A stretch of DNA of 64,000 bases from Granulicella sapmiensis (GTDB taxonomy: Bacteria > Acidobacteriota > Terriglobia > Terriglobales > Acidobacteriaceae), in NCBI GenBank assembly GCA_026225395.1, contig JAMFSR010000016.1, positions 1 through 64,000 on the forward strand, read 5' to 3'. Position 1 is the stretch's first letter; the number at the start of each line of letters is the position of its first letter. This document shows, piece by piece, positions 1-64,000 of the stretch. The position numbers and the translations under genes are program-made. The notes under the pieces are model-generated. The model was not told where the DNA came from and made no database searches. It worked only from the letters and a program-made list of their open reading frames with translations.

Positions 1-23
1 CGTCGTGAAGGAAAGGGATTGTC

Positions 24-503
24 TTGCTCTCACCGCAACATTGGTTCGCCGCACTGGCGCAGTCGCCGCTTGGCCATTTCACGCAGACAAGCCGATGGGC
101 TTTCGCCGTCATTGAGATGGTGCATCTCCTTGCGCTCGCGGCACTGGGTGGTTCAGTGCTGCTGGTCGATCTGAGACTGCTCGGCGTAATACTCAGAGGC
201 GAGTCTGCTGCTGTGATCAGTCGCGACCTTGGGCGTGTGCTGCTCGTCAGTCTCGCGGTAATGATCCTCTCGGGCATCGGCCTGCTATCGGAAGAGGCGA
301 TGAAGTGCTACTTCAGTCCGGCATTCCGTTGGAAGATGGCGCTGCTTACTACAGCAGTGCTGTTCTACTTCACACTGCATCGCAAGGTCGCTCGCGGCGC
401 CGACGGCGGAACAGCCAACCAGCCCCAGCGCGCCGTCGCTATTGTGTCGCTTGTGTTATGGCTTGGTGTTGGCGTTGCAGGCCGCGCCATCGGGCTGATC
501 TGA
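24..503 (+). CDS. Small integral membrane protein (DUF6644-like)
   Basis: A 159-residue hydrophobic protein with about four predicted membrane helices (roughly residues 25-60, 68-86, 102-118 and 137-156). I think it resembles the DUF6644 family of unknown function; no catalytic motif is visible. It starts at TTG, preceded by AGGAAAGGG at bases 9-17, an excellent ribosome binding site at 6 nt spacing, and an in-frame TGA at bases 6-8 closes the frame upstream, so the gene is complete. The strong RBS so near the window edge suggests it follows another gene of the same operon to the left. It would lie in the inner membrane. No function is proposed. Confidence 0.75.
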   Translation: MLSPQHWFAALAQSPLGHFTQTSRWAFAVIEMVHLLALAALGGSVLLVDLRLLGVILRGESAAVISRDLGRVLLVSLAVMILSGIGLLSEEAMKCYFSPAFRWKMALLTTAVLFYFTLHRKVARGADGGTANQPQRAVAIVSLVLWLGVGVAGRAIGLI

Positions 504-574
504 TTGCGCCTTCTGGACGCCCAAAGCCGGCGCGTGGCGTAGACCCGCACAGTTCGCGAAAGGCTCGAACATGC

Positions 575-1504
575 CTATTTCTTTGGCTTTGACTCTGCCA
601 TTGAAAGACTTGCGAGTGACGGCACAAGCTTTCCGAGACCGGAAACATAGGGCGTGATCCATTCCCCAGGAAGAGCCCTCAAGCCTGCGAATGTACACTC
701 GGCCGCCAGGAAAGATCCCGGCGTCGTCATGTGGACTGTCTCCGTGTCGTGAAACAGGCCATCGACCTTCGCGCGACCGAACTTTTCAAACTGCTGCGCG
801 ATGATGGCGCTCACGTCGACGAAAGGAGCATGTTCTTCGTCGGCGACGGTACGGGTCCACTCGCGATAGTCACTGACGCCGACTTCCACATGACCTTCGT
901 TCCAGACATTCCTGGGTGTCAACGACATCACAATCGGGGTTGCGCCTTTCGCGCGTGTGTCTTCGACATACTTGCGGATGTACCAGCCGTAGGTGTGAAC
1001 AACCTCATGCTTGTGCGTCAACAGGTTGTCGATTTCCTGGCTTTCCGGCCCGACGCCTGGCAACGTTCCCCTTGCACGCGAGTCGTCGTTGATGGGGAAC
1101 ACGTCGTTCTGCCCGAGCTGGACCAGAACAATGTCATGCGGTTTTATCTCCGCGAGCACCTTGTCCCAGTAGCCTTCAGTCTGGAAGGTGCGACTGGAAC
1201 GCCCACCACGGGCAACGTTCACTATATTGACTTTGTTTTCATCGAAGAAAGCAGGGAAGAAGACGCCCCATCCCTGCACGGCCGCCAACCCTTCATGATT
1301 GTGGTCGACGCTGAAATCCGCCGTCGAATCGCCCACGATAAAGATGCTGGGAAGCGACGGATTTGCGGGGACTCGTGTGAGCACTTCCTCCGAGGACAGT
1401 GCGGCAAGGGCTGGCGTAGGCTGCTGGGCTATGGAAGGTGGCATCGATGCACAAAGAAAAAAGCATACAACAAAGACCGATATCGTAAAAATGAGACGAC
1501 GCAT
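575..1504 (-). CDS. Secreted SGNH hydrolase, rhamnogalacturonan acetylesterase-like, with Glu at the usual Asp position
   Basis: A 309-residue protein with an N-terminal signal peptide (hydrophobic residues 4-19, AQQ near 26-28). SGNH/GDSL blocks are present: GDST at residues 58-61 with Ser60 as nucleophile, RGGRS near 99-103 and GQND at 131-134. This fits CAZy family CE12 acetylesterases that deacetylate rhamnogalacturonan or similar pectic sugars outside the cytoplasm. The last block, normally DxxH, reads E255-T-V-H258, so the triad Asp appears replaced by Glu; Asp253 lies two residues earlier. The gene is divergent from the next SGNH gene, with about 150 bp between them. The fold assignment is firm; the exact substrate is inferred from the pectinesterase and GH28 neighbours. 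Confidence 0.85.
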   Translation of the reverse strand: MRRLIFTISVFVVCFFLCASMPPSIAQQPTPALAALSSEEVLTRVPANPSLPSIFIVGDSTADFSVDHNHEGLAAVQGWGVFFPAFFDENKVNIVNVARGGRSSRTFQTEGYWDKVLAEIKPHDIVLVQLGQNDVFPINDDSRARGTLPGVGPESQEIDNLLTHKHEVVHTYGWYIRKYVEDTRAKGATPIVMSLTPRNVWNEGHVEVGVSDYREWTRTVADEEHAPFVDVSAIIAQQFEKFGRAKVDGLFHDTETVHMTTPGSFLAAECTFAGLRALPGEWITPYVSGLGKLVPSLASLSMAESKPKK

Positions 1505-1658
1505 TCTATCCTCGACGCTTCAGACAGCCCTGAAGCGATTACTTTCCCAAGGCCGCGCGCCTTGAGCTTGACGTGTTTACGGACAGCAGCTACATTCAAA
1601 CCACTTCCAAAATGGCAACGATGCCAAAATGGGAGGCTATCACACTGGAGCAATTGAA

Positions 1659-3257
1659 ATGGGGAGAATCACCTCGCGACGCAATGGAGTAAGCCATGAC
1701 CACAGGTTGCGGACCATTGCCCTTCGCCGGCAATACGCGCTGCATCGTTATGCCAAATTAGTGGCCCGGATCTCTCTTTTGTCGTTCACAGGCTGTATTG
1801 CGGCGCAAAGTGCTCCGGTGCGTGACGTGACCGCAAGCCGAAAGCCTGGAACCACCGTAAGGATCGAGCTGATCGGTGATTCTACGCAGACAGACAATGC
1901 CGGCTACGGTCGAGGCTTTTGTGCCAATCTCAGTCCAAAGGTGGACTGCATCAATTTCGCGCGAGGCGGTACAAGTACGAAGACGTTCCGGCGAGATGGC
2001 ATTTGGGATAAAGCGATCGCATCGAAGCCGGACTACATGTTGATCCAGTTTGGCCATAACGACATGGTTTCCGGCGAGCTGAATGACAGGCAAGTGCCGC
2101 TGGATGCGTATCAGCAGAATCTGCGCAACTTTGTTATCGAGGCGCGTGCCGAACATGCGATTCCAATATTGGTGACGCCTCTCACGCGCCGGTACTTTGG
2201 CAAAGATGGCAAGATTCATAGCGATCTGACCGCTTATGCGAACGGGATGACAGCTGTAGCGCAGGAGCTTCATGTTCCACTGATTGACTTACAGACGAGA
2301 AGCATTGCCTACCTCGATAGCATTGGAGAAGCGAACGGCGCCAAGCTTGGCATTACCAAGAAGGACAAAGATGGCAAATTGGGATGGGACAAGACCCATT
2401 TGAACTGGGAGGGAAGCTACGTCTTTGGGCGCATGGTGGCGACCGATTTAGGGACAGTGGTTCCTGAACTTCAGCTCTATGTTCTGCCCAAAGCAGCGGA
2501 GTTGCCGCCAGAGGGGCAGCTGGCGATGCGGGCTATTCAGGGAGCGCGCTTCAAGATCGTCCTTGTTGGCGATTCAACAACGGCGCCCCAGGGTGGTTGG
2601 GGGCCGGGATTCTGTGCGACACTCACCCCGAATGTTACTTGTGTCGATCTTGCCCTGAACGGCAGAAGCACCAAGAGCTTTATGGATGAAGGCGCATGGA
2701 AGAATGCCCTGGCCGAAAAAGGACAGTACTACTTCATTCAATTTGGGCACAACGACCAGAAAGACGATCCGGCGAGGCACACCGACCCGCAAGGAACCTA
2801 TACCGACAATCTCCGCACGATGGTGGCAGAGGCTCGAAAAGCAGGTGCCATTCCAATTCTTCTAAGCCCCTTATCTCGCCGCAACTACCGCGGCGGCAAG
2901 TTGGTCAGTGACGATGGTCTGAAGGCTTATGCGGATGCAGCGCGGCAGGTTGCGGCAGAAGATCAGGTAACCTTCGTGGATCTATATGGCATGTCGCAAC
3001 GATACCTGGCCCGGTTGACCCAGTCGCAGGCGGATGCTTTGGACATGGTTGGACATCCCGACGCAAAAGCCGAAGGAGCATCCACTCAAGCACCGGACCG
3101 AACGCATTTGAACGATAAAGGTAAGGCGCTGTTCGGCCGGCTTGTAGTGGATAACCTGATCCGCAGCGAAGTGGAGCTTGGCCCCGATGTTCTTGGTGTT
3201 CCGGAGGGTTCAGGCGCTCCTTTGCCGCTCCAGGCCGCACCAACGGACGGTAAGTAA
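1659..3257 (+). CDS. Tandem SGNH hydrolase: two rhamnogalacturonan acetylesterase-type domains in one chain
   Basis: The protein contains two full SGNH domains. Domain 1 has IGDSTQ, GRGF, GHND and DKTH; domain 2 has VGDSTT, GPGF, GHND and DRTH. Both therefore keep nucleophile Ser, oxyanion Gly/Asn and the DxxH pair. Each is about 200 residues, a usual single-domain length, so this is an internal duplication that diverged. The start at 1659 is chosen because GGAG lies 8 nt upstream (1647-1650); an in-frame ATG at 1629 lacks an RBS. A hydrophobic stretch ending in FTGCIAAQS suggests secretion, possibly as a lipoprotein, though the Phe at -3 is unusual for a lipobox. It is followed 31 nt later by the pectin methylesterase gene, very likely in one operon. 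Probable role: removal of acetyl groups from pectin. Confidence 0.86.
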   Translation: MGRITSRRNGVSHDHRLRTIALRRQYALHRYAKLVARISLLSFTGCIAAQSAPVRDVTASRKPGTTVRIELIGDSTQTDNAGYGRGFCANLSPKVDCINFARGGTSTKTFRRDGIWDKAIASKPDYMLIQFGHNDMVSGELNDRQVPLDAYQQNLRNFVIEARAEHAIPILVTPLTRRYFGKDGKIHSDLTAYANGMTAVAQELHVPLIDLQTRSIAYLDSIGEANGAKLGITKKDKDGKLGWDKTHLNWEGSYVFGRMVATDLGTVVPELQLYVLPKAAELPPEGQLAMRAIQGARFKIVLVGDSTTAPQGGWGPGFCATLTPNVTCVDLALNGRSTKSFMDEGAWKNALAEKGQYYFIQFGHNDQKDDPARHTDPQGTYTDNLRTMVAEARKAGAIPILLSPLSRRNYRGGKLVSDDGLKAYADAARQVAAEDQVTFVDLYGMSQRYLARLTQSQADALDMVGHPDAKAEGASTQAPDRTHLNDKGKALFGRLVVDNLIRSEVELGPDVLGVPEGSGAPLPLQAAPTDGK

Positions 3258-3288
3258 TCGTGTCGCCGAGGAACTTCGAGGATTGCAT

Positions 3289-4356
3289 ATGACGAGACCG
3301 CGCAATTTGTTGCAGCTAGTTATTTGTTGTTTAGCCGTCGTGCCTTTTTGCGATGCGCAAAGCAGCCAGGCCAGGATTACCGTAGCCCTTGATGGGAGCA
3401 GTGACTATCGCAGCGTGCAGGAAGCTGTTACTCAAGTGACAGCTGCCGGCGCGGTTATCTTCATCAAGCCCGGCACCTACAAGGAAAAGATCGCGATCAC
3501 TAAGGACAACATCTGGCTGGTCGGTCTCGGGAAAGACCCAAAGGATGTCGTTCTCACCTTCGGAGACTCCGCAAAGAACACGGGTAGCACCTTCAAGTCA
3601 GGAACAGTGACGGTGGAAGCCAACGGATTTGCAGCGGAGAACCTCACCATTGCGAACACCTGGTGGGATGAACACTCTGATCCTGCCGATGCCTCGCAAG
3701 CGGTCGCGCTCCAACTCAGTTCCGACAAGGCGGTTCTCGATCGTGTCCGTCTTGTTAGCGGGCAGGATACGCTTTTTGCCGCAAGCCGCACATGCCGCAG
3801 CAACACGGAAACGTCTCCCTGTGCTGCCTCGCGCCAGTACTTCAATGATTGCTTCGTCGAAGGCAACGTGGACTACATCTTCGGTGATGCCAAGGCCGTG
3901 TTTCATCATTGCGAGCTTCATTCCCGGCCACACGGTACCATCATGGTGACTGCACAGAGCAAGCACTTTCCCGCCGAAGACTCCGGCTATTATTTTCTTG
4001 AGTGCAGGATTACCGGAGCCAATAATGGCAATCGCCTTGTGCTCGGCAGACCATGGCGCGAGTATGCAAATGTTCTCTTTTATGACACCGATATGGAGCA
4101 AACCATGGCTCCGGAAGGATGGTCGGAGTGGGGAGATCGTCTCAAGACTGCCACCTATCGCGAGTACAAGTCGCATGGCCCGGGCGTGAACGGTGGACAT
4201 CGTGCGATAGAGTATCCGCCCCTGTCCGCCGAAGAAGAAAAGCGGTTGACACCCGCGCAACTGCTGAACGGAACTGATTCGTGGAACCCAGGCGATGATG
4301 TGGATCGACTCAGACTGTTGGTGACAGAAGGAAACAAGTCAAGTTCGCCCCGCTAA
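3289..4356 (+). CDS. Pectin methylesterase (CE8), secreted
   Basis: A 355-residue pectinesterase. It hydrolyses methyl esters of homogalacturonan, giving polygalacturonate and methanol and opening the chain to GH28 and lyases. Family signatures are intact: PGTYKEK near 61-67, QAVAL with Gln138, GQDTLF with Gln159-Asp160, GNVDYIFG with Asp195, and LGRPW with Arg254 and Trp256. These match the two catalytic Asp, the Gln pair and the Arg/Trp of characterised enzymes. Residues 1-23 form a signal peptide. The start at 3289 has GAGG about 7 nt upstream; an in-frame ATG at 3178 would overlap the upstream esterase by 80 bp and displace the signal peptide. It is co-directional with the tandem SGNH esterase. 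Confidence 0.93.
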   Translation: MTRPRNLLQLVICCLAVVPFCDAQSSQARITVALDGSSDYRSVQEAVTQVTAAGAVIFIKPGTYKEKIAITKDNIWLVGLGKDPKDVVLTFGDSAKNTGSTFKSGTVTVEANGFAAENLTIANTWWDEHSDPADASQAVALQLSSDKAVLDRVRLVSGQDTLFAASRTCRSNTETSPCAASRQYFNDCFVEGNVDYIFGDAKAVFHHCELHSRPHGTIMVTAQSKHFPAEDSGYYFLECRITGANNGNRLVLGRPWREYANVLFYDTDMEQTMAPEGWSEWGDRLKTATYREYKSHGPGVNGGHRAIEYPPLSAEEEKRLTPAQLLNGTDSWNPGDDVDRLRLLVTEGNKSSSPR

Positions 4357-4404
4357 CTTCCTCAATGGGGATAACTCCATGCGGCATCTGTACTGGGATC
4401 CAAC

Positions 4405-4429
4405 TGAAAGCCACAGTTTCGTGGTTTCA
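4405..4429. terminator. Stem-loop between convergent genes
   Basis: The arms TGAAAGCCAC (4405-4414) and GTGGTTTCA (4421-4429) pair over 9 bp with one bulged G and a 6-nt loop. It lies in the 76-bp gap between the pectin methylesterase gene (ending 4356, plus strand) and the LacI-type gene (ending 4433, minus strand), where a shared terminator is expected. There is no clear T run on either side, so it is at best a weak intrinsic terminator. Confidence 0.4.
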
Positions 4430-4432
4430 CTA

Positions 4433-5425
4433 CTAGGCACATCCGCAGGACCTTCGACATATCAGTTCTCCGGGGAGAGAGATTGCCTGTGTCTCTTTGG
4501 ATGCTGTCCCATCGATTCGGCTGAACAACATATTCAAGGCATAGCGCACCATGGTTTCGATCGGTTGGCGAATCACGGTAAGCGGCGGATCAACGAGGGG
4601 CGCGAAGCCGAAGTCATCGAAACCTATGATTGGAACACGGTCGGCTGGCTTCAACGCAAGCTCTCGGAAGGTAGTAAGCACGTTGAGGGTTGCGAAGTCA
4701 CTCAGGGACAGCAACGCTGCTGGCCGATTCTTGCCCTGCAATGCGACTCCGAGTAGAAAACGAAGCTGGTCGTAGTCCGGTGCCGTAATTACGTTTGGGC
4801 GGAGCTGGCGGCTCGTCATCACTTCCGTGTAGCCTGCGATACGTTCTTTAAAGCTATAGATGTCCGGCCTTCCGGTCACACAAGCTATGTTTTTATATCC
4901 ATGCCCCAGCAGGTGCTCCGTCCCTATCCTCGCCGCTTCCCGGTTCCTCAAAAGAACAGAGTCGATCTCCGAGGAAAGATAGCTGTCGAACGCTACGATC
5001 GGGATATGGGGTAATGCAACCTGAACATCTGTGGCCAGCGTTCCCGGAGCACAGGTGATGATCACGCCATCCGCACGGTAGCGTCGCAGTTTTGCGAGGT
5101 TGTCTTGCTGCTGCGACATGCGATCCTGATGCGTGAGCGGGATAACGGTACATCCGCGTTGTCTTGCTTCTTCCTCGATCAACTGCATCGCCTGGCTGAA
5201 GAAGACATTCGATATCTTGGGCAGGATCACACCGATGGTGCGAGTGCGCCCGACTCTTAGCGCGCGGGCTGTTTCATCGAGCTCGTAGCCTAATGTCTCA
5301 ACCGCCTCCCGTATGCGCTTTGCAACCGCGGGCTTAACGGGAACATTGCGCAAGTACCGGGACACCGTGGAGGCTCCGACTTCGGCCAAAGCCGCAACGT
5401 CAATGACGGTTGCACGTTTTTTCAT
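4433..5425 (-). CDS. LacI-family transcriptional regulator
   Basis: A 330-residue LacI/GalR repressor. Residues 5-55 form the helix-turn-helix and hinge helix (TVIDVAALAEVGASTVSRYL, then AVETLGYELDETARALR). Residues 60-330 form the periplasmic-binding-protein-like effector domain (TRTIGVILP, GYKNIACVTGRP, PIIGFDDFGFA). Length and architecture are normal. It sits between a pectin methylesterase gene and a GntR-type gene in the pectin locus, so a pectin-derived sugar is the likely effector, which is inference. Two palindromes directly upstream of its start (5453-5489) could be its own operators. Confidence 0.93.
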   Translation of the reverse strand: MKKRATVIDVAALAEVGASTVSRYLRNVPVKPAVAKRIREAVETLGYELDETARALRVGRTRTIGVILPKISNVFFSQAMQLIEEEARQRGCTVIPLTHQDRMSQQQDNLAKLRRYRADGVIITCAPGTLATDVQVALPHIPIVAFDSYLSSEIDSVLLRNREAARIGTEHLLGHGYKNIACVTGRPDIYSFKERIAGYTEVMTSRQLRPNVITAPDYDQLRFLLGVALQGKNRPAALLSLSDFATLNVLTTFRELALKPADRVPIIGFDDFGFAPLVDPPLTVIRQPIETMVRYALNMLFSRIDGTASKETQAISLPGELICRRSCGCA

Positions 5426-5452
5426 TGCGGAACTTGTCCCTCATCGGAAAAT

Positions 5453-5489
5453 GCGATGCCCCATGGTATCGCTTGCAGAAGCATTCTGC
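5453..5489. promoter_or_regulatory. Two adjacent palindromes upstream of the LacI-type gene
   Basis: The first palindrome is GCGATGCC-CCAT-GGTATCGC at 5453-5472, matching in 7 of 8 arm positions. The second is GCAGAA-GCA-TTCTGC at 5475-5489, perfect in its 6-bp arms. They lie 28-64 bp upstream of the LacI-type start codon and downstream of the GntR-type gene. The size and symmetry fit operators for LacI-family dimers and suggest autoregulation; this rests on symmetry and position only. Confidence 0.45.
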
Positions 5490-5593
5490 CTTCAAGAGTG
5501 ATTGACGGGATTGTTTAAGCGGTGAAGGGGAGGGCGGCGGAGCATCTGGATTGGCCGCCACCAGATCGAAGAGTAAGAAAGCGCACCGCTTCC

Positions 5594-6253
5594 TTACTCG
5601 CTTTCAAGAAGACGAATCTCCAGATGTTGCAGGTGTGTTTTCATTGTGCGTCGTGCATGTTGAGGATTGCGCCCGGCAATCGCCTGGAAGACTGCTTTCT
5701 GCCCCTGCAGAGCGGCTATCCGGCTGCGCCGAAGGTTTACCTGGTAGCTCAGTTGATGATATTTCGGAGCGAACATCTGGGACCAAAGGCCGTCCACAAT
5801 GGCTGTTATGGCGCTGTTCTTCGAAGCCTCCGCGACAGCCAGATGAAACTGCCGGTCCAGCGCTAGCGAGCTCGCATCCTGCGCCAACTCAGTTTCAATC
5901 TGCCGCATGGTCTGTTCCATCTTCGAAAGGTCGAGTGCGGAGGCGAACGTTGCCGCATTTGTCGCCGTCGAGCCCTCGATCAGGATTCGCGCGCGCAATA
6001 TCTCAAACGGGCTGGGCCCTGAATGAAAGCCGAGCGAAATAGGCTTCGGAACGCCGACGAAGGCGCCGGAACGGTTCCGCTCGAGATCCCCGGTAACTTC
6101 CATAGCAACCAGGGCTTCCCTGAGAACGGGTCGGCTGACACCACACAGCCGAGCCAGGTCAATCTCTCCGGGAAGCCTGGTTCCCGGAGAGAGACCCGCG
6201 TCATAGATATACTGCGAAATTTGATTGCCGACCGCATGGTAACGCCGCGTCAT
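5594..6253 (-). CDS. GntR-family regulator, FadR/FCD subfamily
   Basis: A 219-residue protein. Residues 5-70 form the GntR winged helix (AGLSPGTRLPGEIDLARLCG, VSRPVLREALVAME, GDLERNRSGAFV). Residues 85-210 form the all-helical FCD effector domain, with EILRARILIEGSTA, the metal/ligand region DRQFHLAVAEAS and the C-terminal HARRTMKTHLQHLE. FCD regulators often bind hexuronates, gluconate or other carboxylates, which fits a neighbouring pectin/galacturonate pathway. It is divergent from the large TonB-dependent receptor gene, and a perfect palindrome (6297-6312) lies in the shared intergenic region, so it may repress the receptor operon. The effector is not shown by the sequence. Confidence 0.92.
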   Translation of the reverse strand: MTRRYHAVGNQISQYIYDAGLSPGTRLPGEIDLARLCGVSRPVLREALVAMEVTGDLERNRSGAFVGVPKPISLGFHSGPSPFEILRARILIEGSTATNAATFASALDLSKMEQTMRQIETELAQDASSLALDRQFHLAVAEASKNSAITAIVDGLWSQMFAPKYHQLSYQVNLRRSRIAALQGQKAVFQAIAGRNPQHARRTMKTHLQHLEIRLLESE

Positions 6254-6296
6254 TGGCTTTCCCCGCTTGCCAGATCAGGACGATCCTACATAATGT

Positions 6297-6312
6297 TTGG
6301 CATCGTTGCCAA
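6297..6312. promoter_or_regulatory. Perfect palindrome TTGGCA-TCGT-TGCCAA, candidate GntR operator
   Basis: Sixteen bases with perfect 6-bp arms lie in the divergent region between the GntR/FCD regulator (start 6253) and the TonB receptor (start 6475). The TTGG...CCAA ends resemble the TTGGTATACCAA core known for the uronate regulators UxuR/ExuR of Enterobacteria, though the centre is 4 bp longer. Position and symmetry make it the best operator candidate for control of both genes. Confidence 0.5.
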
Positions 6313-6474
6313 TTCTACCTGTTTGTGTGTATATTTGCGTCGTTCAAAAGAGCTTCGAATTTCGAGCCGCGTAACTAGTCGCGTCGCCCCACCAAACCGC
6401 CCTATTCCGTCATAGGAGGAAAGGATGGCGTGGGCCGGTTTGAGGCGTTTTATCTGAGGAATGCAGGAGTCAGT

Positions 6475-9400
6475 ATGACAAGCAGTGTCCGTAACCTAAT
6501 GCAAGCACTGAGCGCGGCGCCGGGGATTCTTGGCCGGCCCCGCTTACGGGTTCTCGCGTTTCTCGCGATGGGATTGATCCTGGCCGCTGTGTCGCAAACA
6601 GCTCATGCCCAGAACACTGGCAGCATTTTTGGCAACGTTGTCGACATCAGTGGCGCTGTGATCCCTAAGGCTACGGTTACCGCGAGCGATCCGGACCACG
6701 GCATTACGCGTGAGGTGCAGACCAACGGCACCGGCGAATACCTTATCCCCAGCCTTCCCCTGGGTACTTACATCCTGACCGTGTCAGGTCCCACCTTCCA
6801 GACCGAAGTGGTTACAGGCATAACGATCGATGCCAACTCGAACGTCAAGGAGACGGTCAAACTGACGCGCGGTCAGATGAATGAAACCATCACTGTGCAG
6901 GACACCACGGGTTCCGTCATCGATCCCCGGTCGGCCACCATTGCCACACTCATCCCGCAAAAGCTCATCGACGACCTCCCCATCGACGGTCATAACATCG
7001 TCGCACTGGCTGCTCTGCTGCCGGGCGTGGTGAACGTCAACGCACCTTCCACGTTCACCGGCGACACAGGAGGCCCGACCTACAGCTCTTCGGGCGGCCG
7101 GTCCACACAGAACCTGATGCTTTTCGACGGCCTCATGTGGAACAACCTGTTCTACAACACAGGCGTGAATTTCCCGACGCCCAACGCTCTCCAGCAGGTC
7201 AGCATTCTTCAAAACAACTTCAAGGCCGAGTACGGGCGCAACGCCGGCTCCGTGTTCAACGTGCTTACCCGCCAAGGCACCAACCAGATTCATGGCGCCG
7301 TTTGGGATTATCTGCAGAACCAGATGTTCAACGCGGCTGATTACATCACCCAGGTCAACCCGAAAGACGACCAAAACCAGTTCGGTTTCACTATCGGCGG
7401 CCCGATCCTGCGTGACAAGCTCTACTACTTCGGCGCATATCAGCAGCTGATCGGGCATCTCCAGACGACGGGCTCGGCTCTGACCCCAACACATGCCGAT
7501 CGTGGCGAGAACCCAGATGGAACGCCACGGCCATGCAGCCCCAATGGGGCCTTCGCTGGTCTGGGACTCACCTGCGCGAGCTACGAAGATCAGGTCAATA
7601 CCTATCCCAATGGTTCAACGGGCGCGGTAGCCATCGCGCGAATGCTCAATCCGATCGACGTTACGGCTGCGAACGGCATTCCAGGTAATGGAGGCGTCTC
7701 TCCAGACAACGTCATTTCGATCTACAACATTGCTTCGGTTCAGGCAGGTGGTCCTGCCACGTCACCCTGCCTGGCGCTGCTGAATCAGGCGAGTAATTTC
7801 GCCTCGAACCACCTCTATGGCAATAGTGCTGGAACCAGCGGCCTGGCGGTCACATCCACCGCCACCTACATGCCCTACGATGAGCTTCCCAGCCCCTGCT
7901 TCAACCCGGTTATGCAAGCGATCATCAAGACCTTTGTTCCTTACCCGGGGGCGAGTGGCTTCGCGGTGACAACAGCCCCCGCGCCCACGGGCGACAAAAA
8001 CGGTCTGGCGCGTGTGGACTACGTGATCGATACGCGGAGAACGCTCGATGCCCGCTACAACCTGTTCACTTCAAGTGCGAATTCGGCTCCCGGCGTGAAC
8101 GCTCAATCTCAAGGCGTCGCCACGTATGGACTGGTCAATAGCCACGTAAAGGGAAATTTTGGCAACGTAGGTCTGACGTGGATCCTTACGCCGAACCTGC
8201 TCAGCAGCACCCGGGTCGGTTACAAACGGTTTGAATCCACCCAATATCCCGACGACAGCCGGACACTCAATACGTTTGGCGGAAACTTCTTCGTTCCCCT
8301 CAAGCCTGCTCTGCCCGGTATCAATTTCAACAACGGCTTCAATCTCGGTAGCTCGAGCGACGGCTATCAGGACCACATCAACGAGAACGTCGAAGTCCAA
8401 CAGTCCCTGATCTGGACCAGGGGTAATCACAGCCTGAAGGTCGGCTTCAACTTTCTGCGGCTGCAGTACCTCAACCGGTCTGACTACACCGGATCGATTG
8501 GTTTCAGCTCCGACTACACAGTTCTCCCCTTCGCGGACGCTCTGGGTGGCCTCGCGGACTCCGCTACGGCGCAGAATCGGCTCATCCAGGGCGGTATTCA
8601 ACATAACGTCTTCGGCTACCTCCAGGACGACTGGCGCGCAACTCCGAAGCTGACCGTAAACCTGGGCGTGCGCTACGAAGTGCCGTTTCAATGGTTCGAG
8701 CCGCACGGTAAGGCGGCGACCTTTGTCCCGGGACTTCAGTCGACGGTATTCCCGGGCGCGCCCAGTGGGCTGGCTTTCCCTGGTGACAAGTCCGTCCTTC
8801 CATCGCTCGTGCCTACCGACTTCAACGGTTTTGCTCCACGTGTTGGTTTCGCCTACGACGTTGGTGGAAACGGCCAGCTTCTCATCCGCGGCGGATATGG
8901 AATGTTCTTCGATGCCGTGAACGCCAACGTCATCGGCGTCGGTGAACCGTTCCACTACCTTGTTACCGAAGCACAGCCGCCCGGGGGCGCTTCGGTCCCT
9001 CTGGCTACATTCGGGTACAACTCCGCGGGCGTTCCCGATGGTTCGGTGCTGCAGCTGCCACAGGCGTTCTCTCCAGCAAATCCCCAGTTTTTTGCTCCAT
9101 ACTCCATATTCTTCCCGGATAAGAACTTCCGAACCCCATACGTGGAAGCGGCCAACCTCGGCTTCCAGTACCACATACCGCATGCCGGCGTACTCGATGC
9201 GAATTACATCGGCCGCTTTGCGCGCAAGCTGACGATTCCGCTGGATCTCAACCCAACCCTCGTCGATCCAACATGCTCCACGGCATATGGCCAGGCCGAT
9301 CCGGCGGTGTATTGCCTCCCATACACTGGCGCCGGGGCCACACTCGCCCAAGTTGCGGGCGGAGCCACCACGGCGACAGCGCAACGCCGCCTTCGTGCCC

Positions 9401-10317
9401 GCTATGCGCCATTCAACTTCGGTGGACAGGGCATCGTAGACATCCTGTCGGTGGGTACGTCCAGCTATAGTGCGCTTCAACTGCAGTACACCCAACGCAG
9501 CGGCAAGTATCTGACGATTCTTAGCTCCTTCAGCTACTCCAAAGCGATGGATATCCAGACCAATGCTCAAACTACATCCAATACCGTACCGAACGTCTCG
9601 AATCTGAACTCGGACTACGGCCCTTCCGATAACAACGTAAAGCTGAACTACACGCTCGGTTGGGTGACTCGCTTCCCGCGAGTCACGGGATTCAACGCTC
9701 CAGTTCGCGGAATCCTCAACGATTGGGTCTACAGCGGCACCTATGTCGCTCGTACGGGAACGCCGTTCAGCGTCACCATGAACTCCGACTCGGCCTTCAA
9801 TGGCGAGCCCAATCAACGCGCTGATTTCCTGCCCGGCGTTAGCCCCTATCTGCCGAAGAACCGCCATCGCGCGGACAAGGTGGCTCAGTGGATCAACCCC
9901 TACGCTTTCACATATCCCATCCTTGGAACCTTCTCGAGCCAATCCCGCAACATGTTTGTCGGTCCCGGCTACATCATGACCAATATGACTGTGGGCAGAG
10001 ATTTCCCCTTGCAGCGGATTCGCCCAGGCATGAGGTTGAACTTCCGCGCAGAAGGATACAACGTATTCAATACCCCGAATCTCGCCAATCCGTCTAACGG
10101 GTTCGCCTGCACCACGGAGATCGTGGCTCCGGGCACCAACCAGAGCAATGGCACCCCGACCATATACCACCAGGGCGGCGCTTGCTCCGTCTTCGGCAAC
10201 CTCATTCCAGGCGAGAACGCCACGAAGTTTGGCAGGGTTCTGTCGACTTACGGCAACAACGGCAACACCTCAACCAACGGTCGCAAGATGCAGTTCGCGT
10301 TGACGATCTTTTACTGA
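6475..10317 (+). CDS. Oar-like TonB-dependent outer-membrane receptor with carboxypeptidase-regulatory-like domain
   Basis: The protein is about 1280 residues. A signal peptide (LAFLAMGLILAAVSQTAHAQ, near residues 29-48) is followed by an Ig-like carboxypeptidase-regulatory domain (GSIFGNVVDISGAVIPKATV, GEYLIPSLPLGTY). A plug-like segment follows (RSTQNLMLFDG, FKAEYGRNAGSVFNVLTRQGTNQ, HGAVWDYLQNQMFNA), then a long beta-barrel ending in an aromatic-rich terminus (MQFALTIFY). These oversized receptors are expanded in Acidobacteria and are thought to import oligosaccharides or bind surface polymers. The start at 6475 has AGGAG at 6465-6469; an in-frame ATG at 6430 is less likely. It heads a plus-strand series up to the GH28 gene, so pectic oligosaccharides are the inferred ligand. 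Confidence 0.92.
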   Translation: MTSSVRNLMQALSAAPGILGRPRLRVLAFLAMGLILAAVSQTAHAQNTGSIFGNVVDISGAVIPKATVTASDPDHGITREVQTNGTGEYLIPSLPLGTYILTVSGPTFQTEVVTGITIDANSNVKETVKLTRGQMNETITVQDTTGSVIDPRSATIATLIPQKLIDDLPIDGHNIVALAALLPGVVNVNAPSTFTGDTGGPTYSSSGGRSTQNLMLFDGLMWNNLFYNTGVNFPTPNALQQVSILQNNFKAEYGRNAGSVFNVLTRQGTNQIHGAVWDYLQNQMFNAADYITQVNPKDDQNQFGFTIGGPILRDKLYYFGAYQQLIGHLQTTGSALTPTHADRGENPDGTPRPCSPNGAFAGLGLTCASYEDQVNTYPNGSTGAVAIARMLNPIDVTAANGIPGNGGVSPDNVISIYNIASVQAGGPATSPCLALLNQASNFASNHLYGNSAGTSGLAVTSTATYMPYDELPSPCFNPVMQAIIKTFVPYPGASGFAVTTAPAPTGDKNGLARVDYVIDTRRTLDARYNLFTSSANSAPGVNAQSQGVATYGLVNSHVKGNFGNVGLTWILTPNLLSSTRVGYKRFESTQYPDDSRTLNTFGGNFFVPLKPALPGINFNNGFNLGSSSDGYQDHINENVEVQQSLIWTRGNHSLKVGFNFLRLQYLNRSDYTGSIGFSSDYTVLPFADALGGLADSATAQNRLIQGGIQHNVFGYLQDDWRATPKLTVNLGVRYEVPFQWFEPHGKAATFVPGLQSTVFPGAPSGLAFPGDKSVLPSLVPTDFNGFAPRVGFAYDVGGNGQLLIRGGYGMFFDAVNANVIGVGEPFHYLVTEAQPPGGASVPLATFGYNSAGVPDGSVLQLPQAFSPANPQFFAPYSIFFPDKNFRTPYVEAANLGFQYHIPHAGVLDANYIGRFARKLTIPLDLNPTLVDPTCSTAYGQADPAVYCLPYTGAGATLAQVAGGATTATAQRRLRARYAPFNFGGQGIVDILSVGTSSYSALQLQYTQRSGKYLTILSSFSYSKAMDIQTNAQTTSNTVPNVSNLNSDYGPSDNNVKLNYTLGWVTRFPRVTGFNAPVRGILNDWVYSGTYVARTGTPFSVTMNSDSAFNGEPNQRADFLPGVSPYLPKNRHRADKVAQWINPYAFTYPILGTFSSQSRNMFVGPGYIMTNMTVGRDFPLQRIRPGMRLNFRAEGYNVFNTPNLANPSNGFACTTEIVAPGTNQSNGTPTIYHQGGACSVFGNLIPGENATKFGRVLSTYGNNGNTSTNGRKMQFALTIFY

Positions 10318-10341
10318 GTTTGATTTTCGATGGAGTTGGTC

Positions 10342-13300
10342 ATGAAGCTATCGCCTAAATTCGCCGTTCGCGCCGTAAAGCTCGTTATGGGGTCCGCTGC
10401 ACTGTTTGCCTCTGCCATTTCGTGGAACGCCCCGGCGCAGGCCCCATATGTCCTTCCCTATACGATTCAAAAGCTCGCGGGCGGTGGCACGCCCCTTGCC
10501 CTCACCGCGCCCGCTACAGCGCCTTGCCTGGGTTCCAGCGTCACCAGCCTGACCTATGACAACTATGGAGATGGATGTCAGATTACGTCTACCTCGGTCG
10601 TGGTCGGTGCAGGACAAACCTTGGGCAACGTTCATGATATCGGTGTCGATCCGCAGGGAAACGTTTTTTTTGTCGACATCAATTCAAACAGCAAATCGTC
10701 CGTGCGTCGCATCGATGCACGGTCCGGCGTAGTGACGGTCGTTGCCGGTCTGCTCTCCACTGCAACTCAAAGTATCTGCGGCGCCTCGGGCTCTCTCGCC
10801 TCCTATGGAACCCCTGTTACCAGTGAAGGGGACGGCTGCCTGGCGAGCGATGGTCTAGCCAATGCTCTCGGTCTGCATACCTCACTAAGTACAATTCGCG
10901 GCATGACGGTCGCCAGGAACGGCGATGTTTATCTTGCCGACTACCAGACCAGCCTCGTTCATAAGATCAGTGCGTCCACTGGATTTATGACCGTTGTGGC
11001 AGGCCTGATCAACGGAACCGGTAAAAGCGGCACAGGCACGGCCGGCATCTCAGGCAATGGAGGCCTCGCCACATCTGCGGAAGTACACTCGCCTCGTGGC
11101 GTTGCTGTGGATACCGCTGGAAACATCTATATTGCGGATACAGGGAACAACGAAATCAGAATGGTGACCGCAGCCACGGGCATCATCAATGTCATTGCAG
11201 GCTCGCCCACGATTGTGGCCGGCTCAACGGGCGACTTTGGTCCCGCAACCTCAGCGCTGATCTCCGCACCCGAAGATGTTGAGGTCGATGCCAGCGGAGA
11301 CGTCTACATCGCCGATGCTGGCAACGCCCGCATCCGCCTCGTCTACGAAGGAGGCGCTTCCGCGGCCAAACTGATATCTGTTACCAACCCAGGCACGGTA
11401 CCCATCGTGGGCGACATCTATACCGTAGTTGGTGGAGGCGCGGGCGCCTACACCAGCACGAGCTATGTCCTCGCTACCAGTGTCAGTGCTGGCGGTGACC
11501 GTAAGATCGCTATCGACACACTCGGCAATATCTACGATTCAGATAGCAACAATAACGTCATCAGTTTCATCGATGCTTCCACCGGTTACATTCACGTCAT
11601 TGCTGGAGCAGTTGGCGCCACCACAGGTGCAGCGGGTTGCGCGGCGAAGACCGATAGCTTCGGAGATAACTGCCCCGGAACTTCGGCAACGCTCTCTGCC
11701 AACTCCGCGCTATCAGTTGCCACCGATTCGAACGGCAACATCTATATCGGCGACAGCGGCGACGATCTTGTGCGCAAAGTCACTACGGGACGTGACTTTC
11801 CCGCAGCCGCATTCGGTGCTTCCGTCACCCAGACGATTGATATTCATTTCGCCGCCGCCGATGGACCGGCGGCTTTGAATCCCTTCGTCGCTTCTGGAAA
11901 CGGTGATTTCAAGCTGGGCGCTCCCGTTTGCAAGGTGAATGCTGATACCACGCAGGACTGTCTTTTGCCCGTAACCTTTACTCCGACCGTTCCCGGCCAG
12001 GATATTGCCGGCATTACTGTTACCTCAACCTTGAACGGTTCCAGCGTCATCGGTGTCGGTGGCGCTGGCATTGCACCCACGGTCGCGCTCGATCCTGGAA
12101 CGCTCACGTCTCTCGCGACCGGCTTTAAGGCTCCCCACGGAATCGCACAGGACAGCGCCGGAAACACCTACGTCGCCGACACTGGAAACAATCGCGTGCT
12201 TCGTTACACGGCAGGCGGCGTCATGACGGTTGCAGCCGGTACTGGAACGAGCGGTTATAGCGGCGACGGCGCTCTCGCTACGGCGGCAACACTCAACGCA
12301 CCGGCCGCTGTTGCCGTCACTCCCGGCGGCATCCTCTATATTGCCGACACCGGAAACAACGTCATTCGTAGAGTAAGCCCTGCAACTGGCTTTATCGCAA
12401 CAGTAGGGGGCGGTGCGACGACCGTTTGCGGCCTGGCAAGGGACGCACAAGGCGATGGCTGCCCGGGTACCCTCGCCAAGTTCTCAAAGCCGGCCGGTCT
12501 CGTGGCTGACTCCGATGAAAACGTCTACGTCTCTGACACAGGAAACAATCTCATCCGCGAACTCAGTCCTGCTGGCGTTGTCTCACTCATCGGTGGCGGC
12601 GCTTCCGCCGTCTGCTCCAGCACAACGCTTAAGATCGATTCCTTCGGGGACAACTGCAACCCGATCTCAGCAATTTTCACCGGCCCCACCGGCCTGGCCC
12701 TCGATTCTAGCCATAACCTCTACATCGCCGACACTGGCGATAACGAGATTCGCAAGATCGTAGCGGCTACCGACCTCGTTACTCAGTTCGCTGGCACCGG
12801 CGTCGGGGGTGCCGGTAGCAACGGAGGGACCGCGACCTCGGCACAGGTCAACGCGCCGACTGGTGTTGCTGTTGATGCTGCCGGCAATGTCTATATCGCG
12901 GATACAGGCAACAGCGCCGTCCGGCTTGTTTCTTCGCTTGGAACCATCAACAGCGTTATCGGCACCATCGGGACGTCAGGCGCGGGAGCACTTCCTGGCT
13001 CAGCTCTAACCACCGCGCTCAACAGCCCCACCGGCATTGTCGCTACCGGTAACGGCGGCCTCATCGTCCTCGATGGCGGCAACAACCGCGCCTTGACCGA
13101 TAGCCGTGGCTCCGTCAGCTATAACTTCGGTCGTACCAACATCGGTTTCTCCAGCCCAGCTATGCAGATCCAGGAGACGGAAACAGGATCGCTCGCCGCG
13201 ACCCTTGGCAGCCCTCTCTTCGCAGCGTCGGGCAGCAGCGCCTACTTTACTGTCACCGGCAGCGGTACAAACGGTTGCGCTAGCGGCACCAATCTTTCGA

Positions 13301-14673
13301 TCGGTGGCAGCTGCCTCCTCAGTGCGGTGTTCTCGCCCACGAGCGCCATCCTCAATCAGTCGGTCAGCGCGACGTACACCGAGTCCAACACCAATACGGT
13401 CAATTCACCTACCCCGTTTATTAACGTTTCTGGCATGGCGGCGATTCTTACACAAACGTCTTCGGCGGTTGCTCTTACGACGCCCGGGGTGCCACAGTAT
13501 GCCGTGCCCTTCAGCGTTACGACGACCGTGACTGCCGTCGCCTGCAACACCTCCGCACCCGCCTGCTATCCCACCGGTTTCGTGACCATCTCTGTGGATG
13601 GCTCCCCCGTTGGTTCCGCGGCGCTGGGAACAGGCACTGGAGAATCGGCTCCCGCGACGCTTTCCATCGCAAGCCCGCTCACCGTTGGTACTCATACCAT
13701 CACCGCCGTGTACCAGGGTGACAGCTACTACGCGAGCGATACCTCATCAGCCTTTACAGTGACCATTGCTCCGGAAACCACCACCAGCGTCGCGAGCGCC
13801 AGCCCGAACCCCGTCGCTCAGTTCAGCCCTCTCACGCTTGTGGGAACGATTTCCGCATTCTCCGGAAAGCCCACCGGCTCGTTTACCTTTTATGCGGGTT
13901 CCACCTACCTTGGAACGGCAGGTGTCACAGCAACAACTGGCGTGGCCACTCTCAGCGATGCGATCATCCCCGTTTCAGGCACTACACCGGCGTACAACAA
14001 CAACTTTGGTCTAGCCGCCGGTTCTTACACGATCACCGTGGTCTATAGCGGCGATGCCAACTACTCTCCGTCGACCTCGACCGGCTACACCCTTGTCATT
14101 CAACCACTGCCGCAGTCGCTCACAGCGACCCTTCTCAATCCTTCATCCGGTGGTGTCACGAGCGTTGCATCCACCCAACAGGGAGCGACGACCGAACTGG
14201 ACCTCTTCATCACGCCCTCCAACACGCTGAATGGCAAAGTCACCTTTAGTTGCTCCGGTTCGCCTGCTGATTCCAACTGCGGCTTCAGCCCGACGACACT
14301 TGTCTTCGCTCCTTCTGCTCTTGCCGCCACACCGCAATTCACTCAGGTGACATTCTGGACGGATATCAATCCTGCGGTCATCTCCGCGAGCTCGCTTGTC
14401 GGATGGCCCCTCTTCCTGCTCAGTCTCGTCGCGTTCCTCGGTCTGCGTCGACGGGCCAGGACGATCAAACCGCTTCTCCTGATTGCCCTCTTCGGCACAC
14501 TCATCGGAAGCTCCTTCATCCTCACCGGTTGCGGAAATAGCGGCCGTAACGCCGTTTACCTCACACCCACGGGCACCTACACCATCAATGTCTCTGCCAC
14601 CGGACCGAATGGCCAGACCATCACCCTCCCTGTAACGTTCACCGTCGCGCCCGGCCTTCCGGGTCAGGAGTGA
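10342..14673 (+). CDS. Large secreted NHL-repeat protein with C-terminal Ig-like domains
   Basis: The protein is 1443 residues from the ATG at 10342 (TGGAG 6 nt upstream); an ATG at 10330 is also in frame. After a signal peptide ending near APAQAP come about ten NHL-type beta-propeller repeats of the form GNIYIADTGNNEIR (variants GDVYIADAGNARIR, GILYIADTGNNVIR, HNLYIADTGDNEIR). Next come choice-of-anchor/HYDIN-like segments and two or more bacterial Ig-like (Big_3_5) domains with GTHTITAVYQGDSYY and GSYTITVVYSGDANY. Near the C-terminus there is a membrane helix, an Arg-rich stretch (GLRRRAR) and a second hydrophobic helix ending LTGCG, a common acidobacterial terminus. Likely a surface or secreted binding protein; the ligand is unknown. 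It lies 24 nt after the receptor gene, in the same operon. Confidence 0.85.
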   Translation: MKLSPKFAVRAVKLVMGSAALFASAISWNAPAQAPYVLPYTIQKLAGGGTPLALTAPATAPCLGSSVTSLTYDNYGDGCQITSTSVVVGAGQTLGNVHDIGVDPQGNVFFVDINSNSKSSVRRIDARSGVVTVVAGLLSTATQSICGASGSLASYGTPVTSEGDGCLASDGLANALGLHTSLSTIRGMTVARNGDVYLADYQTSLVHKISASTGFMTVVAGLINGTGKSGTGTAGISGNGGLATSAEVHSPRGVAVDTAGNIYIADTGNNEIRMVTAATGIINVIAGSPTIVAGSTGDFGPATSALISAPEDVEVDASGDVYIADAGNARIRLVYEGGASAAKLISVTNPGTVPIVGDIYTVVGGGAGAYTSTSYVLATSVSAGGDRKIAIDTLGNIYDSDSNNNVISFIDASTGYIHVIAGAVGATTGAAGCAAKTDSFGDNCPGTSATLSANSALSVATDSNGNIYIGDSGDDLVRKVTTGRDFPAAAFGASVTQTIDIHFAAADGPAALNPFVASGNGDFKLGAPVCKVNADTTQDCLLPVTFTPTVPGQDIAGITVTSTLNGSSVIGVGGAGIAPTVALDPGTLTSLATGFKAPHGIAQDSAGNTYVADTGNNRVLRYTAGGVMTVAAGTGTSGYSGDGALATAATLNAPAAVAVTPGGILYIADTGNNVIRRVSPATGFIATVGGGATTVCGLARDAQGDGCPGTLAKFSKPAGLVADSDENVYVSDTGNNLIRELSPAGVVSLIGGGASAVCSSTTLKIDSFGDNCNPISAIFTGPTGLALDSSHNLYIADTGDNEIRKIVAATDLVTQFAGTGVGGAGSNGGTATSAQVNAPTGVAVDAAGNVYIADTGNSAVRLVSSLGTINSVIGTIGTSGAGALPGSALTTALNSPTGIVATGNGGLIVLDGGNNRALTDSRGSVSYNFGRTNIGFSSPAMQIQETETGSLAATLGSPLFAASGSSAYFTVTGSGTNGCASGTNLSIGGSCLLSAVFSPTSAILNQSVSATYTESNTNTVNSPTPFINVSGMAAILTQTSSAVALTTPGVPQYAVPFSVTTTVTAVACNTSAPACYPTGFVTISVDGSPVGSAALGTGTGESAPATLSIASPLTVGTHTITAVYQGDSYYASDTSSAFTVTIAPETTTSVASASPNPVAQFSPLTLVGTISAFSGKPTGSFTFYAGSTYLGTAGVTATTGVATLSDAIIPVSGTTPAYNNNFGLAAGSYTITVVYSGDANYSPSTSTGYTLVIQPLPQSLTATLLNPSSGGVTSVASTQQGATTELDLFITPSNTLNGKVTFSCSGSPADSNCGFSPTTLVFAPSALAATPQFTQVTFWTDINPAVISASSLVGWPLFLLSLVAFLGLRRRARTIKPLLLIALFGTLIGSSFILTGCGNSGRNAVYLTPTGTYTINVSATGPNGQTITLPVTFTVAPGLPGQE

Positions 14674-14786
14674 TCACGGACTGCCAAAGTCGAGGGCCTA
14701 TCGGGTGCATGAGCGGATCCGTTGTGGGACCGGCCGCTCCCTCGCCCATCAACAGGTTTGATCAATGCAAGACGAGGAAACTTTCA

Positions 14787-15335
14787 ATGGCTCAAAAATG
14801 GTTCATGAGGTTTGGCTGGACAGCACTGTTGCTTTTAGCGGTATTCGCCGCACCCCGCGCATCCTCCGCGCAGGTATCCGTCTATGGGGAAGTCACGGCG
14901 AGCGACCTGAACGATGGCACAACGGGAGTCAACTTCCTTTACGGCGGTACCGGAGGCGTCCTCGTCGAAGGCCCCACGATCTTCAAGCGCATGGTGCTCT
15001 CCGCGGACATCAAGGGCCGTTACATCGATAAGAGCGGAGAAAGACTCGTCAGCCTCCTCGTCGGTCCTCGCATCGCATATCCTATCAAGAAGTTCGGCCT
15101 GTCACCGTATGCGGAGTTCGCTGTCGGGTTTGCTCGTTACCGGTCCGGCACCACTGCGGGGCCTGCAAACTCCACCGACAACCAGTGGCAGGTTGAAGGC
15201 GGCCTTGCCAAACGACTGAGCCCACGCTTTGATGTCGTGGCGGATTATGGCTACTCGCAATTTGGCGTCAATAACGGTGAGTACAACCCCAAGAACATCA
15301 GTGCCGGCGTCATATTTCATTTCGTTAAGCGCTAA
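14787..15335 (+). CDS. Small outer-membrane beta-barrel protein
   Basis: The protein is 182 residues from the ATG at 14787, which has GAGGAAA at 14774-14780. The in-frame ATG at 14670 would add 39 residues lacking signal features. The signal peptide is residues 8-28 (TALLLLAVFAAPRASSAQ). The remainder alternates polar and hydrophobic residues in strand-like segments (VSVYGEV, VLSADIKGRY, SLLVGPRIAY, SPYAEFAVGFARY, RFDVVADYGYSQF) and ends in AGVIFHFVKR, as in 8-stranded OmpA/OmpW-like barrels. It sits between the NHL protein and the VWFA-type protein and probably shares their transcript. Its role may be structural or as a small porin; no specific ligand is indicated. Confidence 0.78.
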   Translation: MAQKWFMRFGWTALLLLAVFAAPRASSAQVSVYGEVTASDLNDGTTGVNFLYGGTGGVLVEGPTIFKRMVLSADIKGRYIDKSGERLVSLLVGPRIAYPIKKFGLSPYAEFAVGFARYRSGTTAGPANSTDNQWQVEGGLAKRLSPRFDVVADYGYSQFGVNNGEYNPKNISAGVIFHFVKR

Positions 15336-15395
15336 CGCTCTCCCATTCCTAACCGTGCTGAAGCGGCGAACATCGTCAGACGAAGAGGACGAAGA

Positions 15396-16964
15396 ATGTC
15401 GAAGTCTCTTTCCCGCATTGTCATATCGGCCATGGTTCCTCTGTCGCTCGCACTTGCCGCGCAGACGCCCACCTCGCCCCAGGCCAATACTGAGGGCTAC
15501 ACACCTCCGACGATCCAGGTAACAGCGCGCATCGTCGTGCTTGACGTCGTTGTCACCGACAAGAAGGGCAACCTCGTCCAGCGCGATGATCTCACCCCGC
15601 AGGACTTCACCATCTTTGAAGACGGCCAGGAGCAGCGCATTCGCAGCTTCGACTCTCCCGCGAAACACCGCATGCCCCCCGGCGACAAGCCCATCGTCAA
15701 CTCGGCGGCGGACCTCAAGTTAATTGGCGACGCACCCGTCACGCTTCTCGTTCTCGACGAACTGAACTCCAGGTTCGAAGACATGAGCTTCTCCCGCCAG
15801 ATGATGGTCAAGTACTTGCAGTCGCAGCCTCCCGTCTTGAAGCAGCCCACTGTCCTGATGATCGCCAGCAACACGACGTTCCAGCAGGCCCATGACTACA
15901 CTCAGGACCGCGACGCCCTGATCGAGGTCGTAAAGAAGCACATGCCCGAGTATCCCTGGCGCATGGAAAACAGCCATGGTTCCGGTCCCGGCGCGGTGGA
16001 GCGCATGGTGCAAAATCTCGCCGCTCTGCAGCAGATCGCCCAGGCCACCGGCGGCACACCCGGCCGCAAGAACCTCATCTGGGTAGGAAACGGTTTTCCA
16101 TCCGCCGATCTCGTTGGCTTACCGGCGGACACAGTCGCCACCATCGAAACCGCCGTCAGGCACTGCACCGATCGCCTGCTCGCCGCACGCATCACCATGT
16201 ACACCATCAACCCGACCGCCAACGCCGTAGCGAACGTCGAAGCGGACACACCGGACGATATCGACTACGACGGTGGCCAGGCAGGCCCCGACCCCTTCGG
16301 CGATGGATCCGTATCCTTCTCAAAGTTTGCCCCTGCCACCGGCGGCATTGCCTACTCCGGACGCAATGATCTAAACAACGTCATCGGTGAAGGCATCGAC
16401 AAGGGACAGCAGTACTACACGATTTCCTACTCACCCACCAACAAGTCCGACGACTCGCTCAAGTTCCGCAACATCAAGATCGTGATGAAAGACCCGACCC
16501 TCCGCGCCACCACGCGCCAGGGCTACTACCCGGCAACCGACGCGGACATGAATCCCACCGTGGACAAGGAGATGCCCGCCGCGCAGATAAAAGCGAACCT
16601 GCAGCTTGATCTCTCTGCTGCTCTCACCACAACCATCTCCTACAACGGCCTATCCGTCACCGCAAAGAAGACCGGCAAGGATCAATACTCTATCCACGTA
16701 GAAGAGAACGGCGTAGGCTGGAGCGAACCAGGCGCAAACGGCGAGCAGCACGCAGAAGCCACCGTCGTAGCCGGCTGGTACGACGCCAAAGGAAAGCTGA
16801 TCGGCCACACAGGCCGCGAACAAACATTCAGCCGCACCGGCGCAGTCAGCGGTGCCACATTTGCTCTGCCTGTAACCATACCGCCGCAAGCCATTCGTCT
16901 GCGCTTTGTCGTCCGCGACGCACTGAACGGCCACATGGGAACAGCCGATATCAACAAGTTCTAA
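15396..16964 (+). CDS. VWFA-related protein of the acidobacterial type, secreted
   Basis: The protein has 522 residues and an N-terminal signal peptide (residues 1-22, ending ALAAQ). The start of the mature domain carries the hallmark of the acidobacterial VWFA-related family: VVLDVVVTDKKGNLV, then DLTPQDFTIFEDGQEQRI. A von Willebrand A-like domain follows (TLLVLDELNSRFEDMSFSRQ, KNLIWVGNGFPS), with a C-terminal beta-rich region. The canonical MIDAS DxSxS is not obvious: the sequence reads LDELNSRFED, so metal binding is uncertain. The family is abundant in Acidobacteria, without a settled function, and is assumed to act in extracellular protein contacts. The gene lies 60 nt after the beta-barrel gene. 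Confidence 0.85.
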   Translation: MSKSLSRIVISAMVPLSLALAAQTPTSPQANTEGYTPPTIQVTARIVVLDVVVTDKKGNLVQRDDLTPQDFTIFEDGQEQRIRSFDSPAKHRMPPGDKPIVNSAADLKLIGDAPVTLLVLDELNSRFEDMSFSRQMMVKYLQSQPPVLKQPTVLMIASNTTFQQAHDYTQDRDALIEVVKKHMPEYPWRMENSHGSGPGAVERMVQNLAALQQIAQATGGTPGRKNLIWVGNGFPSADLVGLPADTVATIETAVRHCTDRLLAARITMYTINPTANAVANVEADTPDDIDYDGGQAGPDPFGDGSVSFSKFAPATGGIAYSGRNDLNNVIGEGIDKGQQYYTISYSPTNKSDDSLKFRNIKIVMKDPTLRATTRQGYYPATDADMNPTVDKEMPAAQIKANLQLDLSAALTTTISYNGLSVTAKKTGKDQYSIHVEENGVGWSEPGANGEQHAEATVVAGWYDAKGKLIGHTGREQTFSRTGAVSGATFALPVTIPPQAIRLRFVVRDALNGHMGTADINKF

Positions 16965-17008
16965 GTCAACAGCCTCAATCCATCATCGCTGCTCTGGAGA
17001 TAAAACCG

Positions 17009-17764
17009 ATGACTCGCCGCTTCGTCACTTTCTTACTCTTCCTCGGCTGCATTTCCATTCCGGCCAGCGCCGCCGACGCCAACAACTTCATCCTCATCCG
17101 CGGCGGCAAGACGGTTGGCAAGGCTTCCTACGCCATCGATAAGACCAAGGATGGATTCCGCGGCAAAGCACGTTTTGAATACCACATGGCAGCCGCGATC
17201 AGCGCCGGCAACACGCCCGCCCTGGACAGCAGCCAGGCCAACATGATCGTCGAGGCTCAATACACCTCCGACTACAAGGTCGACGCCAACGGTAACTATC
17301 TCTCCGGCTATACGCAGAACAGCACTACACAAACCCTCGAATCCTACCAGCCGGACAAGGCACGGACGACCGTCACCATCGCCGACAGCCAGGCCGGGGT
17401 AAGCCAGAGCAAGTCGCTCGCCATGGCGAATCCGAACTACATGGTGGTTCCGGACTACGACCCCAGTGCGCTCCAGATCTTCCTCGCCACGGCCACATCT
17501 CACCCACACAGCGACTCAAAGTACACCTTCATCGTTCCGGGCAATAACCGCGCCGCCACCGTGGTCTATGTGGCGCTTCAGCCGGCCCCCGATGACACAG
17601 GCACGCTAAACGGAAAGCCTGTCGCCCTCAAGCACTATCAGCTCCAGTACTTCAAGGGTATGGGCGATCTCTACACCGACGCCGACGGCAATCTGATGCA
17701 AGCCGTCATCCCCACTATCTCCGCCAGTTACATCCGCGTCGGCTTCGCTCTGGCCTCGCACTAA
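17009..17764 (+). CDS. Secreted protein of unknown function
   Basis: The protein has 251 residues, with a clear signal peptide (RRFVTFLLFLGCISIPASAAD, cleavage near residue 22). The mature part is rich in beta-strand-like segments (FILIRGGKTVGKASYAI, RGKARFEYHM, LQYFKGMGDLYTDADGNLMQAVIP), suggesting a lipocalin- or DUF-like barrel that begins with a G-K-x-V-G-K-A strand. No catalytic motif was recognised. It is 44 nt after the VWFA gene and 57 nt before the GH28 gene, so it is probably an operon member acting in the periplasm or outside the cell. No function is proposed. Confidence 0.75.
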   Translation: MTRRFVTFLLFLGCISIPASAADANNFILIRGGKTVGKASYAIDKTKDGFRGKARFEYHMAAAISAGNTPALDSSQANMIVEAQYTSDYKVDANGNYLSGYTQNSTTQTLESYQPDKARTTVTIADSQAGVSQSKSLAMANPNYMVVPDYDPSALQIFLATATSHPHSDSKYTFIVPGNNRAATVVYVALQPAPDDTGTLNGKPVALKHYQLQYFKGMGDLYTDADGNLMQAVIPTISASYIRVGFALASH

Positions 17765-17821
17765 ACTCTTCCCAACCCGCAGCGTGATCGCATCTCGCAG
17801 GCGAAAGGCAGTAGCAACAGT

Positions 17822-19048
17822 ATGAACGTTACAAAGGCAGCATTCGCGGCATGGCTCATCACAAGCGCTGCCGCCGCGCAAACAATCTGCGCTGTCCACG
17901 GCGCCGGCGATGGCAAGACGCTCGACACCATCGCCATCCAGAAAGCAATCGACGACTGCGCCGGCAAAGGTACGGTGAGACTTGCCGGCTCCGCTAAATT
18001 TGTCAGCGGCCCGATCCTGCTCAAGAGCCATACAGTGTTGGAGATTGCCGCGGGAACCACACTCGAAGGAAGCCAGAACCACGACGACTATCCCGAGATG
18101 GAGATCTTTCGCGAACACGGCAAGCAGCCTCTGTTGCTCGCCAAAAACGTAGAGGACATTGCTATCCGCGGCGGCGGCGTGATCGATGGCCGCGGCGAAA
18201 GTTGGTGGCCTCGCAACATGGAGCCCGACCTCCGCCCGCGCCTCATCATCTTCGACCACGCCAGGCACATTGTCATGGAAAACATCACCGTCCAGAACTC
18301 TCCGTCGTGGCAGATCGTTCCGTACTACTCCGTGGACCTGACCTTCCGCAACATGAAGATCCTGGCGCCCACTCCCGAGTCTCACAACACCGATGGCATC
18401 GACCCTTTCAGTTCCAGGCATGTCCTGATCGATCACGTCACCATCGATACCGGTGACGATAATGTGGCCATCAAGAGCGGCCAACCCGGCAGCCTCGGCC
18501 CCGACGATCCAAGCGAAGACATCCACGTCGTCGATTGCACCTTCCTGCACGGCCACGGCCTCAGCGTCGGCAGCGAAGTCTCCGGCGGCGTAAAGAACCT
18601 CCGCGTAGAGCGCGTCTCCTTCAACGGCACCACCCAGGGAATCCGCATCAAGAGCGGCCGCGACCGCGGCAACGACATCGGTGACTTCATCTACAAAGAC
18701 ATCACCATGCAGAACGTCGGCATCGCAATCCAGATCACGGAGTACTACGGATCGCCACGCGGCGTGAACGGCGGCAACGCTACAGCCGAACCCGTAACAC
18801 GCCTCACGCCGCACTTCCACGACATCACCATTGAGAACGTCAAAGTAACCGGCGCCAGGTCAGCCATGGAAGTCGACGGCTTACCCGAAGCTCCCATTCA
18901 GTCCATCATCTTGAAGAACGTCACGATCGACGCAGACAAAGGCGCCACCATCCGCCAGGCCGCGGTTGTCTCGCAGGGTCTGGTGGTGCATGCTAAGACA
19001 GGTCAGCCAATCACCATCGGTCCTGGTGTAACAGGTGGCATCAAATAG
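17822..19048 (+). CDS. Polygalacturonase-type glycoside hydrolase, GH28
   Basis: The protein has 408 residues and a signal peptide (residues 1-20, ending SAAAAQ). The right-handed beta-helix carries the GH28 motifs: N189-T-D191, G-D212-D213, G-H245-G and R275-I-K277, matching the three catalytic Asp, the His and the substrate-binding Arg/Lys of polygalacturonases. It should hydrolyse alpha-1,4-galacturonan, or a related rhamnogalacturonan, in the periplasm or medium. With the pectin methylesterase and acetylesterases upstream, it completes a basic set for degrading de-esterified pectin. It is the last gene of the plus-strand envelope/pectin series. Endo or exo action cannot be told from the sequence. 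Confidence 0.93.
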   Translation: MNVTKAAFAAWLITSAAAAQTICAVHGAGDGKTLDTIAIQKAIDDCAGKGTVRLAGSAKFVSGPILLKSHTVLEIAAGTTLEGSQNHDDYPEMEIFREHGKQPLLLAKNVEDIAIRGGGVIDGRGESWWPRNMEPDLRPRLIIFDHARHIVMENITVQNSPSWQIVPYYSVDLTFRNMKILAPTPESHNTDGIDPFSSRHVLIDHVTIDTGDDNVAIKSGQPGSLGPDDPSEDIHVVDCTFLHGHGLSVGSEVSGGVKNLRVERVSFNGTTQGIRIKSGRDRGNDIGDFIYKDITMQNVGIAIQITEYYGSPRGVNGGNATAEPVTRLTPHFHDITIENVKVTGARSAMEVDGLPEAPIQSIILKNVTIDADKGATIRQAAVVSQGLVVHAKTGQPITIGPGVTGGIK

Positions 19049-19187
19049 TTACAAAACACAACAGGAACGAATTGGCTTGGATCTCTTCGGTTCAGCAAAG
19101 ACCGTCAAGGCAGACTCCGCTGCGTTCCGGCGACTGACATAATCATCTGCGGACCGCAAGCTTCATGCGGCAGAGACTGGCTTCCCC

Positions 19188-20393
19188 ATGCAGACCGATT
19201 CCTGGCGCTTCACCTTTTTCCTGGCATCCATCGCTGCGCTTACGTCGCTTTCCATCGACATGAGCCTTCCAACCGTCCCCGCCATCGAGCGCGAATTCCA
19301 CCAGTCCGCTGGCCAGGGCGGCCTCACCATGAGCCTCTTCCTTGCCGGATACGCCCTCACTCCACTCATCGGTGGTCCACTTGCCGATCGGTTGGGGCGC
19401 CGTCCCGTTCTGCTCGCATCGTTGGCCCTGTTTGCTGGCTCAGCCCTCGCCTGCAGTCTCTCTTCCAGCTTCCTCATGCTGCTTGGCTTCCGCCTGCTTC
19501 AGGGCTGCGCCTCCGGTGTCGCTACAACGCTCCCACTCGCCATCGTCCGCGATCTCATGCAAGGCAGCGCTGCCCGCCAGCGCATTTCGGAAGTCACCAC
19601 CATCAACAGCGTCATGCCGCTCATCGCTCCCATCATCGGCTCTTGCGTCATGCTTCTCGGCAACTGGCGCTTGCTGTTCGCCACCCAGGCCATCTTCGCT
19701 GCCGGCATCGTGTTGGCCATCCTGGCCAAGTTCAAAGAGACCCTCCTTCCTGAGCGTCGCCGCAGACTTCATCCCAGCGCTCTTCTTAGCAACTACTGGC
19801 ATCTCCTCACCAACCGGACGTTTCTCGGCTTCGCGCTCATCAATGCCCTCACGTTTACCTGTGTCTTCTCCTTCCTTTCTGCCTCGCCTCTTATTTTGAT
19901 CCAGCGTATGGGAGTGGCCCACTTCCAATATCCTTTGATGTTTGCCGCCATCGCCGTTGGCACGATCCTTGGCGCGTTCGTCAGCGCCATCCTCAACGCC
20001 CACAAGGCATCGGTCCACCACATCATTACCGCTGGCCTTGTGCTCATGACCTTGTCTTCCGCAGCGGCCTGCGCGTTACAGTTGGCCGGCCTTCATCGCC
20101 CGCTCGCCATTCTTCCGCCGGTCTTCGCCACTCTGTTCGGATTCGGGCTTATTTCCCCCTCCGTAATGGTCGAAGCGCTCGCATCGGTGCCAAATCTTGC
20201 CGGATCAGGCTCGGGAGCCCTTCGTTCCATCCTCATGATCTTCGGTTCCGGCACCAGCGCATATCTCGCGACATATTGCGCGAAACACTACATCCATGCA
20301 GAAATAGCCACGACCATAACAATGACCGGAGCCGTCATAGTTGCATTGACCTTGTACGTTTCTATGCTCCGCAAATACAACGCTCCCGGCTGA
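19188..20393 (+). CDS. MFS transporter, Bcr/CflA multidrug-efflux type
   Basis: The protein has 401 residues and 12 predicted membrane helices. The MFS motif A is clear in loop 2-3 (GGPLADRLGRRPVLL), and the N-terminus has the DMSLPTVPAIEREF segment typical of Bcr/CflA-like drug:H+ antiporters. These export bicyclomycin, sulfonamides or dipeptides; the actual substrate here is unknown. It is separated from the GH28 gene by 139 bp and converges with the IclR-type regulator gene, so its membership in the pectin operon is doubtful. The ATG at 19188 follows a short hydrophilic N-terminus, as usual for the family. Confidence 0.9.
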   Translation: MQTDSWRFTFFLASIAALTSLSIDMSLPTVPAIEREFHQSAGQGGLTMSLFLAGYALTPLIGGPLADRLGRRPVLLASLALFAGSALACSLSSSFLMLLGFRLLQGCASGVATTLPLAIVRDLMQGSAARQRISEVTTINSVMPLIAPIIGSCVMLLGNWRLLFATQAIFAAGIVLAILAKFKETLLPERRRRLHPSALLSNYWHLLTNRTFLGFALINALTFTCVFSFLSASPLILIQRMGVAHFQYPLMFAAIAVGTILGAFVSAILNAHKASVHHIITAGLVLMTLSSAAACALQLAGLHRPLAILPPVFATLFGFGLISPSVMVEALASVPNLAGSGSGALRSILMIFGSGTSAYLATYCAKHYIHAEIATTITMTGAVIVALTLYVSMLRKYNAPG

Positions 20394-20420
20394 AGGCACA
20401 CTTGGATAGATCTGCATCCT

Positions 20421-21602
20421 CTAGACCGCACCGGCCTTTTTGCTCTTGGCTTTCTTCACTATGGCTGTCGCCTTCTTCGCAGCCGGCGTATAGACCGGAT
20501 GAGTCGCCAGCATTTGCCGCGCCCGGTCGGCGGTCACCACGCGATGCTCAATGTAGTTATAAGGCGCAACCGTCTGTCCCCGTTGCAACGCCAACCCCAG
20601 CTCCATCAAGCGGTGCCCATACTGGTTCACCTCATGCGAAACCGACCCCACAGCCGGCGTGCCGGGCCGTTGTAGCTCCACCAGCATCTCCTCCAGGCAA
20701 TCCTGCCCCACCACGGCCACATGCTTCTCGCGCCCCAGCTCCCGCGCTGCAGCAATCGCTCCCAGCGTGCTGGGATCATTCGCCGCCGCGATAAAGATGT
20801 GCTTCTCATTGGGGTGCTTCTTCAAAAATTCGAGAATCAGCTTGTAGCTGTTCTGAAAAAGCCCACGCCCATCCATGCGCACAAACGACTCCGCGGGCAG
20901 ATGCGGTAGTCTCGCCTTCACGCCCTCAAACGCGCCTGTAATGCGGCTCTGCACCAGCTGTCCGGCCTCTTCAATATCCAACCCGATCATCCACTCCATC
21001 TTCCCGCCCCACTTGGCTGTAGAGTAATCGGCCAGCAACTCTCCCGCATCCAGCCCGGCCTGGTAATTATTGATCCCGAAGAACGTCGAATAAGGATGCG
21101 GAATCTCAACCGCAATGAACGGGATCCTCGCCATCTCAATCTTGTGCGCAATAATCGGCGCAGCGCGCTCGTCGATCTGGAACTCGATCACAACATCCAC
21201 ATGCTCCCGTAGAAACGTCTCCACATTTTCAATCGCGGTCTGCCCGCTGTACTGGTTGTCGAGCACCAGCAGGTCCACCCCCACAGCTGTCGCAGCCTCA
21301 CGCAGACTGGCAGTCACCGCCTGCGAAAACGGCATATCCGCACTCTGCGACCCAAACCCAAACCGCAGCTTCCTCGGCTGCGCCGCATAGCGATAATGCC
21401 GGTCACTCGTCTGCGTCACATATCCGCGATGCACCAGCGTCTTCAGAATGCGATAAACCGTCGTCTTCGAAGCCTTGGTCTTTTTATGAATGGTATCCAG
21501 CAGCATGGGCTGGTTTTCAATTTGCAGCAGCTCAAGAACATCCAGCGTCTTCGTGACGACAGGGATCAGGTAGAGCCGCTTGGGTTTAAGCTTCTGCTTC
21601 AT
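20421..21602 (-). CDS. IclR-type helix-turn-helix fused to a sugar-binding (periplasmic-binding-protein) sensor domain
   Basis: The protein is 393 residues from the ATG at 21602, which has GAGG at about 5 nt; a TTG 33 nt upstream is also in frame. Residues about 12-72 are an IclR-type winged helix (TKTLDVLELLQIENQPMLLD, KASKTTVYRILKTLVHRGYV). Residues about 85-365 are a type I periplasmic-binding-protein fold (DVVIEFQIDERAAPIIAHKI, FFGINNYQAGLDAGELLADY, HIFIAAANDPSTLGAIAAAR, VAVVGQDCLEEML). There is no signal peptide, so this is a cytoplasmic one-component regulator, LacI-like in its sensor but IclR-like in its DNA-binding part. The last 20 residues are Lys/Ala-rich (AAKKATAIVKKAKSKKAGAV). 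A plant cell-wall sugar is the likely effector, by context only. Confidence 0.85.
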   Translation of the reverse strand: MKQKLKPKRLYLIPVVTKTLDVLELLQIENQPMLLDTIHKKTKASKTTVYRILKTLVHRGYVTQTSDRHYRYAAQPRKLRFGFGSQSADMPFSQAVTASLREAATAVGVDLLVLDNQYSGQTAIENVETFLREHVDVVIEFQIDERAAPIIAHKIEMARIPFIAVEIPHPYSTFFGINNYQAGLDAGELLADYSTAKWGGKMEWMIGLDIEEAGQLVQSRITGAFEGVKARLPHLPAESFVRMDGRGLFQNSYKLILEFLKKHPNEKHIFIAAANDPSTLGAIAAARELGREKHVAVVGQDCLEEMLVELQRPGTPAVGSVSHEVNQYGHRLMELGLALQRGQTVAPYNYIEHRVVTADRARQMLATHPVYTPAAKKATAIVKKAKSKKAGAV

Positions 21603-21680
21603 GTCAGCCTCGGAGTTCTGATAAATCGTATGCAACGATTATCCCCACCCCTGAAGCAATCCCCTAGCAAAAAATAATCC

Positions 21681-21738
21681 ACCAAATCCTCACTCCTCAC
21701 CCCTGGCTTCCCCCTCATTCCTCAACAATCCATCCCCA
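21681..21738. repeat. Intergenic direct repeat, copy 1
   Basis: A 58-base C-rich sequence beginning ACCAAATCCTCACTCCTCAC is repeated nearly exactly at 21842-21899, with about five differences. It lies in the 369-bp gene-free gap between the IclR-type regulator (start 21602) and the TlpA-like gene (end 21972). No reading frame or terminator with a T run was seen in it. It may be an intergenic repeat family or a local duplication. Confidence 0.7.
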
Positions 21739-21841
21739 CAACGGATTCACTGTCGCTCACAAGTGGAAACCTCACCACTCAAAACTGAACCAACCTCCGC
21801 CGCTCACGCTCTCTCTGCATCACGCCGCTCATCCGAGCCCC

Positions 21842-21899
21842 ACCAAACCCTCACTCCTCATCCCTGGCTTCTCCCTCACTCCTCAACAATCCATCCCCG
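21842..21899. repeat. Intergenic direct repeat, copy 2
   Basis: The second copy starts ACCAAACCCTCACTCCTCAT and is 161 bp from copy 1 start to start. The shared core includes CCTGGCTTC and CCTCAACAATCCATCCCC. Both copies lie in the same orientation. Confidence 0.7.
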
Positions 21900-21971
21900 C
21901 GCCCACCGCGTCACCTTAAACAACGAAACCCGCACATCACCCCGTCTGAGCAGGGTGATGTGCGAGCCTCT

Positions 21972-23258
21972 TTACCGAACCAGCTCTGCCGTCTGCGAAG
22001 GCGCCGGCTCCGCCAGCAACTTCTCAATCAGCGCCGTCACATCCTTCTCCAACGCCTCATGCCCGGCAGTATTCCCCGGCCCGGCAAACCCCGCATGCGT
22101 CTCCTTCACCCGCCCATCGCGGCCCAGGAAGAACGAAGTCGGCCAGCAGTTCAAATTCACAGCTTGCGGGAACTTATCATCCAGCTGATCGGTCGTTCCC
22201 CCAACCAGCACGGGATACGTAATGCCATAGTGAGCGATAAAAGCGTTCAACCGCTTCGTATCCGTATCCGGATCACCCTGCTCAAAATCAACGTTCACGA
22301 TCTCCAGCCCCCGCGAGTGGAACTTCTTGTAAAGGCTCACAAGGAACGGAGCTTCATCGTGGCAATTGGGGCACCACGACCCACCAATCGCTACGATCAC
22401 CACTTTGCCCCGCAGCGCAGGGTCAGTATTCGAAACCGTCTTTCCAGCCAGATCAGGGAAGCTGAACGTAAACGGAACGTTCGGGTCCTTCACAGAAGTC
22501 TGCTGCGTAGGATCGGTAGGAGCGGGAAGGTTTTCCTTGCGCGCCTCCGCCGCTCGGCGAGCAATCAGTCCAACCTGCGGTGGCCCGTGCGGCGAGCCGA
22601 GCAAACTCGTCAGTAGCAGCGTCCCATCAGGCTGCGGCGTCACCGAGTACAGCGTAGGCCCGGCCGCGTTGAAGTGACCAACGGTATAGCTCGTCCCGTT
22701 CCACGTACCCCAAAGCCCACCGGTATCGCCGTCGATCCGCTGGATCACAGTCTTGATCACAGGAGTCTTGCTGGAAGGGGGATCAACCCGAAACTCCCAC
22801 GCCGACTCGCCTTTGGCGCTCTTGGTTACGATCTCCCATGAACCGGAAATATCCGGCGCATTGGGCGAAGCCGCCGGATCGGCGGCCTTCGCCACCCGCG
22901 TCAGCGTAAACGGCGTCGGCGCAGCTTTCGCTGTTGCGCTCGCCGGCCCGTATGTCCCGGTCAGGGTCTTGTCGGCCAGCGTAGCATCCAGCTTCCGCGC
23001 AAAGTAGTCGAAGGAAGCGACCAGGTGCGTTCCGTCAAAAGTCACCGAAGAAGCCGGCACGGCGTCCGGATGAGCAGCCGGTCCATTCAGAAACGCAGCA
23101 TGCAAGTCCGTTCCGCTGCCCGAAATGCTGACAGTAATCGGAACTTGAGTTCCGCGCACCGTGGCAGTACCCTGCCAGATGCCGCTGATGTTGGTTTGTG
23201 CAAGCAGGGACGGCAGGACGCTGAAAGACAGCGCAATGAGGCTGGCGAATCGCTTCAT
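21972..23258 (-). CDS. Secreted TlpA/ResA-like thioredoxin-fold protein with N-terminal beta domains
   Basis: The protein has 428 residues and a signal peptide (residues 1-20, ending SLLAQ). The first 250 residues contain two related beta-rich segments starting NISGIWQGTA and DISGSWEIVT, of unknown function. Residues about 265-415 form a TlpA/AhpC-TSA-like thioredoxin fold with the active site GSWCPNC and the cis-Pro loop WPTSFF. Such periplasmic proteins reduce disulfides, for example in cytochrome c maturation, or act as peroxidases. The CPNC motif favours a TlpA-like oxidoreductase. It is a single gene on the minus strand, with 268 bp to the next gene upstream, and is not clearly linked to the loci on either side. 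Confidence 0.88.
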   Translation of the reverse strand: MKRFASLIALSFSVLPSLLAQTNISGIWQGTATVRGTQVPITVSISGSGTDLHAAFLNGPAAHPDAVPASSVTFDGTHLVASFDYFARKLDATLADKTLTGTYGPASATAKAAPTPFTLTRVAKAADPAASPNAPDISGSWEIVTKSAKGESAWEFRVDPPSSKTPVIKTVIQRIDGDTGGLWGTWNGTSYTVGHFNAAGPTLYSVTPQPDGTLLLTSLLGSPHGPPQVGLIARRAAEARKENLPAPTDPTQQTSVKDPNVPFTFSFPDLAGKTVSNTDPALRGKVVIVAIGGSWCPNCHDEAPFLVSLYKKFHSRGLEIVNVDFEQGDPDTDTKRLNAFIAHYGITYPVLVGGTTDQLDDKFPQAVNLNCWPTSFFLGRDGRVKETHAGFAGPGNTAGHEALEKDVTALIEKLLAEPAPSQTAELVR

Positions 23259-23526
23259 GGGGGAACTCCGTTCAAATGTGGAAGGGGTAAAACTTAGGCG
23301 TTATCGGCTAACGCACACGACTGTGAGGGCCTGCGAAGAGCGGCAACAACAACACAGTCTGGAGATCATAGGCACAAGAAAAAGGTAAACCCCGCGCCTC
23401 GCCCGGTCAAGTGATGTCAAGTTTGCTGGACACCGTAAAAAGTTAAAACTCACCGTCACTCACCGTAAACCAACCACAAACAGCACCACAAAAAAACGCC
23501 CAAAACGTCCAAATAGCCCCCAATTT

Positions 23527-24546
23527 TTACGGCTGTTTGTACTCCAGCAGGCCGACGCGTTTGCCCTTGCGGCGGCTCCGCCGGTACTGCAACTGTCCCC
23601 AGTAAATAGGGATCTGCTGCAGGTGCGAGTGGATGCCGTAGAGCAGCAACGTATAGGCATCATTGGACTTCCAGCGCGACTTCCAGGCCGAGCGCAAGGC
23701 GATCAGCGCGAAGAAGAGCAGGACCGCAATCGTAGGCCAAAAGCGATGGAACACGATAGACAGAATAGGACCGGCCAGCGCCAGGCCCACGAGCGTAAGG
23801 GCGCGATTGCGGTTGCGCTTGGCCTCACCCTCCCAGAACGTCTCGCCGGATAGCCGCAGTCGTTCGGAAACCTCAGCATACGCATGCCCCGCGCGCGTAG
23901 AGCGCTTCCAGTACTGCTGCCAGCGGGTGATTGCCAGATCGTGGCCCGTCATAGGCCTGTCTACGTGGAGGATGAGCTGGCCGAGAGCGGCAATGCGCCG
24001 GCAAAGCTCCGGCTCTTCGCCGGCGATCAGGGTTTCGTCGAAACCACCGGTTTGGGCGAGAGTGCTTTGCCGGAAGAGCGCATCGCCGCCACAGTAGAGC
24101 GTGAAGCCGGGTGCGTAGATCCAATCAAGATCGAGGACGCGGTTGTAAATCGACTGTTCTGGATGGATTTCGCGGCGATGTCCCCAAACGACAGCGACTT
24201 TTGGCCCAGCCAGATCGGGCAGCGACTTCACGACAAAGTCGGGGTCGAGGATGGTGTCGCCATCGAGGAAGAGGATCGTCGCGCCGCGCGCCGCGCGCCA
24301 GCCTGCGTTTCGGCCAAGTGCGGCGGAGGGCCGTTCGGGTTGCAGCGCGATGGTGCGGGCGCCGAGCTCCTGCGCTAACGCAATACTGTCGTCGGTTGAG
24401 CCGGAGTCGACGTAAATGACTTCAAACTCGAATCCGGGATGGCTGATCTGCGCGATGGACTCCAGACAGCGGCGCAGGCGTGAGCCTTCGTTGCGTCCGA
24501 TGACGACAATGGAGACGAGGCGCTCAATCGGCTCGGCTTGGATCAT
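23527..24546 (-). CDS. GT2 glycosyltransferase with C-terminal membrane helices
   Basis: The protein has 339 residues. The GT-A fold starts with LVSIVVIGRNEGSRLRRCLES, with the nucleotide-binding Asp in VIYVDSGSTDDS and the metal-binding DxD in ATILFLDGDTIL. A hydrophobic segment near residues 250-285 (LVGLALAGPILSIVF, IAVLLFFALIAL) suggests anchoring in the inner membrane. It overlaps the upstream acetyltransferase gene by 4 bp (ATGA), so the two are translationally coupled. It probably adds one sugar to the lipid-linked exopolysaccharide repeat; donor and acceptor are unknown. This is the left end of the glycan locus. Confidence 0.9.
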   Translation of the reverse strand: MIQAEPIERLVSIVVIGRNEGSRLRRCLESIAQISHPGFEFEVIYVDSGSTDDSIALAQELGARTIALQPERPSAALGRNAGWRAARGATILFLDGDTILDPDFVVKSLPDLAGPKVAVVWGHRREIHPEQSIYNRVLDLDWIYAPGFTLYCGGDALFRQSTLAQTGGFDETLIAGEEPELCRRIAALGQLILHVDRPMTGHDLAITRWQQYWKRSTRAGHAYAEVSERLRLSGETFWEGEAKRNRNRALTLVGLALAGPILSIVFHRFWPTIAVLLFFALIALRSAWKSRWKSNDAYTLLLYGIHSHLQQIPIYWGQLQYRRSRRKGKRVGLLEYKQP

Positions 24547-25064
24547 GAGGGCTCCACGGATTTGGCGCGCTGCGGAAGGATGCGCGCGGGAACGCCGACC
24601 GCAATGTGATTGGCAGGCACGTCCGTAAGAACGACAGCGTTCGCGCCAATGGAGGCGTCGTCGCCGATGGTGATGGCTCCGAGGATTTTTGCGCCGGCGC
24701 CAATATCCACGCGGTCTCCGAGGCGCGGTGCACCGCGGACGCCCTTATGGCGCAAACCCACGGTGACGCCGTTGCGCAGGACGCAGTCGTCGCCGAAGAC
24801 GGCGTCGCCCGAGATGACGATGCCACCGACGTGCTCGATGACGGTGCGGCGGCCCAGAACGACTTCGCAGGGCAGCTCTACGCCGAGCACGGTGATGGAA
24901 TAGAACTTTAGCAGTTCATAAAAAAACGAGAGCGGCATGCGCAGCAGGCGGGGACGAACGGTATATCGCCAGCGGCCAAACCTGTAGATGACCAGGGCGT
25001 AGAAGCCGGGCCGCGTCCAGAGCCGTTCGTGCGTGCGCCAGTCCTCGCGGATATTGTCAAACAC
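24543..25064 (-). CDS. Serine acetyltransferase-like left-handed beta-helix acyltransferase
   Basis: A 173-residue protein of the CysE/colanic-acid acetyltransferase type. Hexapeptide repeats run from about residue 85 to 160 (GIVISGDAVFGDDCVLRNGVTVG, LGDRVDIGAGAKILG, IGDDASIGANAVVLTDVPANHIAVGVPARIL). The N-terminal helices (FDNIREDWRTHERLWTRPGFYALVIYRFGRW) resemble those of polysaccharide-cluster serine acetyltransferase homologues rather than housekeeping CysE, which is longer. By location it probably O-acetylates a sugar of the exopolysaccharide, using acetyl-CoA in the cytoplasm. It overlaps the GT2 gene downstream by 4 bp. Confidence 0.88.
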   Translation of the reverse strand: MFDNIREDWRTHERLWTRPGFYALVIYRFGRWRYTVRPRLLRMPLSFFYELLKFYSITVLGVELPCEVVLGRRTVIEHVGGIVISGDAVFGDDCVLRNGVTVGLRHKGVRGAPRLGDRVDIGAGAKILGAITIGDDASIGANAVVLTDVPANHIAVGVPARILPQRAKSVEPS

Positions 25065-25104
25065 GACGGGCTCCCGGGTATTGCCTTCAGAGATGGACTA
25101 GAAG

Positions 25105-26142
25105 CTATTGCGTGAAGAGTGCGGCAATGGTGAAGAGATTGATGAGCGGCGAAATCTGCTGGAACGCGTACCCGGCCTTGCTTAAGCCGCTTTCCGGCAC
25201 ATAAATAATGTCGCCCGAGCGCAGCGTGATATCCATCGCGTTCCCCTTGAGAAGCGATTTATAGGGCACGACCTCGCTCCGGGGGCCTGGAGTGCCGGGC
25301 TGATGGATGATCTGGATATTAGGATTGCCGCCGGCCTTTTCCGTGGGGCCGCCCGCCTGGGCCATGAGGTCGGCGAGGGTCGAGGTCTTTTGCAGGCGCA
25401 GGTTGCCCTGATGCGCGACCAGCCCAAGGACGGAGACGTAGCTGGTGCGTCCGTTGACGAAGACGATGTCGTCGCGCTTGAGGCGCATGTTCGCCAGGGG
25501 GCTGCCTTCATTGAGCAGGGCGGCGAGCTGGACGGTGATCATGGTGTCGTTGCCGCGGTAAATCGTAAGCTCTTCAGGCACACCGCTGGGCCGGGAACCG
25601 GGTTCGCTCTGGCCGACGACGTTGCTGCCACTGGTGGAAACGCCGCCGCGGGAGATGACTTCAAGCAGGGTCGGGGTGTTGTCGAAGGTGAGAACCCCTG
25701 GGTGGTCGACGGCTCCCATGAGAATGATCTGGTTGGAGGTGTACTTGTCGACGCTGATGGAGATAGAGACGTCAGTGTAGTAGGTGCTGAGGGCGTTCTC
25801 GAGGGTGCGCGCGGCGTCTTCGCGGGTGAGTCCGGCGATTTTGATGGCGCCGACGATGGGCAGCGTAACCTGACCGTCGGGACCGATGACGTGTTTGCCG
25901 GTGAGCTCGGGTCGGCCGAGGGCGTCGATGGTGATCTCGTCGCCGAGGCCGAGCTCGTAGGGTGCGTTCGCCGGTGGCTCAAAGGCGCGAATAGCGGCTG
26001 TGGGACTGGGCTGTAAGCCGCCATTTGCTGAAAAAGAGGGTTCCTGGGCGCGACAGGCGGAGGCGATGAAGATGGCGACCATCAGCAACCATCGCGAACT
26101 GCGGATACTTGATCTTTCTGAGTTCATCGCCCGGGACACCAT
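25105..26142 (-). CDS. Wza-like polysaccharide export protein with SLBB domains
   Basis: The protein has 345 residues. A hydrophobic N-terminus ends in FIASAC, a possible but imperfect lipobox. The polysaccharide export domain follows (PYELGLGDEITIDALGRPEL, IGPDGQVTLPIVGAIKIAGL, TREDAARTLENAL), then two SLBB beta-grasp domains (IILMGAVDHPGVLTF; VSVLGLVAHQGNLRLQ, LMAQAGGPTEKAGGN). The C-terminal DITLRSGDIIYVPESG is typical. It would form the outer-membrane/periplasmic export channel working with the Wzz-like protein at 29744. Starts at 26142 and 26127 are both possible; neither has a strong RBS. Confidence 0.92.
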   Translation of the reverse strand: MVSRAMNSERSSIRSSRWLLMVAIFIASACRAQEPSFSANGGLQPSPTAAIRAFEPPANAPYELGLGDEITIDALGRPELTGKHVIGPDGQVTLPIVGAIKIAGLTREDAARTLENALSTYYTDVSISISVDKYTSNQIILMGAVDHPGVLTFDNTPTLLEVISRGGVSTSGSNVVGQSEPGSRPSGVPEELTIYRGNDTMITVQLAALLNEGSPLANMRLKRDDIVFVNGRTSYVSVLGLVAHQGNLRLQKTSTLADLMAQAGGPTEKAGGNPNIQIIHQPGTPGPRSEVVPYKSLLKGNAMDITLRSGDIIYVPESGLSKAGYAFQQISPLINLFTIAALFTQ

Positions 26143-26185
26143 TGCAGTTTCAGCGTAGCTCTATCTTATAGGTCAATGGAAGTGG

Positions 26186-26947
26186 CTAGCGGAGTTCATG
26201 CCGGGGGAACATGAGCAGTTTCATCTCGTGAATGGGCGAATCGAGCGCCATTGCGCCGGCCAGGCCGGTTTCGAGCGGCAGATCGGTGACGTAAAAGGTG
26301 CGAGGAGGGGTGGTTTCGGTTTGATCGATCGGGATGGGTGTGGAGTTTGCGGGGAAAGGCGGGATGTGAAAGGAAGTGAAGGGAAGGACCAGACCGCGAC
26401 CGTCGGCTTTGGCGATGGCTTCTTTTCTTGTCCAAAGCTGATAGAAGGTATCGCGGCGCTGTTGGGGGTCGTCGATGGCGAGGAGAGAGAGGTTTTCTGA
26501 AGGGGTAAAGGAGTGCTGTGCGATCTCCATGAATGACCTGGTGGGATCGATGCATTCGATGTCAATGCCTATTGAGCCGCCGCGATGCAGTGCGATGAGG
26601 ACGGTGTCGCCGGAGTGTGCGACGTTGAATGCGATGCCGGATTGTGCAAACGCGGGTTTGCCGTTGGGGGCGGTGGTGATGGGGATAAGGTGGGGATCGA
26701 GGCCGGAGGTTGCTGCGAGGATCCGACGCAGGATGCCGCGTCCAGCGATGAACTGCTGGCGCGCCTGAGGCTGGCGGAGGCGATTGGCACGCTCGGCTTC
26801 CTGGGGTGTGAGGAGCGAATGGCAGGAATCGAGAACGTCGGGTAAGAGAGGAAGGTCGATTCGCCAGATGTGGATTGCCTCGGCGGGCAAAGGAGGGATG
26901 GCGTGGACGGTCTGCCATGGGTTCAAGAGGAGGTTCCCTGACGACAT
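26186..26947 (-). CDS. Sfp-type 4'-phosphopantetheinyl transferase
   Basis: The protein has 253 residues, the usual length for the Sfp/HetI group. Signature motifs are present: GSIGIDIECID (Mg-binding Asp and Glu) and FYQLWTRKEAIAKADGRGL (the W-x-x-K-E-A motif), with the upstream NGKPAFAQSGIAFNVAHSGD segment that contacts CoA. It transfers phosphopantetheine from CoA to the conserved Ser of carrier proteins. Two carrier domains occur at 39.4 and 44.0 kb in this window, so this enzyme is the natural candidate to activate them, although it could serve other carriers too. It shares the minus strand with the Wza-like gene 43 nt downstream. Confidence 0.92.
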   Translation of the reverse strand: MSSGNLLLNPWQTVHAIPPLPAEAIHIWRIDLPLLPDVLDSCHSLLTPQEAERANRLRQPQARQQFIAGRGILRRILAATSGLDPHLIPITTAPNGKPAFAQSGIAFNVAHSGDTVLIALHRGGSIGIDIECIDPTRSFMEIAQHSFTPSENLSLLAIDDPQQRRDTFYQLWTRKEAIAKADGRGLVLPFTSFHIPPFPANSTPIPIDQTETTPPRTFYVTDLPLETGLAGAMALDSPIHEMKLLMFPRHELR

Positions 26948-27076
26948 CGGATGTTATCCCTTCTGCTATCTTCGAGCTTGCCAGGCCTCTTATGGCTTAT
27001 AGCGAGTATCCAACTTTAAACGTACGTCATAAAAAGAAGGTGTTCTCTTGAGCCTGTATCTGCGCGAGTCCTATTG

Positions 27077-29524
27077 ATGAAACCGGAGCGTTGTTCGGTC
27101 AGGTTCGGGCCATTTCGTGTGGCTGGTGTTTTGCTAACTCTTGTGATGCCGCCGGCGATTGCCGGTTGTAACAGTGGCGGAGTGCAACGGAAGACTTCGC
27201 GTGCGACCGATATCAGAGCCATTAGTGGAATCACGGATGTTGCTATTACGAATAAAGCAATTCAGAACGGAGTGAAGCGACTCGGCATCAATCTTGGCGG
27301 ACAGGATTATTACGACTCGGGCCAGATGCTGAAAGATCTTGTTTTTACGAACCCTGGTTTTGAGGGTGAGACGTGGCAGGCGATTCTGCATTGCGAAGGC
27401 CTATCCAATACCAGCTGCACCGACCCAAACCAATGGAACCAGTGGCCGGCCGATTTCCTGAAGGGGGCGCAGTTCGAGTTTATTTCGGGAGCAGCTGCGG
27501 GCGTTACAGGAACTGTGCTTTCGAGCCTGGCCGCTAGCCCGCGTGAGAAAGACCAGGGAGTGATGATTCGCTATGCACCGCTGGCGAAGGCTGCGGACCT
27601 GGATGACTTCGTCCTGGTGCGTCAGACGATTCCTGGGAATGCGCAGGCGGGCTGGTGGACCAACGCTTATGGTGGCGGGACCTTCGCAACAGAGCTCACG
27701 GACCTTGCGCCGAATAGTCCAGGGAAACAGGCGCTGAAGTTGCTGGCTGCCGGGCCGGGACAGGTAGCCAGTGTGAGCTCTTACTTCGATACTCTTGCGG
27801 GGCATTCCTTTGTGCAGCTAAAGGGGAGTTATCGAATATCTTTTAGAGCCAAGGGACTTGCGGGGAAGCGTGAAGTTAATGTGACGCTGCAGCGGTCGGC
27901 TAGTAATGGTTTGGAAAAATTATTCGCGAAGACAGTTCCTCTTACAGATAGCTGGCGGGACTATAGCTTTAATTTCACTACTGCAGAAGATGGCGCAGAA
28001 ATTGGTTCTGTCGGTTTGACGTTCGATTCCGTTGGAACAGATATGTTGCTGGATGATGTGAGCCTTACGCCGGTAGCTGTTCTGAAGGATAATCCGACTG
28101 TTTTTCGCGATGAAGTCGTGGATACATTGCGGCAGTTGCATCCGGGACTACTTCGGTATCAGGATGGCGATCATCTGGGCAGCTCGATCGACAATATGAT
28201 TGCCAGTCCGTTTGCGCGGGTTCGCGCGGGGTTTAGCGAGGGTGGGAAACAGCAGGACATGGTTCCCGTCGGGTTGCATGAGTTTCTGCAGTTATGCAAA
28301 GCCGTGAATGCCGAGCCATGGTTCAATATGCCCAGCGGTATCTCGCAGAGTGAAACCAGAAATCTCATTGAATATTTATCGGGACCTAGTTCTTCTATTT
28401 ATGGTGCGAAACGAGCCGCACTCGGGCAGGTTGAGCCGTGGACCTCAATATTTCCGATTATTCATCTTGAACTAGGAAATGAAGAGTGGAATGCGGAAGT
28501 ATTTGCCGGGGCTGCCATGTCCGATCCGGTGGCTTATGGACGGCGAGCCAAGGAAATATTTTTAGCCGCTAGAAATTCACCTTATTATCAGGCGAATAAA
28601 TTTGATTTAGTGATTGGTACTTTTACCGTCGTGCCGGATTGGACGCAGAAGGAGCTTGCCAATAGTGGCGGCTATGACACGACTGCGGTCGCTCCTTACA
28701 GTTTCGATCGATTCGACGATGCGAGCTCCGATGAAGCGATCTTTGGGCCGATGATGGCGGAGCCGGAGATGCTCGACAGCACGCCCACGGGCTATATGAC
28801 GAAGCAGGCACAGGTGGCGCGGAGTGCGGTCCACCCGGCGAACCTGAGTGTGTATGAGGTGAATCTCGGGACAGCTAGCGGATCGGTGGACCAGGACACT
28901 GTGACGCGCACGGTGCCTTCGATGGGCGCGGGGCTGGCGTTGATTGACCACATGCTGTTGATGATGCGCGATGTGGGTGTGAAGAGTCAGATGGTCTGGG
29001 CTCTGTCCGGCTACTCGAACAGCTTTCAAAACTCGATGGATCACAAGCCGGAGAAGACTCCGTTGTTTGGCACGGTTGTCGATATGGGCGGGCAGACGAA
29101 CCTTCGCAGGCCGCAGTTCCTGGCCGAGGAGTTGGCAAACACGGCGATCCTTCCGACGATGCTGGCGACCAATGTTACGGGTGCGAATCCTACATGGGAC
29201 CAGCCGAAGAGTGCGAATGACGATGTTCGGCTGGAGGGTGCGCACTTTCTGCAGACGTTCGCGTTTGCTGACGGAGCGCGACGAAGCGTTGTGGTGCTGA
29301 ATCTGAGCAGGACGGATGCGATACCGCTGAAGTTCTCCGATGTGGGCGCGCCGGTGGGCAGCGTGCAGGTGAGCCGGCTTACTTCAACGAAGATTACGGA
29401 CACGAATGAAGAACGAAGCCATATCGCTATCAGTGATGAAGGGGTTCATGCGATGAGCGCGGGAGCGACGCAGACGATGCCGCCGTTTTCCATGACGGTG
29501 TACCGGTGGACTGTGGGACGCTAG
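27077..29524 (+). CDS. Lipoprotein glycoside hydrolase, alpha-L-arabinofuranosidase (GH51)-like
   Basis: The protein is 815 residues from the ATG at 27077. The N-terminus has a lipobox (AIAG-Cys31), so it is likely anchored in the outer membrane or periplasm. Residues about 195-340 look like a carbohydrate-binding jelly roll (KQALKLLAAGPGQVA, YRISFRAKGLAGKREVNVTL, SWRDYSFNFTT, MLLDDVSLTPV). A (beta/alpha)8 domain follows, with LRYQDGDHLG, LELGNEEWN near residue 465 (the Asn-Glu acid/base pair of clan GH-A) and VYEVN near 594 as possible nucleophile region; a beta domain ends the chain. The resemblance is to GH51-like enzymes, but the exact family is uncertain. Lying beside export genes, it may trim or release the exopolysaccharide. 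Confidence 0.72.
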   Translation: MKPERCSVRFGPFRVAGVLLTLVMPPAIAGCNSGGVQRKTSRATDIRAISGITDVAITNKAIQNGVKRLGINLGGQDYYDSGQMLKDLVFTNPGFEGETWQAILHCEGLSNTSCTDPNQWNQWPADFLKGAQFEFISGAAAGVTGTVLSSLAASPREKDQGVMIRYAPLAKAADLDDFVLVRQTIPGNAQAGWWTNAYGGGTFATELTDLAPNSPGKQALKLLAAGPGQVASVSSYFDTLAGHSFVQLKGSYRISFRAKGLAGKREVNVTLQRSASNGLEKLFAKTVPLTDSWRDYSFNFTTAEDGAEIGSVGLTFDSVGTDMLLDDVSLTPVAVLKDNPTVFRDEVVDTLRQLHPGLLRYQDGDHLGSSIDNMIASPFARVRAGFSEGGKQQDMVPVGLHEFLQLCKAVNAEPWFNMPSGISQSETRNLIEYLSGPSSSIYGAKRAALGQVEPWTSIFPIIHLELGNEEWNAEVFAGAAMSDPVAYGRRAKEIFLAARNSPYYQANKFDLVIGTFTVVPDWTQKELANSGGYDTTAVAPYSFDRFDDASSDEAIFGPMMAEPEMLDSTPTGYMTKQAQVARSAVHPANLSVYEVNLGTASGSVDQDTVTRTVPSMGAGLALIDHMLLMMRDVGVKSQMVWALSGYSNSFQNSMDHKPEKTPLFGTVVDMGGQTNLRRPQFLAEELANTAILPTMLATNVTGANPTWDQPKSANDDVRLEGAHFLQTFAFADGARRSVVVLNLSRTDAIPLKFSDVGAPVGSVQVSRLTSTKITDTNEERSHIAISDEGVHAMSAGATQTMPPFSMTVYRWTVGR

Positions 29525-29635
29525 GCAGGGCGGTCGCAGAGGAATCATGTGGATTCCCTCCGAAGCCAGGTAGTGTCTAACGAATCATTTTCTGGCTGGA
29601 TTCCATGTATTAGAAGCAGATAAGAGAACGTATCC

Positions 29636-29690
29636 CGGGGGCTGAAGCCCGATTCGTAGCGCGCTTGAATGTCCGGGCTGAAGCCCGGAC
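29636..29690. repeat. Two REP-like units with GGGCTGAAGCCC cores
   Basis: The core GGGCTGAAGCCC occurs twice in the same orientation, at 29639-29650 and 29675-29686. Each is a small hairpin; the second extends to GTCCGGGC-TGAA-GCCCGGAC (29671-29690), an 8-bp perfect stem with a 4-base loop. They lie in the 219-bp gap between convergent genes, where they could also end transcription. From memory, such GGGCTGAAGCCC elements are common between genes in Terriglobia genomes. Confidence 0.7.
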
Positions 29691-29743
29691 CTATCTCAGA
29701 AGCAAGAACAACGGCAAAGGCCGGTTGGTCCGAGAGAGAATGC

Positions 29744-31771
29744 TTAGGCGGGGCGGTTGCGGCGTTGGACGTTGTGTACGGATGCGATGAATTCGTCATC
29801 GGCGTTATGAAGGCTGACGTGATTGACGACAGTGGCTGCGCCCGGTACATGCAGCCTGGTTACGAGGGCAAATGAGCTGCGCAGCTCAGAGCGGGTGGTG
29901 GCCGCGGAGTCCGAGACAAGGATGACGACGTCGCAGAGACGAGCGGCGAACTCGGTTTCAGAGGATGACAGCAGCGGGTAGGCGTCGATGAAGACGAAGT
30001 CCGCGTCCTGATTCAGGGTCTCGATTTTCTGGGCTACAAAGTTTTCGTGCGTGACGACGGGGACCGGGGACGCTAATTCATCCTGGGTGGTGGAGAATAA
30101 GCCGGAAGAGAGCTCATGATTTTCGATGAGCTCCGAGGCGCGAATGGTGGCGGCGCGGTAGCCCAGTCGCTGCATCTTGCGGGAGAGCGAGCCGACTAGC
30201 TCGGTAACGGAGACGTCGGCGGAGGCACCCGTGAAGACGAAGGTCTTGGCGCCGTCCATGCGATGAATTTGATCGATGCCTGCGAGAAGGCGGAGGATGA
30301 ACTCGTCCCTGACGGGGCGATCGACTTCGTCCTTGTTGGGCAGGGTGGCCATGGGGAAGAAGCCGAGCAGGCGCGCGAGGTCCTTGCCGATGTAGATTCG
30401 GGGGTCGAGCTTGGACATGAGGAGGGCTGCGGCAAGCCCGAGGAGCAAAGCGAGGGGAAGCGCGGAGATGAGGATCATGCGCTTCATGCTGGTTTTGGGA
30501 GCGAGGGGAGCGACGGCGGGGACGAGGATATGGACGAGGCCGGAGGTGTCCTTGTCGAGCTCGATGGTGTTGATGGCGTTATCGACGGCGTTGTAACGGC
30601 CCTGGAGGCGGGTGATATCGGCGGCGAGGTCGGCAGCGTGCTGCAGTTCGGGCGTGGCACCGGTGGCGATGGAGGTCTTTGCGGCAAGCTCCTGCGAAAT
30701 GCGAGCGACAATGTCGGCGGTGCGGCGCTCTTCGAGCTGGAGTTTGTGCTGGAGCTGGCTGGACGTCTTTACGCGGACCTGGCCTTCCATGGTGGCCAGC
30801 GCGAGATCGAGGCGGTCGAGCTCTTGCTGGTCGAGAGCGTAAAGCGGGTTCCTTGGGGTAAGGCCTGCCATCTGGCTGGTGAGGACGCTGCGGCGCTGGC
30901 CGATGGTCTGCTTGAGCGCGGCGATGGAGGGGTCGGTGGTGGTGAGGTCGTCGGCCGCGGAGCTCAGGTTTTGCGCGGAGCCGGACCTGCTGGAGTCGAC
31001 CGAGGCATACTCGGCTGCGGCGACGTCGTGAGCGGCTGTGGCCTTGGCGAGTTCGGAGCGTAGTTCGACGAGCTGGACGTCAAAGGGATTGCCGGTGTCT
31101 CCGGAGGTATCGGCGACGCCGAGGGAGATGCTGAGCTGGGCCTGTTCGCGACGGTCGTTGTTGAGGTCGATGCTGACTCGCTGGAGCTCGTCCTGAAGGA
31201 TCTGGAGCTGCTGATCGCTTTGCGACATCTCGTCGGCGCGCTCACCGCGGATGTAGGCGTTGCTGACGGCGTTGACGACGTCGGCGATGGCGACGGGGTC
31301 GCCTCCGCTGAGGCTGATGGAGAGCTCGTAGCTTTGCTCGACGCGCTCTACCTTGATGCTGTGCTGGAGCCGGGCGATGGCGGCTTGTTCGGGCTCGTGG
31401 GGGAAGCGCCAGGCGCGCGTGGCGGGCTTACTGAGAGCTTCGCCGATGATGTCGGCGCGGGTGATGGTCTGCAGCTGCTGCTGGAGGAAGGTTTCGTATC
31501 GGCCGGGATCGTAGGCGTCGGTGTTGTCCGTGATGACCTTGGTCTTCATGGGCTGGACGTAGATCAGAGCGGAGGTTTCGTAGTAGGGGCGGCGGCTGAG
31601 GCCGAAGGACAAGATGCCCACGAACACTGCTATGGCGACAACGACGGCCACGGTGCGGTGCATGCGCAGGCTTCGGCTGATATCGAAACCGCGTTCTTTG
31701 GCTGGGCTTGCACCGGCCGAATTGAATGGTTGCGACGATTCGGGCGACTGTTGTGTGGAAGCCGGGTTCAT
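29744..31771 (-). CDS. Wzz-like polysaccharide co-polymerase fused to a degenerate BY-kinase-like domain
   Basis: The protein is 675 residues from the ATG at 31771, which has AAGGA at 6 nt. The first membrane helix (residues 40-57) is followed by the Wzz motif (YYETSALIYVQP), a long periplasmic coiled-coil region (QQLQILQDELQRVSIDLNN; LHKLQLEERRTADIV-like), and the second helix near 425-450, preceded by Pro-rich APLAPK. The cytoplasmic end is a P-loop fold: Walker B-like ADFVFIDAYPLLSS near 590. The Walker A place near 510 reads FTGASADVSVTELVG, however, without the G-K-S/T. No C-terminal Tyr cluster exists (it ends RRNRPA). It would set chain length with the Wza-like channel, probably without kinase activity. 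Confidence 0.88.
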   Translation of the reverse strand: MNPASTQQSPESSQPFNSAGASPAKERGFDISRSLRMHRTVAVVVAIAVFVGILSFGLSRRPYYETSALIYVQPMKTKVITDNTDAYDPGRYETFLQQQLQTITRADIIGEALSKPATRAWRFPHEPEQAAIARLQHSIKVERVEQSYELSISLSGGDPVAIADVVNAVSNAYIRGERADEMSQSDQQLQILQDELQRVSIDLNNDRREQAQLSISLGVADTSGDTGNPFDVQLVELRSELAKATAAHDVAAAEYASVDSSRSGSAQNLSSAADDLTTTDPSIAALKQTIGQRRSVLTSQMAGLTPRNPLYALDQQELDRLDLALATMEGQVRVKTSSQLQHKLQLEERRTADIVARISQELAAKTSIATGATPELQHAADLAADITRLQGRYNAVDNAINTIELDKDTSGLVHILVPAVAPLAPKTSMKRMILISALPLALLLGLAAALLMSKLDPRIYIGKDLARLLGFFPMATLPNKDEVDRPVRDEFILRLLAGIDQIHRMDGAKTFVFTGASADVSVTELVGSLSRKMQRLGYRAATIRASELIENHELSSGLFSTTQDELASPVPVVTHENFVAQKIETLNQDADFVFIDAYPLLSSSETEFAARLCDVVILVSDSAATTRSELRSSFALVTRLHVPGAATVVNHVSLHNADDEFIASVHNVQRRNRPA

Positions 31772-32192
31772 CAGATTCCTTACCTTCGCCCTAACGCTCC
31801 TGGCCCAAATAACCAAACGATTGGGACCTTTGAGGAACCGCTCGAAAATCCTTCAACTGCAGGCGTCTCCAGAAGCTGGCAGGGAAGCTTCCAGGAGAGC
31901 GCGATCACAGAGTCGTTCTCGTCAATCTACACGGCGGCGGAAGGCATATCAAGGCGAATCGGGTGGATGGAGGTGCCGTCCGGGGCAACCCCGCACAGTA
32001 TTGGCGGAATATCGACCTGCCTGCAGGTGCATGAAATCCGGCGACTTCGAGACAGTGGCCATCTGAGGGACGTATATATACTTGCAGCACGGGAGACAAA
32101 ACGGCGACGCCGATCTTTCTTAGGTTTGCTGCGATCGATGGGAAAGAACGTCGGGTCGCTGGCGAGGGCCGGAACGCGGGAGAGACTCGCCG
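31772..32192. other. Divergent intergenic region with the motif GACGTATATA
   Basis: These 421 bp separate the Wzz-like gene (minus strand) and the polymerase gene (plus strand) and must hold both promoters. No gene was accepted here. At 32061-32078 the sequence ATCTGAGGGACGTATATA matches 16 of 18 bases at 36127-36144, upstream of the flippase gene. The part at 32072-32080 is AT-rich, in contrast to its surroundings. No classical riboswitch was recognised. Confidence 0.5.
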
Positions 32193-33524
32193 ATGATTGA
32201 ACTTTCGACTCTCATTCCGGGCCTGATCTGCATCTACGTCATCTCTCGTTGGGGAACGGCTGAGGCCTTTCGGCTGGTGTTCCTTCCGGTGCTGCTGCTG
32301 GTGCCGCAGTACTTCTTCTGGACGGCTCGTCCGCTGCCTTCGATCAACTTTATGCAGGCCGCGGTGATCCCCCTGGGGATTGCGATGATCGTCAAGGACG
32401 GTCACCGCTGGAGGTTCACGCGGAGCGATGTGTGGGTGCTGGTCTGGATAGCGAGTTGCAGCTATGCGGACTATAGCAAAGGGCTGACGACCAATGCGAT
32501 CTTTGGGCTGTTTAACTCGATCACGTGCAGCCTGTTTCCGTACATGGCCGGAAAGCTGTTGATCGAGCAGACGGGAAGCCGCACTAAAGTCAGCCGGATG
32601 TATATCCTGCTGATTTCGTATTCGACGTTCCTTTCGATGTATGAGTTCTTTCTGCGAAGAAATCCTTATAACTACATCTTCAGCCATTTTTATCCGGGGC
32701 AATGGACGATCTGGCTTACGCAGATCCGGTGGGGATTCGGGCGGGTTGCAGGACCATTTTCGCAATCGGAGCTGGCGGGGATGATGGTGTTTACGGCGCT
32801 GCTGCTGGCGCTGTGGCTGGGGCGGTATAACTACCAGGAGAAGGCGGCGAAGACATTGCCGCCTCCTTTGCTGAAGCGCGCGAAGATGCATCTGGGAATT
32901 CTGCTGGTTGCGATTTACATCACGCAGGCTCGTGGACCGTGGATCGGAGCCATTCTTGCGATCGTGATTGCGGGCATCGGGCTGGCGAAGGTCCCGTTGC
33001 GCAGGACCCTTATTGTGACAGCGTGTCTGGTGCTGATCGGAATGCCTCTCTACCTGTTCGGCAAGGACTATCTGAGTGGGCCCAGAAAAGACTACGGCAG
33101 CGAAAAGGAGACGGCGCAGTATCGGGCGGAGTTGTTCACGAATTACATTCCTGTGGCGGAGATAGGAGGGGCGTGGGGGTGGGGTTCGAACTGGCCCGTA
33201 ATCGGTGGACAGAGGTCGATCGACAATGAATATCTCTACTCCTGGGTTACGCAGGGATATGTAGGGTCCATCGTTCTGATCGTCCTCCTGCTGGACACGG
33301 TAGTGACGCTGATCTTTCACGCGGTAGCCGCGCAGACGGTGCGAGAGCGACATTTCGTCCTGACGATGATCGGACTCATCGTGGGCATTGCGTTCACGAT
33401 CAGCACTGTCTTTCTTGGGGATCAGAGCAACTACCTGCTCTTCCTGCTCATAGGGTGGGCGCAGGCGATTCGCCAGGCTCCGGAGCGGTTGACTGCTCCG
33501 TCGCGCATGCGGTTGTACACCTAG
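32193..33524 (+). CDS. O-antigen ligase/polymerase-like membrane protein
   Basis: The protein has 443 residues and about 10-12 membrane helices, with a larger periplasmic loop between about residues 290 and 345 (LSGPRKDYGSEKETAQYRAELF, GWGSNWPVIGGQRSIDNEYLYSWVTQGYVG). This arrangement, and the Arg/His-containing big loop, fits the Wzy/WaaL group that polymerises lipid-linked repeats or ligates them. GGAGAG lies 8 nt before the ATG. With the co-polymerase on its left and the flippase nearby, it is best read as the Wzy of a Wzx/Wzy pathway. The family is poorly conserved in sequence, so the assignment relies on topology and neighbours. Confidence 0.8.
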   Translation: MIELSTLIPGLICIYVISRWGTAEAFRLVFLPVLLLVPQYFFWTARPLPSINFMQAAVIPLGIAMIVKDGHRWRFTRSDVWVLVWIASCSYADYSKGLTTNAIFGLFNSITCSLFPYMAGKLLIEQTGSRTKVSRMYILLISYSTFLSMYEFFLRRNPYNYIFSHFYPGQWTIWLTQIRWGFGRVAGPFSQSELAGMMVFTALLLALWLGRYNYQEKAAKTLPPPLLKRAKMHLGILLVAIYITQARGPWIGAILAIVIAGIGLAKVPLRRTLIVTACLVLIGMPLYLFGKDYLSGPRKDYGSEKETAQYRAELFTNYIPVAEIGGAWGWGSNWPVIGGQRSIDNEYLYSWVTQGYVGSIVLIVLLLDTVVTLIFHAVAAQTVRERHFVLTMIGLIVGIAFTISTVFLGDQSNYLLFLLIGWAQAIRQAPERLTAPSRMRLYT

Positions 33525-33566
33525 ACACACCTATAATTCGAGCAGTTCCACTGCCAGAGAGAGACG

Positions 33567-34691
33567 ATGGCCCGAATGACCAGGAAATCAGTGCCGAGCT
33601 ATGTAGCGATTTATATGCACTCGCTTTACAACGGCGGTGTGGAACGGGTGATGTTCAACCTCATCCAGGGATTTCTCGATCGCGGCATCAAGGTCGATCT
33701 GGTGCTGGACTTTTTGTTTTACTCGCCGTTTGAAGCACTGCTTCCGGTGGGGACGCGGCTGGTGCGGCTGGAGGTGACCAGCACGGCGCAGCGGCTGCCG
33801 AAGTTTGCTGCGTATCTGCGCAAGAACAAGCCCGATGCGGTGCTTTCCGCTACGCATTTTGCCAATGAGATTGCCTGCGTGGCGAAGCTTATCACGGGCT
33901 CGAAGGCGCGGCTTGTGCTTTCCGAGCATACGAATCTTTCGGCCGATATCGGCGACTCGGCGGGGAAGGTACGGCCACGGATTCTGGCGCTGACGACGCG
34001 ATGGGTTTATCCGCTGGCGGATGGGATTGTTGCGGTGTCGGATGGAGTGGCCGAGGATATGTGCCGCGTGAGCGGGTTGGCGCGGAGCAAGGTGACGACC
34101 ATCTACAACCCGATCGACTTCAGGAGCCTTTCGGCGATGGCGACGGAGCCGCTTGATGTGCCGTGGTTTGCTACCGGAGAGCCGCCGGTGATTCTTGCCA
34201 TCGGGCGGCTAGAGTTACAGAAGAACTTTCCGAACCTGCTGCGTGCGTTTGCGCTGGTGAAGCAGCAGAAGCCGGCACGGTTGATCATCCTCGGGGAAGG
34301 ATCGGATCGGGAGCGGTTAACGGGGTTGATTGCCGAGATGGGATTGGAGAGCGATGTGTCGCTGCCGGGGTTTGTGGGAAATCCCGCGGCGTATATGGCG
34401 CACTCGGCTGTGTTTGCGATGTCGTCTGCGTGGGAAGGGATGCCGGTGGCGCTGATTGAGGCGCTGGCGCTGGGGATTCCGGTGGTCTCGACTGACTGCC
34501 CGAGCGGGCCTTCGGAGGTTTTGGATCGTGGGAAGTACGGAGACCTGGTGCCGATGGACGATAGTCCGGCGCTGGCGGCGGGGATTCTGAAGGTGCTGGC
34601 GGGGGAGCGGAAGGTCGTCGATCCGGAGTGGCTGGCGCGGTTCGATGCGAGCACGATTGCGGACCAGTACCTGCAGTTGATGCTGGGGTAA
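33567..34691 (+). CDS. GT4 glycosyltransferase
   Basis: The protein has 374 residues and a GT-B fold. The N-terminal part has MHSLYNGGVERVMFNLIQGF, the Gly-rich acceptor loop of GT4 enzymes. The C-terminal part has PVILAIGRLELQKNFPNLLRAF and the E-x7-E region (AMSSAWEGMPVALIEALALGIPVVSTD), which binds the nucleotide sugar. It is a retaining cytoplasmic glycosyltransferase of the exopolysaccharide pathway, 42 nt downstream of the polymerase-like gene and probably in its operon. It converges with the flippase gene, with only 8 bp between stop codons. The sugar is not predictable. Confidence 0.92.
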   Translation: MARMTRKSVPSYVAIYMHSLYNGGVERVMFNLIQGFLDRGIKVDLVLDFLFYSPFEALLPVGTRLVRLEVTSTAQRLPKFAAYLRKNKPDAVLSATHFANEIACVAKLITGSKARLVLSEHTNLSADIGDSAGKVRPRILALTTRWVYPLADGIVAVSDGVAEDMCRVSGLARSKVTTIYNPIDFRSLSAMATEPLDVPWFATGEPPVILAIGRLELQKNFPNLLRAFALVKQQKPARLIILGEGSDRERLTGLIAEMGLESDVSLPGFVGNPAAYMAHSAVFAMSSAWEGMPVALIEALALGIPVVSTDCPSGPSEVLDRGKYGDLVPMDDSPALAAGILKVLAGERKVVDPEWLARFDASTIADQYLQLMLG

Positions 34692-34699
34692 AGTGCGAG

Positions 34700-36085
34700 C
34701 TAGAAGTGGATCATGCCGAAGGCGTGCTTGAGGCCGAAGCAGACGGCGATCATGCAGGCGAAGATGCAGGTCAGGACGAGATCCTGAAAGAGCGGGCGGA
34801 TGCGTTCTCTTGTGGCGCCGTACTGGATGACGATGTAGAGCGGAAAATCGCCGGCGGCTACAGCGATGACTGCGCCGTGTATGCCCCAATAGGCAAAGGC
34901 AACGCGGATGCCGACGATGACGGCCACGCAATACAGGGCATTGCCGAGCGCGTTGTAACGGGGCTTTCCGAGTGAGAAGAGGACGGGCGCAACGGTCTGG
35001 TAAAGAAGGGTATTCCACAAGCCAAGCGCAAGGATGGGGATCATCCAAGCGCCTTCGTGATAGGCGGGCTTGTAGAGCTTGAGGATCAGGAGGTTTCCCC
35101 AGGTGACCATGATGCTGAGGAGAGCGCCGCCGGCTACGAGGACCATGAAGCGATAGCGGAGGAACTTGTCGCGGAAGTCTTCGAGTGGGAGGTCGATGAT
35201 CTTGGCGATGAAGGGATAGAAGACGCGCTGGCCGAGGGCGACGATGATCTGGCGTGGCATGTCGGACAACTGGTAGGCGATGCCGTAGATGCCGAGCAGG
35301 GCAAAGGGAATGAGGCGGCCGAGGACGAGGCGGTCGGCCTGTGCGGCGAAGAAAAAGAAGGCTGTTCCGAGCAGTATCCATTTGCCGAAGTGAACGATGC
35401 TGTCGATCGCGGACTTGTCCCAGCCGAAGGAGGCGCGCGGCCCGGGCGTGACGCGAGGGATGTGGCTGAGGCAAAAGCGGTAGATGGTTCCGGCGATCTG
35501 GCCGCCGATGATGGCCCAGACCGAGGGGTAGAGCTTCGCCCAGACGATGGTGGTGATCAGCGAGACGACGGCCATGGAGAAGTCGATGGCGAAGAGCCGC
35601 TTGACGCCCATGTGGCGCGAGAGGGTGAGCAGGTTGGTGCTGTTGAAGCCGCTCAACAAGGTGCAGAGGCCGAGGACGGGAATCAGCGCGATCAACTCGC
35701 GATCGTGATAGAAGACCGATAGCGGCCAGGCGACGAGGAGCGCGATGATCCAGAGACCGACGCCGCGGAGTGCCTGCAGCGAGAAGGCCGTGTTTAGGAA
35801 AAGCGGATCGTCGCCGCGCGGGGACTGGATAACGCTGGGGACGAGGCCGATGTCGGAGAGCAGGTTGATGCCCATGATCAGCGTGGCGACGAGCGTCATC
35901 TCACCGAAGTAAGCGGGCAGCAGAAGGCGAGTGAGGACGAGGCTGCTGACGACGCGCAGTCCAGTTCCCGAACCGTACTCCAGGATGGACCAGAAGGCAG
36001 CGCGAAGGGCTTTATTTTCGAGCGCACCAAGGGGTCGGGCTTGCTGAGGCACAGTCTCCGGGCTGGGTTCCAATTGCATTTCCAT
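34700..36085 (-). CDS. Wzx-like lipopolysaccharide/exopolysaccharide flippase
   Basis: The protein has 461 residues and about 12-14 membrane helices, of the MATE/MOP polysaccharide transporter superfamily (RfbX/Wzx and WzxC types). The N-terminal ALRAAFWSILEYGSGTGLRV and TRLLLPAYFGEMTLVATLI are typical of WzxC-type proteins, as is LSDIGLVPSVIQ. It would move the undecaprenyl-diphosphate-linked repeat across the inner membrane for the polymerase at 32193. The gene is on the minus strand, and its upstream gap holds a second copy of the GACGTATATA motif. An alternative ATG two codons downstream is possible. Confidence 0.9.
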   Translation of the reverse strand: MEMQLEPSPETVPQQARPLGALENKALRAAFWSILEYGSGTGLRVVSSLVLTRLLLPAYFGEMTLVATLIMGINLLSDIGLVPSVIQSPRGDDPLFLNTAFSLQALRGVGLWIIALLVAWPLSVFYHDRELIALIPVLGLCTLLSGFNSTNLLTLSRHMGVKRLFAIDFSMAVVSLITTIVWAKLYPSVWAIIGGQIAGTIYRFCLSHIPRVTPGPRASFGWDKSAIDSIVHFGKWILLGTAFFFFAAQADRLVLGRLIPFALLGIYGIAYQLSDMPRQIIVALGQRVFYPFIAKIIDLPLEDFRDKFLRYRFMVLVAGGALLSIMVTWGNLLILKLYKPAYHEGAWMIPILALGLWNTLLYQTVAPVLFSLGKPRYNALGNALYCVAVIVGIRVAFAYWGIHGAVIAVAAGDFPLYIVIQYGATRERIRPLFQDLVLTCIFACMIAVCFGLKHAFGMIHF

Positions 36086-36126
36086 GGTGATGCTGGTCTG
36101 TATTGAGTGTACGTAACGAGAGTGAC

Positions 36127-36144
36127 ATCAGATGGACGTATATA
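36127..36144. promoter_or_regulatory. Second copy of the ATCnGAnGGACGTATATA motif
   Basis: This matches 32061-32078 at 16 of 18 bases, including an unbroken GGACGTATATA. It is about 42 bp upstream of the flippase gene but in the opposite orientation to that gene; the first copy is in the same orientation as the polymerase gene. Shared control of export genes is possible. Confidence 0.4.
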
Positions 36145-36271
36145 GCGTACTGGGTACCACTTCCGCTGTATGACTCAAGCGGGGCTGTGTGAGTGCGCGT
36201 TCATTTTGACAGGATGCAGATCGTGGCAGCTGTTCTTAATTGCTCCAACGCGAGCTTGCCCGGCAGGCCAA

Positions 36272-37507
36272 CTATGCCGCTTTGGCCGCAACGCGAGCGT
36301 ATACCTGTCGCCAGTCCCGGATGATGTCCGACCAGAGGAATCCTTTGGTGAGAGCGCGGGCGCGGGCGTTGATGGACATCTGCTCGGCGAGATCGCCGTC
36401 TTCCGCCAACAGATCCATGGAGGCTGCTAGCTCGTTGATGACGTGCTCTTCGCTGGTGGGCTCGATGAGGATGCCGGTGTCTGGAGTGACGAGCAGTGAT
36501 GGGCCGCCCCAGTCGCAGGCGATGACGGGCAGGCCCTGGATCATGGCTTCCTGCACGACGATGCCGTTGGCTTCGGCGAGCGAGGGAAAGACGAAGGCAC
36601 GGTACTGGCGGAGCATTTCGGCGAGTGCGGTGTGGTCCGGGACCCACTCGATGAAGCGAACGCGGTCTTCAAGGTGCAGGGTGGCAACGAGCGCGCGTAG
36701 GTTGGGGAGTTCGGGGCCGCGGCCGATGATGTCGAGCTCGATGGGGTTGCGGGTGCGGGTGAGGCTCTTGATGATGAGGTCGGTGCCTTTGTGCTCGACG
36801 AGGCGGCCGTTGTGAAAGAAGCGGAGATTGACGCCGGAGTGGGTGATGCGCGGCGTGTCGTTGAGCCGGTTCTGGACGCCGCTGTCGATGGAGTCGACGA
36901 ACTGATCGTCGCGGCAGCCGGCCATGCGGAGAGAGTCGTACGTGCGCTGGCCGCCGGCGACGAGCAGGGCATTCGCTTTGCGCTTGCCGGAGAAGCTGAA
37001 CTTATGCAGGAACTGTGCGAACGGGTGCAACCAGCGCCGGATTTTGTAGGCGAGTTTTTCGCGATGATAAAAGGCCGGCGGGTAGTGGATGTTGCCGTTG
37101 ATGGGGCCGATGACGACCTTCGCGCCGGGGACCGTGGGATAAGGAAGGATCGGGGAAACCGGCGAGGTGAAGTGAACGACGGCGCCGGGATTCTGCTTGA
37201 GAAGCTGCTGCGCTTTTTTCGCGGCTGAGCGCATGAAGATGAAGTTCAGAAGCTGCTCAAAGAGCTTGGCGCGGTAGAGGAGCTTTTCGAGGAGCGTGTC
37301 CGGGATATAGGTGACGTGCATCTGGGGGAAGCTGCGGTCGAGCTCCAGTCGGGCGCGCTCGTGGGTGATCTGATGGACGGGGACGCCTTGTTTGTCGAGC
37401 TCGAGATAGATCTGGAGCGCCTTGATGGCTTCGCCGCCCATCTGCTCGGAGACGTTGGGAGCGATCAGAAGGACCTCAAAGGGCGGGACTGCGGTCTCAG
37501 CGGGCAT
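36272..37507 (-). CDS. GT4 glycosyltransferase
   Basis: The protein is 411 residues from the ATG at 37507, chosen because the fold starts there (FEVLLIAPNVSEQMGGEAIKAL, the GT4 acceptor loop). The open frame extends 52 codons further upstream without similarity to the family, and no start has a clear RBS, so the N-terminus is uncertain. The C-terminal half has LRFFHNGRLVEHKGTDLIIKSL, IEWVPDHTALAEMLRQYRAF and VFPSLAEANGIVVQEAMIQGLPVIACDWGGP, the conserved E-x7-E donor-binding region. It is probably a cytoplasmic glycosyltransferase adding a sugar to the repeat unit. It is divergent from the nonribosomal peptide operon, with 325 bp between them. Confidence 0.88.
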   Translation of the reverse strand: MPAETAVPPFEVLLIAPNVSEQMGGEAIKALQIYLELDKQGVPVHQITHERARLELDRSFPQMHVTYIPDTLLEKLLYRAKLFEQLLNFIFMRSAAKKAQQLLKQNPGAVVHFTSPVSPILPYPTVPGAKVVIGPINGNIHYPPAFYHREKLAYKIRRWLHPFAQFLHKFSFSGKRKANALLVAGGQRTYDSLRMAGCRDDQFVDSIDSGVQNRLNDTPRITHSGVNLRFFHNGRLVEHKGTDLIIKSLTRTRNPIELDIIGRGPELPNLRALVATLHLEDRVRFIEWVPDHTALAEMLRQYRAFVFPSLAEANGIVVQEAMIQGLPVIACDWGGPSLLVTPDTGILIEPTSEEHVINELAASMDLLAEDGDLAEQMSINARARALTKGFLWSDIIRDWRQVYARVAAKAA

Positions 37508-37737
37508 AGGCGGGTTCCGGGTTGGTTGTAGTTCTGAAGGTAATGCGTTCCTAATGACTAGCCGATATGGATCTATATTCGTTTCAACACTGTAGACGGT
37601 AAGTCGCATTTTCTGAAACAAGTGCTGGATGATCATGATCTTACGGATTGAGCACGGCCGCAATAGATCGCTGGTTGCAACGGTGATTCCTTATGTGCAG
37701 GATCGCTCTAAAAGTGGGATAGCTTTATCGCCGTCTA

Positions 37738-37743
37738 TATAAT
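37738..37743 (+). promoter_or_regulatory. Candidate -10 element TATAAT for the peptide operon
   Basis: TATAAT occurs 90 bp upstream of the adenylation gene within an AT-rich stretch (37735-37770). No convincing -35 hexamer lies 16-18 bp upstream (TGGGAT at best), so an activator may be needed. The surrounding GTCTATATA (37733-37741) recurs at 46785-46793 upstream of the PP2C gene. The 325-bp gap holds no other accepted feature. Confidence 0.4.
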
Positions 37744-37832
37744 AGGAATACTTTTAGAGATAATTTATTGCGTTTCGGCTGCTGAGCTTTCAGGGGCCTT
37801 TTGTGCTGAGCGACTCCAGGTGATCTTGAACG

Positions 37833-39623
37833 ATGTTAGCCGAGCTTCTCGTTTCTGAAAGAATACGTGCGATTGCGAGCGACACTGTCGCGCTGCGAGA
37901 TTCCGCCGGCTCATTGAGCTATGGTGAGCTGAACCGAAGTGCCGATGGCCTGGCGAGCCACCTGCAATCGCTTGGGGTTGCAACTGGAAGCTCGGTTGCG
38001 ATCTGCCTGCCGCGGTCGTTTGCCCAGATTGTGGCGGAGCTGGCTGCTTTGAGGGCAGGCGCGGCGTTTGTGCCGATCGATCCCGCGTGGCCCGATGAAC
38101 GAGTGCAGCATATCGTTGCCGATTCTGCCGCCCCGGTTTTTATCGCCCCGTCCAGTCTTACGAGCCGCATTTCGGTGAAGGCCACACCGCTGGATGTTTC
38201 CGAGTGGCCGGCTGCGGATGCCCCCGTCTCAGGTGTTGCGGTCTCCGGGAGTGATCTTGCGTACATCATCTACACGTCCGGCTCGACGGGCGTGCCGAAG
38301 GGTGTCGAGATTACGCACGCGAATCTGAATCACCTGATCGACTGGCACCTGGAAGAGTTCAATGTAAGCGCTTCCGACCATGCCACACATGTGGCTGGGC
38401 TGGGGTTCGATGCGGCGGTGTGGGAGATATGGCCGTATCTTTCGGTGGGAGCTTCGATCTCGCTGGCGGATGAAACGGTGCGGGTCGATCCGGCGATGCT
38501 ACAGCGGTGGATTGTCGAGCGCGGTGTCACAATTTCTTTTGTGCCGACGCCGGTAGCCGAGCCGATGCTCGCAATGGAGTGGCCGGCAACAACGCAGATG
38601 CGCTTCCTGTTGACCGGCGGGGATACGCTGCACACGAGGCCGAAGAGCAAGCTTCCGTTCCGGCTGGTGAATAACTACGGGCCTACGGAATGCACTGTGG
38701 TTGCGACCTCCGGCGAGGTGATGGATGGCGCGGAGGGTCTGCCTTCGATCGGCAAGGCGATCAAGGGCACGATGGTGTATCTGCTGGATGAAGCGATGCA
38801 GCCGGTGGCGGATGGCAAGGTCGGCGAGATGTACCTCGGCGGTCGGGGCGTTGGGCGAGGCTATCGCAATCTGCCGGAACAAACAGCGAAGAGCTTTCTG
38901 GCCGATCCCTTTTCGCAGGACGGCGGACGGATGTATCGCACGGGCGATATGGCGAAGCTGCTGCCGGATGGGCAGATTGCCTTCCTTGGACGCGTCGATA
39001 GCCAGGAGAAGATTCGCGGCAACAGGATCGAGCTCGACGAGATTGTCAGTGTGCTGCATCGCCATGAGGGTGTTGCATTCAACGTGGTTGTGGCGAGCCA
39101 GGATCCTGTGCAGGAGAAGCACTTGATTGCGTATGTGCTGGTGACTGAAGGCGCTTCGCTGACGTCGAGAGAGCTACAGGAGTTCGCGGCGACGGCGCTG
39201 CCGAGCTATATGATTCCGTCGAAGTTTGTACGGCTTTCCGGTCTGCCGCTTTCGACGAACGGAAAGATCGATCGCCATGCTTTGCCTTTGCCGACGGAGC
39301 AGAACGTGCTTCCGGAAGCCGCGTCTCGTGAGCCGAAGTCTGATTTGGAAGCGGCTCTGCTTGCGCTGGTGCGCGAGTTGCTGAAGACCGATGACGTTGG
39401 GGTGGAGGATGATTTCTTCCTGGTGGGCGGGCATTCGTTGCTGGGAACGCAGCTTGTGTTGCGTGCGCGCGAACGCTTCGGCGTGATGCTTACGCTGCGC
39501 GATCTCTTTGAGGCTGCAACCGTGGAAGGCCTGGCCATACATATTGAAGAGCTGATCTTCAAAGAAATCGACGCCATGAGTGAGGAAGATGCAGTGCGCC
39601 TGACGTTGGGTGACGCCGGATGA
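37833..39623 (+). CDS. Stand-alone NRPS adenylation-carrier didomain, leucine code
   Basis: The protein has 596 residues. The adenylation domain covers about 10-490: YTSGSTGVPKG 147-157 (A3), FDAAVWE 192-198, NYGPTE 281-286, YRTGD 368-372 and NGKID 476-480 with Lys478. The carrier domain (505-575) has GGHSL with Ser535 for phosphopantetheine. Reading the specificity pocket by alignment to GrsA gives D193 A194 W197 F236 L260 G262 N281 V289 V290 K478, the ten-letter code DAWFLGNVVK known for leucine. There is no condensation or epimerisation domain, so this is a loading unit. It overlaps the P450 gene by 4 bp, like the NovH/NovI type of aminoacyl-carrier plus P450 pairs. Confidence 0.93.
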   Translation: MLAELLVSERIRAIASDTVALRDSAGSLSYGELNRSADGLASHLQSLGVATGSSVAICLPRSFAQIVAELAALRAGAAFVPIDPAWPDERVQHIVADSAAPVFIAPSSLTSRISVKATPLDVSEWPAADAPVSGVAVSGSDLAYIIYTSGSTGVPKGVEITHANLNHLIDWHLEEFNVSASDHATHVAGLGFDAAVWEIWPYLSVGASISLADETVRVDPAMLQRWIVERGVTISFVPTPVAEPMLAMEWPATTQMRFLLTGGDTLHTRPKSKLPFRLVNNYGPTECTVVATSGEVMDGAEGLPSIGKAIKGTMVYLLDEAMQPVADGKVGEMYLGGRGVGRGYRNLPEQTAKSFLADPFSQDGGRMYRTGDMAKLLPDGQIAFLGRVDSQEKIRGNRIELDEIVSVLHRHEGVAFNVVVASQDPVQEKHLIAYVLVTEGASLTSRELQEFAATALPSYMIPSKFVRLSGLPLSTNGKIDRHALPLPTEQNVLPEAASREPKSDLEAALLALVRELLKTDDVGVEDDFFLVGGHSLLGTQLVLRARERFGVMLTLRDLFEAATVEGLAIHIEELIFKEIDAMSEEDAVRLTLGDAG

Positions 39624-40906
39624 CGAACGCGAGGCAGTTCGCACGAAAGAGAGAAGCCGAGTACAGCCTTTTTCAGCAGCTGAATCCTGAGGTGATGGCT
39701 GACCCTTACCCGTTGTATCGCAAGCTGCGGGAGTTCGAGCCGGTGCATTGGGATCCCTTTATGCATAGCTGGGTGGTGACGAGCTATGCAGAGTGCGTGG
39801 CTGTGCTTTCGAAGTACAAGGCCGCACGTACGCCGGCTCCGGAGTATCTGGAGGCGATGGGGCTTTCTGTTCTCGCTCCCTACGCGGCGATGATGCTGAA
39901 GCAGATCATGTTTCAGGATCCTCCTGTCCACGCGGGTATGCGAGCGATGTGTGCGATCGCGTTTACGCCGAAGCGCATAGAAAGCCTGCGCCAAAGCGCG
40001 GAAGCGATGGCCAAAGGATTGATCGATCGCATCGTCGATCGCGGTGGAAGAATGGACGTGGTTGCGGATTTTGCGGTGCCGTTTCCGTCCCTGTTTCTCA
40101 CCGCGATGATGGGACTGCCGGCTTCCGATTCCTCTCAATTGAAACAATGGGCCGCCGATGTTGCCGAGCTGATTGGCAACTTTGAACACGATCCTGATCG
40201 CATCCAAAAGCTTGTGACGAGTTTGGAGCAGCTGAGGGTGTACCTGACCGAAAAGGTCATCGAGCAACGAGCGAGGCCTTGCGACGGTGTTCTTTCTGCT
40301 TTGCTCGCCGCAGAGATTGAGGGTGTACGTCTTTCAGAAGAAGAGATTGTGGCCAACGCGGTTCTCATCTGTTCCGGCGCTCTGGAAGAGCCGGCAAATC
40401 TTATTAGCTGCGGCATGTTCTCGTTGTTGCAGCGGCCAGAGGCTCTGGCGCAGCTGAGGGAGCATCCAGAGATTGCTCAAACAGCTGTTGAGGAGCTGCT
40501 GCGTTTTGAGTCGCCAACCCAGCACACGGGACGCTTGGCGCCAGAGGACGTGGTTCTGGGTGGAAAGCAGATCCGCAAGGGCGACCTGGTAACGGCAGTG
40601 GTTGCTGCGGCAAACCGCGATCCCTTGAGATTCCACGAGCCTGACCGGCTTGACCTGACCAGAGCAGACAACCGGCATCTGGCGTTTGGATGGGCTTCGC
40701 ACTATTGCCTTGGTGCGCCACTCGCCCGGATGACAGGCCAGGCCGCGTTTACGGCGTTGCTCCGGCGGCTTCCGTCTCTTGCCTTAATCACGAAGGAACC
40801 GCAGTGGCGTGGGATGGCGGCGCTGCGCGGGATTGTTTCGCTTGAAGTTGAATTTGATCGGAAGCTGGCTGAAACAGTGCAAACGGAGAGGACCTATGTC
40901 CAGTAA
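39620..40906 (+). CDS. Cytochrome P450, probably acting on carrier-bound amino acid
   Basis: A 428-residue bacterial soluble-type P450. The heme loop is FGWASHYCLG with Cys363 as the iron ligand; the K-helix ExxR is E292-L-L-R295, and PDRLDLTR near 341-348 is typical. The I-helix, normally A-G-x-E/D-T-T, reads SGALEEPANL (252-261), so the usual proton-relay Thr appears to be Glu or Pro. The gene starts inside the adenylation gene (ATGA overlap) and its end overlaps the next NRPS gene by 11 bp, so the three are co-translated. By analogy with NovI-type enzymes, I infer oxidation, probably beta-hydroxylation, of leucyl-S-carrier. The redox partner is not in this window. Confidence 0.9.
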   Translation: MTNARQFARKREAEYSLFQQLNPEVMADPYPLYRKLREFEPVHWDPFMHSWVVTSYAECVAVLSKYKAARTPAPEYLEAMGLSVLAPYAAMMLKQIMFQDPPVHAGMRAMCAIAFTPKRIESLRQSAEAMAKGLIDRIVDRGGRMDVVADFAVPFPSLFLTAMMGLPASDSSQLKQWAADVAELIGNFEHDPDRIQKLVTSLEQLRVYLTEKVIEQRARPCDGVLSALLAAEIEGVRLSEEEIVANAVLICSGALEEPANLISCGMFSLLQRPEALAQLREHPEIAQTAVEELLRFESPTQHTGRLAPEDVVLGGKQIRKGDLVTAVVAAANRDPLRFHEPDRLDLTRADNRHLAFGWASHYCLGAPLARMTGQAAFTALLRRLPSLALITKEPQWRGMAALRGIVSLEVEFDRKLAETVQTERTYVQ

Positions 40907-43900
40907 CACGGGCCCAAGTGCAGCAACGATGTCGGATGCCAAGCGCGCCCTGATGGCGCAGCGTCTGAAGGGGATTTCACTCGCGAAGCGGGAAGAAAGC
41001 CAGATAAAGCCTTGCGGAGCGGGTGATCGTTTTCCTATTTCGGTGGACCAGTATCGCATTTGGCTGCATGCCTCCATGCATCCGGAGATGGCGACCTATA
41101 ACGAGCCGATCACGATTCAATATCGTGGCGAGCTCGATATCGCTGTCCTGACAGAGAGCCTCAATTACTTCCTTCGCCGGCACGACGCGTGGCGCACTAC
41201 GTTTGTGATGGACAACGACGAGGTATTTCAGGTCGTTCACCCAGCGGTGAAGGTCGATCTTGAATTGTTTGATCTGACCGATCTTCTGGAAGACGAGCGT
41301 GAAGCGGAGTCGCTGAGTCTTGCCACGGAGCAGGCGCTCTCGCCTATCGATCTCACGCGGGCGCCGCTTTTTCGTGCCCTGGTGGTGCGTGCCACACCCG
41401 ACGACTATCGCCTGCATATGGTGCTCCATCACATTGTGTTCGATGGGCTATCCATCCAGGAAACTTTCATTCCCGAGCTTGCGACGATCTACGCTGCCCT
41501 GAAAGCAGGAGACGAACCCTCGCTGGCTGCGCGGACGCTGCGGTATTGCGATTACGCCGCGTGGCGGCGAGAACAGATTTCCCTGCCGTCGATGGAACGT
41601 CATATTGCTTACTGGCAGAAAGAGCTTGCCGGCGATCTGCCGGTGCTTCGGCTTCCGACGGACCGGCCACGACCGGCGGTCATCAGCCAACGCGGCGACA
41701 TAGAGACATACGCCATCTCTCGCGAACTCTCGGACTCGCTGCGAGAACTGAGCCAGGCCAACGGTGTCACGCTTTACATGACGATGCTTGCGGTGTTTCA
41801 GGTGTTGTTGTTTCGCTATAGCGGTCAGGAAGATGTGATCATCGGTGGCGGAGCCGACGGGCGCAGGCGGCCTGAGCTACACGGGATGATGGGTTACATC
41901 CTGGATACGTTTGCGGTGCGGACTCATCCTATGGGCAAGCAACCGTTCTCTGCTTTCCTTCAGGAAGTAAAGCGGGCCGTGCTTGGGGGATTGGCTGCCG
42001 CGGAAGTCCCCTTCGACCGCGTGGTGCAGGCCGTGGGGATCAAGCGCAACTTGAGCCATCACCCGATCTTCCAGACGTTCTTTTCGTTTCTGGCGAGCAG
42101 CGGAAACCTTCCCGCCGGGTGGGAGATGAAGCCGAAGCTGGTGAACGGCGGTGCAACCAAGTTCGATATCTACCTGGAAGTGGAGGAATTGGAGACACAC
42201 ACCGCGGTGTGCTGCATCTACAGCACCGACCTCTTCGATGCCGATACGATTAAGCGGATGTTTGGGCATTGGACCACCCTGCTCCGGGCCGTATGCGACA
42301 CACCGGAGTGTGCTCTCGCCGATCTCCCGGTGCTGACCGCGGAAGAGCAGGAGTTGATGCTTGTCCGCTGGAACGAGCAGGCTGTGGATGTTCCGGCGAC
42401 GACAATGCATGGCCTTGTGGAAGAGCAGGTGCAGCGCACGCCGAATGATGTAGCCGTGAAGTTCGAAGACGTGACCTGGACCTATGCAGAGCTGGACCGT
42501 CAGGCGGAGAGGCTCGCAACGCATCTGCGCCGGGCCGGCGCCGGGCCGAAGACCCTGGTAGCTATATGTATCGATCGCTCGGAGTTGTTGATTGCAGGGC
42601 TGCTTGCGATTTTGAAGACAGGCGCCGCCTATCTGCCGCTCGATCCCGGGACTCCGCACTCCCGCATTGCACTCTGCCTGGAAGATGCCGAGCCTGCGAT
42701 TGTGATGACGCAAGGTTCCGTAGTGAGCGATCTGCCGGACATTGGGGCAAAGGTTCTTTTGATGGAAGACCTCGTCGTTGCTGACCCGCTCCTCGGCAAG
42801 CCCGGCGAAGCGAAGAGTGACGCAGCCGGGCCTGAAGATACGGCGTACATCATTCATACGTCCGGCAGTACGGGGCGTCCCAAGGCCGTAGAGCTTTGCC
42901 ATGGCGCCGTCGTAAACCTGCTGCTATCCATGCAGCGCGAGCCAGGCTTCAAGGCCACCGACACGCTGGTTGCGGTGACGACCGTGTCGTTCGACATCGC
43001 TGTGCTTGAGTTGTTCCTTCCGCTCATCACGGGTGGGAAGGTTGTTATCGCAAGCCGAAGCGTGGCGTCGGATCCCTACAGCCTGGCAGCACTGATTGAG
43101 ACTACTGGCTGCACAGTGATGCAGGCGACCCCCGCAACCTGGCGAGCCCTGATGGCGATCGATTGGCAGGGCCGGCCGGAGATGAAGGTGCTCTGCGGCG
43201 GCGAAGCGCTCACGCGAGATCTGGCCGATAAGTTGTTGGTGCGCAAGCTCGAGCTATGGAACGTCTACGGTCCTACCGAAACCACGATCTGGTCGACTGT
43301 AAGGCGTGTGCTTCCTGTCACCGGCATTGTTCCCGTTGGCAGGCCGATTGCGAATACGACAACGTACATCCTGGATAGCAACGAACAGCCGGTTCCCATC
43401 GGAGTGACGGGTGAGTTGTATATAGGGGGCGTGGGATTGGCGAAGGGCTATCGTGGCCAGCCTGAGTTGACTGCGCAAAAATTTGTGTGGCCGGCGATCA
43501 CAAAGGGTGAGCGGGTTTACCGCACGGGCGACTATGCCGTGTATCGCGCCGATGGAACGATTGAGTGCCAGGGACGAGCCGATAACCAGGTGAAGATTCG
43601 CGGGCACCGGATTGAACTTGAAGAAGTGGAGCTGCATCTCAATGCGCATCCGCAGATTGCGTCCGCCGCTGCAAGAATCTGGGAGGATCAGGTCGGCGGG
43701 AACCGTTTGAGTGCCTACTTTGTAGCCAAGGACGGTATGGCGCCGGGCATCGCGCAGATACGCGACTTCCTCCGGGACCGCTTGCCGGAGTATATGATTC
43801 CTTCGGACTTTTCGGTTCTTGAAGCGATGCCGCTGACCTCGAACGGCAAGATGGACCGCAAGGCGCTGCCTGCCCCAAACGATCCAACGGCGGCGCGGCC

Positions 43901-45050
43901 GGCATCCGCGCAGAGCCTGAATGAGGAAGAGCGAAGGCTGGCGAAGATCTGGCAGGACGTGCTCGGCGTGCAGTCGATTGGGAAGGAGGATAGCTTCTTC
44001 GATCTCGGGGGGCACTCGCTTCTGTTGGTCGTTCTGTTCGCGCGCATCAACAAGGAGTTCGCTTCCAATCTTCCGATCACTTCAATTTTCGACGCGCAAA
44101 CGCTGTCGGCGCTGGCAAAAGTGCTGAAGGAAAAGATTCGCATCTCCTCGCTCGTCCCGGTTCAGACGGCGGGCAGCAAGCCACCACTGTTCATGGCGCA
44201 CTCCTACTTGCTGTACCACGGGCTATCAAGCGCACTCGGGACCGATCAGCCTTTCTACGGCTTGAGGGAACTGGAGCAGGATGACAATCTGTCTATTGAA
44301 GAGCGAGCACGGCGTTATATCGCTGACATGCGCAACGTTCAACCACGTGGCCCGTATCGAGTTGCCGGGTGGTGTGCCGCAGGGCCGTTGGCCGTGGAGA
44401 TCGCCCGTCAACTGCCGCTGGCAGGCGACGAAGTAGCCATGCTGCTGCTCTTTGATTCATGGCTTCCGGGCTATCCGGAAAGTCTTGCGAAGATTGCTAG
44501 AAGCAAGTCGTTTGCGAAGGTGATCAAGGGCAAGATCGCGGGGCTCAAAATCCGCTTCTCCGGGATGACGACGATTCAACGGGTGGCGCACCTGGCGCAT
44601 ATCATCCGGCGGCGGCTCAAGCAGAGCCGCGATGATTTCTATGTTCGCAACTGGGCGCAAATGAATAATCTTTCTCAAAAGCTGAATGTTCCGCTTCCGC
44701 AGTTCATGCACAACACGACCATCCAAACGTTTGCGGCGATGAGAGAGTTTCGAGCGGAAAGCATGCCGGTGCGGATGACGCTGGTCCGCGCTACCGAGTC
44801 TGTTCGGTTTGAAGGGGCGTCCCTTTCGTGTGGATGGGAGGCCGTCGCGGCTTCCGGAATTGACGTACTGTGGGCGCCGGGCGACCACGAGACAATGTTT
44901 CGCGGAACGAACCTGCAGGTAACAGCGCAGCTCGTCAAGCAGTCGCTGGCGGCGATTGAAACAAACGACACCGCAAAGCCGGGCGGCAGGGCGCAGCAGC
45001 GGCGCGAGACGAGACAGGCACTGGTGGGTAGCGGGGCGTTTGATAAATGA
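40896..45050 (+). CDS. NRPS module: condensation-adenylation-carrier-thioesterase
   Basis: The protein is 1384 residues from the ATG at 40896 (GGAGAGG 4 nt before). The condensation domain is about 45-480, with H178-H-I-V-F-D-G184 intact. The adenylation domain is about 500-990 (HTSGSTGRPKA, YGPTETTIW, YRTGDY, NGKMDRK); its pocket reads D700 I701 L704 Q743 C767 G769 V790 I798 W799 K985, close to DILQLGLIWK codes that I recall for glycine, but not exact. The carrier domain is 1005-1080, with Ser1041 in GGHSL. The thioesterase is about 1095-1355, with G-W-Cys1160-A-A-G instead of GxSxG, Asp1187 and His1331 in GDH. It would join the first residue to a second and release the product by Cys chemistry. 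Confidence 0.95.
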   Translation: MSSNTGPSAATMSDAKRALMAQRLKGISLAKREESQIKPCGAGDRFPISVDQYRIWLHASMHPEMATYNEPITIQYRGELDIAVLTESLNYFLRRHDAWRTTFVMDNDEVFQVVHPAVKVDLELFDLTDLLEDEREAESLSLATEQALSPIDLTRAPLFRALVVRATPDDYRLHMVLHHIVFDGLSIQETFIPELATIYAALKAGDEPSLAARTLRYCDYAAWRREQISLPSMERHIAYWQKELAGDLPVLRLPTDRPRPAVISQRGDIETYAISRELSDSLRELSQANGVTLYMTMLAVFQVLLFRYSGQEDVIIGGGADGRRRPELHGMMGYILDTFAVRTHPMGKQPFSAFLQEVKRAVLGGLAAAEVPFDRVVQAVGIKRNLSHHPIFQTFFSFLASSGNLPAGWEMKPKLVNGGATKFDIYLEVEELETHTAVCCIYSTDLFDADTIKRMFGHWTTLLRAVCDTPECALADLPVLTAEEQELMLVRWNEQAVDVPATTMHGLVEEQVQRTPNDVAVKFEDVTWTYAELDRQAERLATHLRRAGAGPKTLVAICIDRSELLIAGLLAILKTGAAYLPLDPGTPHSRIALCLEDAEPAIVMTQGSVVSDLPDIGAKVLLMEDLVVADPLLGKPGEAKSDAAGPEDTAYIIHTSGSTGRPKAVELCHGAVVNLLLSMQREPGFKATDTLVAVTTVSFDIAVLELFLPLITGGKVVIASRSVASDPYSLAALIETTGCTVMQATPATWRALMAIDWQGRPEMKVLCGGEALTRDLADKLLVRKLELWNVYGPTETTIWSTVRRVLPVTGIVPVGRPIANTTTYILDSNEQPVPIGVTGELYIGGVGLAKGYRGQPELTAQKFVWPAITKGERVYRTGDYAVYRADGTIECQGRADNQVKIRGHRIELEEVELHLNAHPQIASAAARIWEDQVGGNRLSAYFVAKDGMAPGIAQIRDFLRDRLPEYMIPSDFSVLEAMPLTSNGKMDRKALPAPNDPTAARPASAQSLNEEERRLAKIWQDVLGVQSIGKEDSFFDLGGHSLLLVVLFARINKEFASNLPITSIFDAQTLSALAKVLKEKIRISSLVPVQTAGSKPPLFMAHSYLLYHGLSSALGTDQPFYGLRELEQDDNLSIEERARRYIADMRNVQPRGPYRVAGWCAAGPLAVEIARQLPLAGDEVAMLLLFDSWLPGYPESLAKIARSKSFAKVIKGKIAGLKIRFSGMTTIQRVAHLAHIIRRRLKQSRDDFYVRNWAQMNNLSQKLNVPLPQFMHNTTIQTFAAMREFRAESMPVRMTLVRATESVRFEGASLSCGWEAVAASGIDVLWAPGDHETMFRGTNLQVTAQLVKQSLAAIETNDTAKPGGRAQQRRETRQALVGSGAFDK

Positions 45051-45106
45051 GCGCAGCGCAGCGCCACGCCGTAGCGCCTTGATTTCGAACGTATACTGGA
45101 CGGATC

Positions 45107-46111
45107 GTGAACCCTCTGGCATTCCACAATCAACAATTCGATGCTTCCATCATCATCATCTCGTTCAATACGAAGACGATTTTGAAGGAGTGCCTGGAAT
45201 CGGTGATTCGCGAGTCGGCCAATCTGCGGGTCGAGATATTCGTTGTCGACAATCACTCGGCGGATGGATCCGCGGAGATGGTGGAGCAGGAGTTTCCCGA
45301 TGTCCGCCTGATTCGCAGCGACGTTAACCTTGGCTTTGGCGCCGCGAATAACGTTGCCCTGGAGCAGGCGCGCGGACGATACTTTGTCCTGTTGAACTCC
45401 GACGCGTTCTTTCAGTCTTCCGCGCTGGAGCTTGCCATCCAGCATATGGATGCAACGGCCGACTGCGGGCTTGGCGGAGGTTTGCTGGTGGGTCGCGATG
45501 GCAGCTGGCAGCCGTCGGCAAGGACCTTCCACTCCTTGCTCGGAGACTTTCTTGTGCTCACTGGGCTGGCCGCCAAGTTTCCGAAGTCGAAGTTTTTTGG
45601 TGGCTTCGATCGCACATGGGCCGATGTGAAAGAAGCGGCCTCCGTGGATTGGGTTCCGGGCGCATTCTCGATTATCCGGCCCAGGGCTCTTGTAAAGTCC
45701 GGTATCTTCGATCCCGCGTTCTTCCTGTACTACGAAGAAGTCGATCTTTGTGTACGCATCAAGCAGGCCGGCTACAGCATCTGGTACTGGCCGGATATTG
45801 TCGTGGTTCACATCGGTGGAGAGTCCTCGCGGCAGTTGAAGACGCTTGAGTTCTCGTCGCAGGCGGCGCAGGTGGTGATGTGGAGAATGCGCAGCACGCT
45901 GCTGTACTACCGTAAGCATCATGGTGCGCAGGCTTACTTCGCAAAGGTGCTTGAGAATACACTGGCGCGTGTGACGGTGCTGCGCAACAAGTTTAGCAAG
46001 AGCCCTGCACGCAAAGAACGTGGCAAGCGATACAGTACTTTGATTGCGCTGATGAACCAAGCCTGGAAGGACACGCGCGGAGGGCGGGTTTCACCGCCAA
46101 GACCATGGTGA
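45107..46111 (+). CDS. GT2 glycosyltransferase, rhamnosyltransferase-like
   Basis: The protein has 334 residues and starts at GTG, 56 nt after the NRPS gene. The GT-A fold motifs are FDASIIIISFNTKTILKECL, EIFVVDNHSADGS, NLGFGAANNVAL and YFVLLNSDAFF, where NSD takes the place of the DxD, as in WbbL-like rhamnosyltransferases. FFLYYEEVDLCVRIKQAGY is the conserved acceptor/catalytic region. It probably transfers a deoxysugar in the cytoplasm. It is on the same strand as the peptide genes and overlaps the acyltransferase gene by 7 bp, so it may glycosylate the peptide or a glycan that carries it; either is inference. Confidence 0.9.
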   Translation: MNPLAFHNQQFDASIIIISFNTKTILKECLESVIRESANLRVEIFVVDNHSADGSAEMVEQEFPDVRLIRSDVNLGFGAANNVALEQARGRYFVLLNSDAFFQSSALELAIQHMDATADCGLGGGLLVGRDGSWQPSARTFHSLLGDFLVLTGLAAKFPKSKFFGGFDRTWADVKEAASVDWVPGAFSIIRPRALVKSGIFDPAFFLYYEEVDLCVRIKQAGYSIWYWPDIVVVHIGGESSRQLKTLEFSSQAAQVVMWRMRSTLLYYRKHHGAQAYFAKVLENTLARVTVLRNKFSKSPARKERGKRYSTLIALMNQAWKDTRGGRVSPPRPW

Positions 46112-46737
46112 ATCAGAAACCTCACGGCAGCTATTGGTTGAAGTCACTTCTGTTGTTGCCCATCCGCGTATGGTTATCCTTAACGTCAAAGCTGCAAAGA
46201 TCCTTCCGCCGACTTTACTCGCATGCTTCTCTTGAAAGCCAGCTGTCGACGAAGCTGCCGAAGTCTGTTGTAGTCCTGGGGCAGATGTTCGTCGATGGGA
46301 CCGGTGCTGTCGAGTTCGGAGAAGCGTGCTACCTGTATCCGGATCTGCATCTTGAGACGCGTGATGGAGCCGCGATCCGCATTGGCGATGGAGTGGTCCT
46401 CTCGCGAGGTGTTCACCTTGTGGCCATGTCCGGAATCACCATCGGCCGCGGAACGATGATTGGCGAGTACACGAGCGTTCGCGATGCGAATCATCAGCGG
46501 GACGCGAACACCCCGCTTCGTGACGCTGGTCATACGGCCAAGCCGATTGTGATCGGGAACGAAGTCTGGATTGGGCGAGGCGTCACTGTGCTTGGTGGCG
46601 TCACCATCGGCGATGGCGCTACGGTTGGCGCAAATGCCGTCGTTACGCGCGATGTATTGCCTCATACAACCGTGGGTGGAGTTCCGGCGAATCCCCTGCG
46701 GCGAAGGCCAAACCAGGATGGCGAAGATGCGCGTTAG
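46105..46737 (+). CDS. Left-handed beta-helix O-acetyltransferase (WcaF/maltose acetyltransferase-like)
   Basis: The protein has 210 residues. Hexapeptide repeats span about 60-200 (IRIGDGVVLSRGVHLVAMSG, ITIGRGTMIGEYTSVRDANH, VWIGRGVTVLGGVTIGDGAT, VGANAVVTRDVLPHTTVGGV, PANPLRR). The DANHQRD segment supplies the His expected at the catalytic site. This group transfers acetyl from acetyl-CoA to a sugar hydroxyl, usually in polysaccharide or glycolipid synthesis. Its coupling to the GT2 gene (7-bp overlap) suggests that the sugar added by that enzyme becomes acetylated. It is the last gene of the presumed peptide/glycan operon. Confidence 0.9.
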   Translation: MVNQKPHGSYWLKSLLLLPIRVWLSLTSKLQRSFRRLYSHASLESQLSTKLPKSVVVLGQMFVDGTGAVEFGEACYLYPDLHLETRDGAAIRIGDGVVLSRGVHLVAMSGITIGRGTMIGEYTSVRDANHQRDANTPLRDAGHTAKPIVIGNEVWIGRGVTVLGGVTIGDGATVGANAVVTRDVLPHTTVGGVPANPLRRRPNQDGEDAR

Positions 46738-46917
46738 GGCTTGTGAGGCGTGAACCAGCGGCGATCTTGATCCTGTGGAGTAGAGTCTATATAGTCAACG
46801 TACCGCGGAACTGCCCGTGCCCTTGATCGTTATCAACCGGGAAAGCGATAGCAAATCGGCAATCGCTTTCGGCATCCTTCAGCGTCGTTGTTGGCCATAC
46901 ATTCGACTGAGACCCGT

Positions 46918-48111
46918 GTGAACCTTCTTATCGTTGATGACGATTCAGCAACAAAAGCTCTGATGCAGGCCTGGCTCCAGAGCTCAGGTTATGCAGTCAC
47001 CTGCCTTGGCAGTGAGCATGTAACGGCCTCGACCTTCAGCGAAACCGATTACGACATTGTTCTGTGCAACTGGAATCTCACGTCCATGAGCGGCGCTGAC
47101 GTGTGCCGTCTCGTGCGTCAGGATCCGTCGTATCACTATGTGATTGCGTACTCTTCCAATGGCCGGGAACTGGACTTTGTGGAGTGTACGGCTGCGGGAG
47201 CCGACGACATCCTGAGCTCGCCGCTGAACTCTCCGCAGCTGCAAGTGCGCATCCTGGCCGCGGAACGCACGATCAATCTGCAGCAGGCCTTCGCGGAGCA
47301 GAACGCTGCCCATAAGGCGCTGAACGAAAAACTCGACCTCGCGTACCAGGCGCTGTACTCCGAGCTTCAAGCTGCATCTGAGCTGCAGTTGAGCCTGCTG
47401 CCTACGATTTCGGAGATCCATCCGAACTACACGCTGGATTGGTTGGTGCTGCCGAGCAGCTTTCTGGCAGGCGACAATCTAAACTACTTCATCATGCAGG
47501 AGCGGTATCTCATCTTCTACCACCTCGATGTGGCAGGACATGGCATTCCTTCGGCGCTGCTTTCGGTCACGCTGAATCAGCTTCTTTCGCCGCAGCCGGG
47601 AAGCCCGATGGTTCGCTTCGATCCTCAGCTGGAGCTCAAGCGGATCGTTCCGCCGGTCGAGGTGGTGAGCGAGCTCAACCGTCGTTTCCAACCGCAGGGC
47701 GACGGTTACTTCACGATGATCTATGCGGTGCTGGACACCGAAACCCATGAGATCCGGTTGTGCCAGGCAGGGCATCCCAGCCCGATTAAGATTGCCGCCA
47801 ACGGAGAGATTTCAGAGATTGGCGATGGCGGGTTTCCTGTGGGTCTATGGCCGGACATGACTTACGAAGAAACCAGGACAAACCTTATGCCGGGAGACCG
47901 GCTTGTGTTGTATTCCGACGGAGTCATTGCCTGTCTGAATGACGAACAAGTGCCATACTCGCTGGAACAATTGCAGTCTATTATTAGTAGCCAGAGCGGA
48001 AAGCCACTGAAAGATGTGCTGCAAGCCGTACAGGCAGACCTTGAGCGATGGAATCAAGGCAAAGATTTTCCCGATGATATTTCTCTTTTGATTGTTGAAT
48101 GTAAGGCGTGA
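46918..48111 (+). CDS. PP2C-type phosphatase (RsbU-like) with an Asp-less receiver domain
   Basis: The protein is 397 residues from the GTG at 46918; a TTG at 46888 is an alternative. Residues 2-115 form a receiver fold (LLIVDDDSATKALM), but the phosphoacceptor position reads VLC-Asn51-W and the conserved Lys position reads Ser101 (LSSPLN), so aspartyl phosphorylation is not expected. A coiled linker (115-160) leads to the PP2C/SpoIIE domain, with metal ligands in AGDN (Asp186), LDVAGHG (Asp204), LYSDGV and DFPDDISLL. It should dephosphorylate the STAS antagonist of a partner-switching system. It overlaps the RsbW-like gene by 4 bp. Confidence 0.9.
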   Translation: MNLLIVDDDSATKALMQAWLQSSGYAVTCLGSEHVTASTFSETDYDIVLCNWNLTSMSGADVCRLVRQDPSYHYVIAYSSNGRELDFVECTAAGADDILSSPLNSPQLQVRILAAERTINLQQAFAEQNAAHKALNEKLDLAYQALYSELQAASELQLSLLPTISEIHPNYTLDWLVLPSSFLAGDNLNYFIMQERYLIFYHLDVAGHGIPSALLSVTLNQLLSPQPGSPMVRFDPQLELKRIVPPVEVVSELNRRFQPQGDGYFTMIYAVLDTETHEIRLCQAGHPSPIKIAANGEISEIGDGGFPVGLWPDMTYEETRTNLMPGDRLVLYSDGVIACLNDEQVPYSLEQLQSIISSQSGKPLKDVLQAVQADLERWNQGKDFPDDISLLIVECKA

Positions 48112-48593
48112 CTTTTCAGCTGCGGGAAGGTTCTACATTGTCCGGAGAAGGCAAATTGGCGATATCGCTAGAGATCGAGAGCCGGCTGGACCAGGTTCGT
48201 CTTGTTCGCGCGGCCATGGCGGGCATTCTCGATCACATGAAGGTGATTGAAGCGGACATTCTTTCGCTCGAACTGGCTGTGACCGAAATCGTGAATAACG
48301 CCGTAGAACATGGCTACGCCGGCGCGGAGCACGAACAGATCAAGGTTCAGATCGAGGTCCGCGGATCGGTGGTCCGGGTTGAGATCATCGATCACGCAAA
48401 GCCATTTCCAGAAGGCGAACGCTATCGCATCGTGGAAGATATTGGCCCACTGGAAGATCCGGATGAAGAGTGGTCGCCACGCGGACACGGGCTGCAGATC
48501 GTGCGGCAGATCGTCGATTCGCTGGTGCTGGAGTGCGGCGCGACACAGAATGTGCTGACGCTTTCCAAAAACGTGGGCATACGCCCCGAGTAA
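48108..48593 (+). CDS. RsbW-like anti-sigma/serine kinase (HATPase_c_2)
   Basis: The protein has 161 residues and starts at GTG. The ATPase N-box is LAVTEIVNNAVEHGY (Glu60, Asn64, His68) and the G-box is SPRGHGLQIVRQIVDSL. This is the GHKL-type kinase of partner-switching modules, which phosphorylates a Ser on an STAS antagonist and, when free, binds a sigma factor or other target. It is translationally coupled to the PP2C gene. The matching STAS protein lies at 52710, beyond a block of glycan genes on the other strand. The target (sigma factor or enzyme) is not in this window. Confidence 0.92.
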   Translation: MTFQLREGSTLSGEGKLAISLEIESRLDQVRLVRAAMAGILDHMKVIEADILSLELAVTEIVNNAVEHGYAGAEHEQIKVQIEVRGSVVRVEIIDHAKPFPEGERYRIVEDIGPLEDPDEEWSPRGHGLQIVRQIVDSLVLECGATQNVLTLSKNVGIRPE

Positions 48594-48602
48594 CCTAACT
48601 GA

Positions 48603-50135
48603 CTACAGAGCGGCAGAGCTCTCACCTTGCTTGCGCATCGGCACGATGAGCCGCCCGAAGTATCTCAACGCAAGCATGAAGTCGTGCGACAGGCTTTGCT
48701 GCACGCTGTAATAGGCGTCCGCGAGATACAGCTGCATCTCGTCACTGACATCTGTGGACGTCGTGCCTGCTTCGGTGATCAGGCCGCTCTTGCCGCGAAG
48801 GTAGATCGCGCGCCAGTCTTCCGGCAGCGCCTCTGTTTCCTTGATCGTTCTCGGCGGCATGCCGACAAGGTTCATCTTGCCGGCGGCTACGGCGAACAGT
48901 CCTGGCAGAAACTGGCGGAGAAATGCAGACCAGCCCGCGGATCGGGGAATCGACCACGCATCTGCCCCGACGCACAGAAGCGGGCAGGTAGAAAGCGCGC
49001 CGGGCTTGTCGTCCACAGGCAGTTCTACGATTTCAATCGTTTTGAACGTAACGCCGCGGATAAGCCAATAGATCGTCGAAATCAGAAAGACGGGCAGAAA
49101 GACGATCAGCAGCACCAAAGCGAAGACCGACTGAAACGCTGTGCCGATCTTGGTGCGGCGGTTGGGGCGATCGAGGCGGCCGAGCAGAAAATTCTCCGAG
49201 ATGTCGACACTGGCGTCCAGGCGCACATTGACCAGCAGGTTGTGAGCGACGATCGCCTTGTGGACTTCGAGTGCCTCACCCACATAGCTGCCTTCGAAGA
49301 TAAGCGAGTTGTCGATCACCGTATTGGTATCGACGATGCAATCGGCGCCGACGACAGCGTACGGCCCAATCTTCACTCCCTTGCTCAGGCGAGTGTTTGT
49401 CCCGATATAGAGCGGCGGAATCAGCGTGACGGAAGGATGAATCGTGGCGTTGCGAGACACCCATATTCCAGACGAACGCTCTGTGCCGCTGATCAGAAGG
49501 CCGCGGAGTTGTTTATCGAGCAGAGCGTTTTGGCTGTTTAGCAGCCTCGAAGGCGTCGAGACGTCCAGCCAGTCGGTCGTACTCATAACGCTCGCCTCGT
49601 TCGTGGCCACCAACTGCTCAAGATATGCGCGAAGTTCGTCGAACGTATAGTTCGCGATCTCTTCGGTGATGACCATCGGAGGCAACAACGCCGTGCCGCC
49701 CCAGGCGCTTTCCGGAGCAGGCGCGGCACTCGATGAGTCGGATGAGTTGTGGAAGTTCCCGTAGTAGAGGACGGCCTTCTTCGGGTCCGGCGCGCTGAAC
49801 TCGACGCAGGGATATTGCTCCGCGTGGATCAGCACCCATGGCTCCGTGCTCAGATCCTGAATAATTTTGAGCGAACGGTACGGGCGATCGGACTGCGCCG
49901 GTAGATGGTAGCGAAAGGCGCATCCCCAGCGGTCGCCATTGCCCAGCAATGCTTCCACGCGCTCCGGCCCGTGGTCCACGATGAGCTCAATGCTGGTGAT
50001 GCCTTGCGTGACCAGGGACTCGACAATATGTTGCAGCGCGGGGCGGTCTCCCAGTGGCAGAAGCGAGGGGGAGCGCTGTGCATCCAAACCGTGCATTCCT
50101 GCAAAGGGGCCCGATAGAACGACGACTCCAATCAT
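48603..50135 (-). CDS. Nucleotidyltransferase-like/beta-helix protein fused to a PGT-like domain, both degenerate
   Basis: The protein has 510 residues. The N-terminal part (1-230) resembles sugar-phosphate nucleotidyltransferases, but the signature GGxGTRLxPLTxxRPK reads SGPFAGMHGLDAQRSPS, lacking the Arg and Lys. Residues 235-330 are left-handed beta-helix repeats (IHPSVTLIPPLYIGTNTRLS, VKIGPYAVVGADCIVDTNTV). A membrane helix (345-370) is followed by a region like the bacterial sugar transferase family (FLPGLFAVAAGKMNLVGMPP), without the catalytic Asp-Glu pair. It may be a scaffold or regulatory protein for the initiating step. It overlaps the next upstream gene by 4 bp. Confidence 0.75.
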   Translation of the reverse strand: MIGVVVLSGPFAGMHGLDAQRSPSLLPLGDRPALQHIVESLVTQGITSIELIVDHGPERVEALLGNGDRWGCAFRYHLPAQSDRPYRSLKIIQDLSTEPWVLIHAEQYPCVEFSAPDPKKAVLYYGNFHNSSDSSSAAPAPESAWGGTALLPPMVITEEIANYTFDELRAYLEQLVATNEASVMSTTDWLDVSTPSRLLNSQNALLDKQLRGLLISGTERSSGIWVSRNATIHPSVTLIPPLYIGTNTRLSKGVKIGPYAVVGADCIVDTNTVIDNSLIFEGSYVGEALEVHKAIVAHNLLVNVRLDASVDISENFLLGRLDRPNRRTKIGTAFQSVFALVLLIVFLPVFLISTIYWLIRGVTFKTIEIVELPVDDKPGALSTCPLLCVGADAWSIPRSAGWSAFLRQFLPGLFAVAAGKMNLVGMPPRTIKETEALPEDWRAIYLRGKSGLITEAGTTSTDVSDEMQLYLADAYYSVQQSLSHDFMLALRYFGRLIVPMRKQGESSAAL

Positions 50136-51562
50136 CTAGCGTTGCCCTCGGCGCGCTGCGCGGACCGTTGCCGCATACGCTCACATAGGACATGGTAGAG
50201 GAATTCGAAGTTTCCGACGAAATAACGGTGCCACATACGGCCAGGCTCCTGCCAGAAGCGGTAAAACCACTCCATCCCAAGCTCCCGCACCCATACCGGC
50301 GCGCGCGGAATGCGGCCGGAGTAAAAGTCGAGTAAACCGCCGACGCCGATCAGAACCTTGGGGCCAACCTGCAGCCGGTGCGCGGCAATCCACTTGTCCT
50401 GCCGCGGCGAGCCCAGTGCGACAAGCACAACGCCGGCCTTCGACGCGGCGATCTCTTCCAGCACGGCCGGCTCTTCTTCTTCCGTGAAGTATCCGTCGCG
50501 TGTGCCTGCGAGAGTGAGGTTCGGATAGCGATCCGTGATCCATTTACCGGCGTCGTCGGCAACTCCCGGTTTCCCCCCGAGCAGATAGATGCCCATCCTG
50601 GCACCCTCAATGGCCTCGCAAAGAAAGGGAAGCATGTCCGTGCCGTTCACGTTCTCGCGAACATTCTGGTCCAGGATCGCGCCTGCGAGGCGAACGCCGA
50701 TGCCATCGGCCAATACCAGTTTGGCTCGTGCAAGGGTCCCACGGTAGTCTTCGTCGGAGCTGGCAATATTGAAGCAATCCGCGTTGACGAAACAGACCTG
50801 CGCCGGCTCATTCGACTGCGCGAGCCCGACGATCTTCGCCGACGCTTCCGCCATGGTGAAGTTGTCGATCCGTACACCGAGGAAGTTGATCTGCGGCGGT
50901 GCGGTACTAACGCCGCTGCCGTAGAGAGCCGCCGGAATGGCGCGGATCGCAATGCCGACGTCGCCCCAGAAGTTGGCGCTCTCAATGTATTCGAGGTCGA
51001 GGCTCTCTTCGCTGCTGTAGGCGATGTTGGCGCGTTGGCGAATCCACCACAGGCTCAAAAGTCCCGGGCGCATGTTGTAGCGCTTCCAGGCGATGCGCTT
51101 CTCCGCGAACTCCTCGCTGGGAGTGATCGGCCTTGGTCCGATGAACGACATGTCTCCCTTGAGAACGTTGAACAATGCAGGCATCCGGTGCAGGAACTTG
51201 ATCTTGGAAAGAAAAGACTTCTTCGGAAATACCAGCAGATACATGTTGAAATGTGTAGCCCAGCGGCCCAGTCGCACATGCTTGATCACACCGCCTCCGA
51301 CCAGCTGTGCGGCCAGAATGGCAACAATAAGAATCGGGCTTAGGAGCAGTAGCAAAAGGGCGGAGATAAAGAGGTCCGAGAGCCGGCGGAGCGTACTGGC
51401 CGTGCGCCGGGCGAGGCTCCATCCCAGTGATTGCCGCAGGTGCGCACGCTTGCGCTGGCGGATGCCGGTCGCCGAAAGCCGCCCGTCCAGTTCCAGCAGG
51501 AGTTCCTGCCGAACAGAAGACGGTTCCATAGGACCCTCGATGTCATGCCTCTCTACCGGCAT
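50132..51562 (-). CDS. PGT-like domain fused to WecG/TagA/CpsF glycosyltransferase (GT26)
   Basis: The protein is 476 residues from the ATG at 51562 (GGAG 9 nt upstream); a GTG at 51583 is also in frame. Residues 55-210 match the bacterial sugar transferase family, with the membrane helix 65-88 and NVLKGDMSFIGPRP, but the catalytic Asp-Glu before the Pro reads H125-R126. Residues 225-440 form a GT26 domain (CFVNADCFNIASSDEDYRG, LVLADGIGVRLAGA, GIYLLGGKPGVA, VALGSPRQDKWI, GVGGLLDFYSGRIPRAP), which transfers the second sugar, as in ManNAcA or ManNAc transferases. The PGT part may keep only membrane-anchoring. The gene is 1 nt after the intact PGT gene. Confidence 0.88.
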   Translation of the reverse strand: MPVERHDIEGPMEPSSVRQELLLELDGRLSATGIRQRKRAHLRQSLGWSLARRTASTLRRLSDLFISALLLLLLSPILIVAILAAQLVGGGVIKHVRLGRWATHFNMYLLVFPKKSFLSKIKFLHRMPALFNVLKGDMSFIGPRPITPSEEFAEKRIAWKRYNMRPGLLSLWWIRQRANIAYSSEESLDLEYIESANFWGDVGIAIRAIPAALYGSGVSTAPPQINFLGVRIDNFTMAEASAKIVGLAQSNEPAQVCFVNADCFNIASSDEDYRGTLARAKLVLADGIGVRLAGAILDQNVRENVNGTDMLPFLCEAIEGARMGIYLLGGKPGVADDAGKWITDRYPNLTLAGTRDGYFTEEEEPAVLEEIAASKAGVVLVALGSPRQDKWIAAHRLQVGPKVLIGVGGLLDFYSGRIPRAPVWVRELGMEWFYRFWQEPGRMWHRYFVGNFEFLYHVLCERMRQRSAQRAEGNAR

Positions 51563-51563
51563 T

Positions 51564-52319
51564 TCAATAGGCTCCGCGGCCACTCAGGATGGCCGGAATG
51601 GTCTTGAGCAGCAGCGCTATATCGAGAAATATACTGTGGCTGTCGATATATTGCACATCGAGCGTAACCTGTTTGTCGAAGGCCAGCTCACTGCGTCCGC
51701 TCACCTGCCAGATGCAGGTAAGGCCCGGTTTTACATCTAGCCGACGGCGATCGGTCAGGGTATAGCGGGCAACTTCCTGCGGCACCGGCGGACGCGGCCC
51801 CACCAGCGACATATCTCCGCGCAGCACGCACCACAGCTGGGGAAGCTCATCGATGCTCAGCTTGCGGATAAACGCCCCGGTCTTGGTGATCCGTGGATCG
51901 CGCTTGAGCTTGAAGGTGACGCCTTCACCATGTTGATTGACCGCCAGTAGTTGTTCCTTGCGCGCTTCGGCATCCTTCACCATCGAGCGAAACTTCGGGA
52001 AGGGAAACGGCTGTCCCCACTGCCCGATGCGGGTCTGCGAGAACAGCGGAGAGCCGCCGTCCTCCAGCCATATGGCCAGGGCAACTACCAGAAATACCGG
52101 GGAAAGCGCCACCAGGACGATCGCAGACACCACGATATCCATTAGCCGCTTAAGGAATGTCGTTCCCGAAACGACGGCGACCCAGCCGAACTTCTTGAGG
52201 CCGATACGCAGGGACCGGAACCGGCGGCTGGAAGAGCGGCCGGCGTAGTCGCGGTAAAGCTCATCCACCAGAGCTTTCCGGCGCAAGCCACTTTCCCGTT
52301 TCCCTTTCACCGTTTCCAC
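51564..52319 (-). CDS. Phosphoglycosyl transferase (WcaJ/PglC-type), initiating enzyme
   Basis: The protein has 251 residues. A re-entrant membrane helix near 58-84 (LKRLMDIVVSAIVLVALSPVFL) is followed by the catalytic PGT domain: GSPLFSQTRIGQWG, KFRSMVKDAE, D157-E158-L-P-Q, RGDMSLVGPRP and DVKPGLTCIWQVSGR. All conserved positions are intact. It transfers a hexose-1-phosphate from a UDP-sugar to undecaprenyl phosphate, starting the repeat unit. It is the first gene of a three-gene minus-strand operon with the PGT-GT26 fusion and the nucleotidyltransferase-like fusion. The 390 bp upstream contain a cluster of symmetrical sites. Confidence 0.94.
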   Translation of the reverse strand: METVKGKRESGLRRKALVDELYRDYAGRSSSRRFRSLRIGLKKFGWVAVVSGTTFLKRLMDIVVSAIVLVALSPVFLVVALAIWLEDGGSPLFSQTRIGQWGQPFPFPKFRSMVKDAEARKEQLLAVNQHGEGVTFKLKRDPRITKTGAFIRKLSIDELPQLWCVLRGDMSLVGPRPPVPQEVARYTLTDRRRLDVKPGLTCIWQVSGRSELAFDKQVTLDVQYIDSHSIFLDIALLLKTIPAILSGRGAY

Positions 52320-52568
52320 GCCAAAAACCTCATTGCTCGCAACCTATCGGTCGTACTTGAACCTGGCTTAAAGTAAGTCGGATGTACCCCATCGAGCCTC
52401 AACTCTTCGGAGGAGAAACTGAATACGCCATTTGGGTGATACGGCAGACGAAACGGGAACGATCCCCAAATCTCTCTGGATGGAGACTAGTCTCCGCGTC
52501 CGGCCGGCGCAATCTACGGTCGTCTCACTCTTTAGTAACATCGGCCCAGTTACGGAACGTCCCTTTCC

Positions 52569-52624
52569 GAACCACAAAGACCCCCAAGGGGTATAGGTAG
52601 TGGTTCAAAAGGGGTATCGACCCC
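52569..52624. promoter_or_regulatory. Cluster of nested palindromes and AAGGGGTAT direct repeats
   Basis: Within 56 bp there are four elements. GAACCAC (52569-52575) pairs with GTGGTTC (52600-52606). CCCC-AA-GGGG is at 52582-52591. AAGGGGTAT occurs at 52586-52594 and 52609-52617. GGGGT-ATCG-ACCCC is at 52611-52624. It lies between the divergent PGT operon (start 52319) and the STAS gene (start 52710). The density of symmetry suggests a regulator-binding region that could control both sides. The rest of the 390-bp gap shows no gene. Confidence 0.5.
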
Positions 52625-52709
52625 ATCTGCTGCCTTTGGTAAACCTTTAGTTGCTTGCTAGAAGAAGAGTATACTTCAGTCAAAACACACGGAGAACTCG
52701 GGCAAGGAT

Positions 52710-53069
52710 ATGAGTACGCGGAGCGATAGCATGAATGTTCTAAGTTCCCAGGAACAAGGTATTTCGGTTGGCCAGGTTGATTCGAGGATGTTGGATGCAA
52801 GCACTGCCGGGGCTTTCCGCGATGCCGTCAAGCCGCTTCTGACCCAGGACGCCCGTGTCGTGCTCGATCTTTCGAAGGTTGAGTTTATCGATAGCAGTGG
52901 CTTGGGTGCTCTCGTCTCCTGCCTGCGCCAGGCTCATGCCATCGGCGGCGACATCAAGTTGTTCGGCCTGGGCAAGTCTGCCCGCGCTCTGTTTGAACTG
53001 GTTCGCATGCACCGCGTGTTTGAAGTCTTCAACGACGAAAAAGAAGCGATCTCCTCTTATCGCTCTTAA
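52710..53069 (+). CDS. STAS-domain anti-sigma factor antagonist (RsbV-like)
   Basis: A 119-residue single STAS domain. The phosphorylation region FIDSSGLGALVSCLRQA places Ser62 at the site phosphorylated in SpoIIAA/RsbV proteins. ARVVLDLSKVEFID and GGDIKLFGLGKSARALFELV are typical of the fold. When unphosphorylated it should bind the RsbW-like kinase (48108), releasing that kinase's target; the PP2C protein (46918) would reset it. It lies upstream of a glycosyltransferase series in the same direction (95 nt), which ties this switch to glycan synthesis. Confidence 0.93.
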   Translation: MSTRSDSMNVLSSQEQGISVGQVDSRMLDASTAGAFRDAVKPLLTQDARVVLDLSKVEFIDSSGLGALVSCLRQAHAIGGDIKLFGLGKSARALFELVRMHRVFEVFNDEKEAISSYRS

Positions 53070-53164
53070 CCACGTTTGCCGCTGCCGCCTCCACAAGCAA
53101 GCAGCGGCGAAATAGCAACAAGAAGCCGTCCTTGCGCGGCAAAGTATAGAGCCGGGACGATCCG

Positions 53165-54400
53165 ATGAATCTCACCCAGCGACGCCGGATCGCCTATCTC
53201 GTCAGCAAATACCCAGACTTTTCGCACACCTTCATCCTGCGGGAAGTCCTTGCACTACGGCAGCGCGGCCTTGAAATCGAAGTCGCCTCCATCAACGATG
53301 CACCGCCCCTCGAAAAACTTACCCAGGTAGAGCGCGAAGAGGCCGCTCGTACGTTCTACGTGAAGCGTAGCGGCGTCGAGGGTGTGCTACGCGCGGCGTG
53401 GTGGATGCTGTCGCAGGAGCCGGCCGGTTTGTTGCGCGGGTTGGCTTATGCGTTCAAGCTTGGGCACGAAGACCCTTTCCGCACAGCGCGCTGCCTGTTC
53501 TATTATCTTGAGGCGCTGCTGCTCGCCAAATGGATGCACGAACGGTCGATCACCCATCTTCACGTCCACTTCGCCACGCCCGCGGCCACGGTCGGTCTGA
53601 TCCTCACGCACGTCGTCCCCGTCACTTTTTCGATGACCGTCCACGGCCCCGACGAGTTCTATGACGTATCAACCTACTTCCTCGCCGAGAAGATCGAGGC
53701 CGCGAAGTTCATCGTCTGCATCAGCTACTTCGCGCAGAGCCAGCTGATGAAGCTGACCCCCGGTCGCAACTGGAACAAGTTCGATATCGCACGTCTCGGC
53801 GTCGACACCTTTCAATTTTCGCCGCGCCTCTTCCGCGCATCACCTGCGCCGTTCCAGATCCTATGCGTGGGCCGCCTGGTCTCTGCCAAAGGGCAGCGCA
53901 TCCTCATCAAGGCAGTCGATCTGCTCCTGAAAGCAGGACACAACCTGCAACTCCAACTAGTGGGCGATGGCCCCGATCGCGTCGATCTCGAAACCCTCGT
54001 GACCTTGCGAGGATTATCAGGAGCCGTATCCTTCGCGGGTACCGTCAACCAGGAAAACATCAAGACGTTCTACCAGAACGCCGGCGCCTTCGCGATCGCC
54101 AGCTTTGCGGAAGGCATTCCCGTCGTCCTGATGGAAGCGATGGCGATGGAGATCCCCTGCGTAGCGACGCGGATCACAGGCATCCCAGAACTAATTGAGG
54201 ACGGCGTCGACGGCTTGCTGGTCGCACCATCGGACATCAAAGGCATGGCCGCCGCCATCGAGCGCCTCATCGGCTCGCCAGAGCTGCGTGAGTCGCTTGG
54301 CAAGGCAGGCCGCCAACGTGTCCAGCGCGAGTATGAGCTCGCAACCAGCGCCGACCGTCTCAGCAGCGTCTTCGCTTCTCGACTGGAGCGCCCGGAGTGA
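53165..54400 (+). CDS. GT4 glycosyltransferase
   Basis: A 411-residue GT-B enzyme of the colanic-acid type (WcaL-like). The N-terminus is RIAYLVSKYPDFSHTFILREVLAL; the middle has HLHVHFATPAATVGLIL and SMTVHGPDEFYD. The donor-binding half has FQILCVGRLVSAKGQRILIKAV and AFAIASFAEGIPVVLMEAMAMEIPCVATRI, with the E-x7-E motif. It probably extends the lipid-linked glycan in the cytoplasm. The following GT2 gene starts at GTG inside its stop codon (4-bp overlap), so the two are co-translated. Confidence 0.92.
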   Translation: MNLTQRRRIAYLVSKYPDFSHTFILREVLALRQRGLEIEVASINDAPPLEKLTQVEREEAARTFYVKRSGVEGVLRAAWWMLSQEPAGLLRGLAYAFKLGHEDPFRTARCLFYYLEALLLAKWMHERSITHLHVHFATPAATVGLILTHVVPVTFSMTVHGPDEFYDVSTYFLAEKIEAAKFIVCISYFAQSQLMKLTPGRNWNKFDIARLGVDTFQFSPRLFRASPAPFQILCVGRLVSAKGQRILIKAVDLLLKAGHNLQLQLVGDGPDRVDLETLVTLRGLSGAVSFAGTVNQENIKTFYQNAGAFAIASFAEGIPVVLMEAMAMEIPCVATRITGIPELIEDGVDGLLVAPSDIKGMAAAIERLIGSPELRESLGKAGRQRVQREYELATSADRLSSVFASRLERPE

Positions 54401-55602
54401 TCCAACAGCTCGAAAAGATTCTGGTCGACGCCTGGAGTCTCGTTGCCGGTGCGGCCGCTGTCATTTCGCTTCCGGGGACGGTAGAGCTTTTCGTCCTAAG
54501 CGCAGCCGCGCTATTCCAAGTCAGAAAGCCACCATCAGGCGTAGCGGCGGGGCCATGGCACGTAGCCGTCGTGGTGCCTGCGCACAATGAAGCACTGGGC
54601 ATAGCGTCTTGCGTGCAAAGCCTGCTCTCCGCCGACAAAGGCAACATGCAGACCACCGTGTATGTGATTGCCGATAACTGCACGGACAACACGGCGGAGG
54701 TCGCCGAACAAGCCGGCGCAACCGTACTGCGCCGCACCAATGAAGGAGAACGCGGCAAAGGCTACGCGCTGCACTTCGCGTTCACCGAGCTCGAAGCAAC
54801 AGGCTTCGACTGCGTCATCATCGTCGATGCCGACACCACCGTCTCCCCGAACCTCATCACCGCTGCCGCCGAAGCCATGCGCAACGGCGCAGCGGGAGTG
54901 CAGGTGCAATACCTCGCGCGCAACGCAGACGCCAGTGCGCGAACCAGACTGCAGGCGCTGGCAATTCGCGCGTTCAACGTGATCCGTCATCGCGGACGCC
55001 AAAACCTGGGCCTCTCAACGGGCATTCTCGGCAACGGGTTCGGCCTGCGCAGAGACACGCTGGCCGCCGTACCCTATCTCGCATCCTCCGTCGTAGAAGA
55101 CCTCGAGTACCACCTCGCACTCGTCCGCTCCGGCCACAAGATCACCTTCGTCAACAACGCCGCAGTCTTCGGCGAGCTGCCCACCGGCGACAAAGGCGCG
55201 CAAACCCAGCGCTCCCGCTGGGAAGGCGGCCGCTTTCGCATGCTCTTTGAGCGAGCTCCCGGCCTATTCGTCGATGTGCTGAAGGCCCGGCTCCGCTGCT
55301 TCGAACCGATGATGGAGCTCCTGCTGCTTCCGCTGGCGTTCCATGTAGTGCTGCTTGTGGTCGCAGCGTTATCGCCGCAACACCTCGTGCGCGAAGTCGC
55401 ACTGGCGGGCATCGCGGTTGTCCTCTTTCATCTGGCCGTTACGATTGTTGTCGGCAAAGGTGGCTGGCGCGATTTAGCCACGCTGGCGAGCGCGCCATTC
55501 TATATTCTATGGAAGCTCCTCCTCATACCAAGAATGCTCCGCAACGCAAGCGCCAAGCACGCCTGGGTGAGAACCACTCGCAACGAAGAGGATCAACCTT
55601 GA
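54397..55602 (+). CDS. Membrane-bound GT2 glycosyltransferase
   Basis: The protein has 401 residues. GTG start with GGAG 8 nt upstream. An N-terminal helix (residues 10-35) precedes the GT-A domain: VAVVVPAHNEALGIASCVQSL, YVIADNCTDNTAEVAEQAGA, DCVIIVDADTTVSPN (DxD), STGILGNGFGLRRDTL, and the QRSRWEGGR region equivalent to QxxRW. Two or three helices close the chain. The QxxRW-like motif and membrane topology place it near processive or lipid-linked synthases such as cellulose/hyaluronan-type GT2, although short. It is coupled on both sides by 4-bp overlaps. Confidence 0.9.
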   Translation: MIQQLEKILVDAWSLVAGAAAVISLPGTVELFVLSAAALFQVRKPPSGVAAGPWHVAVVVPAHNEALGIASCVQSLLSADKGNMQTTVYVIADNCTDNTAEVAEQAGATVLRRTNEGERGKGYALHFAFTELEATGFDCVIIVDADTTVSPNLITAAAEAMRNGAAGVQVQYLARNADASARTRLQALAIRAFNVIRHRGRQNLGLSTGILGNGFGLRRDTLAAVPYLASSVVEDLEYHLALVRSGHKITFVNNAAVFGELPTGDKGAQTQRSRWEGGRFRMLFERAPGLFVDVLKARLRCFEPMMELLLLPLAFHVVLLVVAALSPQHLVREVALAGIAVVLFHLAVTIVVGKGGWRDLATLASAPFYILWKLLLIPRMLRNASAKHAWVRTTRNEEDQP

Positions 55603-57275
55603 AGTCCGCACGATACTTCGTCCCATTCGCCATCGCTTCGAGCGTCTTCGCGGCGCTGCTCCTTCTGTTAATACGGCACGGCTTGCATCAGGACGCGGGC
55701 GTCTTCGTCTATCCGCTGGACGACGCGTATATCCATTTGGCAGTAAGCCGCAATCTCGCGCTGCATGGCGTATGGGGGATTTCGCCCCACGCCTTCTCCG
55801 GCGCCTCCTCTTCACCCGGCTGGACGCTGCTGTTGGCTGGCATCATCCGCGTCGCGGGCGTCCATGTGCTCACGCCGCTCGTGGCGAACGCGATTGCCGC
55901 AGTGCTGCTGCTTCTGGTTGCGAACCTCGTTCTGGCCCGTGCGCTGCCGCGCGCAGGCATTGCTTTCCTTACGACCGCACTGTGCGCAGTGGTGCTGTTA
56001 GTGCCGCTTCCCGGCCTGGCCATGGTCGGCATGGAACACACGCTCCACAGCCTCGCCATGCTCTGCCTGATCGCGCTCGCGGCCTGGATCTCCAGCAGAC
56101 CGAAAGATGAAGCAATCCCGACAAGCGCAATCGCCGGGCTCCTGCTTCTGGCCGCGTTCAGCGGCGCCGTCCGTTACGAAAGCTGCTTCGGCGTCGGCAT
56201 CATCATGGCCGTCCTGCTCGTGCGGCGCAGGGTCGTCGTAGCGCTGCTGGCGGGCGCGGCTTCGGCTATTGGTCCGGTCTGGTACGGCCTTTACTCCTAC
56301 CGTCACACAGGCCTCTATCTGCCGTTCTCAGTGCTGATGAAGTCCGCGGGACACGGAACGCACAACTCGTTCGACGGTCTGCTGACCTCAAGCGTCGTGC
56401 CCATCCTGCTGCTCATGACAGTCGCCCTGCTCGTCCGGCTAGCCCAGCGAGAGCTAATCCCCGCCTCCGAGCGTGGACCCTTCTGGACCTACGGCCAATC
56501 CTTCCTGATCCTCGTAGTCGGAACGCTGCTCCTCCACGATCTCGTCGGTCCAACTGGCTGGCTGATGCGCTATGAGGCTTACCTTTATGTTCTGGGAGTC
56601 GTAGCGCTCGCGCTCGCCGTAGGTGAGGCAAAAGAGAGCGCCGCGATGCCGGCCAGCCTGCAGGCTACCGCAAAGTGGGCCGCACTGGCGCTGCTGGTCG
56701 CCGTGCTCCCACTGGGGCTTGAGCTGCTGCATCGCGCGCATCACGGATACTCCGACGTCGCAGCCTCCATCCACGACCGCTACGTGGAGCATCTGTCGCA
56801 GGCACAATTCGTAGGCGTGAATATGCCCCACGATGCCGTGATCGCAAACGACATCGGCTTCCTGGCGTTCTATGCGCCGGACGCCAAAATCCTCGATCCC
56901 CTCGGCCTCGGAAGCATCGAGCCGGTGCGCCTGTTGCGCGCCCATCAGCCCATGGATCCGGCCTACATGCAGCAATGGGGCGCCAAGGAAGACGCAAAGC
57001 TGGCCATCCTCCATACCGACTTCCCCGGAATGGACACGATGATCCCGACGGGTTGGGTGCTGGTCGAAAGCTGGTGCTTCCCGCACAACCTCGTCTTCCT
57101 GAACCACGTAGAGAGCTTCTACGCTCCGGACGCAGCCGCAGCAGATACGCTGCGCACCAAGCTCGCGGCGTTCCACGGAGTCTCACCCGAAATCGTGCGC
57201 TATCGCTTCCCGCACGATGGCACGACACCTCCAGTGCCCGCGCGCGGCGAAACCGCGTTCTGTCCCGCGCCGTAG
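55599..57275 (+). CDS. GT-C-like integral membrane glycosyltransferase
   Basis: The protein is 558 residues from the TTG at 55599, which overlaps the previous stop (TTGA) and has AGAGGA 6 nt upstream. The in-frame ATG at 55509 would overlap that gene by 94 bp and add a basic, unrelated N-terminus. There are about 10-12 membrane helices. The first periplasmic loop has YPLDDAYIHLAVSRNLALHG, the Asp-Asp motif of GT-C enzymes that use polyprenyl-phosphate sugars, followed by HAFSGASSSPGWTLLLA. A periplasmic domain of about 170 residues ends the chain. It probably adds a side sugar to the glycan on the periplasmic face. Confidence 0.82.
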   Translation: MKSARYFVPFAIASSVFAALLLLLIRHGLHQDAGVFVYPLDDAYIHLAVSRNLALHGVWGISPHAFSGASSSPGWTLLLAGIIRVAGVHVLTPLVANAIAAVLLLLVANLVLARALPRAGIAFLTTALCAVVLLVPLPGLAMVGMEHTLHSLAMLCLIALAAWISSRPKDEAIPTSAIAGLLLLAAFSGAVRYESCFGVGIIMAVLLVRRRVVVALLAGAASAIGPVWYGLYSYRHTGLYLPFSVLMKSAGHGTHNSFDGLLTSSVVPILLLMTVALLVRLAQRELIPASERGPFWTYGQSFLILVVGTLLLHDLVGPTGWLMRYEAYLYVLGVVALALAVGEAKESAAMPASLQATAKWAALALLVAVLPLGLELLHRAHHGYSDVAASIHDRYVEHLSQAQFVGVNMPHDAVIANDIGFLAFYAPDAKILDPLGLGSIEPVRLLRAHQPMDPAYMQQWGAKEDAKLAILHTDFPGMDTMIPTGWVLVESWCFPHNLVFLNHVESFYAPDAAAADTLRTKLAAFHGVSPEIVRYRFPHDGTTPPVPARGETAFCPAP

Positions 57276-57320
57276 GAATGCATCGCAATACGGCGGCGGA
57301 ATGAACTAACATACCCTCAC

Positions 57321-59072
57321 GTGAGCCCTTCCGAGAACGCAATCGTGATCGACGACGCAACCCTGACGCCGCTGACGGCAGCGCGCCTCTCCGCGCTCCG
57401 CCACGATCTCCGCACACCCTTCAACCAGATCATCGGCTACGCGGAGATGATCGGTGAAGACGCCGAGGACACCGGAGAAGACCAGGTAAACGCGCAGGCC
57501 CTCGCCGTAGCCGCCGCCGCACACGGAACGCTGACGCAACTTACCGGCGCTCTCACAGGCGATCCGGAGCAGATTACTCCGGAACACCTCGCAACCGCCC
57601 GCGAAGAGATGGCCCAACCGCTCGCTGCACTGGAGCAATGCGCACAAGAACTTCGCTCCGTCGTCGAAACAAGTTCACTTCTTCCAGAAGAGACCACCGG
57701 CAATCTGCAACGCATTGAAGGCGCGCTTACAACCTTGCGCTCTCTGATAGACGCGACGGCCGAATGGCATCTACCCGCCGTCGAGGTGATACCCCCGCGG
57801 GTAATCCCCTTATTCGAGCCCGCTGCACCCGTGATTGTTGAAGAAGTCGTCCTGAAGGTCTCTACGCCGCTCGAAGCCCCCAGGCATACCGCTGCGATGC
57901 ACGCGACAATCCTCATCGTCGACGACCACATTGAGAACCGCGACCTGCTGCGGCAGCGTCTGGACCGCGAAGGCTTCACGACAGTCGTCGCAGCGAACGG
58001 CCTCGATGCACTGCAGATCCTCGCCCAAAAACCCATCGACCTCGTCTTGCTGGACGTGCTGATGCCCGGAATGGACGGCATCGAAGTCCTGCAACGCATC
58101 AAGGCCAGCGACACACTGAAGTCGATCCCGGTCATCATGATCTCCGCGCTCGATGAAATCGAGCGCGTCGTCCAGTGCATTGAATCCGGTGCCGAAGACT
58201 ACCTCTCGAAGCCCTTCAACCCCGTGCTGCTCCGTGCCCGCATCGGCGTCACGCTCGAACGCAAACGGCTGCGCGATGACGAAGAACATCAGCGCGCGGA
58301 GATGAAGGTGATGCTCGCGGAGCTCGCGCAGGAGCGCAAGAACGCGCACGACCTGTTGTTGAACATCCTGCCCGAAAAGGTCGCGCAGGACCTGCAATCA
58401 GGGCACTCTGCACCCATGTACTTCGAGGACTGCACGATCTGCTTCACCGACTTCGTAGGCTTCACACTCTCCACCGAAAACATGGCCGCCGAACTCGTCG
58501 TCGAAGAACTGCACACCTTCTTCACCGCGTTCGATCTGGTGATGGAGCGCTACGGCCTCGAAAAAATGAAGACCATCGGCGACAGCTACATGTACGCCAG
58601 CGGCCTGCCCAAGCGCCATCCAGCCAACCCGGTAAACGCCTTGCTAGCCGCGCTCGAACTCCTGCAGGAAACCAAGCGCCTCGCCGACCGTCCCGACGCC
58701 CCGGGCTGGCGTCTCCGCATCGGCCTCCACACCGGCCCCGTCATCGCCGGCGTCGTCGGCATCCGCAAGTTCGCCTTCGACATCTGGGGCGACTCCGTCA
58801 ACTTTGCCTCGCGTATGGAAAGCTCCGGCGAGCCGAACACGATCAACATCTCCGAACGCACCTACGCCCGCGTGAAAGACTTCTTCCAGTGTGAGCACCG
58901 CGGCAAGGTGATGACCAAGGACAAGCGCGAGGTGGACATGTACTTCGTCCGCGGCGTCCAACCGGACCTGGTCAAGGACGGCACTTTCGCCGCCTTCGCC
59001 CGCCGCTACCGCCTCTACTTCTCCGAAGAGCCACCCTCGTTCCCGGAGTTTCTGCTGGGCGTGAAGGGCTAA
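57321..59072 (+). CDS. DHp-receiver-class III adenylyl cyclase fusion
   Basis: The protein has 583 residues and starts at GTG. Residues 20-60 look like a histidine-kinase DHp helix with the H-box R-His28-D-L-R-T-P, but no ATPase domain follows. A receiver is at 195-310 (LIVDDHIENR, Asp245 in VLLDVLMPGMDG, Lys297 in LSKPFN), fully conserved. The cyclase domain is at 365-545: metal Asp377 (FTDFVGFT) and Asp421, transition-state Asn494 and Arg498, and the purine-selecting pair Lys417 and Asp487, which indicates ATP rather than GTP. It should make cAMP under phosphorelay control, soluble in the cytoplasm. It converges with the CheY-like gene. Confidence 0.92.
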   Translation: MSPSENAIVIDDATLTPLTAARLSALRHDLRTPFNQIIGYAEMIGEDAEDTGEDQVNAQALAVAAAAHGTLTQLTGALTGDPEQITPEHLATAREEMAQPLAALEQCAQELRSVVETSSLLPEETTGNLQRIEGALTTLRSLIDATAEWHLPAVEVIPPRVIPLFEPAAPVIVEEVVLKVSTPLEAPRHTAAMHATILIVDDHIENRDLLRQRLDREGFTTVVAANGLDALQILAQKPIDLVLLDVLMPGMDGIEVLQRIKASDTLKSIPVIMISALDEIERVVQCIESGAEDYLSKPFNPVLLRARIGVTLERKRLRDDEEHQRAEMKVMLAELAQERKNAHDLLLNILPEKVAQDLQSGHSAPMYFEDCTICFTDFVGFTLSTENMAAELVVEELHTFFTAFDLVMERYGLEKMKTIGDSYMYASGLPKRHPANPVNALLAALELLQETKRLADRPDAPGWRLRIGLHTGPVIAGVVGIRKFAFDIWGDSVNFASRMESSGEPNTINISERTYARVKDFFQCEHRGKVMTKDKREVDMYFVRGVQPDLVKDGTFAAFARRYRLYFSEEPPSFPEFLLGVKG

Positions 59073-59081
59073 CCGCTTTCC

Positions 59082-59453
59082 TTATGCGGACGCGCCCGGC
59101 AGCAGCGCATTGATCTTCTCCAGCAGCCTCACCACATCCACCGGCTTGGTGTCATAGTCGTCGCAACCAGCAGCCAGCGCCGCCGCACGATCACTCTCAT
59201 TCGCATTCGCCGTTAGAGCAATAATAGGAATCTTCGCCGTCGCAGGATTTGCACGAATCGCCCGCGTAGCATCCCATCCATTCACCACCGGCAAGCTGAT
59301 ATCCATCAAGATGAGATCGGGCGATTCTGAAACAGACATATCGATGGCGAGCTGCCCATCCACCGCCATCGGCACTTCAAACCCGCGGCGGATCAGCCGT
59401 CGCGACAGCATATCGCGGTTCATTTCGTTGTCTTCAACAAGAAGAATCTTCAT
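59082..59453 (-). CDS. CheY-like single-domain response regulator
   Basis: A 123-residue receiver. Conserved residues are present: LLVEDNEMNRDMLSRRL (acidic pair), Asp in DLILMDISLPVVNG, Thr in IIALTANA, and Lys in CDDYDTKPVD. The lack of an output domain suggests phosphotransfer or protein binding. GGAG lies 6 nt before the ATG. It is 53 nt downstream of the hybrid kinase gene on the same strand, so that kinase is the likely phosphodonor. It may relay the signal to the neighbouring DHp-receiver-cyclase protein. Confidence 0.93.
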   Translation of the reverse strand: MKILLVEDNEMNRDMLSRRLIRRGFEVPMAVDGQLAIDMSVSESPDLILMDISLPVVNGWDATRAIRANPATAKIPIIALTANANESDRAAALAAGCDDYDTKPVDVVRLLEKINALLPGASA

Positions 59454-59506
59454 CAGGTGCTCCAGGGGGAAGGCCCAGTAATCAGTGACAAGGTACAGGT
59501 GAGTGT

Positions 59507-61198
<1,692 letters not shown>

Positions 61199-61216
61199 GG
61201 TCGGTCGCTGACTGCG

Positions 61217-61426
61217 CTAGACAGCTTTGCGCTGGAAGGTAGTTTTCTTGGTTCCGGCGAAAGAATCCTTCGCCTTGAAGTTGGCGGCTGTTGCTTTAGG
61301 AAGCGGCTTGGCTCCGGGGGCAGCACTGGCTGCGTTCGCAGCCTTCTCGCGCAGGGCCTGTAGTTTCTGGGCCTGTCGGCTCAGGCCGCCAACCTTGACT
61401 CCGGGTTTGGGAATGAAATCGCTCAT
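61217..61426 (-). CDS. Small basic protein of unknown function
   Basis: The protein has 69 residues and is rich in Lys, Ala and Gln (FIPKPGVKVGGLSRQAQKLQ, AKPLPKATAANFKAKDSF, KKTTFQRKAV). It has no membrane segment and few hydrophobic clusters, so it is likely partly disordered, perhaps binding nucleic acid; this is a guess from composition. AGGA (61437-61434) lies 7 nt before the ATG, and its first three bases are in the 3' arm of a perfect 13-bp hairpin. The stop codon is 18 nt before the hybrid kinase start and in the same frame. The good RBS and coupling argue that it is real. Confidence 0.65.
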   Translation of the reverse strand: MSDFIPKPGVKVGGLSRQAQKLQALREKAANAASAAPGAKPLPKATAANFKAKDSFAGTKKTTFQRKAV

Positions 61427-61434
61427 AGGGAAAT

Positions 61435-61473
61435 CCTACCTCAGAGACTCGATGAACGACTCTCTGAGGTAGG
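61435..61473. promoter_or_regulatory. Perfect 13-bp hairpin overlapping the RBS of the small basic gene
   Basis: The arms CCTACCTCAGAGA (61435-61447) and TCTCTGAGGTAGG (61461-61473) pair perfectly with a 13-nt loop. In minus-strand RNA the 3' arm ends in GGTAGG, immediately followed by A-TTTCCCT-ATG, so AGG of the ribosome binding site is inside the stem. It could hold translation in check, or end transcription from the GH79-like gene, but there is no U run after it. Confidence 0.6.
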
Positions 61474-61524
61474 TTCCGCCGGCAAAGGGCTGTTCCAACG
61501 AGGAAGCGCCCCCTGCCCATTCCC

Positions 61525-63645
61525 TTACTGCGGAATCAACAAATAGGCAGTTGCCGGAGGCACACTCACCGTCAACTGCCCGGCGGTCGCCGTCAGCGTC
61601 GACTCAACGCCGCCACTCCACGTACCGCTGGTCGTGATCGGTTGGCCTCCGAGCGTCAAGCCAGTGGAGTCGAAGAGGTTCGGCGCCTCCAGCGTAATCA
61701 ACGATACGCTGGAGACGGTTGACCCCAGGTTGAGGCTCACCGAAACCGTATCGTTCACTTCCTTGTTGTTCAGCACGGCGCTGATCTTGCTGTTGGTGCC
61801 TTTCACGCCATACGCCGTGAAGTTGACGGTTGTTGGATTGAGCGTAACGGTGGCCGGAATCATGCTGCCCCCGGTCGGAATGAGCGAAAACAACTTCATC
61901 GCATAAAACTCAGGACCCACGGCCGTGATGGTCGTTCCATTGTTGTTGATTGGCGAATACGGGCTCTTGTCACCCCCATGGAAGTTGACGCCTTTCACTC
62001 CGTAGTCCGCCGCCGTGAACATGTAGTCCAGCGCCCACAGCGCAGCGCCGAAGGCATTGCTCACACCCAGTACGCCGCCGGCCGCAATGGAGCCGCACTC
62101 CGTGATGCGAGCCCCCAGCGCTTGCTTTCCGCTGGCTGCACTCACAATGTTGCTCGCCAGGCTGTCCAGCGTTGAGTTCGGCGTTGCCAGAAGGTTCTGC
62201 ATCGTTCCGGTAGACCCCTCGTAATAATGCTGGGTCAACAGTGAAACCACGCCCGACTCATCGCTGGCCATGGGGTCCGTGTAGGCCGATAGCTGACCTT
62301 GTCCCGCGTCGGAGGCGTCCACCATCCAGCCACCGCTGCCGGTGCCATTGTCCCACCCCGTCACACCGCTTGTAATCGCAGACTCTTCCGCCTGCCAGTT
62401 GGTGAGGTAGGTACTAAACGACCAACCGTAAAACTCCGGTTCGTTTCCAAGCTCGAAGCCATACAGACGCGATCCCAGGTCGCTGACCGCGTACGCTGCT
62501 TCCGATTCGGCATTGCTGGGCGTGTTGACTTCGAGATTGACTCCGTAAATCACGGTCAAGTTCGAAGGCAGCGCGTTCACAAACCCCGTAAAGGTATCCA
62601 CTTCGGCCGGCGTAATGGGAGTCGTGCTGCCTATCGAGTTCCAGCCCGTTGTATCCACGGTGCCGCCACCGACGCGCAACACAGCGGGACCCAACAGGCC
62701 GAATAGATCGATCAGCGGTGTGTTCGCTGAGGTGAACAAGCTGGTCTGCAACTCCTCTTTCTCATAGCTCAACCCAACGAAGTTCGAGTTGATCGGCACA
62801 GTGGTGCCCGAGAAACTGACCGTGGCAGTGGTCGCCTTCGTGCTCCGCGTCCCGCTGGCCGTCAGCGACACAGAGTTCCACTGGACAACGCTCGAGCTCG
62901 TCAGCGTGTGTTGGGTAATTCCAAACGCGGTGATATTTGGCTGCGTGGAATAGGTGTACGTCGATCCGGCCTGCGTTCCATCGACAAAGCAGGTCATCGT
63001 CCATGCAGACGCGGTCGTATTCAAGGTAATCGTCAGCGTATGGGTTCCCGTTCCGGCGGTGAAGAAAGCATTCTGATTGAACTCCTGCCCCGTTGTGCTC
63101 GGTCCCGTGAAAAATTGCAGGTTCCCGCTGGACTCCGTCAAAATGGCCCAATCGTAGCCATTCACTCCGGCCTGGTTGAACTGCGCATTGCCGGCGCCTG
63201 GAACACCGTAGTACTCGGCAAATCCAGCCCCAACCCAGCTGCCCGGATTCCCCGTAAACGTCACCGAGGTCGTCAGCGTGTAGACATAGCCGTTCTCCGG
63301 TGTAAACGGCAGCAGCACACTGTCTCCTGCCGTGGTGTTATCGGTGCCGTTGGAGTACAGCATCGTGCTGTTGGCCGCATCGCGCCAGGTGGAAGAGGCG
63401 GCTGCGCCCGCGGTGTCGGTAGCCACAGTAGGCGCCTTCTCGTTGATGTTCGAGGCCGCTCCGTTAAAAGTGCTTGAGTAGATAGTGGTTTGAGCAGTTC
63501 CACGCGAACAAAGGAGCAAAGCGATCATGCCCACCAAAAACAGGCTTCTGCCCATTCTCGTAGCGTGGTTAACGTTCGTGGCCGTCGCCGGCGTAGCGGC
63601 AGATACCGCCGGACGTTGAAGGATGGAAGAGTGTACTTTTCCCAT
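61525..63645 (-). CDS. Secreted GH79-like glycoside hydrolase with lectin-like N-terminal domain
   Basis: The protein is 706 residues from the ATG at 63645; 63687 is an alternative start. A signal segment (RSLFLVGMIALLLCSRGTAQ) follows a 30-residue basic lead. Residues about 45-260 form a beta-sandwich of the laminin-G/concanavalin type (YDWAILTESSGNLQFFTG, HTLTITLNTTASAWTMTCFV). A (beta/alpha)8 domain follows: FVGLSYEKEEL, VLRVGGGTVDTTGW, FELGNEPEFYGW (Asn-Glu acid/base), and ITECGSIA (possible nucleophile Glu). A C-terminal beta domain as in GH79 ends the chain (VNFTAYGVKGTNSKISAVLNNK). GH79 enzymes remove glucuronic acid or 4-O-methyl-glucuronate. The target here could be plant or self polysaccharide. 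Confidence 0.8.
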   Translation of the reverse strand: MGKVHSSILQRPAVSAATPATATNVNHATRMGRSLFLVGMIALLLCSRGTAQTTIYSSTFNGAASNINEKAPTVATDTAGAAASSTWRDAANSTMLYSNGTDNTTAGDSVLLPFTPENGYVYTLTTSVTFTGNPGSWVGAGFAEYYGVPGAGNAQFNQAGVNGYDWAILTESSGNLQFFTGPSTTGQEFNQNAFFTAGTGTHTLTITLNTTASAWTMTCFVDGTQAGSTYTYSTQPNITAFGITQHTLTSSSVVQWNSVSLTASGTRSTKATTATVSFSGTTVPINSNFVGLSYEKEELQTSLFTSANTPLIDLFGLLGPAVLRVGGGTVDTTGWNSIGSTTPITPAEVDTFTGFVNALPSNLTVIYGVNLEVNTPSNAESEAAYAVSDLGSRLYGFELGNEPEFYGWSFSTYLTNWQAEESAITSGVTGWDNGTGSGGWMVDASDAGQGQLSAYTDPMASDESGVVSLLTQHYYEGSTGTMQNLLATPNSTLDSLASNIVSAASGKQALGARITECGSIAAGGVLGVSNAFGAALWALDYMFTAADYGVKGVNFHGGDKSPYSPINNNGTTITAVGPEFYAMKLFSLIPTGGSMIPATVTLNPTTVNFTAYGVKGTNSKISAVLNNKEVNDTVSVSLNLGSTVSSVSLITLEAPNLFDSTGLTLGGQPITTSGTWSGGVESTLTATAGQLTVSVPPATAYLLIPQ

Positions 63646-64000
63646 TGGACTTCTACCTTTCGTTGTCACTTGTTTCCGAATTGTCAAAGACCCACGCCGG
63701 CGAAACGTATAGGTGGCAGGCAGCTCCCTTTTTCACGACGGCCAAGTCGGATGCAACTCTACGCCGTTGGGGAGAGGATAGAAAAGTTATTTTTACGAAA
63801 AATATCGCTGTTGAGAGAGCGGTTTCTACTTCGACCTTCGTCAAGCTCCTACGAGTTATTGCCTAAAAGCTGGCTTAATAACTCCTTTTCCGGTTAAAAA
63901 GTGGTCAAAGGATGGAGGATTTTTTTGGAAAATATGACAGCTTCAGAGAGAGCGGTTTCCATCAGCTCTTCTTTGCCTTCTTATGTGAATCGAATGAACC
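63646..64000. other. Upstream region with a repeated GAGAGAGCGGTTTC motif
   Basis: These 355 bp upstream of the GH79-like gene contain no accepted gene. GAGAGAGCGGTTTC occurs twice in the same orientation (63813-63826 and 63946-63959), each preceded by an AAATAT within 7-10 nt. The region is clearly AT-richer than the coding DNA. It probably holds the promoter of the minus-strand gene and perhaps one reading out of the window. Confidence 0.5.

Follow-up and report, generated by a model that had tools for sequence, protein, structure and literature searches.

A nonribosomal peptide synthetase cassette inside a conserved Wzx/Wzy-type exopolysaccharide locus, and its possible role as an exchangeable peptide supply

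The window, by which we mean the whole analyzed stretch of 64,000 nucleotides from Granulicella sapmiensis, holds a row of five genes, among them those of a nonribosomal peptide synthetase (NRPS), inside a Wzx/Wzy-type exopolysaccharide (EPS) locus. Related species conserve the EPS locus and carry unrelated PKS-NRPS lines in its NRPS slot. The reading we favor, with slightly more than even confidence, is of an NRPS that serves this locus as an exchangeable supplier of peptide, the peptide being put on the exported glycan. An earlier note on this DNA had seen an NRPS built into a Wzx/Wzy-type EPS locus; that is true here, and NRPS lines recur in the loci of relatives.

The cassette and its surroundings

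The five genes are laid out as follows.

37833..39623, plus strand: A-T loading protein (Pfam AMP-binding and PP-binding above cut-off; A code DAWFLGNVV(K))
39620..40906, plus: cytochrome P450 (Pfam p450 above cut-off; haem Cys motif FGWASHYCLG; I-helix GALEEP)
40896..45050 (ATG), plus: C-A-T-TE (Pfam Condensation-AMP-binding-PP-binding-Thioesterase above cut-offs; C motif HHIVFDG; TE motif GWCAAG)
45107..46111, plus: GT2a glycosyltransferase (Pfam Glycos_transf_2 above cut-off; conserved EPS-locus member, 42/300 family genomes)
46105..46737, plus: hexapeptide (LbH) acyltransferase (Pfam Hexapep above cut-off, WbbJ-like below cut-off; often beside GT2a)

All five reading frames are open on one strand, with overlaps of 4, 11 and 7 bp and a single gap of 56 nt, and the coordinates and Pfam domains agree with the earlier description of the five genes and their junctions. 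The glycan and partner-switch flanks described there were also recovered, with GT4, Wzx and Wzy_C to the left and RR-SpoIIE, HATPase and PGT/WecG to the right, as part of the following locus.

23527..24546, minus: GT2b (GT2; Pfam, relatives' loci)
24543..25064, minus: hexapeptide transferase
25105..26142, minus: Wza-type export protein (Pfam, Wza homologue)
26186..26947, minus: 4'-phosphopantetheinyl transferase (PPTase; profile match, likely activator of carriers)
27074..29524, plus: CBM_4_9 protein (N-terminal hydrophobic stretch; also in relatives' EPS loci)
29744..31816, minus: Wzc-like co-polymerase (two TMs, long coiled coil, Rossmann-like end; without Pfam match)
32193..33524, plus: Wzy_C family polymerase/ligase (Pfam; family common to O-antigen ligases)
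33567..34691, plus: GT4b (GT4; Pfam)
34700..36085, minus: Wzx flippase (Pfam, relatives' loci)
36272..37663, minus: GT4a (GT4; Pfam, accompanies NRPS-bearing EPS loci)
46888..48111, plus: RR-SpoIIE phosphatase (response regulator; Pfam, 62% to G034 in the same slot)
48108..48593, plus: HATPase_c_2 anti-sigma-type kinase (Pfam, match to relatives' loci)
48603..50135, minus: LbH protein with Bac_transf-like end (Bac_transf 26.5 bits against a cut-off of 27)
50132..51583, minus: Bac_transf + WecG/TagA fusion glycosyltransferase (Pfam, relatives' loci)
51564..52319, minus: polyprenyl-phosphate sugar phosphotransferase (PGT; Pfam, relatives' loci)
53165..54400, plus: GT4c (GT4; Pfam, relatives' loci)
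54397..55602, plus: GT2c (GT2; Pfam, relatives' loci)

The components of a Wzx/Wzy locus are all present, Wzx, Wzy_C, PGT and Wza by Pfam and the Wzc-like co-polymerase by its architecture plus a structure model (pLDDT 64, pTM 0.32). Plus-strand ORFs at 30263 and 31220 were considered as genes and overruled, since relatives match the minus-strand Wzc-like frame. Of the partner switch, the SpoIIE phosphatase and the HATPase kinase are present; no STAS anti-anti-sigma protein was found among the proteins scanned, and no enzyme joining peptide to sugar was recognized among them.

The predicted assembly line

The architecture of the cassette reads A(Leu code)-T / P450 / C-A(Gly code)-T-TE, and its condensation domain is the only one found in the genome. 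The A1 code in the A-T protein, taken from the alignment, is the common Leu code, and the A2 code in the C-A-T-TE protein, DILQLGVIW, is of the Gly type, the meaning of the codes following the available parts of PMC12283262 and PMC7524897. The A-T protein scores 380.5 bits against TIGR01733, above the cut-off of 317, making it an amino-acid adenylation domain with a carrier, and 197.5 bits against TIGR03098, below the cut-off of 592. Type I NRPS motifs are present in the C domain (HHxxxDG) and in both T domains (GGHSL). In the TE motif, Cys replaces the usual nucleophile Ser; all 8 TEs aligned share this Cys and a His but not the Asp of the window TE, the motifs having been taken by pattern and then re-read in a smaller alignment. 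The TE model (pLDDT 58.8) is too weak outside the core, and the best PDB matches to the core are NRPS/PKS-type thioesterases. By C-domain identity, the best relatives are at loci L032 (52%), L033 and L072, and the same comparison finds no special kinship with the C domain of G034, one of the related genomes taken up below.

The P450 retains an intact haem-thiolate motif. Its I-helix differs from the GGQETT of most relatives and the acid-alcohol pair, which is usual in P450s, is absent; in the nearest P450 relative, L032, Glu likewise replaces the I-helix Thr (GGLEETTN), in a cassette whose frames are open. The nearest solved P450 structures are BioI and PksS, both of which act on carrier-bound chains, the BioI structure being an ACP complex. 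β-Hydroxylation of carrier-bound Leu by the window P450 is plausible, with the Glu at the place of the I-helix Thr as a reservation. Of the modified Leu-X dipeptide proposed earlier, the Leu-X line is supported, with X = Gly by code.

The sequences show which genes are present, their motifs and codes, their synteny, and that one slot carries differing NRPS lines; the product, the order of the steps and the transfer of peptide to glycan are our inference. Leu would be loaded on the first carrier, the A-T protein, where the P450 would oxidize it, most probably at the β carbon; the C-A-T module would couple the oxidized Leu to Gly, and the Cys-thioesterase would hand the dipeptide over, the locus PPTase having activated the carriers. 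The peptide would then go to the undecaprenyl-linked repeat unit, either onto an amine or hydroxyl of a sugar or as a peptide glycosylated under GT2a, and would be in place before the Wzx flip, after which Wzy, the Wzc-like protein and Wza would polymerize and export the chain.

One slot, several NRPS lines

In G034 and G233 the NRPS slot is filled by Thr-code A-T / KS-aminotransferase-C-A-T / C-C-T-TE. Identities of the window genes to G034/G233 are 73/72% for GT4a, 75/74 for GT2a, 69/68 for LbH, 62/61 for RR-SpoIIE, 49/49 for HATPase, 67/68 for PGT, 63/63 for GT4c and 62/59 for GT2c, so that the sugar and regulator genes fall mostly at 49-75% whereas the NRPS genes are at 35-39%. At both loci RR-SpoIIE and HATPase separate the NRPS from the LbH-PGT gene, and GT2a and LbH lie beyond GT4a, on the opposite side; no P450 match was found at either locus and no PPTase turned up within 60 kb. 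The orthologous locus of three congeners (G244, G140, G252) carries Thr-code A-T, KS-aminotransferase-C-A-T, and C-A-T-TE or C-T-TE, and in a fourth (G541) the EPS locus and NRPS are on separate contigs. In G242 and G264, Wzx, NRPS genes, a GT-like gene, GT4a, GT4c, GT2a and LbH are co-oriented on one strand, the NRPS genes lying between Wzx and the glycosyltransferases. The cassette is a recent guest: a P450 of at least 45% identity is absent from 19 other genomes of the window's genus, and none of the C-A-T-TE matches in 27 others exceeds 39%. Related species, whose slot carries other NRPS or PKS-NRPS lines, would make the same glycan with a different peptide, and the differing lines in one place suggest custom peptides on a surface sugar polymer.

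Across the window's family, 43 GT2a-orthologue loci were labeled with profiles made from proteins of the window and its congeners. A C domain, counted wherever it lies in the stretch around GT2a, at distances reaching about 30 kb, is found at 16 of the 43, and neither a C nor a KS domain at 26, with stretches under 25 kb numbering 14 of the 43 and the same number, 14, among those 26. The PPTase is present at 14 of 16 loci with a C domain versus 1 of 27 without, and GT4a at 15 of 16 versus 3 of 27; where at least 39 kb could be read, the counts are 11/13 versus 0/11 for the PPTase and 13/13 versus 1/11 for GT4a. One locus without a C domain, in G183, has two adenylating-enzyme matches.

Relatives of the cassette P450 in the window's family, among the matches listed, lie within 20 kb of a gene for glycan initiation or export (PF02397 or PF02563) at 24 of 39 places and in 11 of 19 genera, versus 4 of 43 other NRPS clusters in the same genomes (Fisher 4.9e-7), one of the 4, G169:C12, being itself an EPS-locus PKS-NRPS. 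The 39 places are matches of at least 337 bits, with a contig-end fragment (G082:C46, 49% identity) excluded; the 43 controls come from the best 137 of 150 listed condensation matches, the 13 weakest, mostly fragments, being excluded; the neighbor genes are those listed among at least 150 PGT and at least 150 Wza matches; and the counts are uncorrected for contig ends. Of the 24 glycan-adjacent places among these matches, 18 are within 10 kb and 11 come from one genus (g7). On the P450 tree the glycan label, which for each Sphingomonas locus so labeled is one Wzx-family gene, is more clustered than shuffled labels, with 18 changes, at least 11 of them forced, against a shuffled mean of 27.7 and 1 of 500 shuffles as low.

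Sphingomonas and Rhodospirillales carry close relatives of A-T/P450/C-A-T-TE outside any full glycan locus. These are the closest cassettes beyond the window's family, and where annotated their surroundings are ordinary: PdxJ/AcpS/LepB in one Sphingomonas genome, MMPL in a second, and luciferase-like oxygenases in a Rhodospirillales genome. A Wzx-family gene is near 5 of 7 Sphingomonas cassettes, with no other labeled glycan gene, and a PPTase gene follows the TE gene directly in most Sphingomonas and Rhodospirillales cassettes. By these placements the cassette is portable. Points against the favored reading are these ordinary surroundings, the recent arrival of the cassette, the forced label changes on the P450 tree, the GT2a loci with neither a C nor a KS domain, the position of GT2a and LbH and the missing PPTase in G034 and G233, and the failure to recognize a peptide-to-sugar joining enzyme among the proteins scanned. 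The five genes are no single traveling unit, GT2a and LbH orthologues belonging to EPS loci without the cassette and A-T/P450/C-A-T-TE occurring away from a full glycan locus, so the order A-T, P450, C-A-T-TE, GT2, LbH sought by the earlier note is not supported as one unit. Whether cassettes elsewhere always avoid glycan genes has a divided answer, the 24 of 39 listed places lying near and those of Sphingomonas and Rhodospirillales apart; neither constant proximity nor constant distance describes them.

Alternative readings and known systems

That portability with PPTase-equipped kin elsewhere would suit a free small molecule, β-hydroxy-Leu-Gly, its diketopiperazine or a lactone, whose genes arrived in the EPS locus and borrow its promoter or exporter with no chemical link to the glycan. 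Dipeptidyl thioesters cyclize easily, and Cys thioesterases close small rings in some known pathways. We nevertheless consider this unlikely, though the foremost of the alternatives, as it sits poorly with the enrichment beside PGT/Wza genes over other NRPS clusters among the matches listed, with the unrelated NRPS lines that other species carry in this slot, and with the locus PPTase and GT4a that accompany the NRPS. More doubtful still is a secreted signal or biofilm modulator, unattached and co-regulated with EPS through RR-SpoIIE/HATPase; these two genes do follow directly on the cassette with its GT2-LbH pair and are neighbors of the NRPS in G034 and G233, and the part of PMC7293339 available describes Stieleria N-acyl amino acid synthesis tied to EPS-associated sorting and biofilm formation, but the single-strand order of G242 and G264, NRPS genes between Wzx and glycosyltransferases, argues against it. 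A decaying cassette making at most unmodified Leu-Gly, as the lost acid-alcohol pair and long P450 end branch (0.97) might indicate, is very improbable given open frames, intact C, T, haem and TE motifs, and the same Glu in L032.

Returning to a peptide carried on the glycan, we also put forward, tentatively and at a little under even belief, that hybrid NRPS/Wzx-Wzy pathways of this family put nonribosomal peptides on a conserved EPS, the NRPS being swapped between species like a serotype module while peptide chemotype and sugar backbone evolve separately. If so, a dominant phylum of the soil would bear designed peptides on its surface polysaccharides, as a glycoconjugate class whose synthesis unites two pathways usually studied apart, and some Acidobacteria NRPS clusters that are mined for antibiotics may belong to the cell envelope instead. 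The unrelated NRPS lines at one locus of related species are natural comparisons.

Units of A-T and P450 that oxidize carrier-bound amino acids are known from the NikQ, NovI and skyllamycin type. The cassette resembles them in its stand-alone A-T followed by a P450 nearest BioI/PksS, and differs in having two residues in all, an immediate TE, an altered I-helix and an EPS-locus setting. Like other Wzx/Wzy EPS loci, the window has Wzx, a Wzy_C family protein, PGTs, GTs, Wza, a Wzc-like protein and acetyltransferases; the loci described here differ in that peptide-synthesis genes, NRPS or PKS-NRPS, and a PPTase belong to them. Amide-linked amino acids occur in capsules and O-antigens, for example of E. 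coli K54 and Proteus, and the expected product belongs to the same class, amino-acid substituents on a surface glycan; we know of no NRPS that supplies them there. The stieleriacines, made by N-acyl amino acid synthases linked to PEP-CTERM/EPS, likewise have amino-acid natural-product genes beside EPS genes, but theirs is an acyltransferase-type enzyme with a product described, in the available part of PMC7293339, as a free small molecule, and here it is an NRPS. Finally, TIGR03098 ligase_PEP_1, the exosortase-associated acyl-AMP ligase, is also an adenylating enzyme of an EPS-associated system, whereas A1 is an amino-acid adenylation domain with its own carrier.

Cassette and surrounding EPS locus

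The earlier note described five same-strand genes, an NRPS cassette followed by a glycosyltransferase and an acyltransferase, inside an exopolysaccharide (EPS) locus, and the open frames and domain matches read in the window bear out every one of its coordinates. The cassette consists of:

37833-39623, + strand, A-T protein with the first A domain
39620-40906, + strand, cytochrome P450
40896-45050, + strand, C-A-T-TE protein with the second A domain

The overlaps are 4 bp (A-T/P450) and 11 bp (P450/C-A-T-TE); a 56-nt gap then leads to the GT2 gene, which overlaps the hexapeptide acyltransferase gene (LbH) by 7 bp, and an RR-SpoIIE/HATPase pair lies 150 nt past the latter. By direct motif reading the NRPS domain motifs are intact, and the condensation domain of the cassette is the only one found in the G. 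sapmiensis genome, which is 94.5% complete in 43 contigs. The window covers the opening 64 kb of a contig of 94,935 bases, and in it EPS genes flank the cassette on both sides: Wzx, a Wzy_C-family protein, several GT4 and GT2 transferases and PGTs (glycan initiation), with a WecG-type transferase, the exporter Wza, a Wzc-like protein and a PPTase, the last of these 11 kb from the cassette, past Wzx, Wzy and the Wzc-like gene. The right edge of the EPS locus carries a HisKA-response regulator-nucleotide cyclase protein (57321-59072), and a CBM_4_9 protein (27074-29524) is present in many family EPS loci, sometimes in several copies (G102, G197).

One EPS locus, different NRPS lines

The main finding is that the slot in the EPS locus is conserved and the NRPS in it is not. 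GT4a relatives (E = 1e-30 or better) occur in 5 of 28 genus genomes, namely G. sapmiensis, G244, G140, G252 and G541; the orthologous EPS locus extends across the 39 kb read in G244, G140 and G252, and G541 has parts of it and its NRPS genes on separate contigs. All four congeners carry other NRPS genes than the window's, starting with a Thr-code A-T protein, continuing with KS-(AT)-ACP-aminotransferase-C-A(Gly)-T (KS part read in G244, G140 and G252) and ending with C-A(Gly)-T-TE, or C-T-TE in G252, and no P450 is labelled in these EPS/NRPS stretches. The window is matched better by G034 and G233 of another genus, g35, with identities (G034/G233) of 73/72% for GT4a, 75/74% for GT2a, 69/68% for LbH, 68/70% for GT2b, 62/61% for RR-SpoIIE, 49/49% for HATPase, 53/52% for LbH-PGT, 67/68% for PGT, 63/63% for GT4c and 62/59% for GT2c; WecG-PGT scores 61% in G233 and has only a partial match, at 27%, in G034. 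The stretch from GT4a to RR-SpoIIE, which in the window contains the cassette and then GT2a-LbH, is taken up in G034 and G233 by A-T / KS-AMT-C-A-T / C-C-T-TE, and their GT2a-LbH pair is on the opposite side of GT4a. With like EPS genes, NRPS proteins only 35-39% alike and no P450 found in the G034/G233 EPS locus, two unrelated peptide lines have occupied a single EPS locus.

PKS-NRPS lines that include an aminotransferase domain were seen within the EPS locus of G034, G233, G242, G264, G035, G270, G169, G141, G160, G215 and the congeners G244, G140 and G252, many starting from a Thr-code A-T; their product may be an unusual diamino acid linked to Gly or Val.

Of 300 Acidobacteriaceae genomes, 42 have a GT2a orthologue (E = 1e-50 or better), and all 43 such loci, window included, were read over stretches of 4 to 64 kb. 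A C domain is present in 16, and one more has KS without C. PPTase accompanies 14/16 C-domain loci versus 1/27 others, and GT4a 15/16 versus 3/27; where at least 39 kb was read, the counts are 11/13 versus 0/11 and 13/13 versus 1/11. The EPS locus of G043 has no NRPS, PPTase or GT4a across its entire 53-kb contig. Homologues of the window PPTase (28-40% identity) lie in other NRPS-bearing EPS loci, several near Wza or WecG. G242 and G264 have, on one strand, Wzx, A-T, PKS-NRPS, NRPS-TE, a GT-like gene, GT4a, GT4c, GT2a and LbH, with one gap of ~1.2 kb in G264; the GT-like gene, which has no Pfam match, is read as GT-A from its DPD motif. A ~325-aa protein of this kind (L180:1608-2576, L182:2097-3095, L194, L195, L198, L204) adjoins the NRPS-TE gene in many loci; none is labelled in the window.

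Relatives of the cassette and their surroundings

The cassette is portable. P450 relatives of at least 45% identity occupy 38 further places in the 300 family genomes, one contig-end fragment left out; an A-T gene lies upstream at 33 (its Leu-type code complete at 30 and partial at 3) and was not found at L040, L042, L055, L066 and L067. Among the matches listed there are also Alphaproteobacteria, Verrucomicrobiota, Rokubacteria, Planctomycetota, Chloroflexota, Actinomycetota and others. In the P450 tree the window groups with G290 (L032; 100/97), next with G169 (L033; 98/97), and next with Rhodospirillales and Sphingomonas (96/94). G290 has its cassette in a different glycan locus (UDP-sugar dehydrogenase, Wzy_C, Wzx, GT4), and the GT2a search of the family found no match in it; G169 holds both, the cassette on contig C14 and a PKS-NRPS in the GT2a locus on C12.

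In Sphingomonas and Rhodospirillales, A-T, P450, C-A-T-TE and PPTase are consecutive; among the loci read, L086 showed no PPTase behind C-A-T-TE. Where the surroundings were annotated (L113, 10 ORFs; L092, 2; L072, 4), they are housekeeping or oxidoreductase genes, and one Wzx-family gene lies near the cassette in 5 of 7 Sphingomonas loci. The window's family differs in that glycan genes are often near. Among the matches listed, 24/39 P450 places (11/19 genera) have a PF02397 (PGT) or PF02563 (Wza) gene at a distance of 20 kb or less, compared with 4/43 for other NRPS clusters in the 36 genomes concerned (Fisher 4.9e-7, kinship ignored, the genomes being related and so not independent). A PGT lies within 10 kb at 15/39 versus 0/43, and Wza alone at 5/39 versus 2/43, which is not significant.

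Other arrangements were also seen. In 12 family loci (L048, L051, L054, L056-L059, L062-L065, L071) the P450 is fused to the next NRPS module in open frames of ~1280-1850 aa, near a long PGT gene or a stand-alone adenylating enzyme (code DLFYLALVC), and several shorter fusions have no C domain labelled. A PPTase and a Wza homologue directly follow the P450 gene in L035, L042 and L055, a second form of NRPS-export linkage. L078 and L084 have near-identical P450s and equal codes, one in a Verrucomicrobiota bin and one in a MAG doubtfully labelled Akkermansia muciniphila.

Predicted product and its proposed place in the locus

Alignment to the GrsA positions gives the code DAWFLGNVV for the first A domain and DILQLGVIW for the second. 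The first code is identical in 29 of 30 complete family relatives, the remaining one being off by one letter, and, among the matches listed in the cross-phylum scan, in 45 of 53 complete codes (58 loci, L072-L129, ten duplicating family genomes); of the other eight, L109 has a Thr-type code and seven are off by 1-2 letters. The second code is not constant: besides the Gly type there are DIEDIGTVI (a basic residue, we suspect), DVWHISLVD (which we take to be Ser) and DSALIAEVW. In PMC12283262 the last is a His code, DILQLGMIWK is a Gly code, and DAWFLGNVVK is among the codes most commonly met in Leu, Ile and Val domains. The scytocyclamide (laxaphycin) synthetases have DAWFLGNVVK in each of their four Leu domains, one with a possible gap, and their products contain 3-hydroxyleucine (PMC7524897). 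With the first code nearly constant and the second variable, the predicted product is Leu-X for the cassette family and Leu-Gly for the window.

The solved structures nearest to the window P450 are BioI and PksS, which fits Leu oxidation on the first carrier. Its I helix reads GALEEPAN (GALEEP at 40376-40393), that of most relatives GGQETTTN, and that of the nearest relative, L032, GGLEETTN. Because Glu replaces the usual Thr in the window and L032, beta-hydroxylation is a best guess and no finding, and the altered helix may mark a changed oxidation chemistry. The P450 of L109 reads GSQEDV. The TE nucleophile is Cys for Ser in the window and in 10/10 subclade relatives with a readable TE (L032, L033, L072 and seven Sphingomonas), and Cys and His are invariant in 8/8 aligned TEs.

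The favoured reading of the NRPS is a peptide-supplying module of the EPS locus, with a putative peptide-glycan bond; no enzyme joining the two was recognised among the proteins scanned. That the cassette makes a free metabolite, a peptide with no glycan link, retains about a quarter of our belief because the same cassette occurs elsewhere without a glycan locus. Mere chance landing is opposed by the position of the window PPTase, which Wzx, Wzy and the Wzc-like gene separate from the cassette, and by its homologues in other NRPS-bearing EPS loci. In the full-text literature searched, which takes in few subscription journals and so gives no proof of novelty, no paper on NRPS and polysaccharide genes (PMC3102044 and PMC8692599 included) or on NRPS and P450 genes of Acidobacteria seems to report an EPS locus that includes NRPS genes. 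The nearest precedent is N-acyl amino acid synthesis linked to EPS-associated sorting (PMC7293339).
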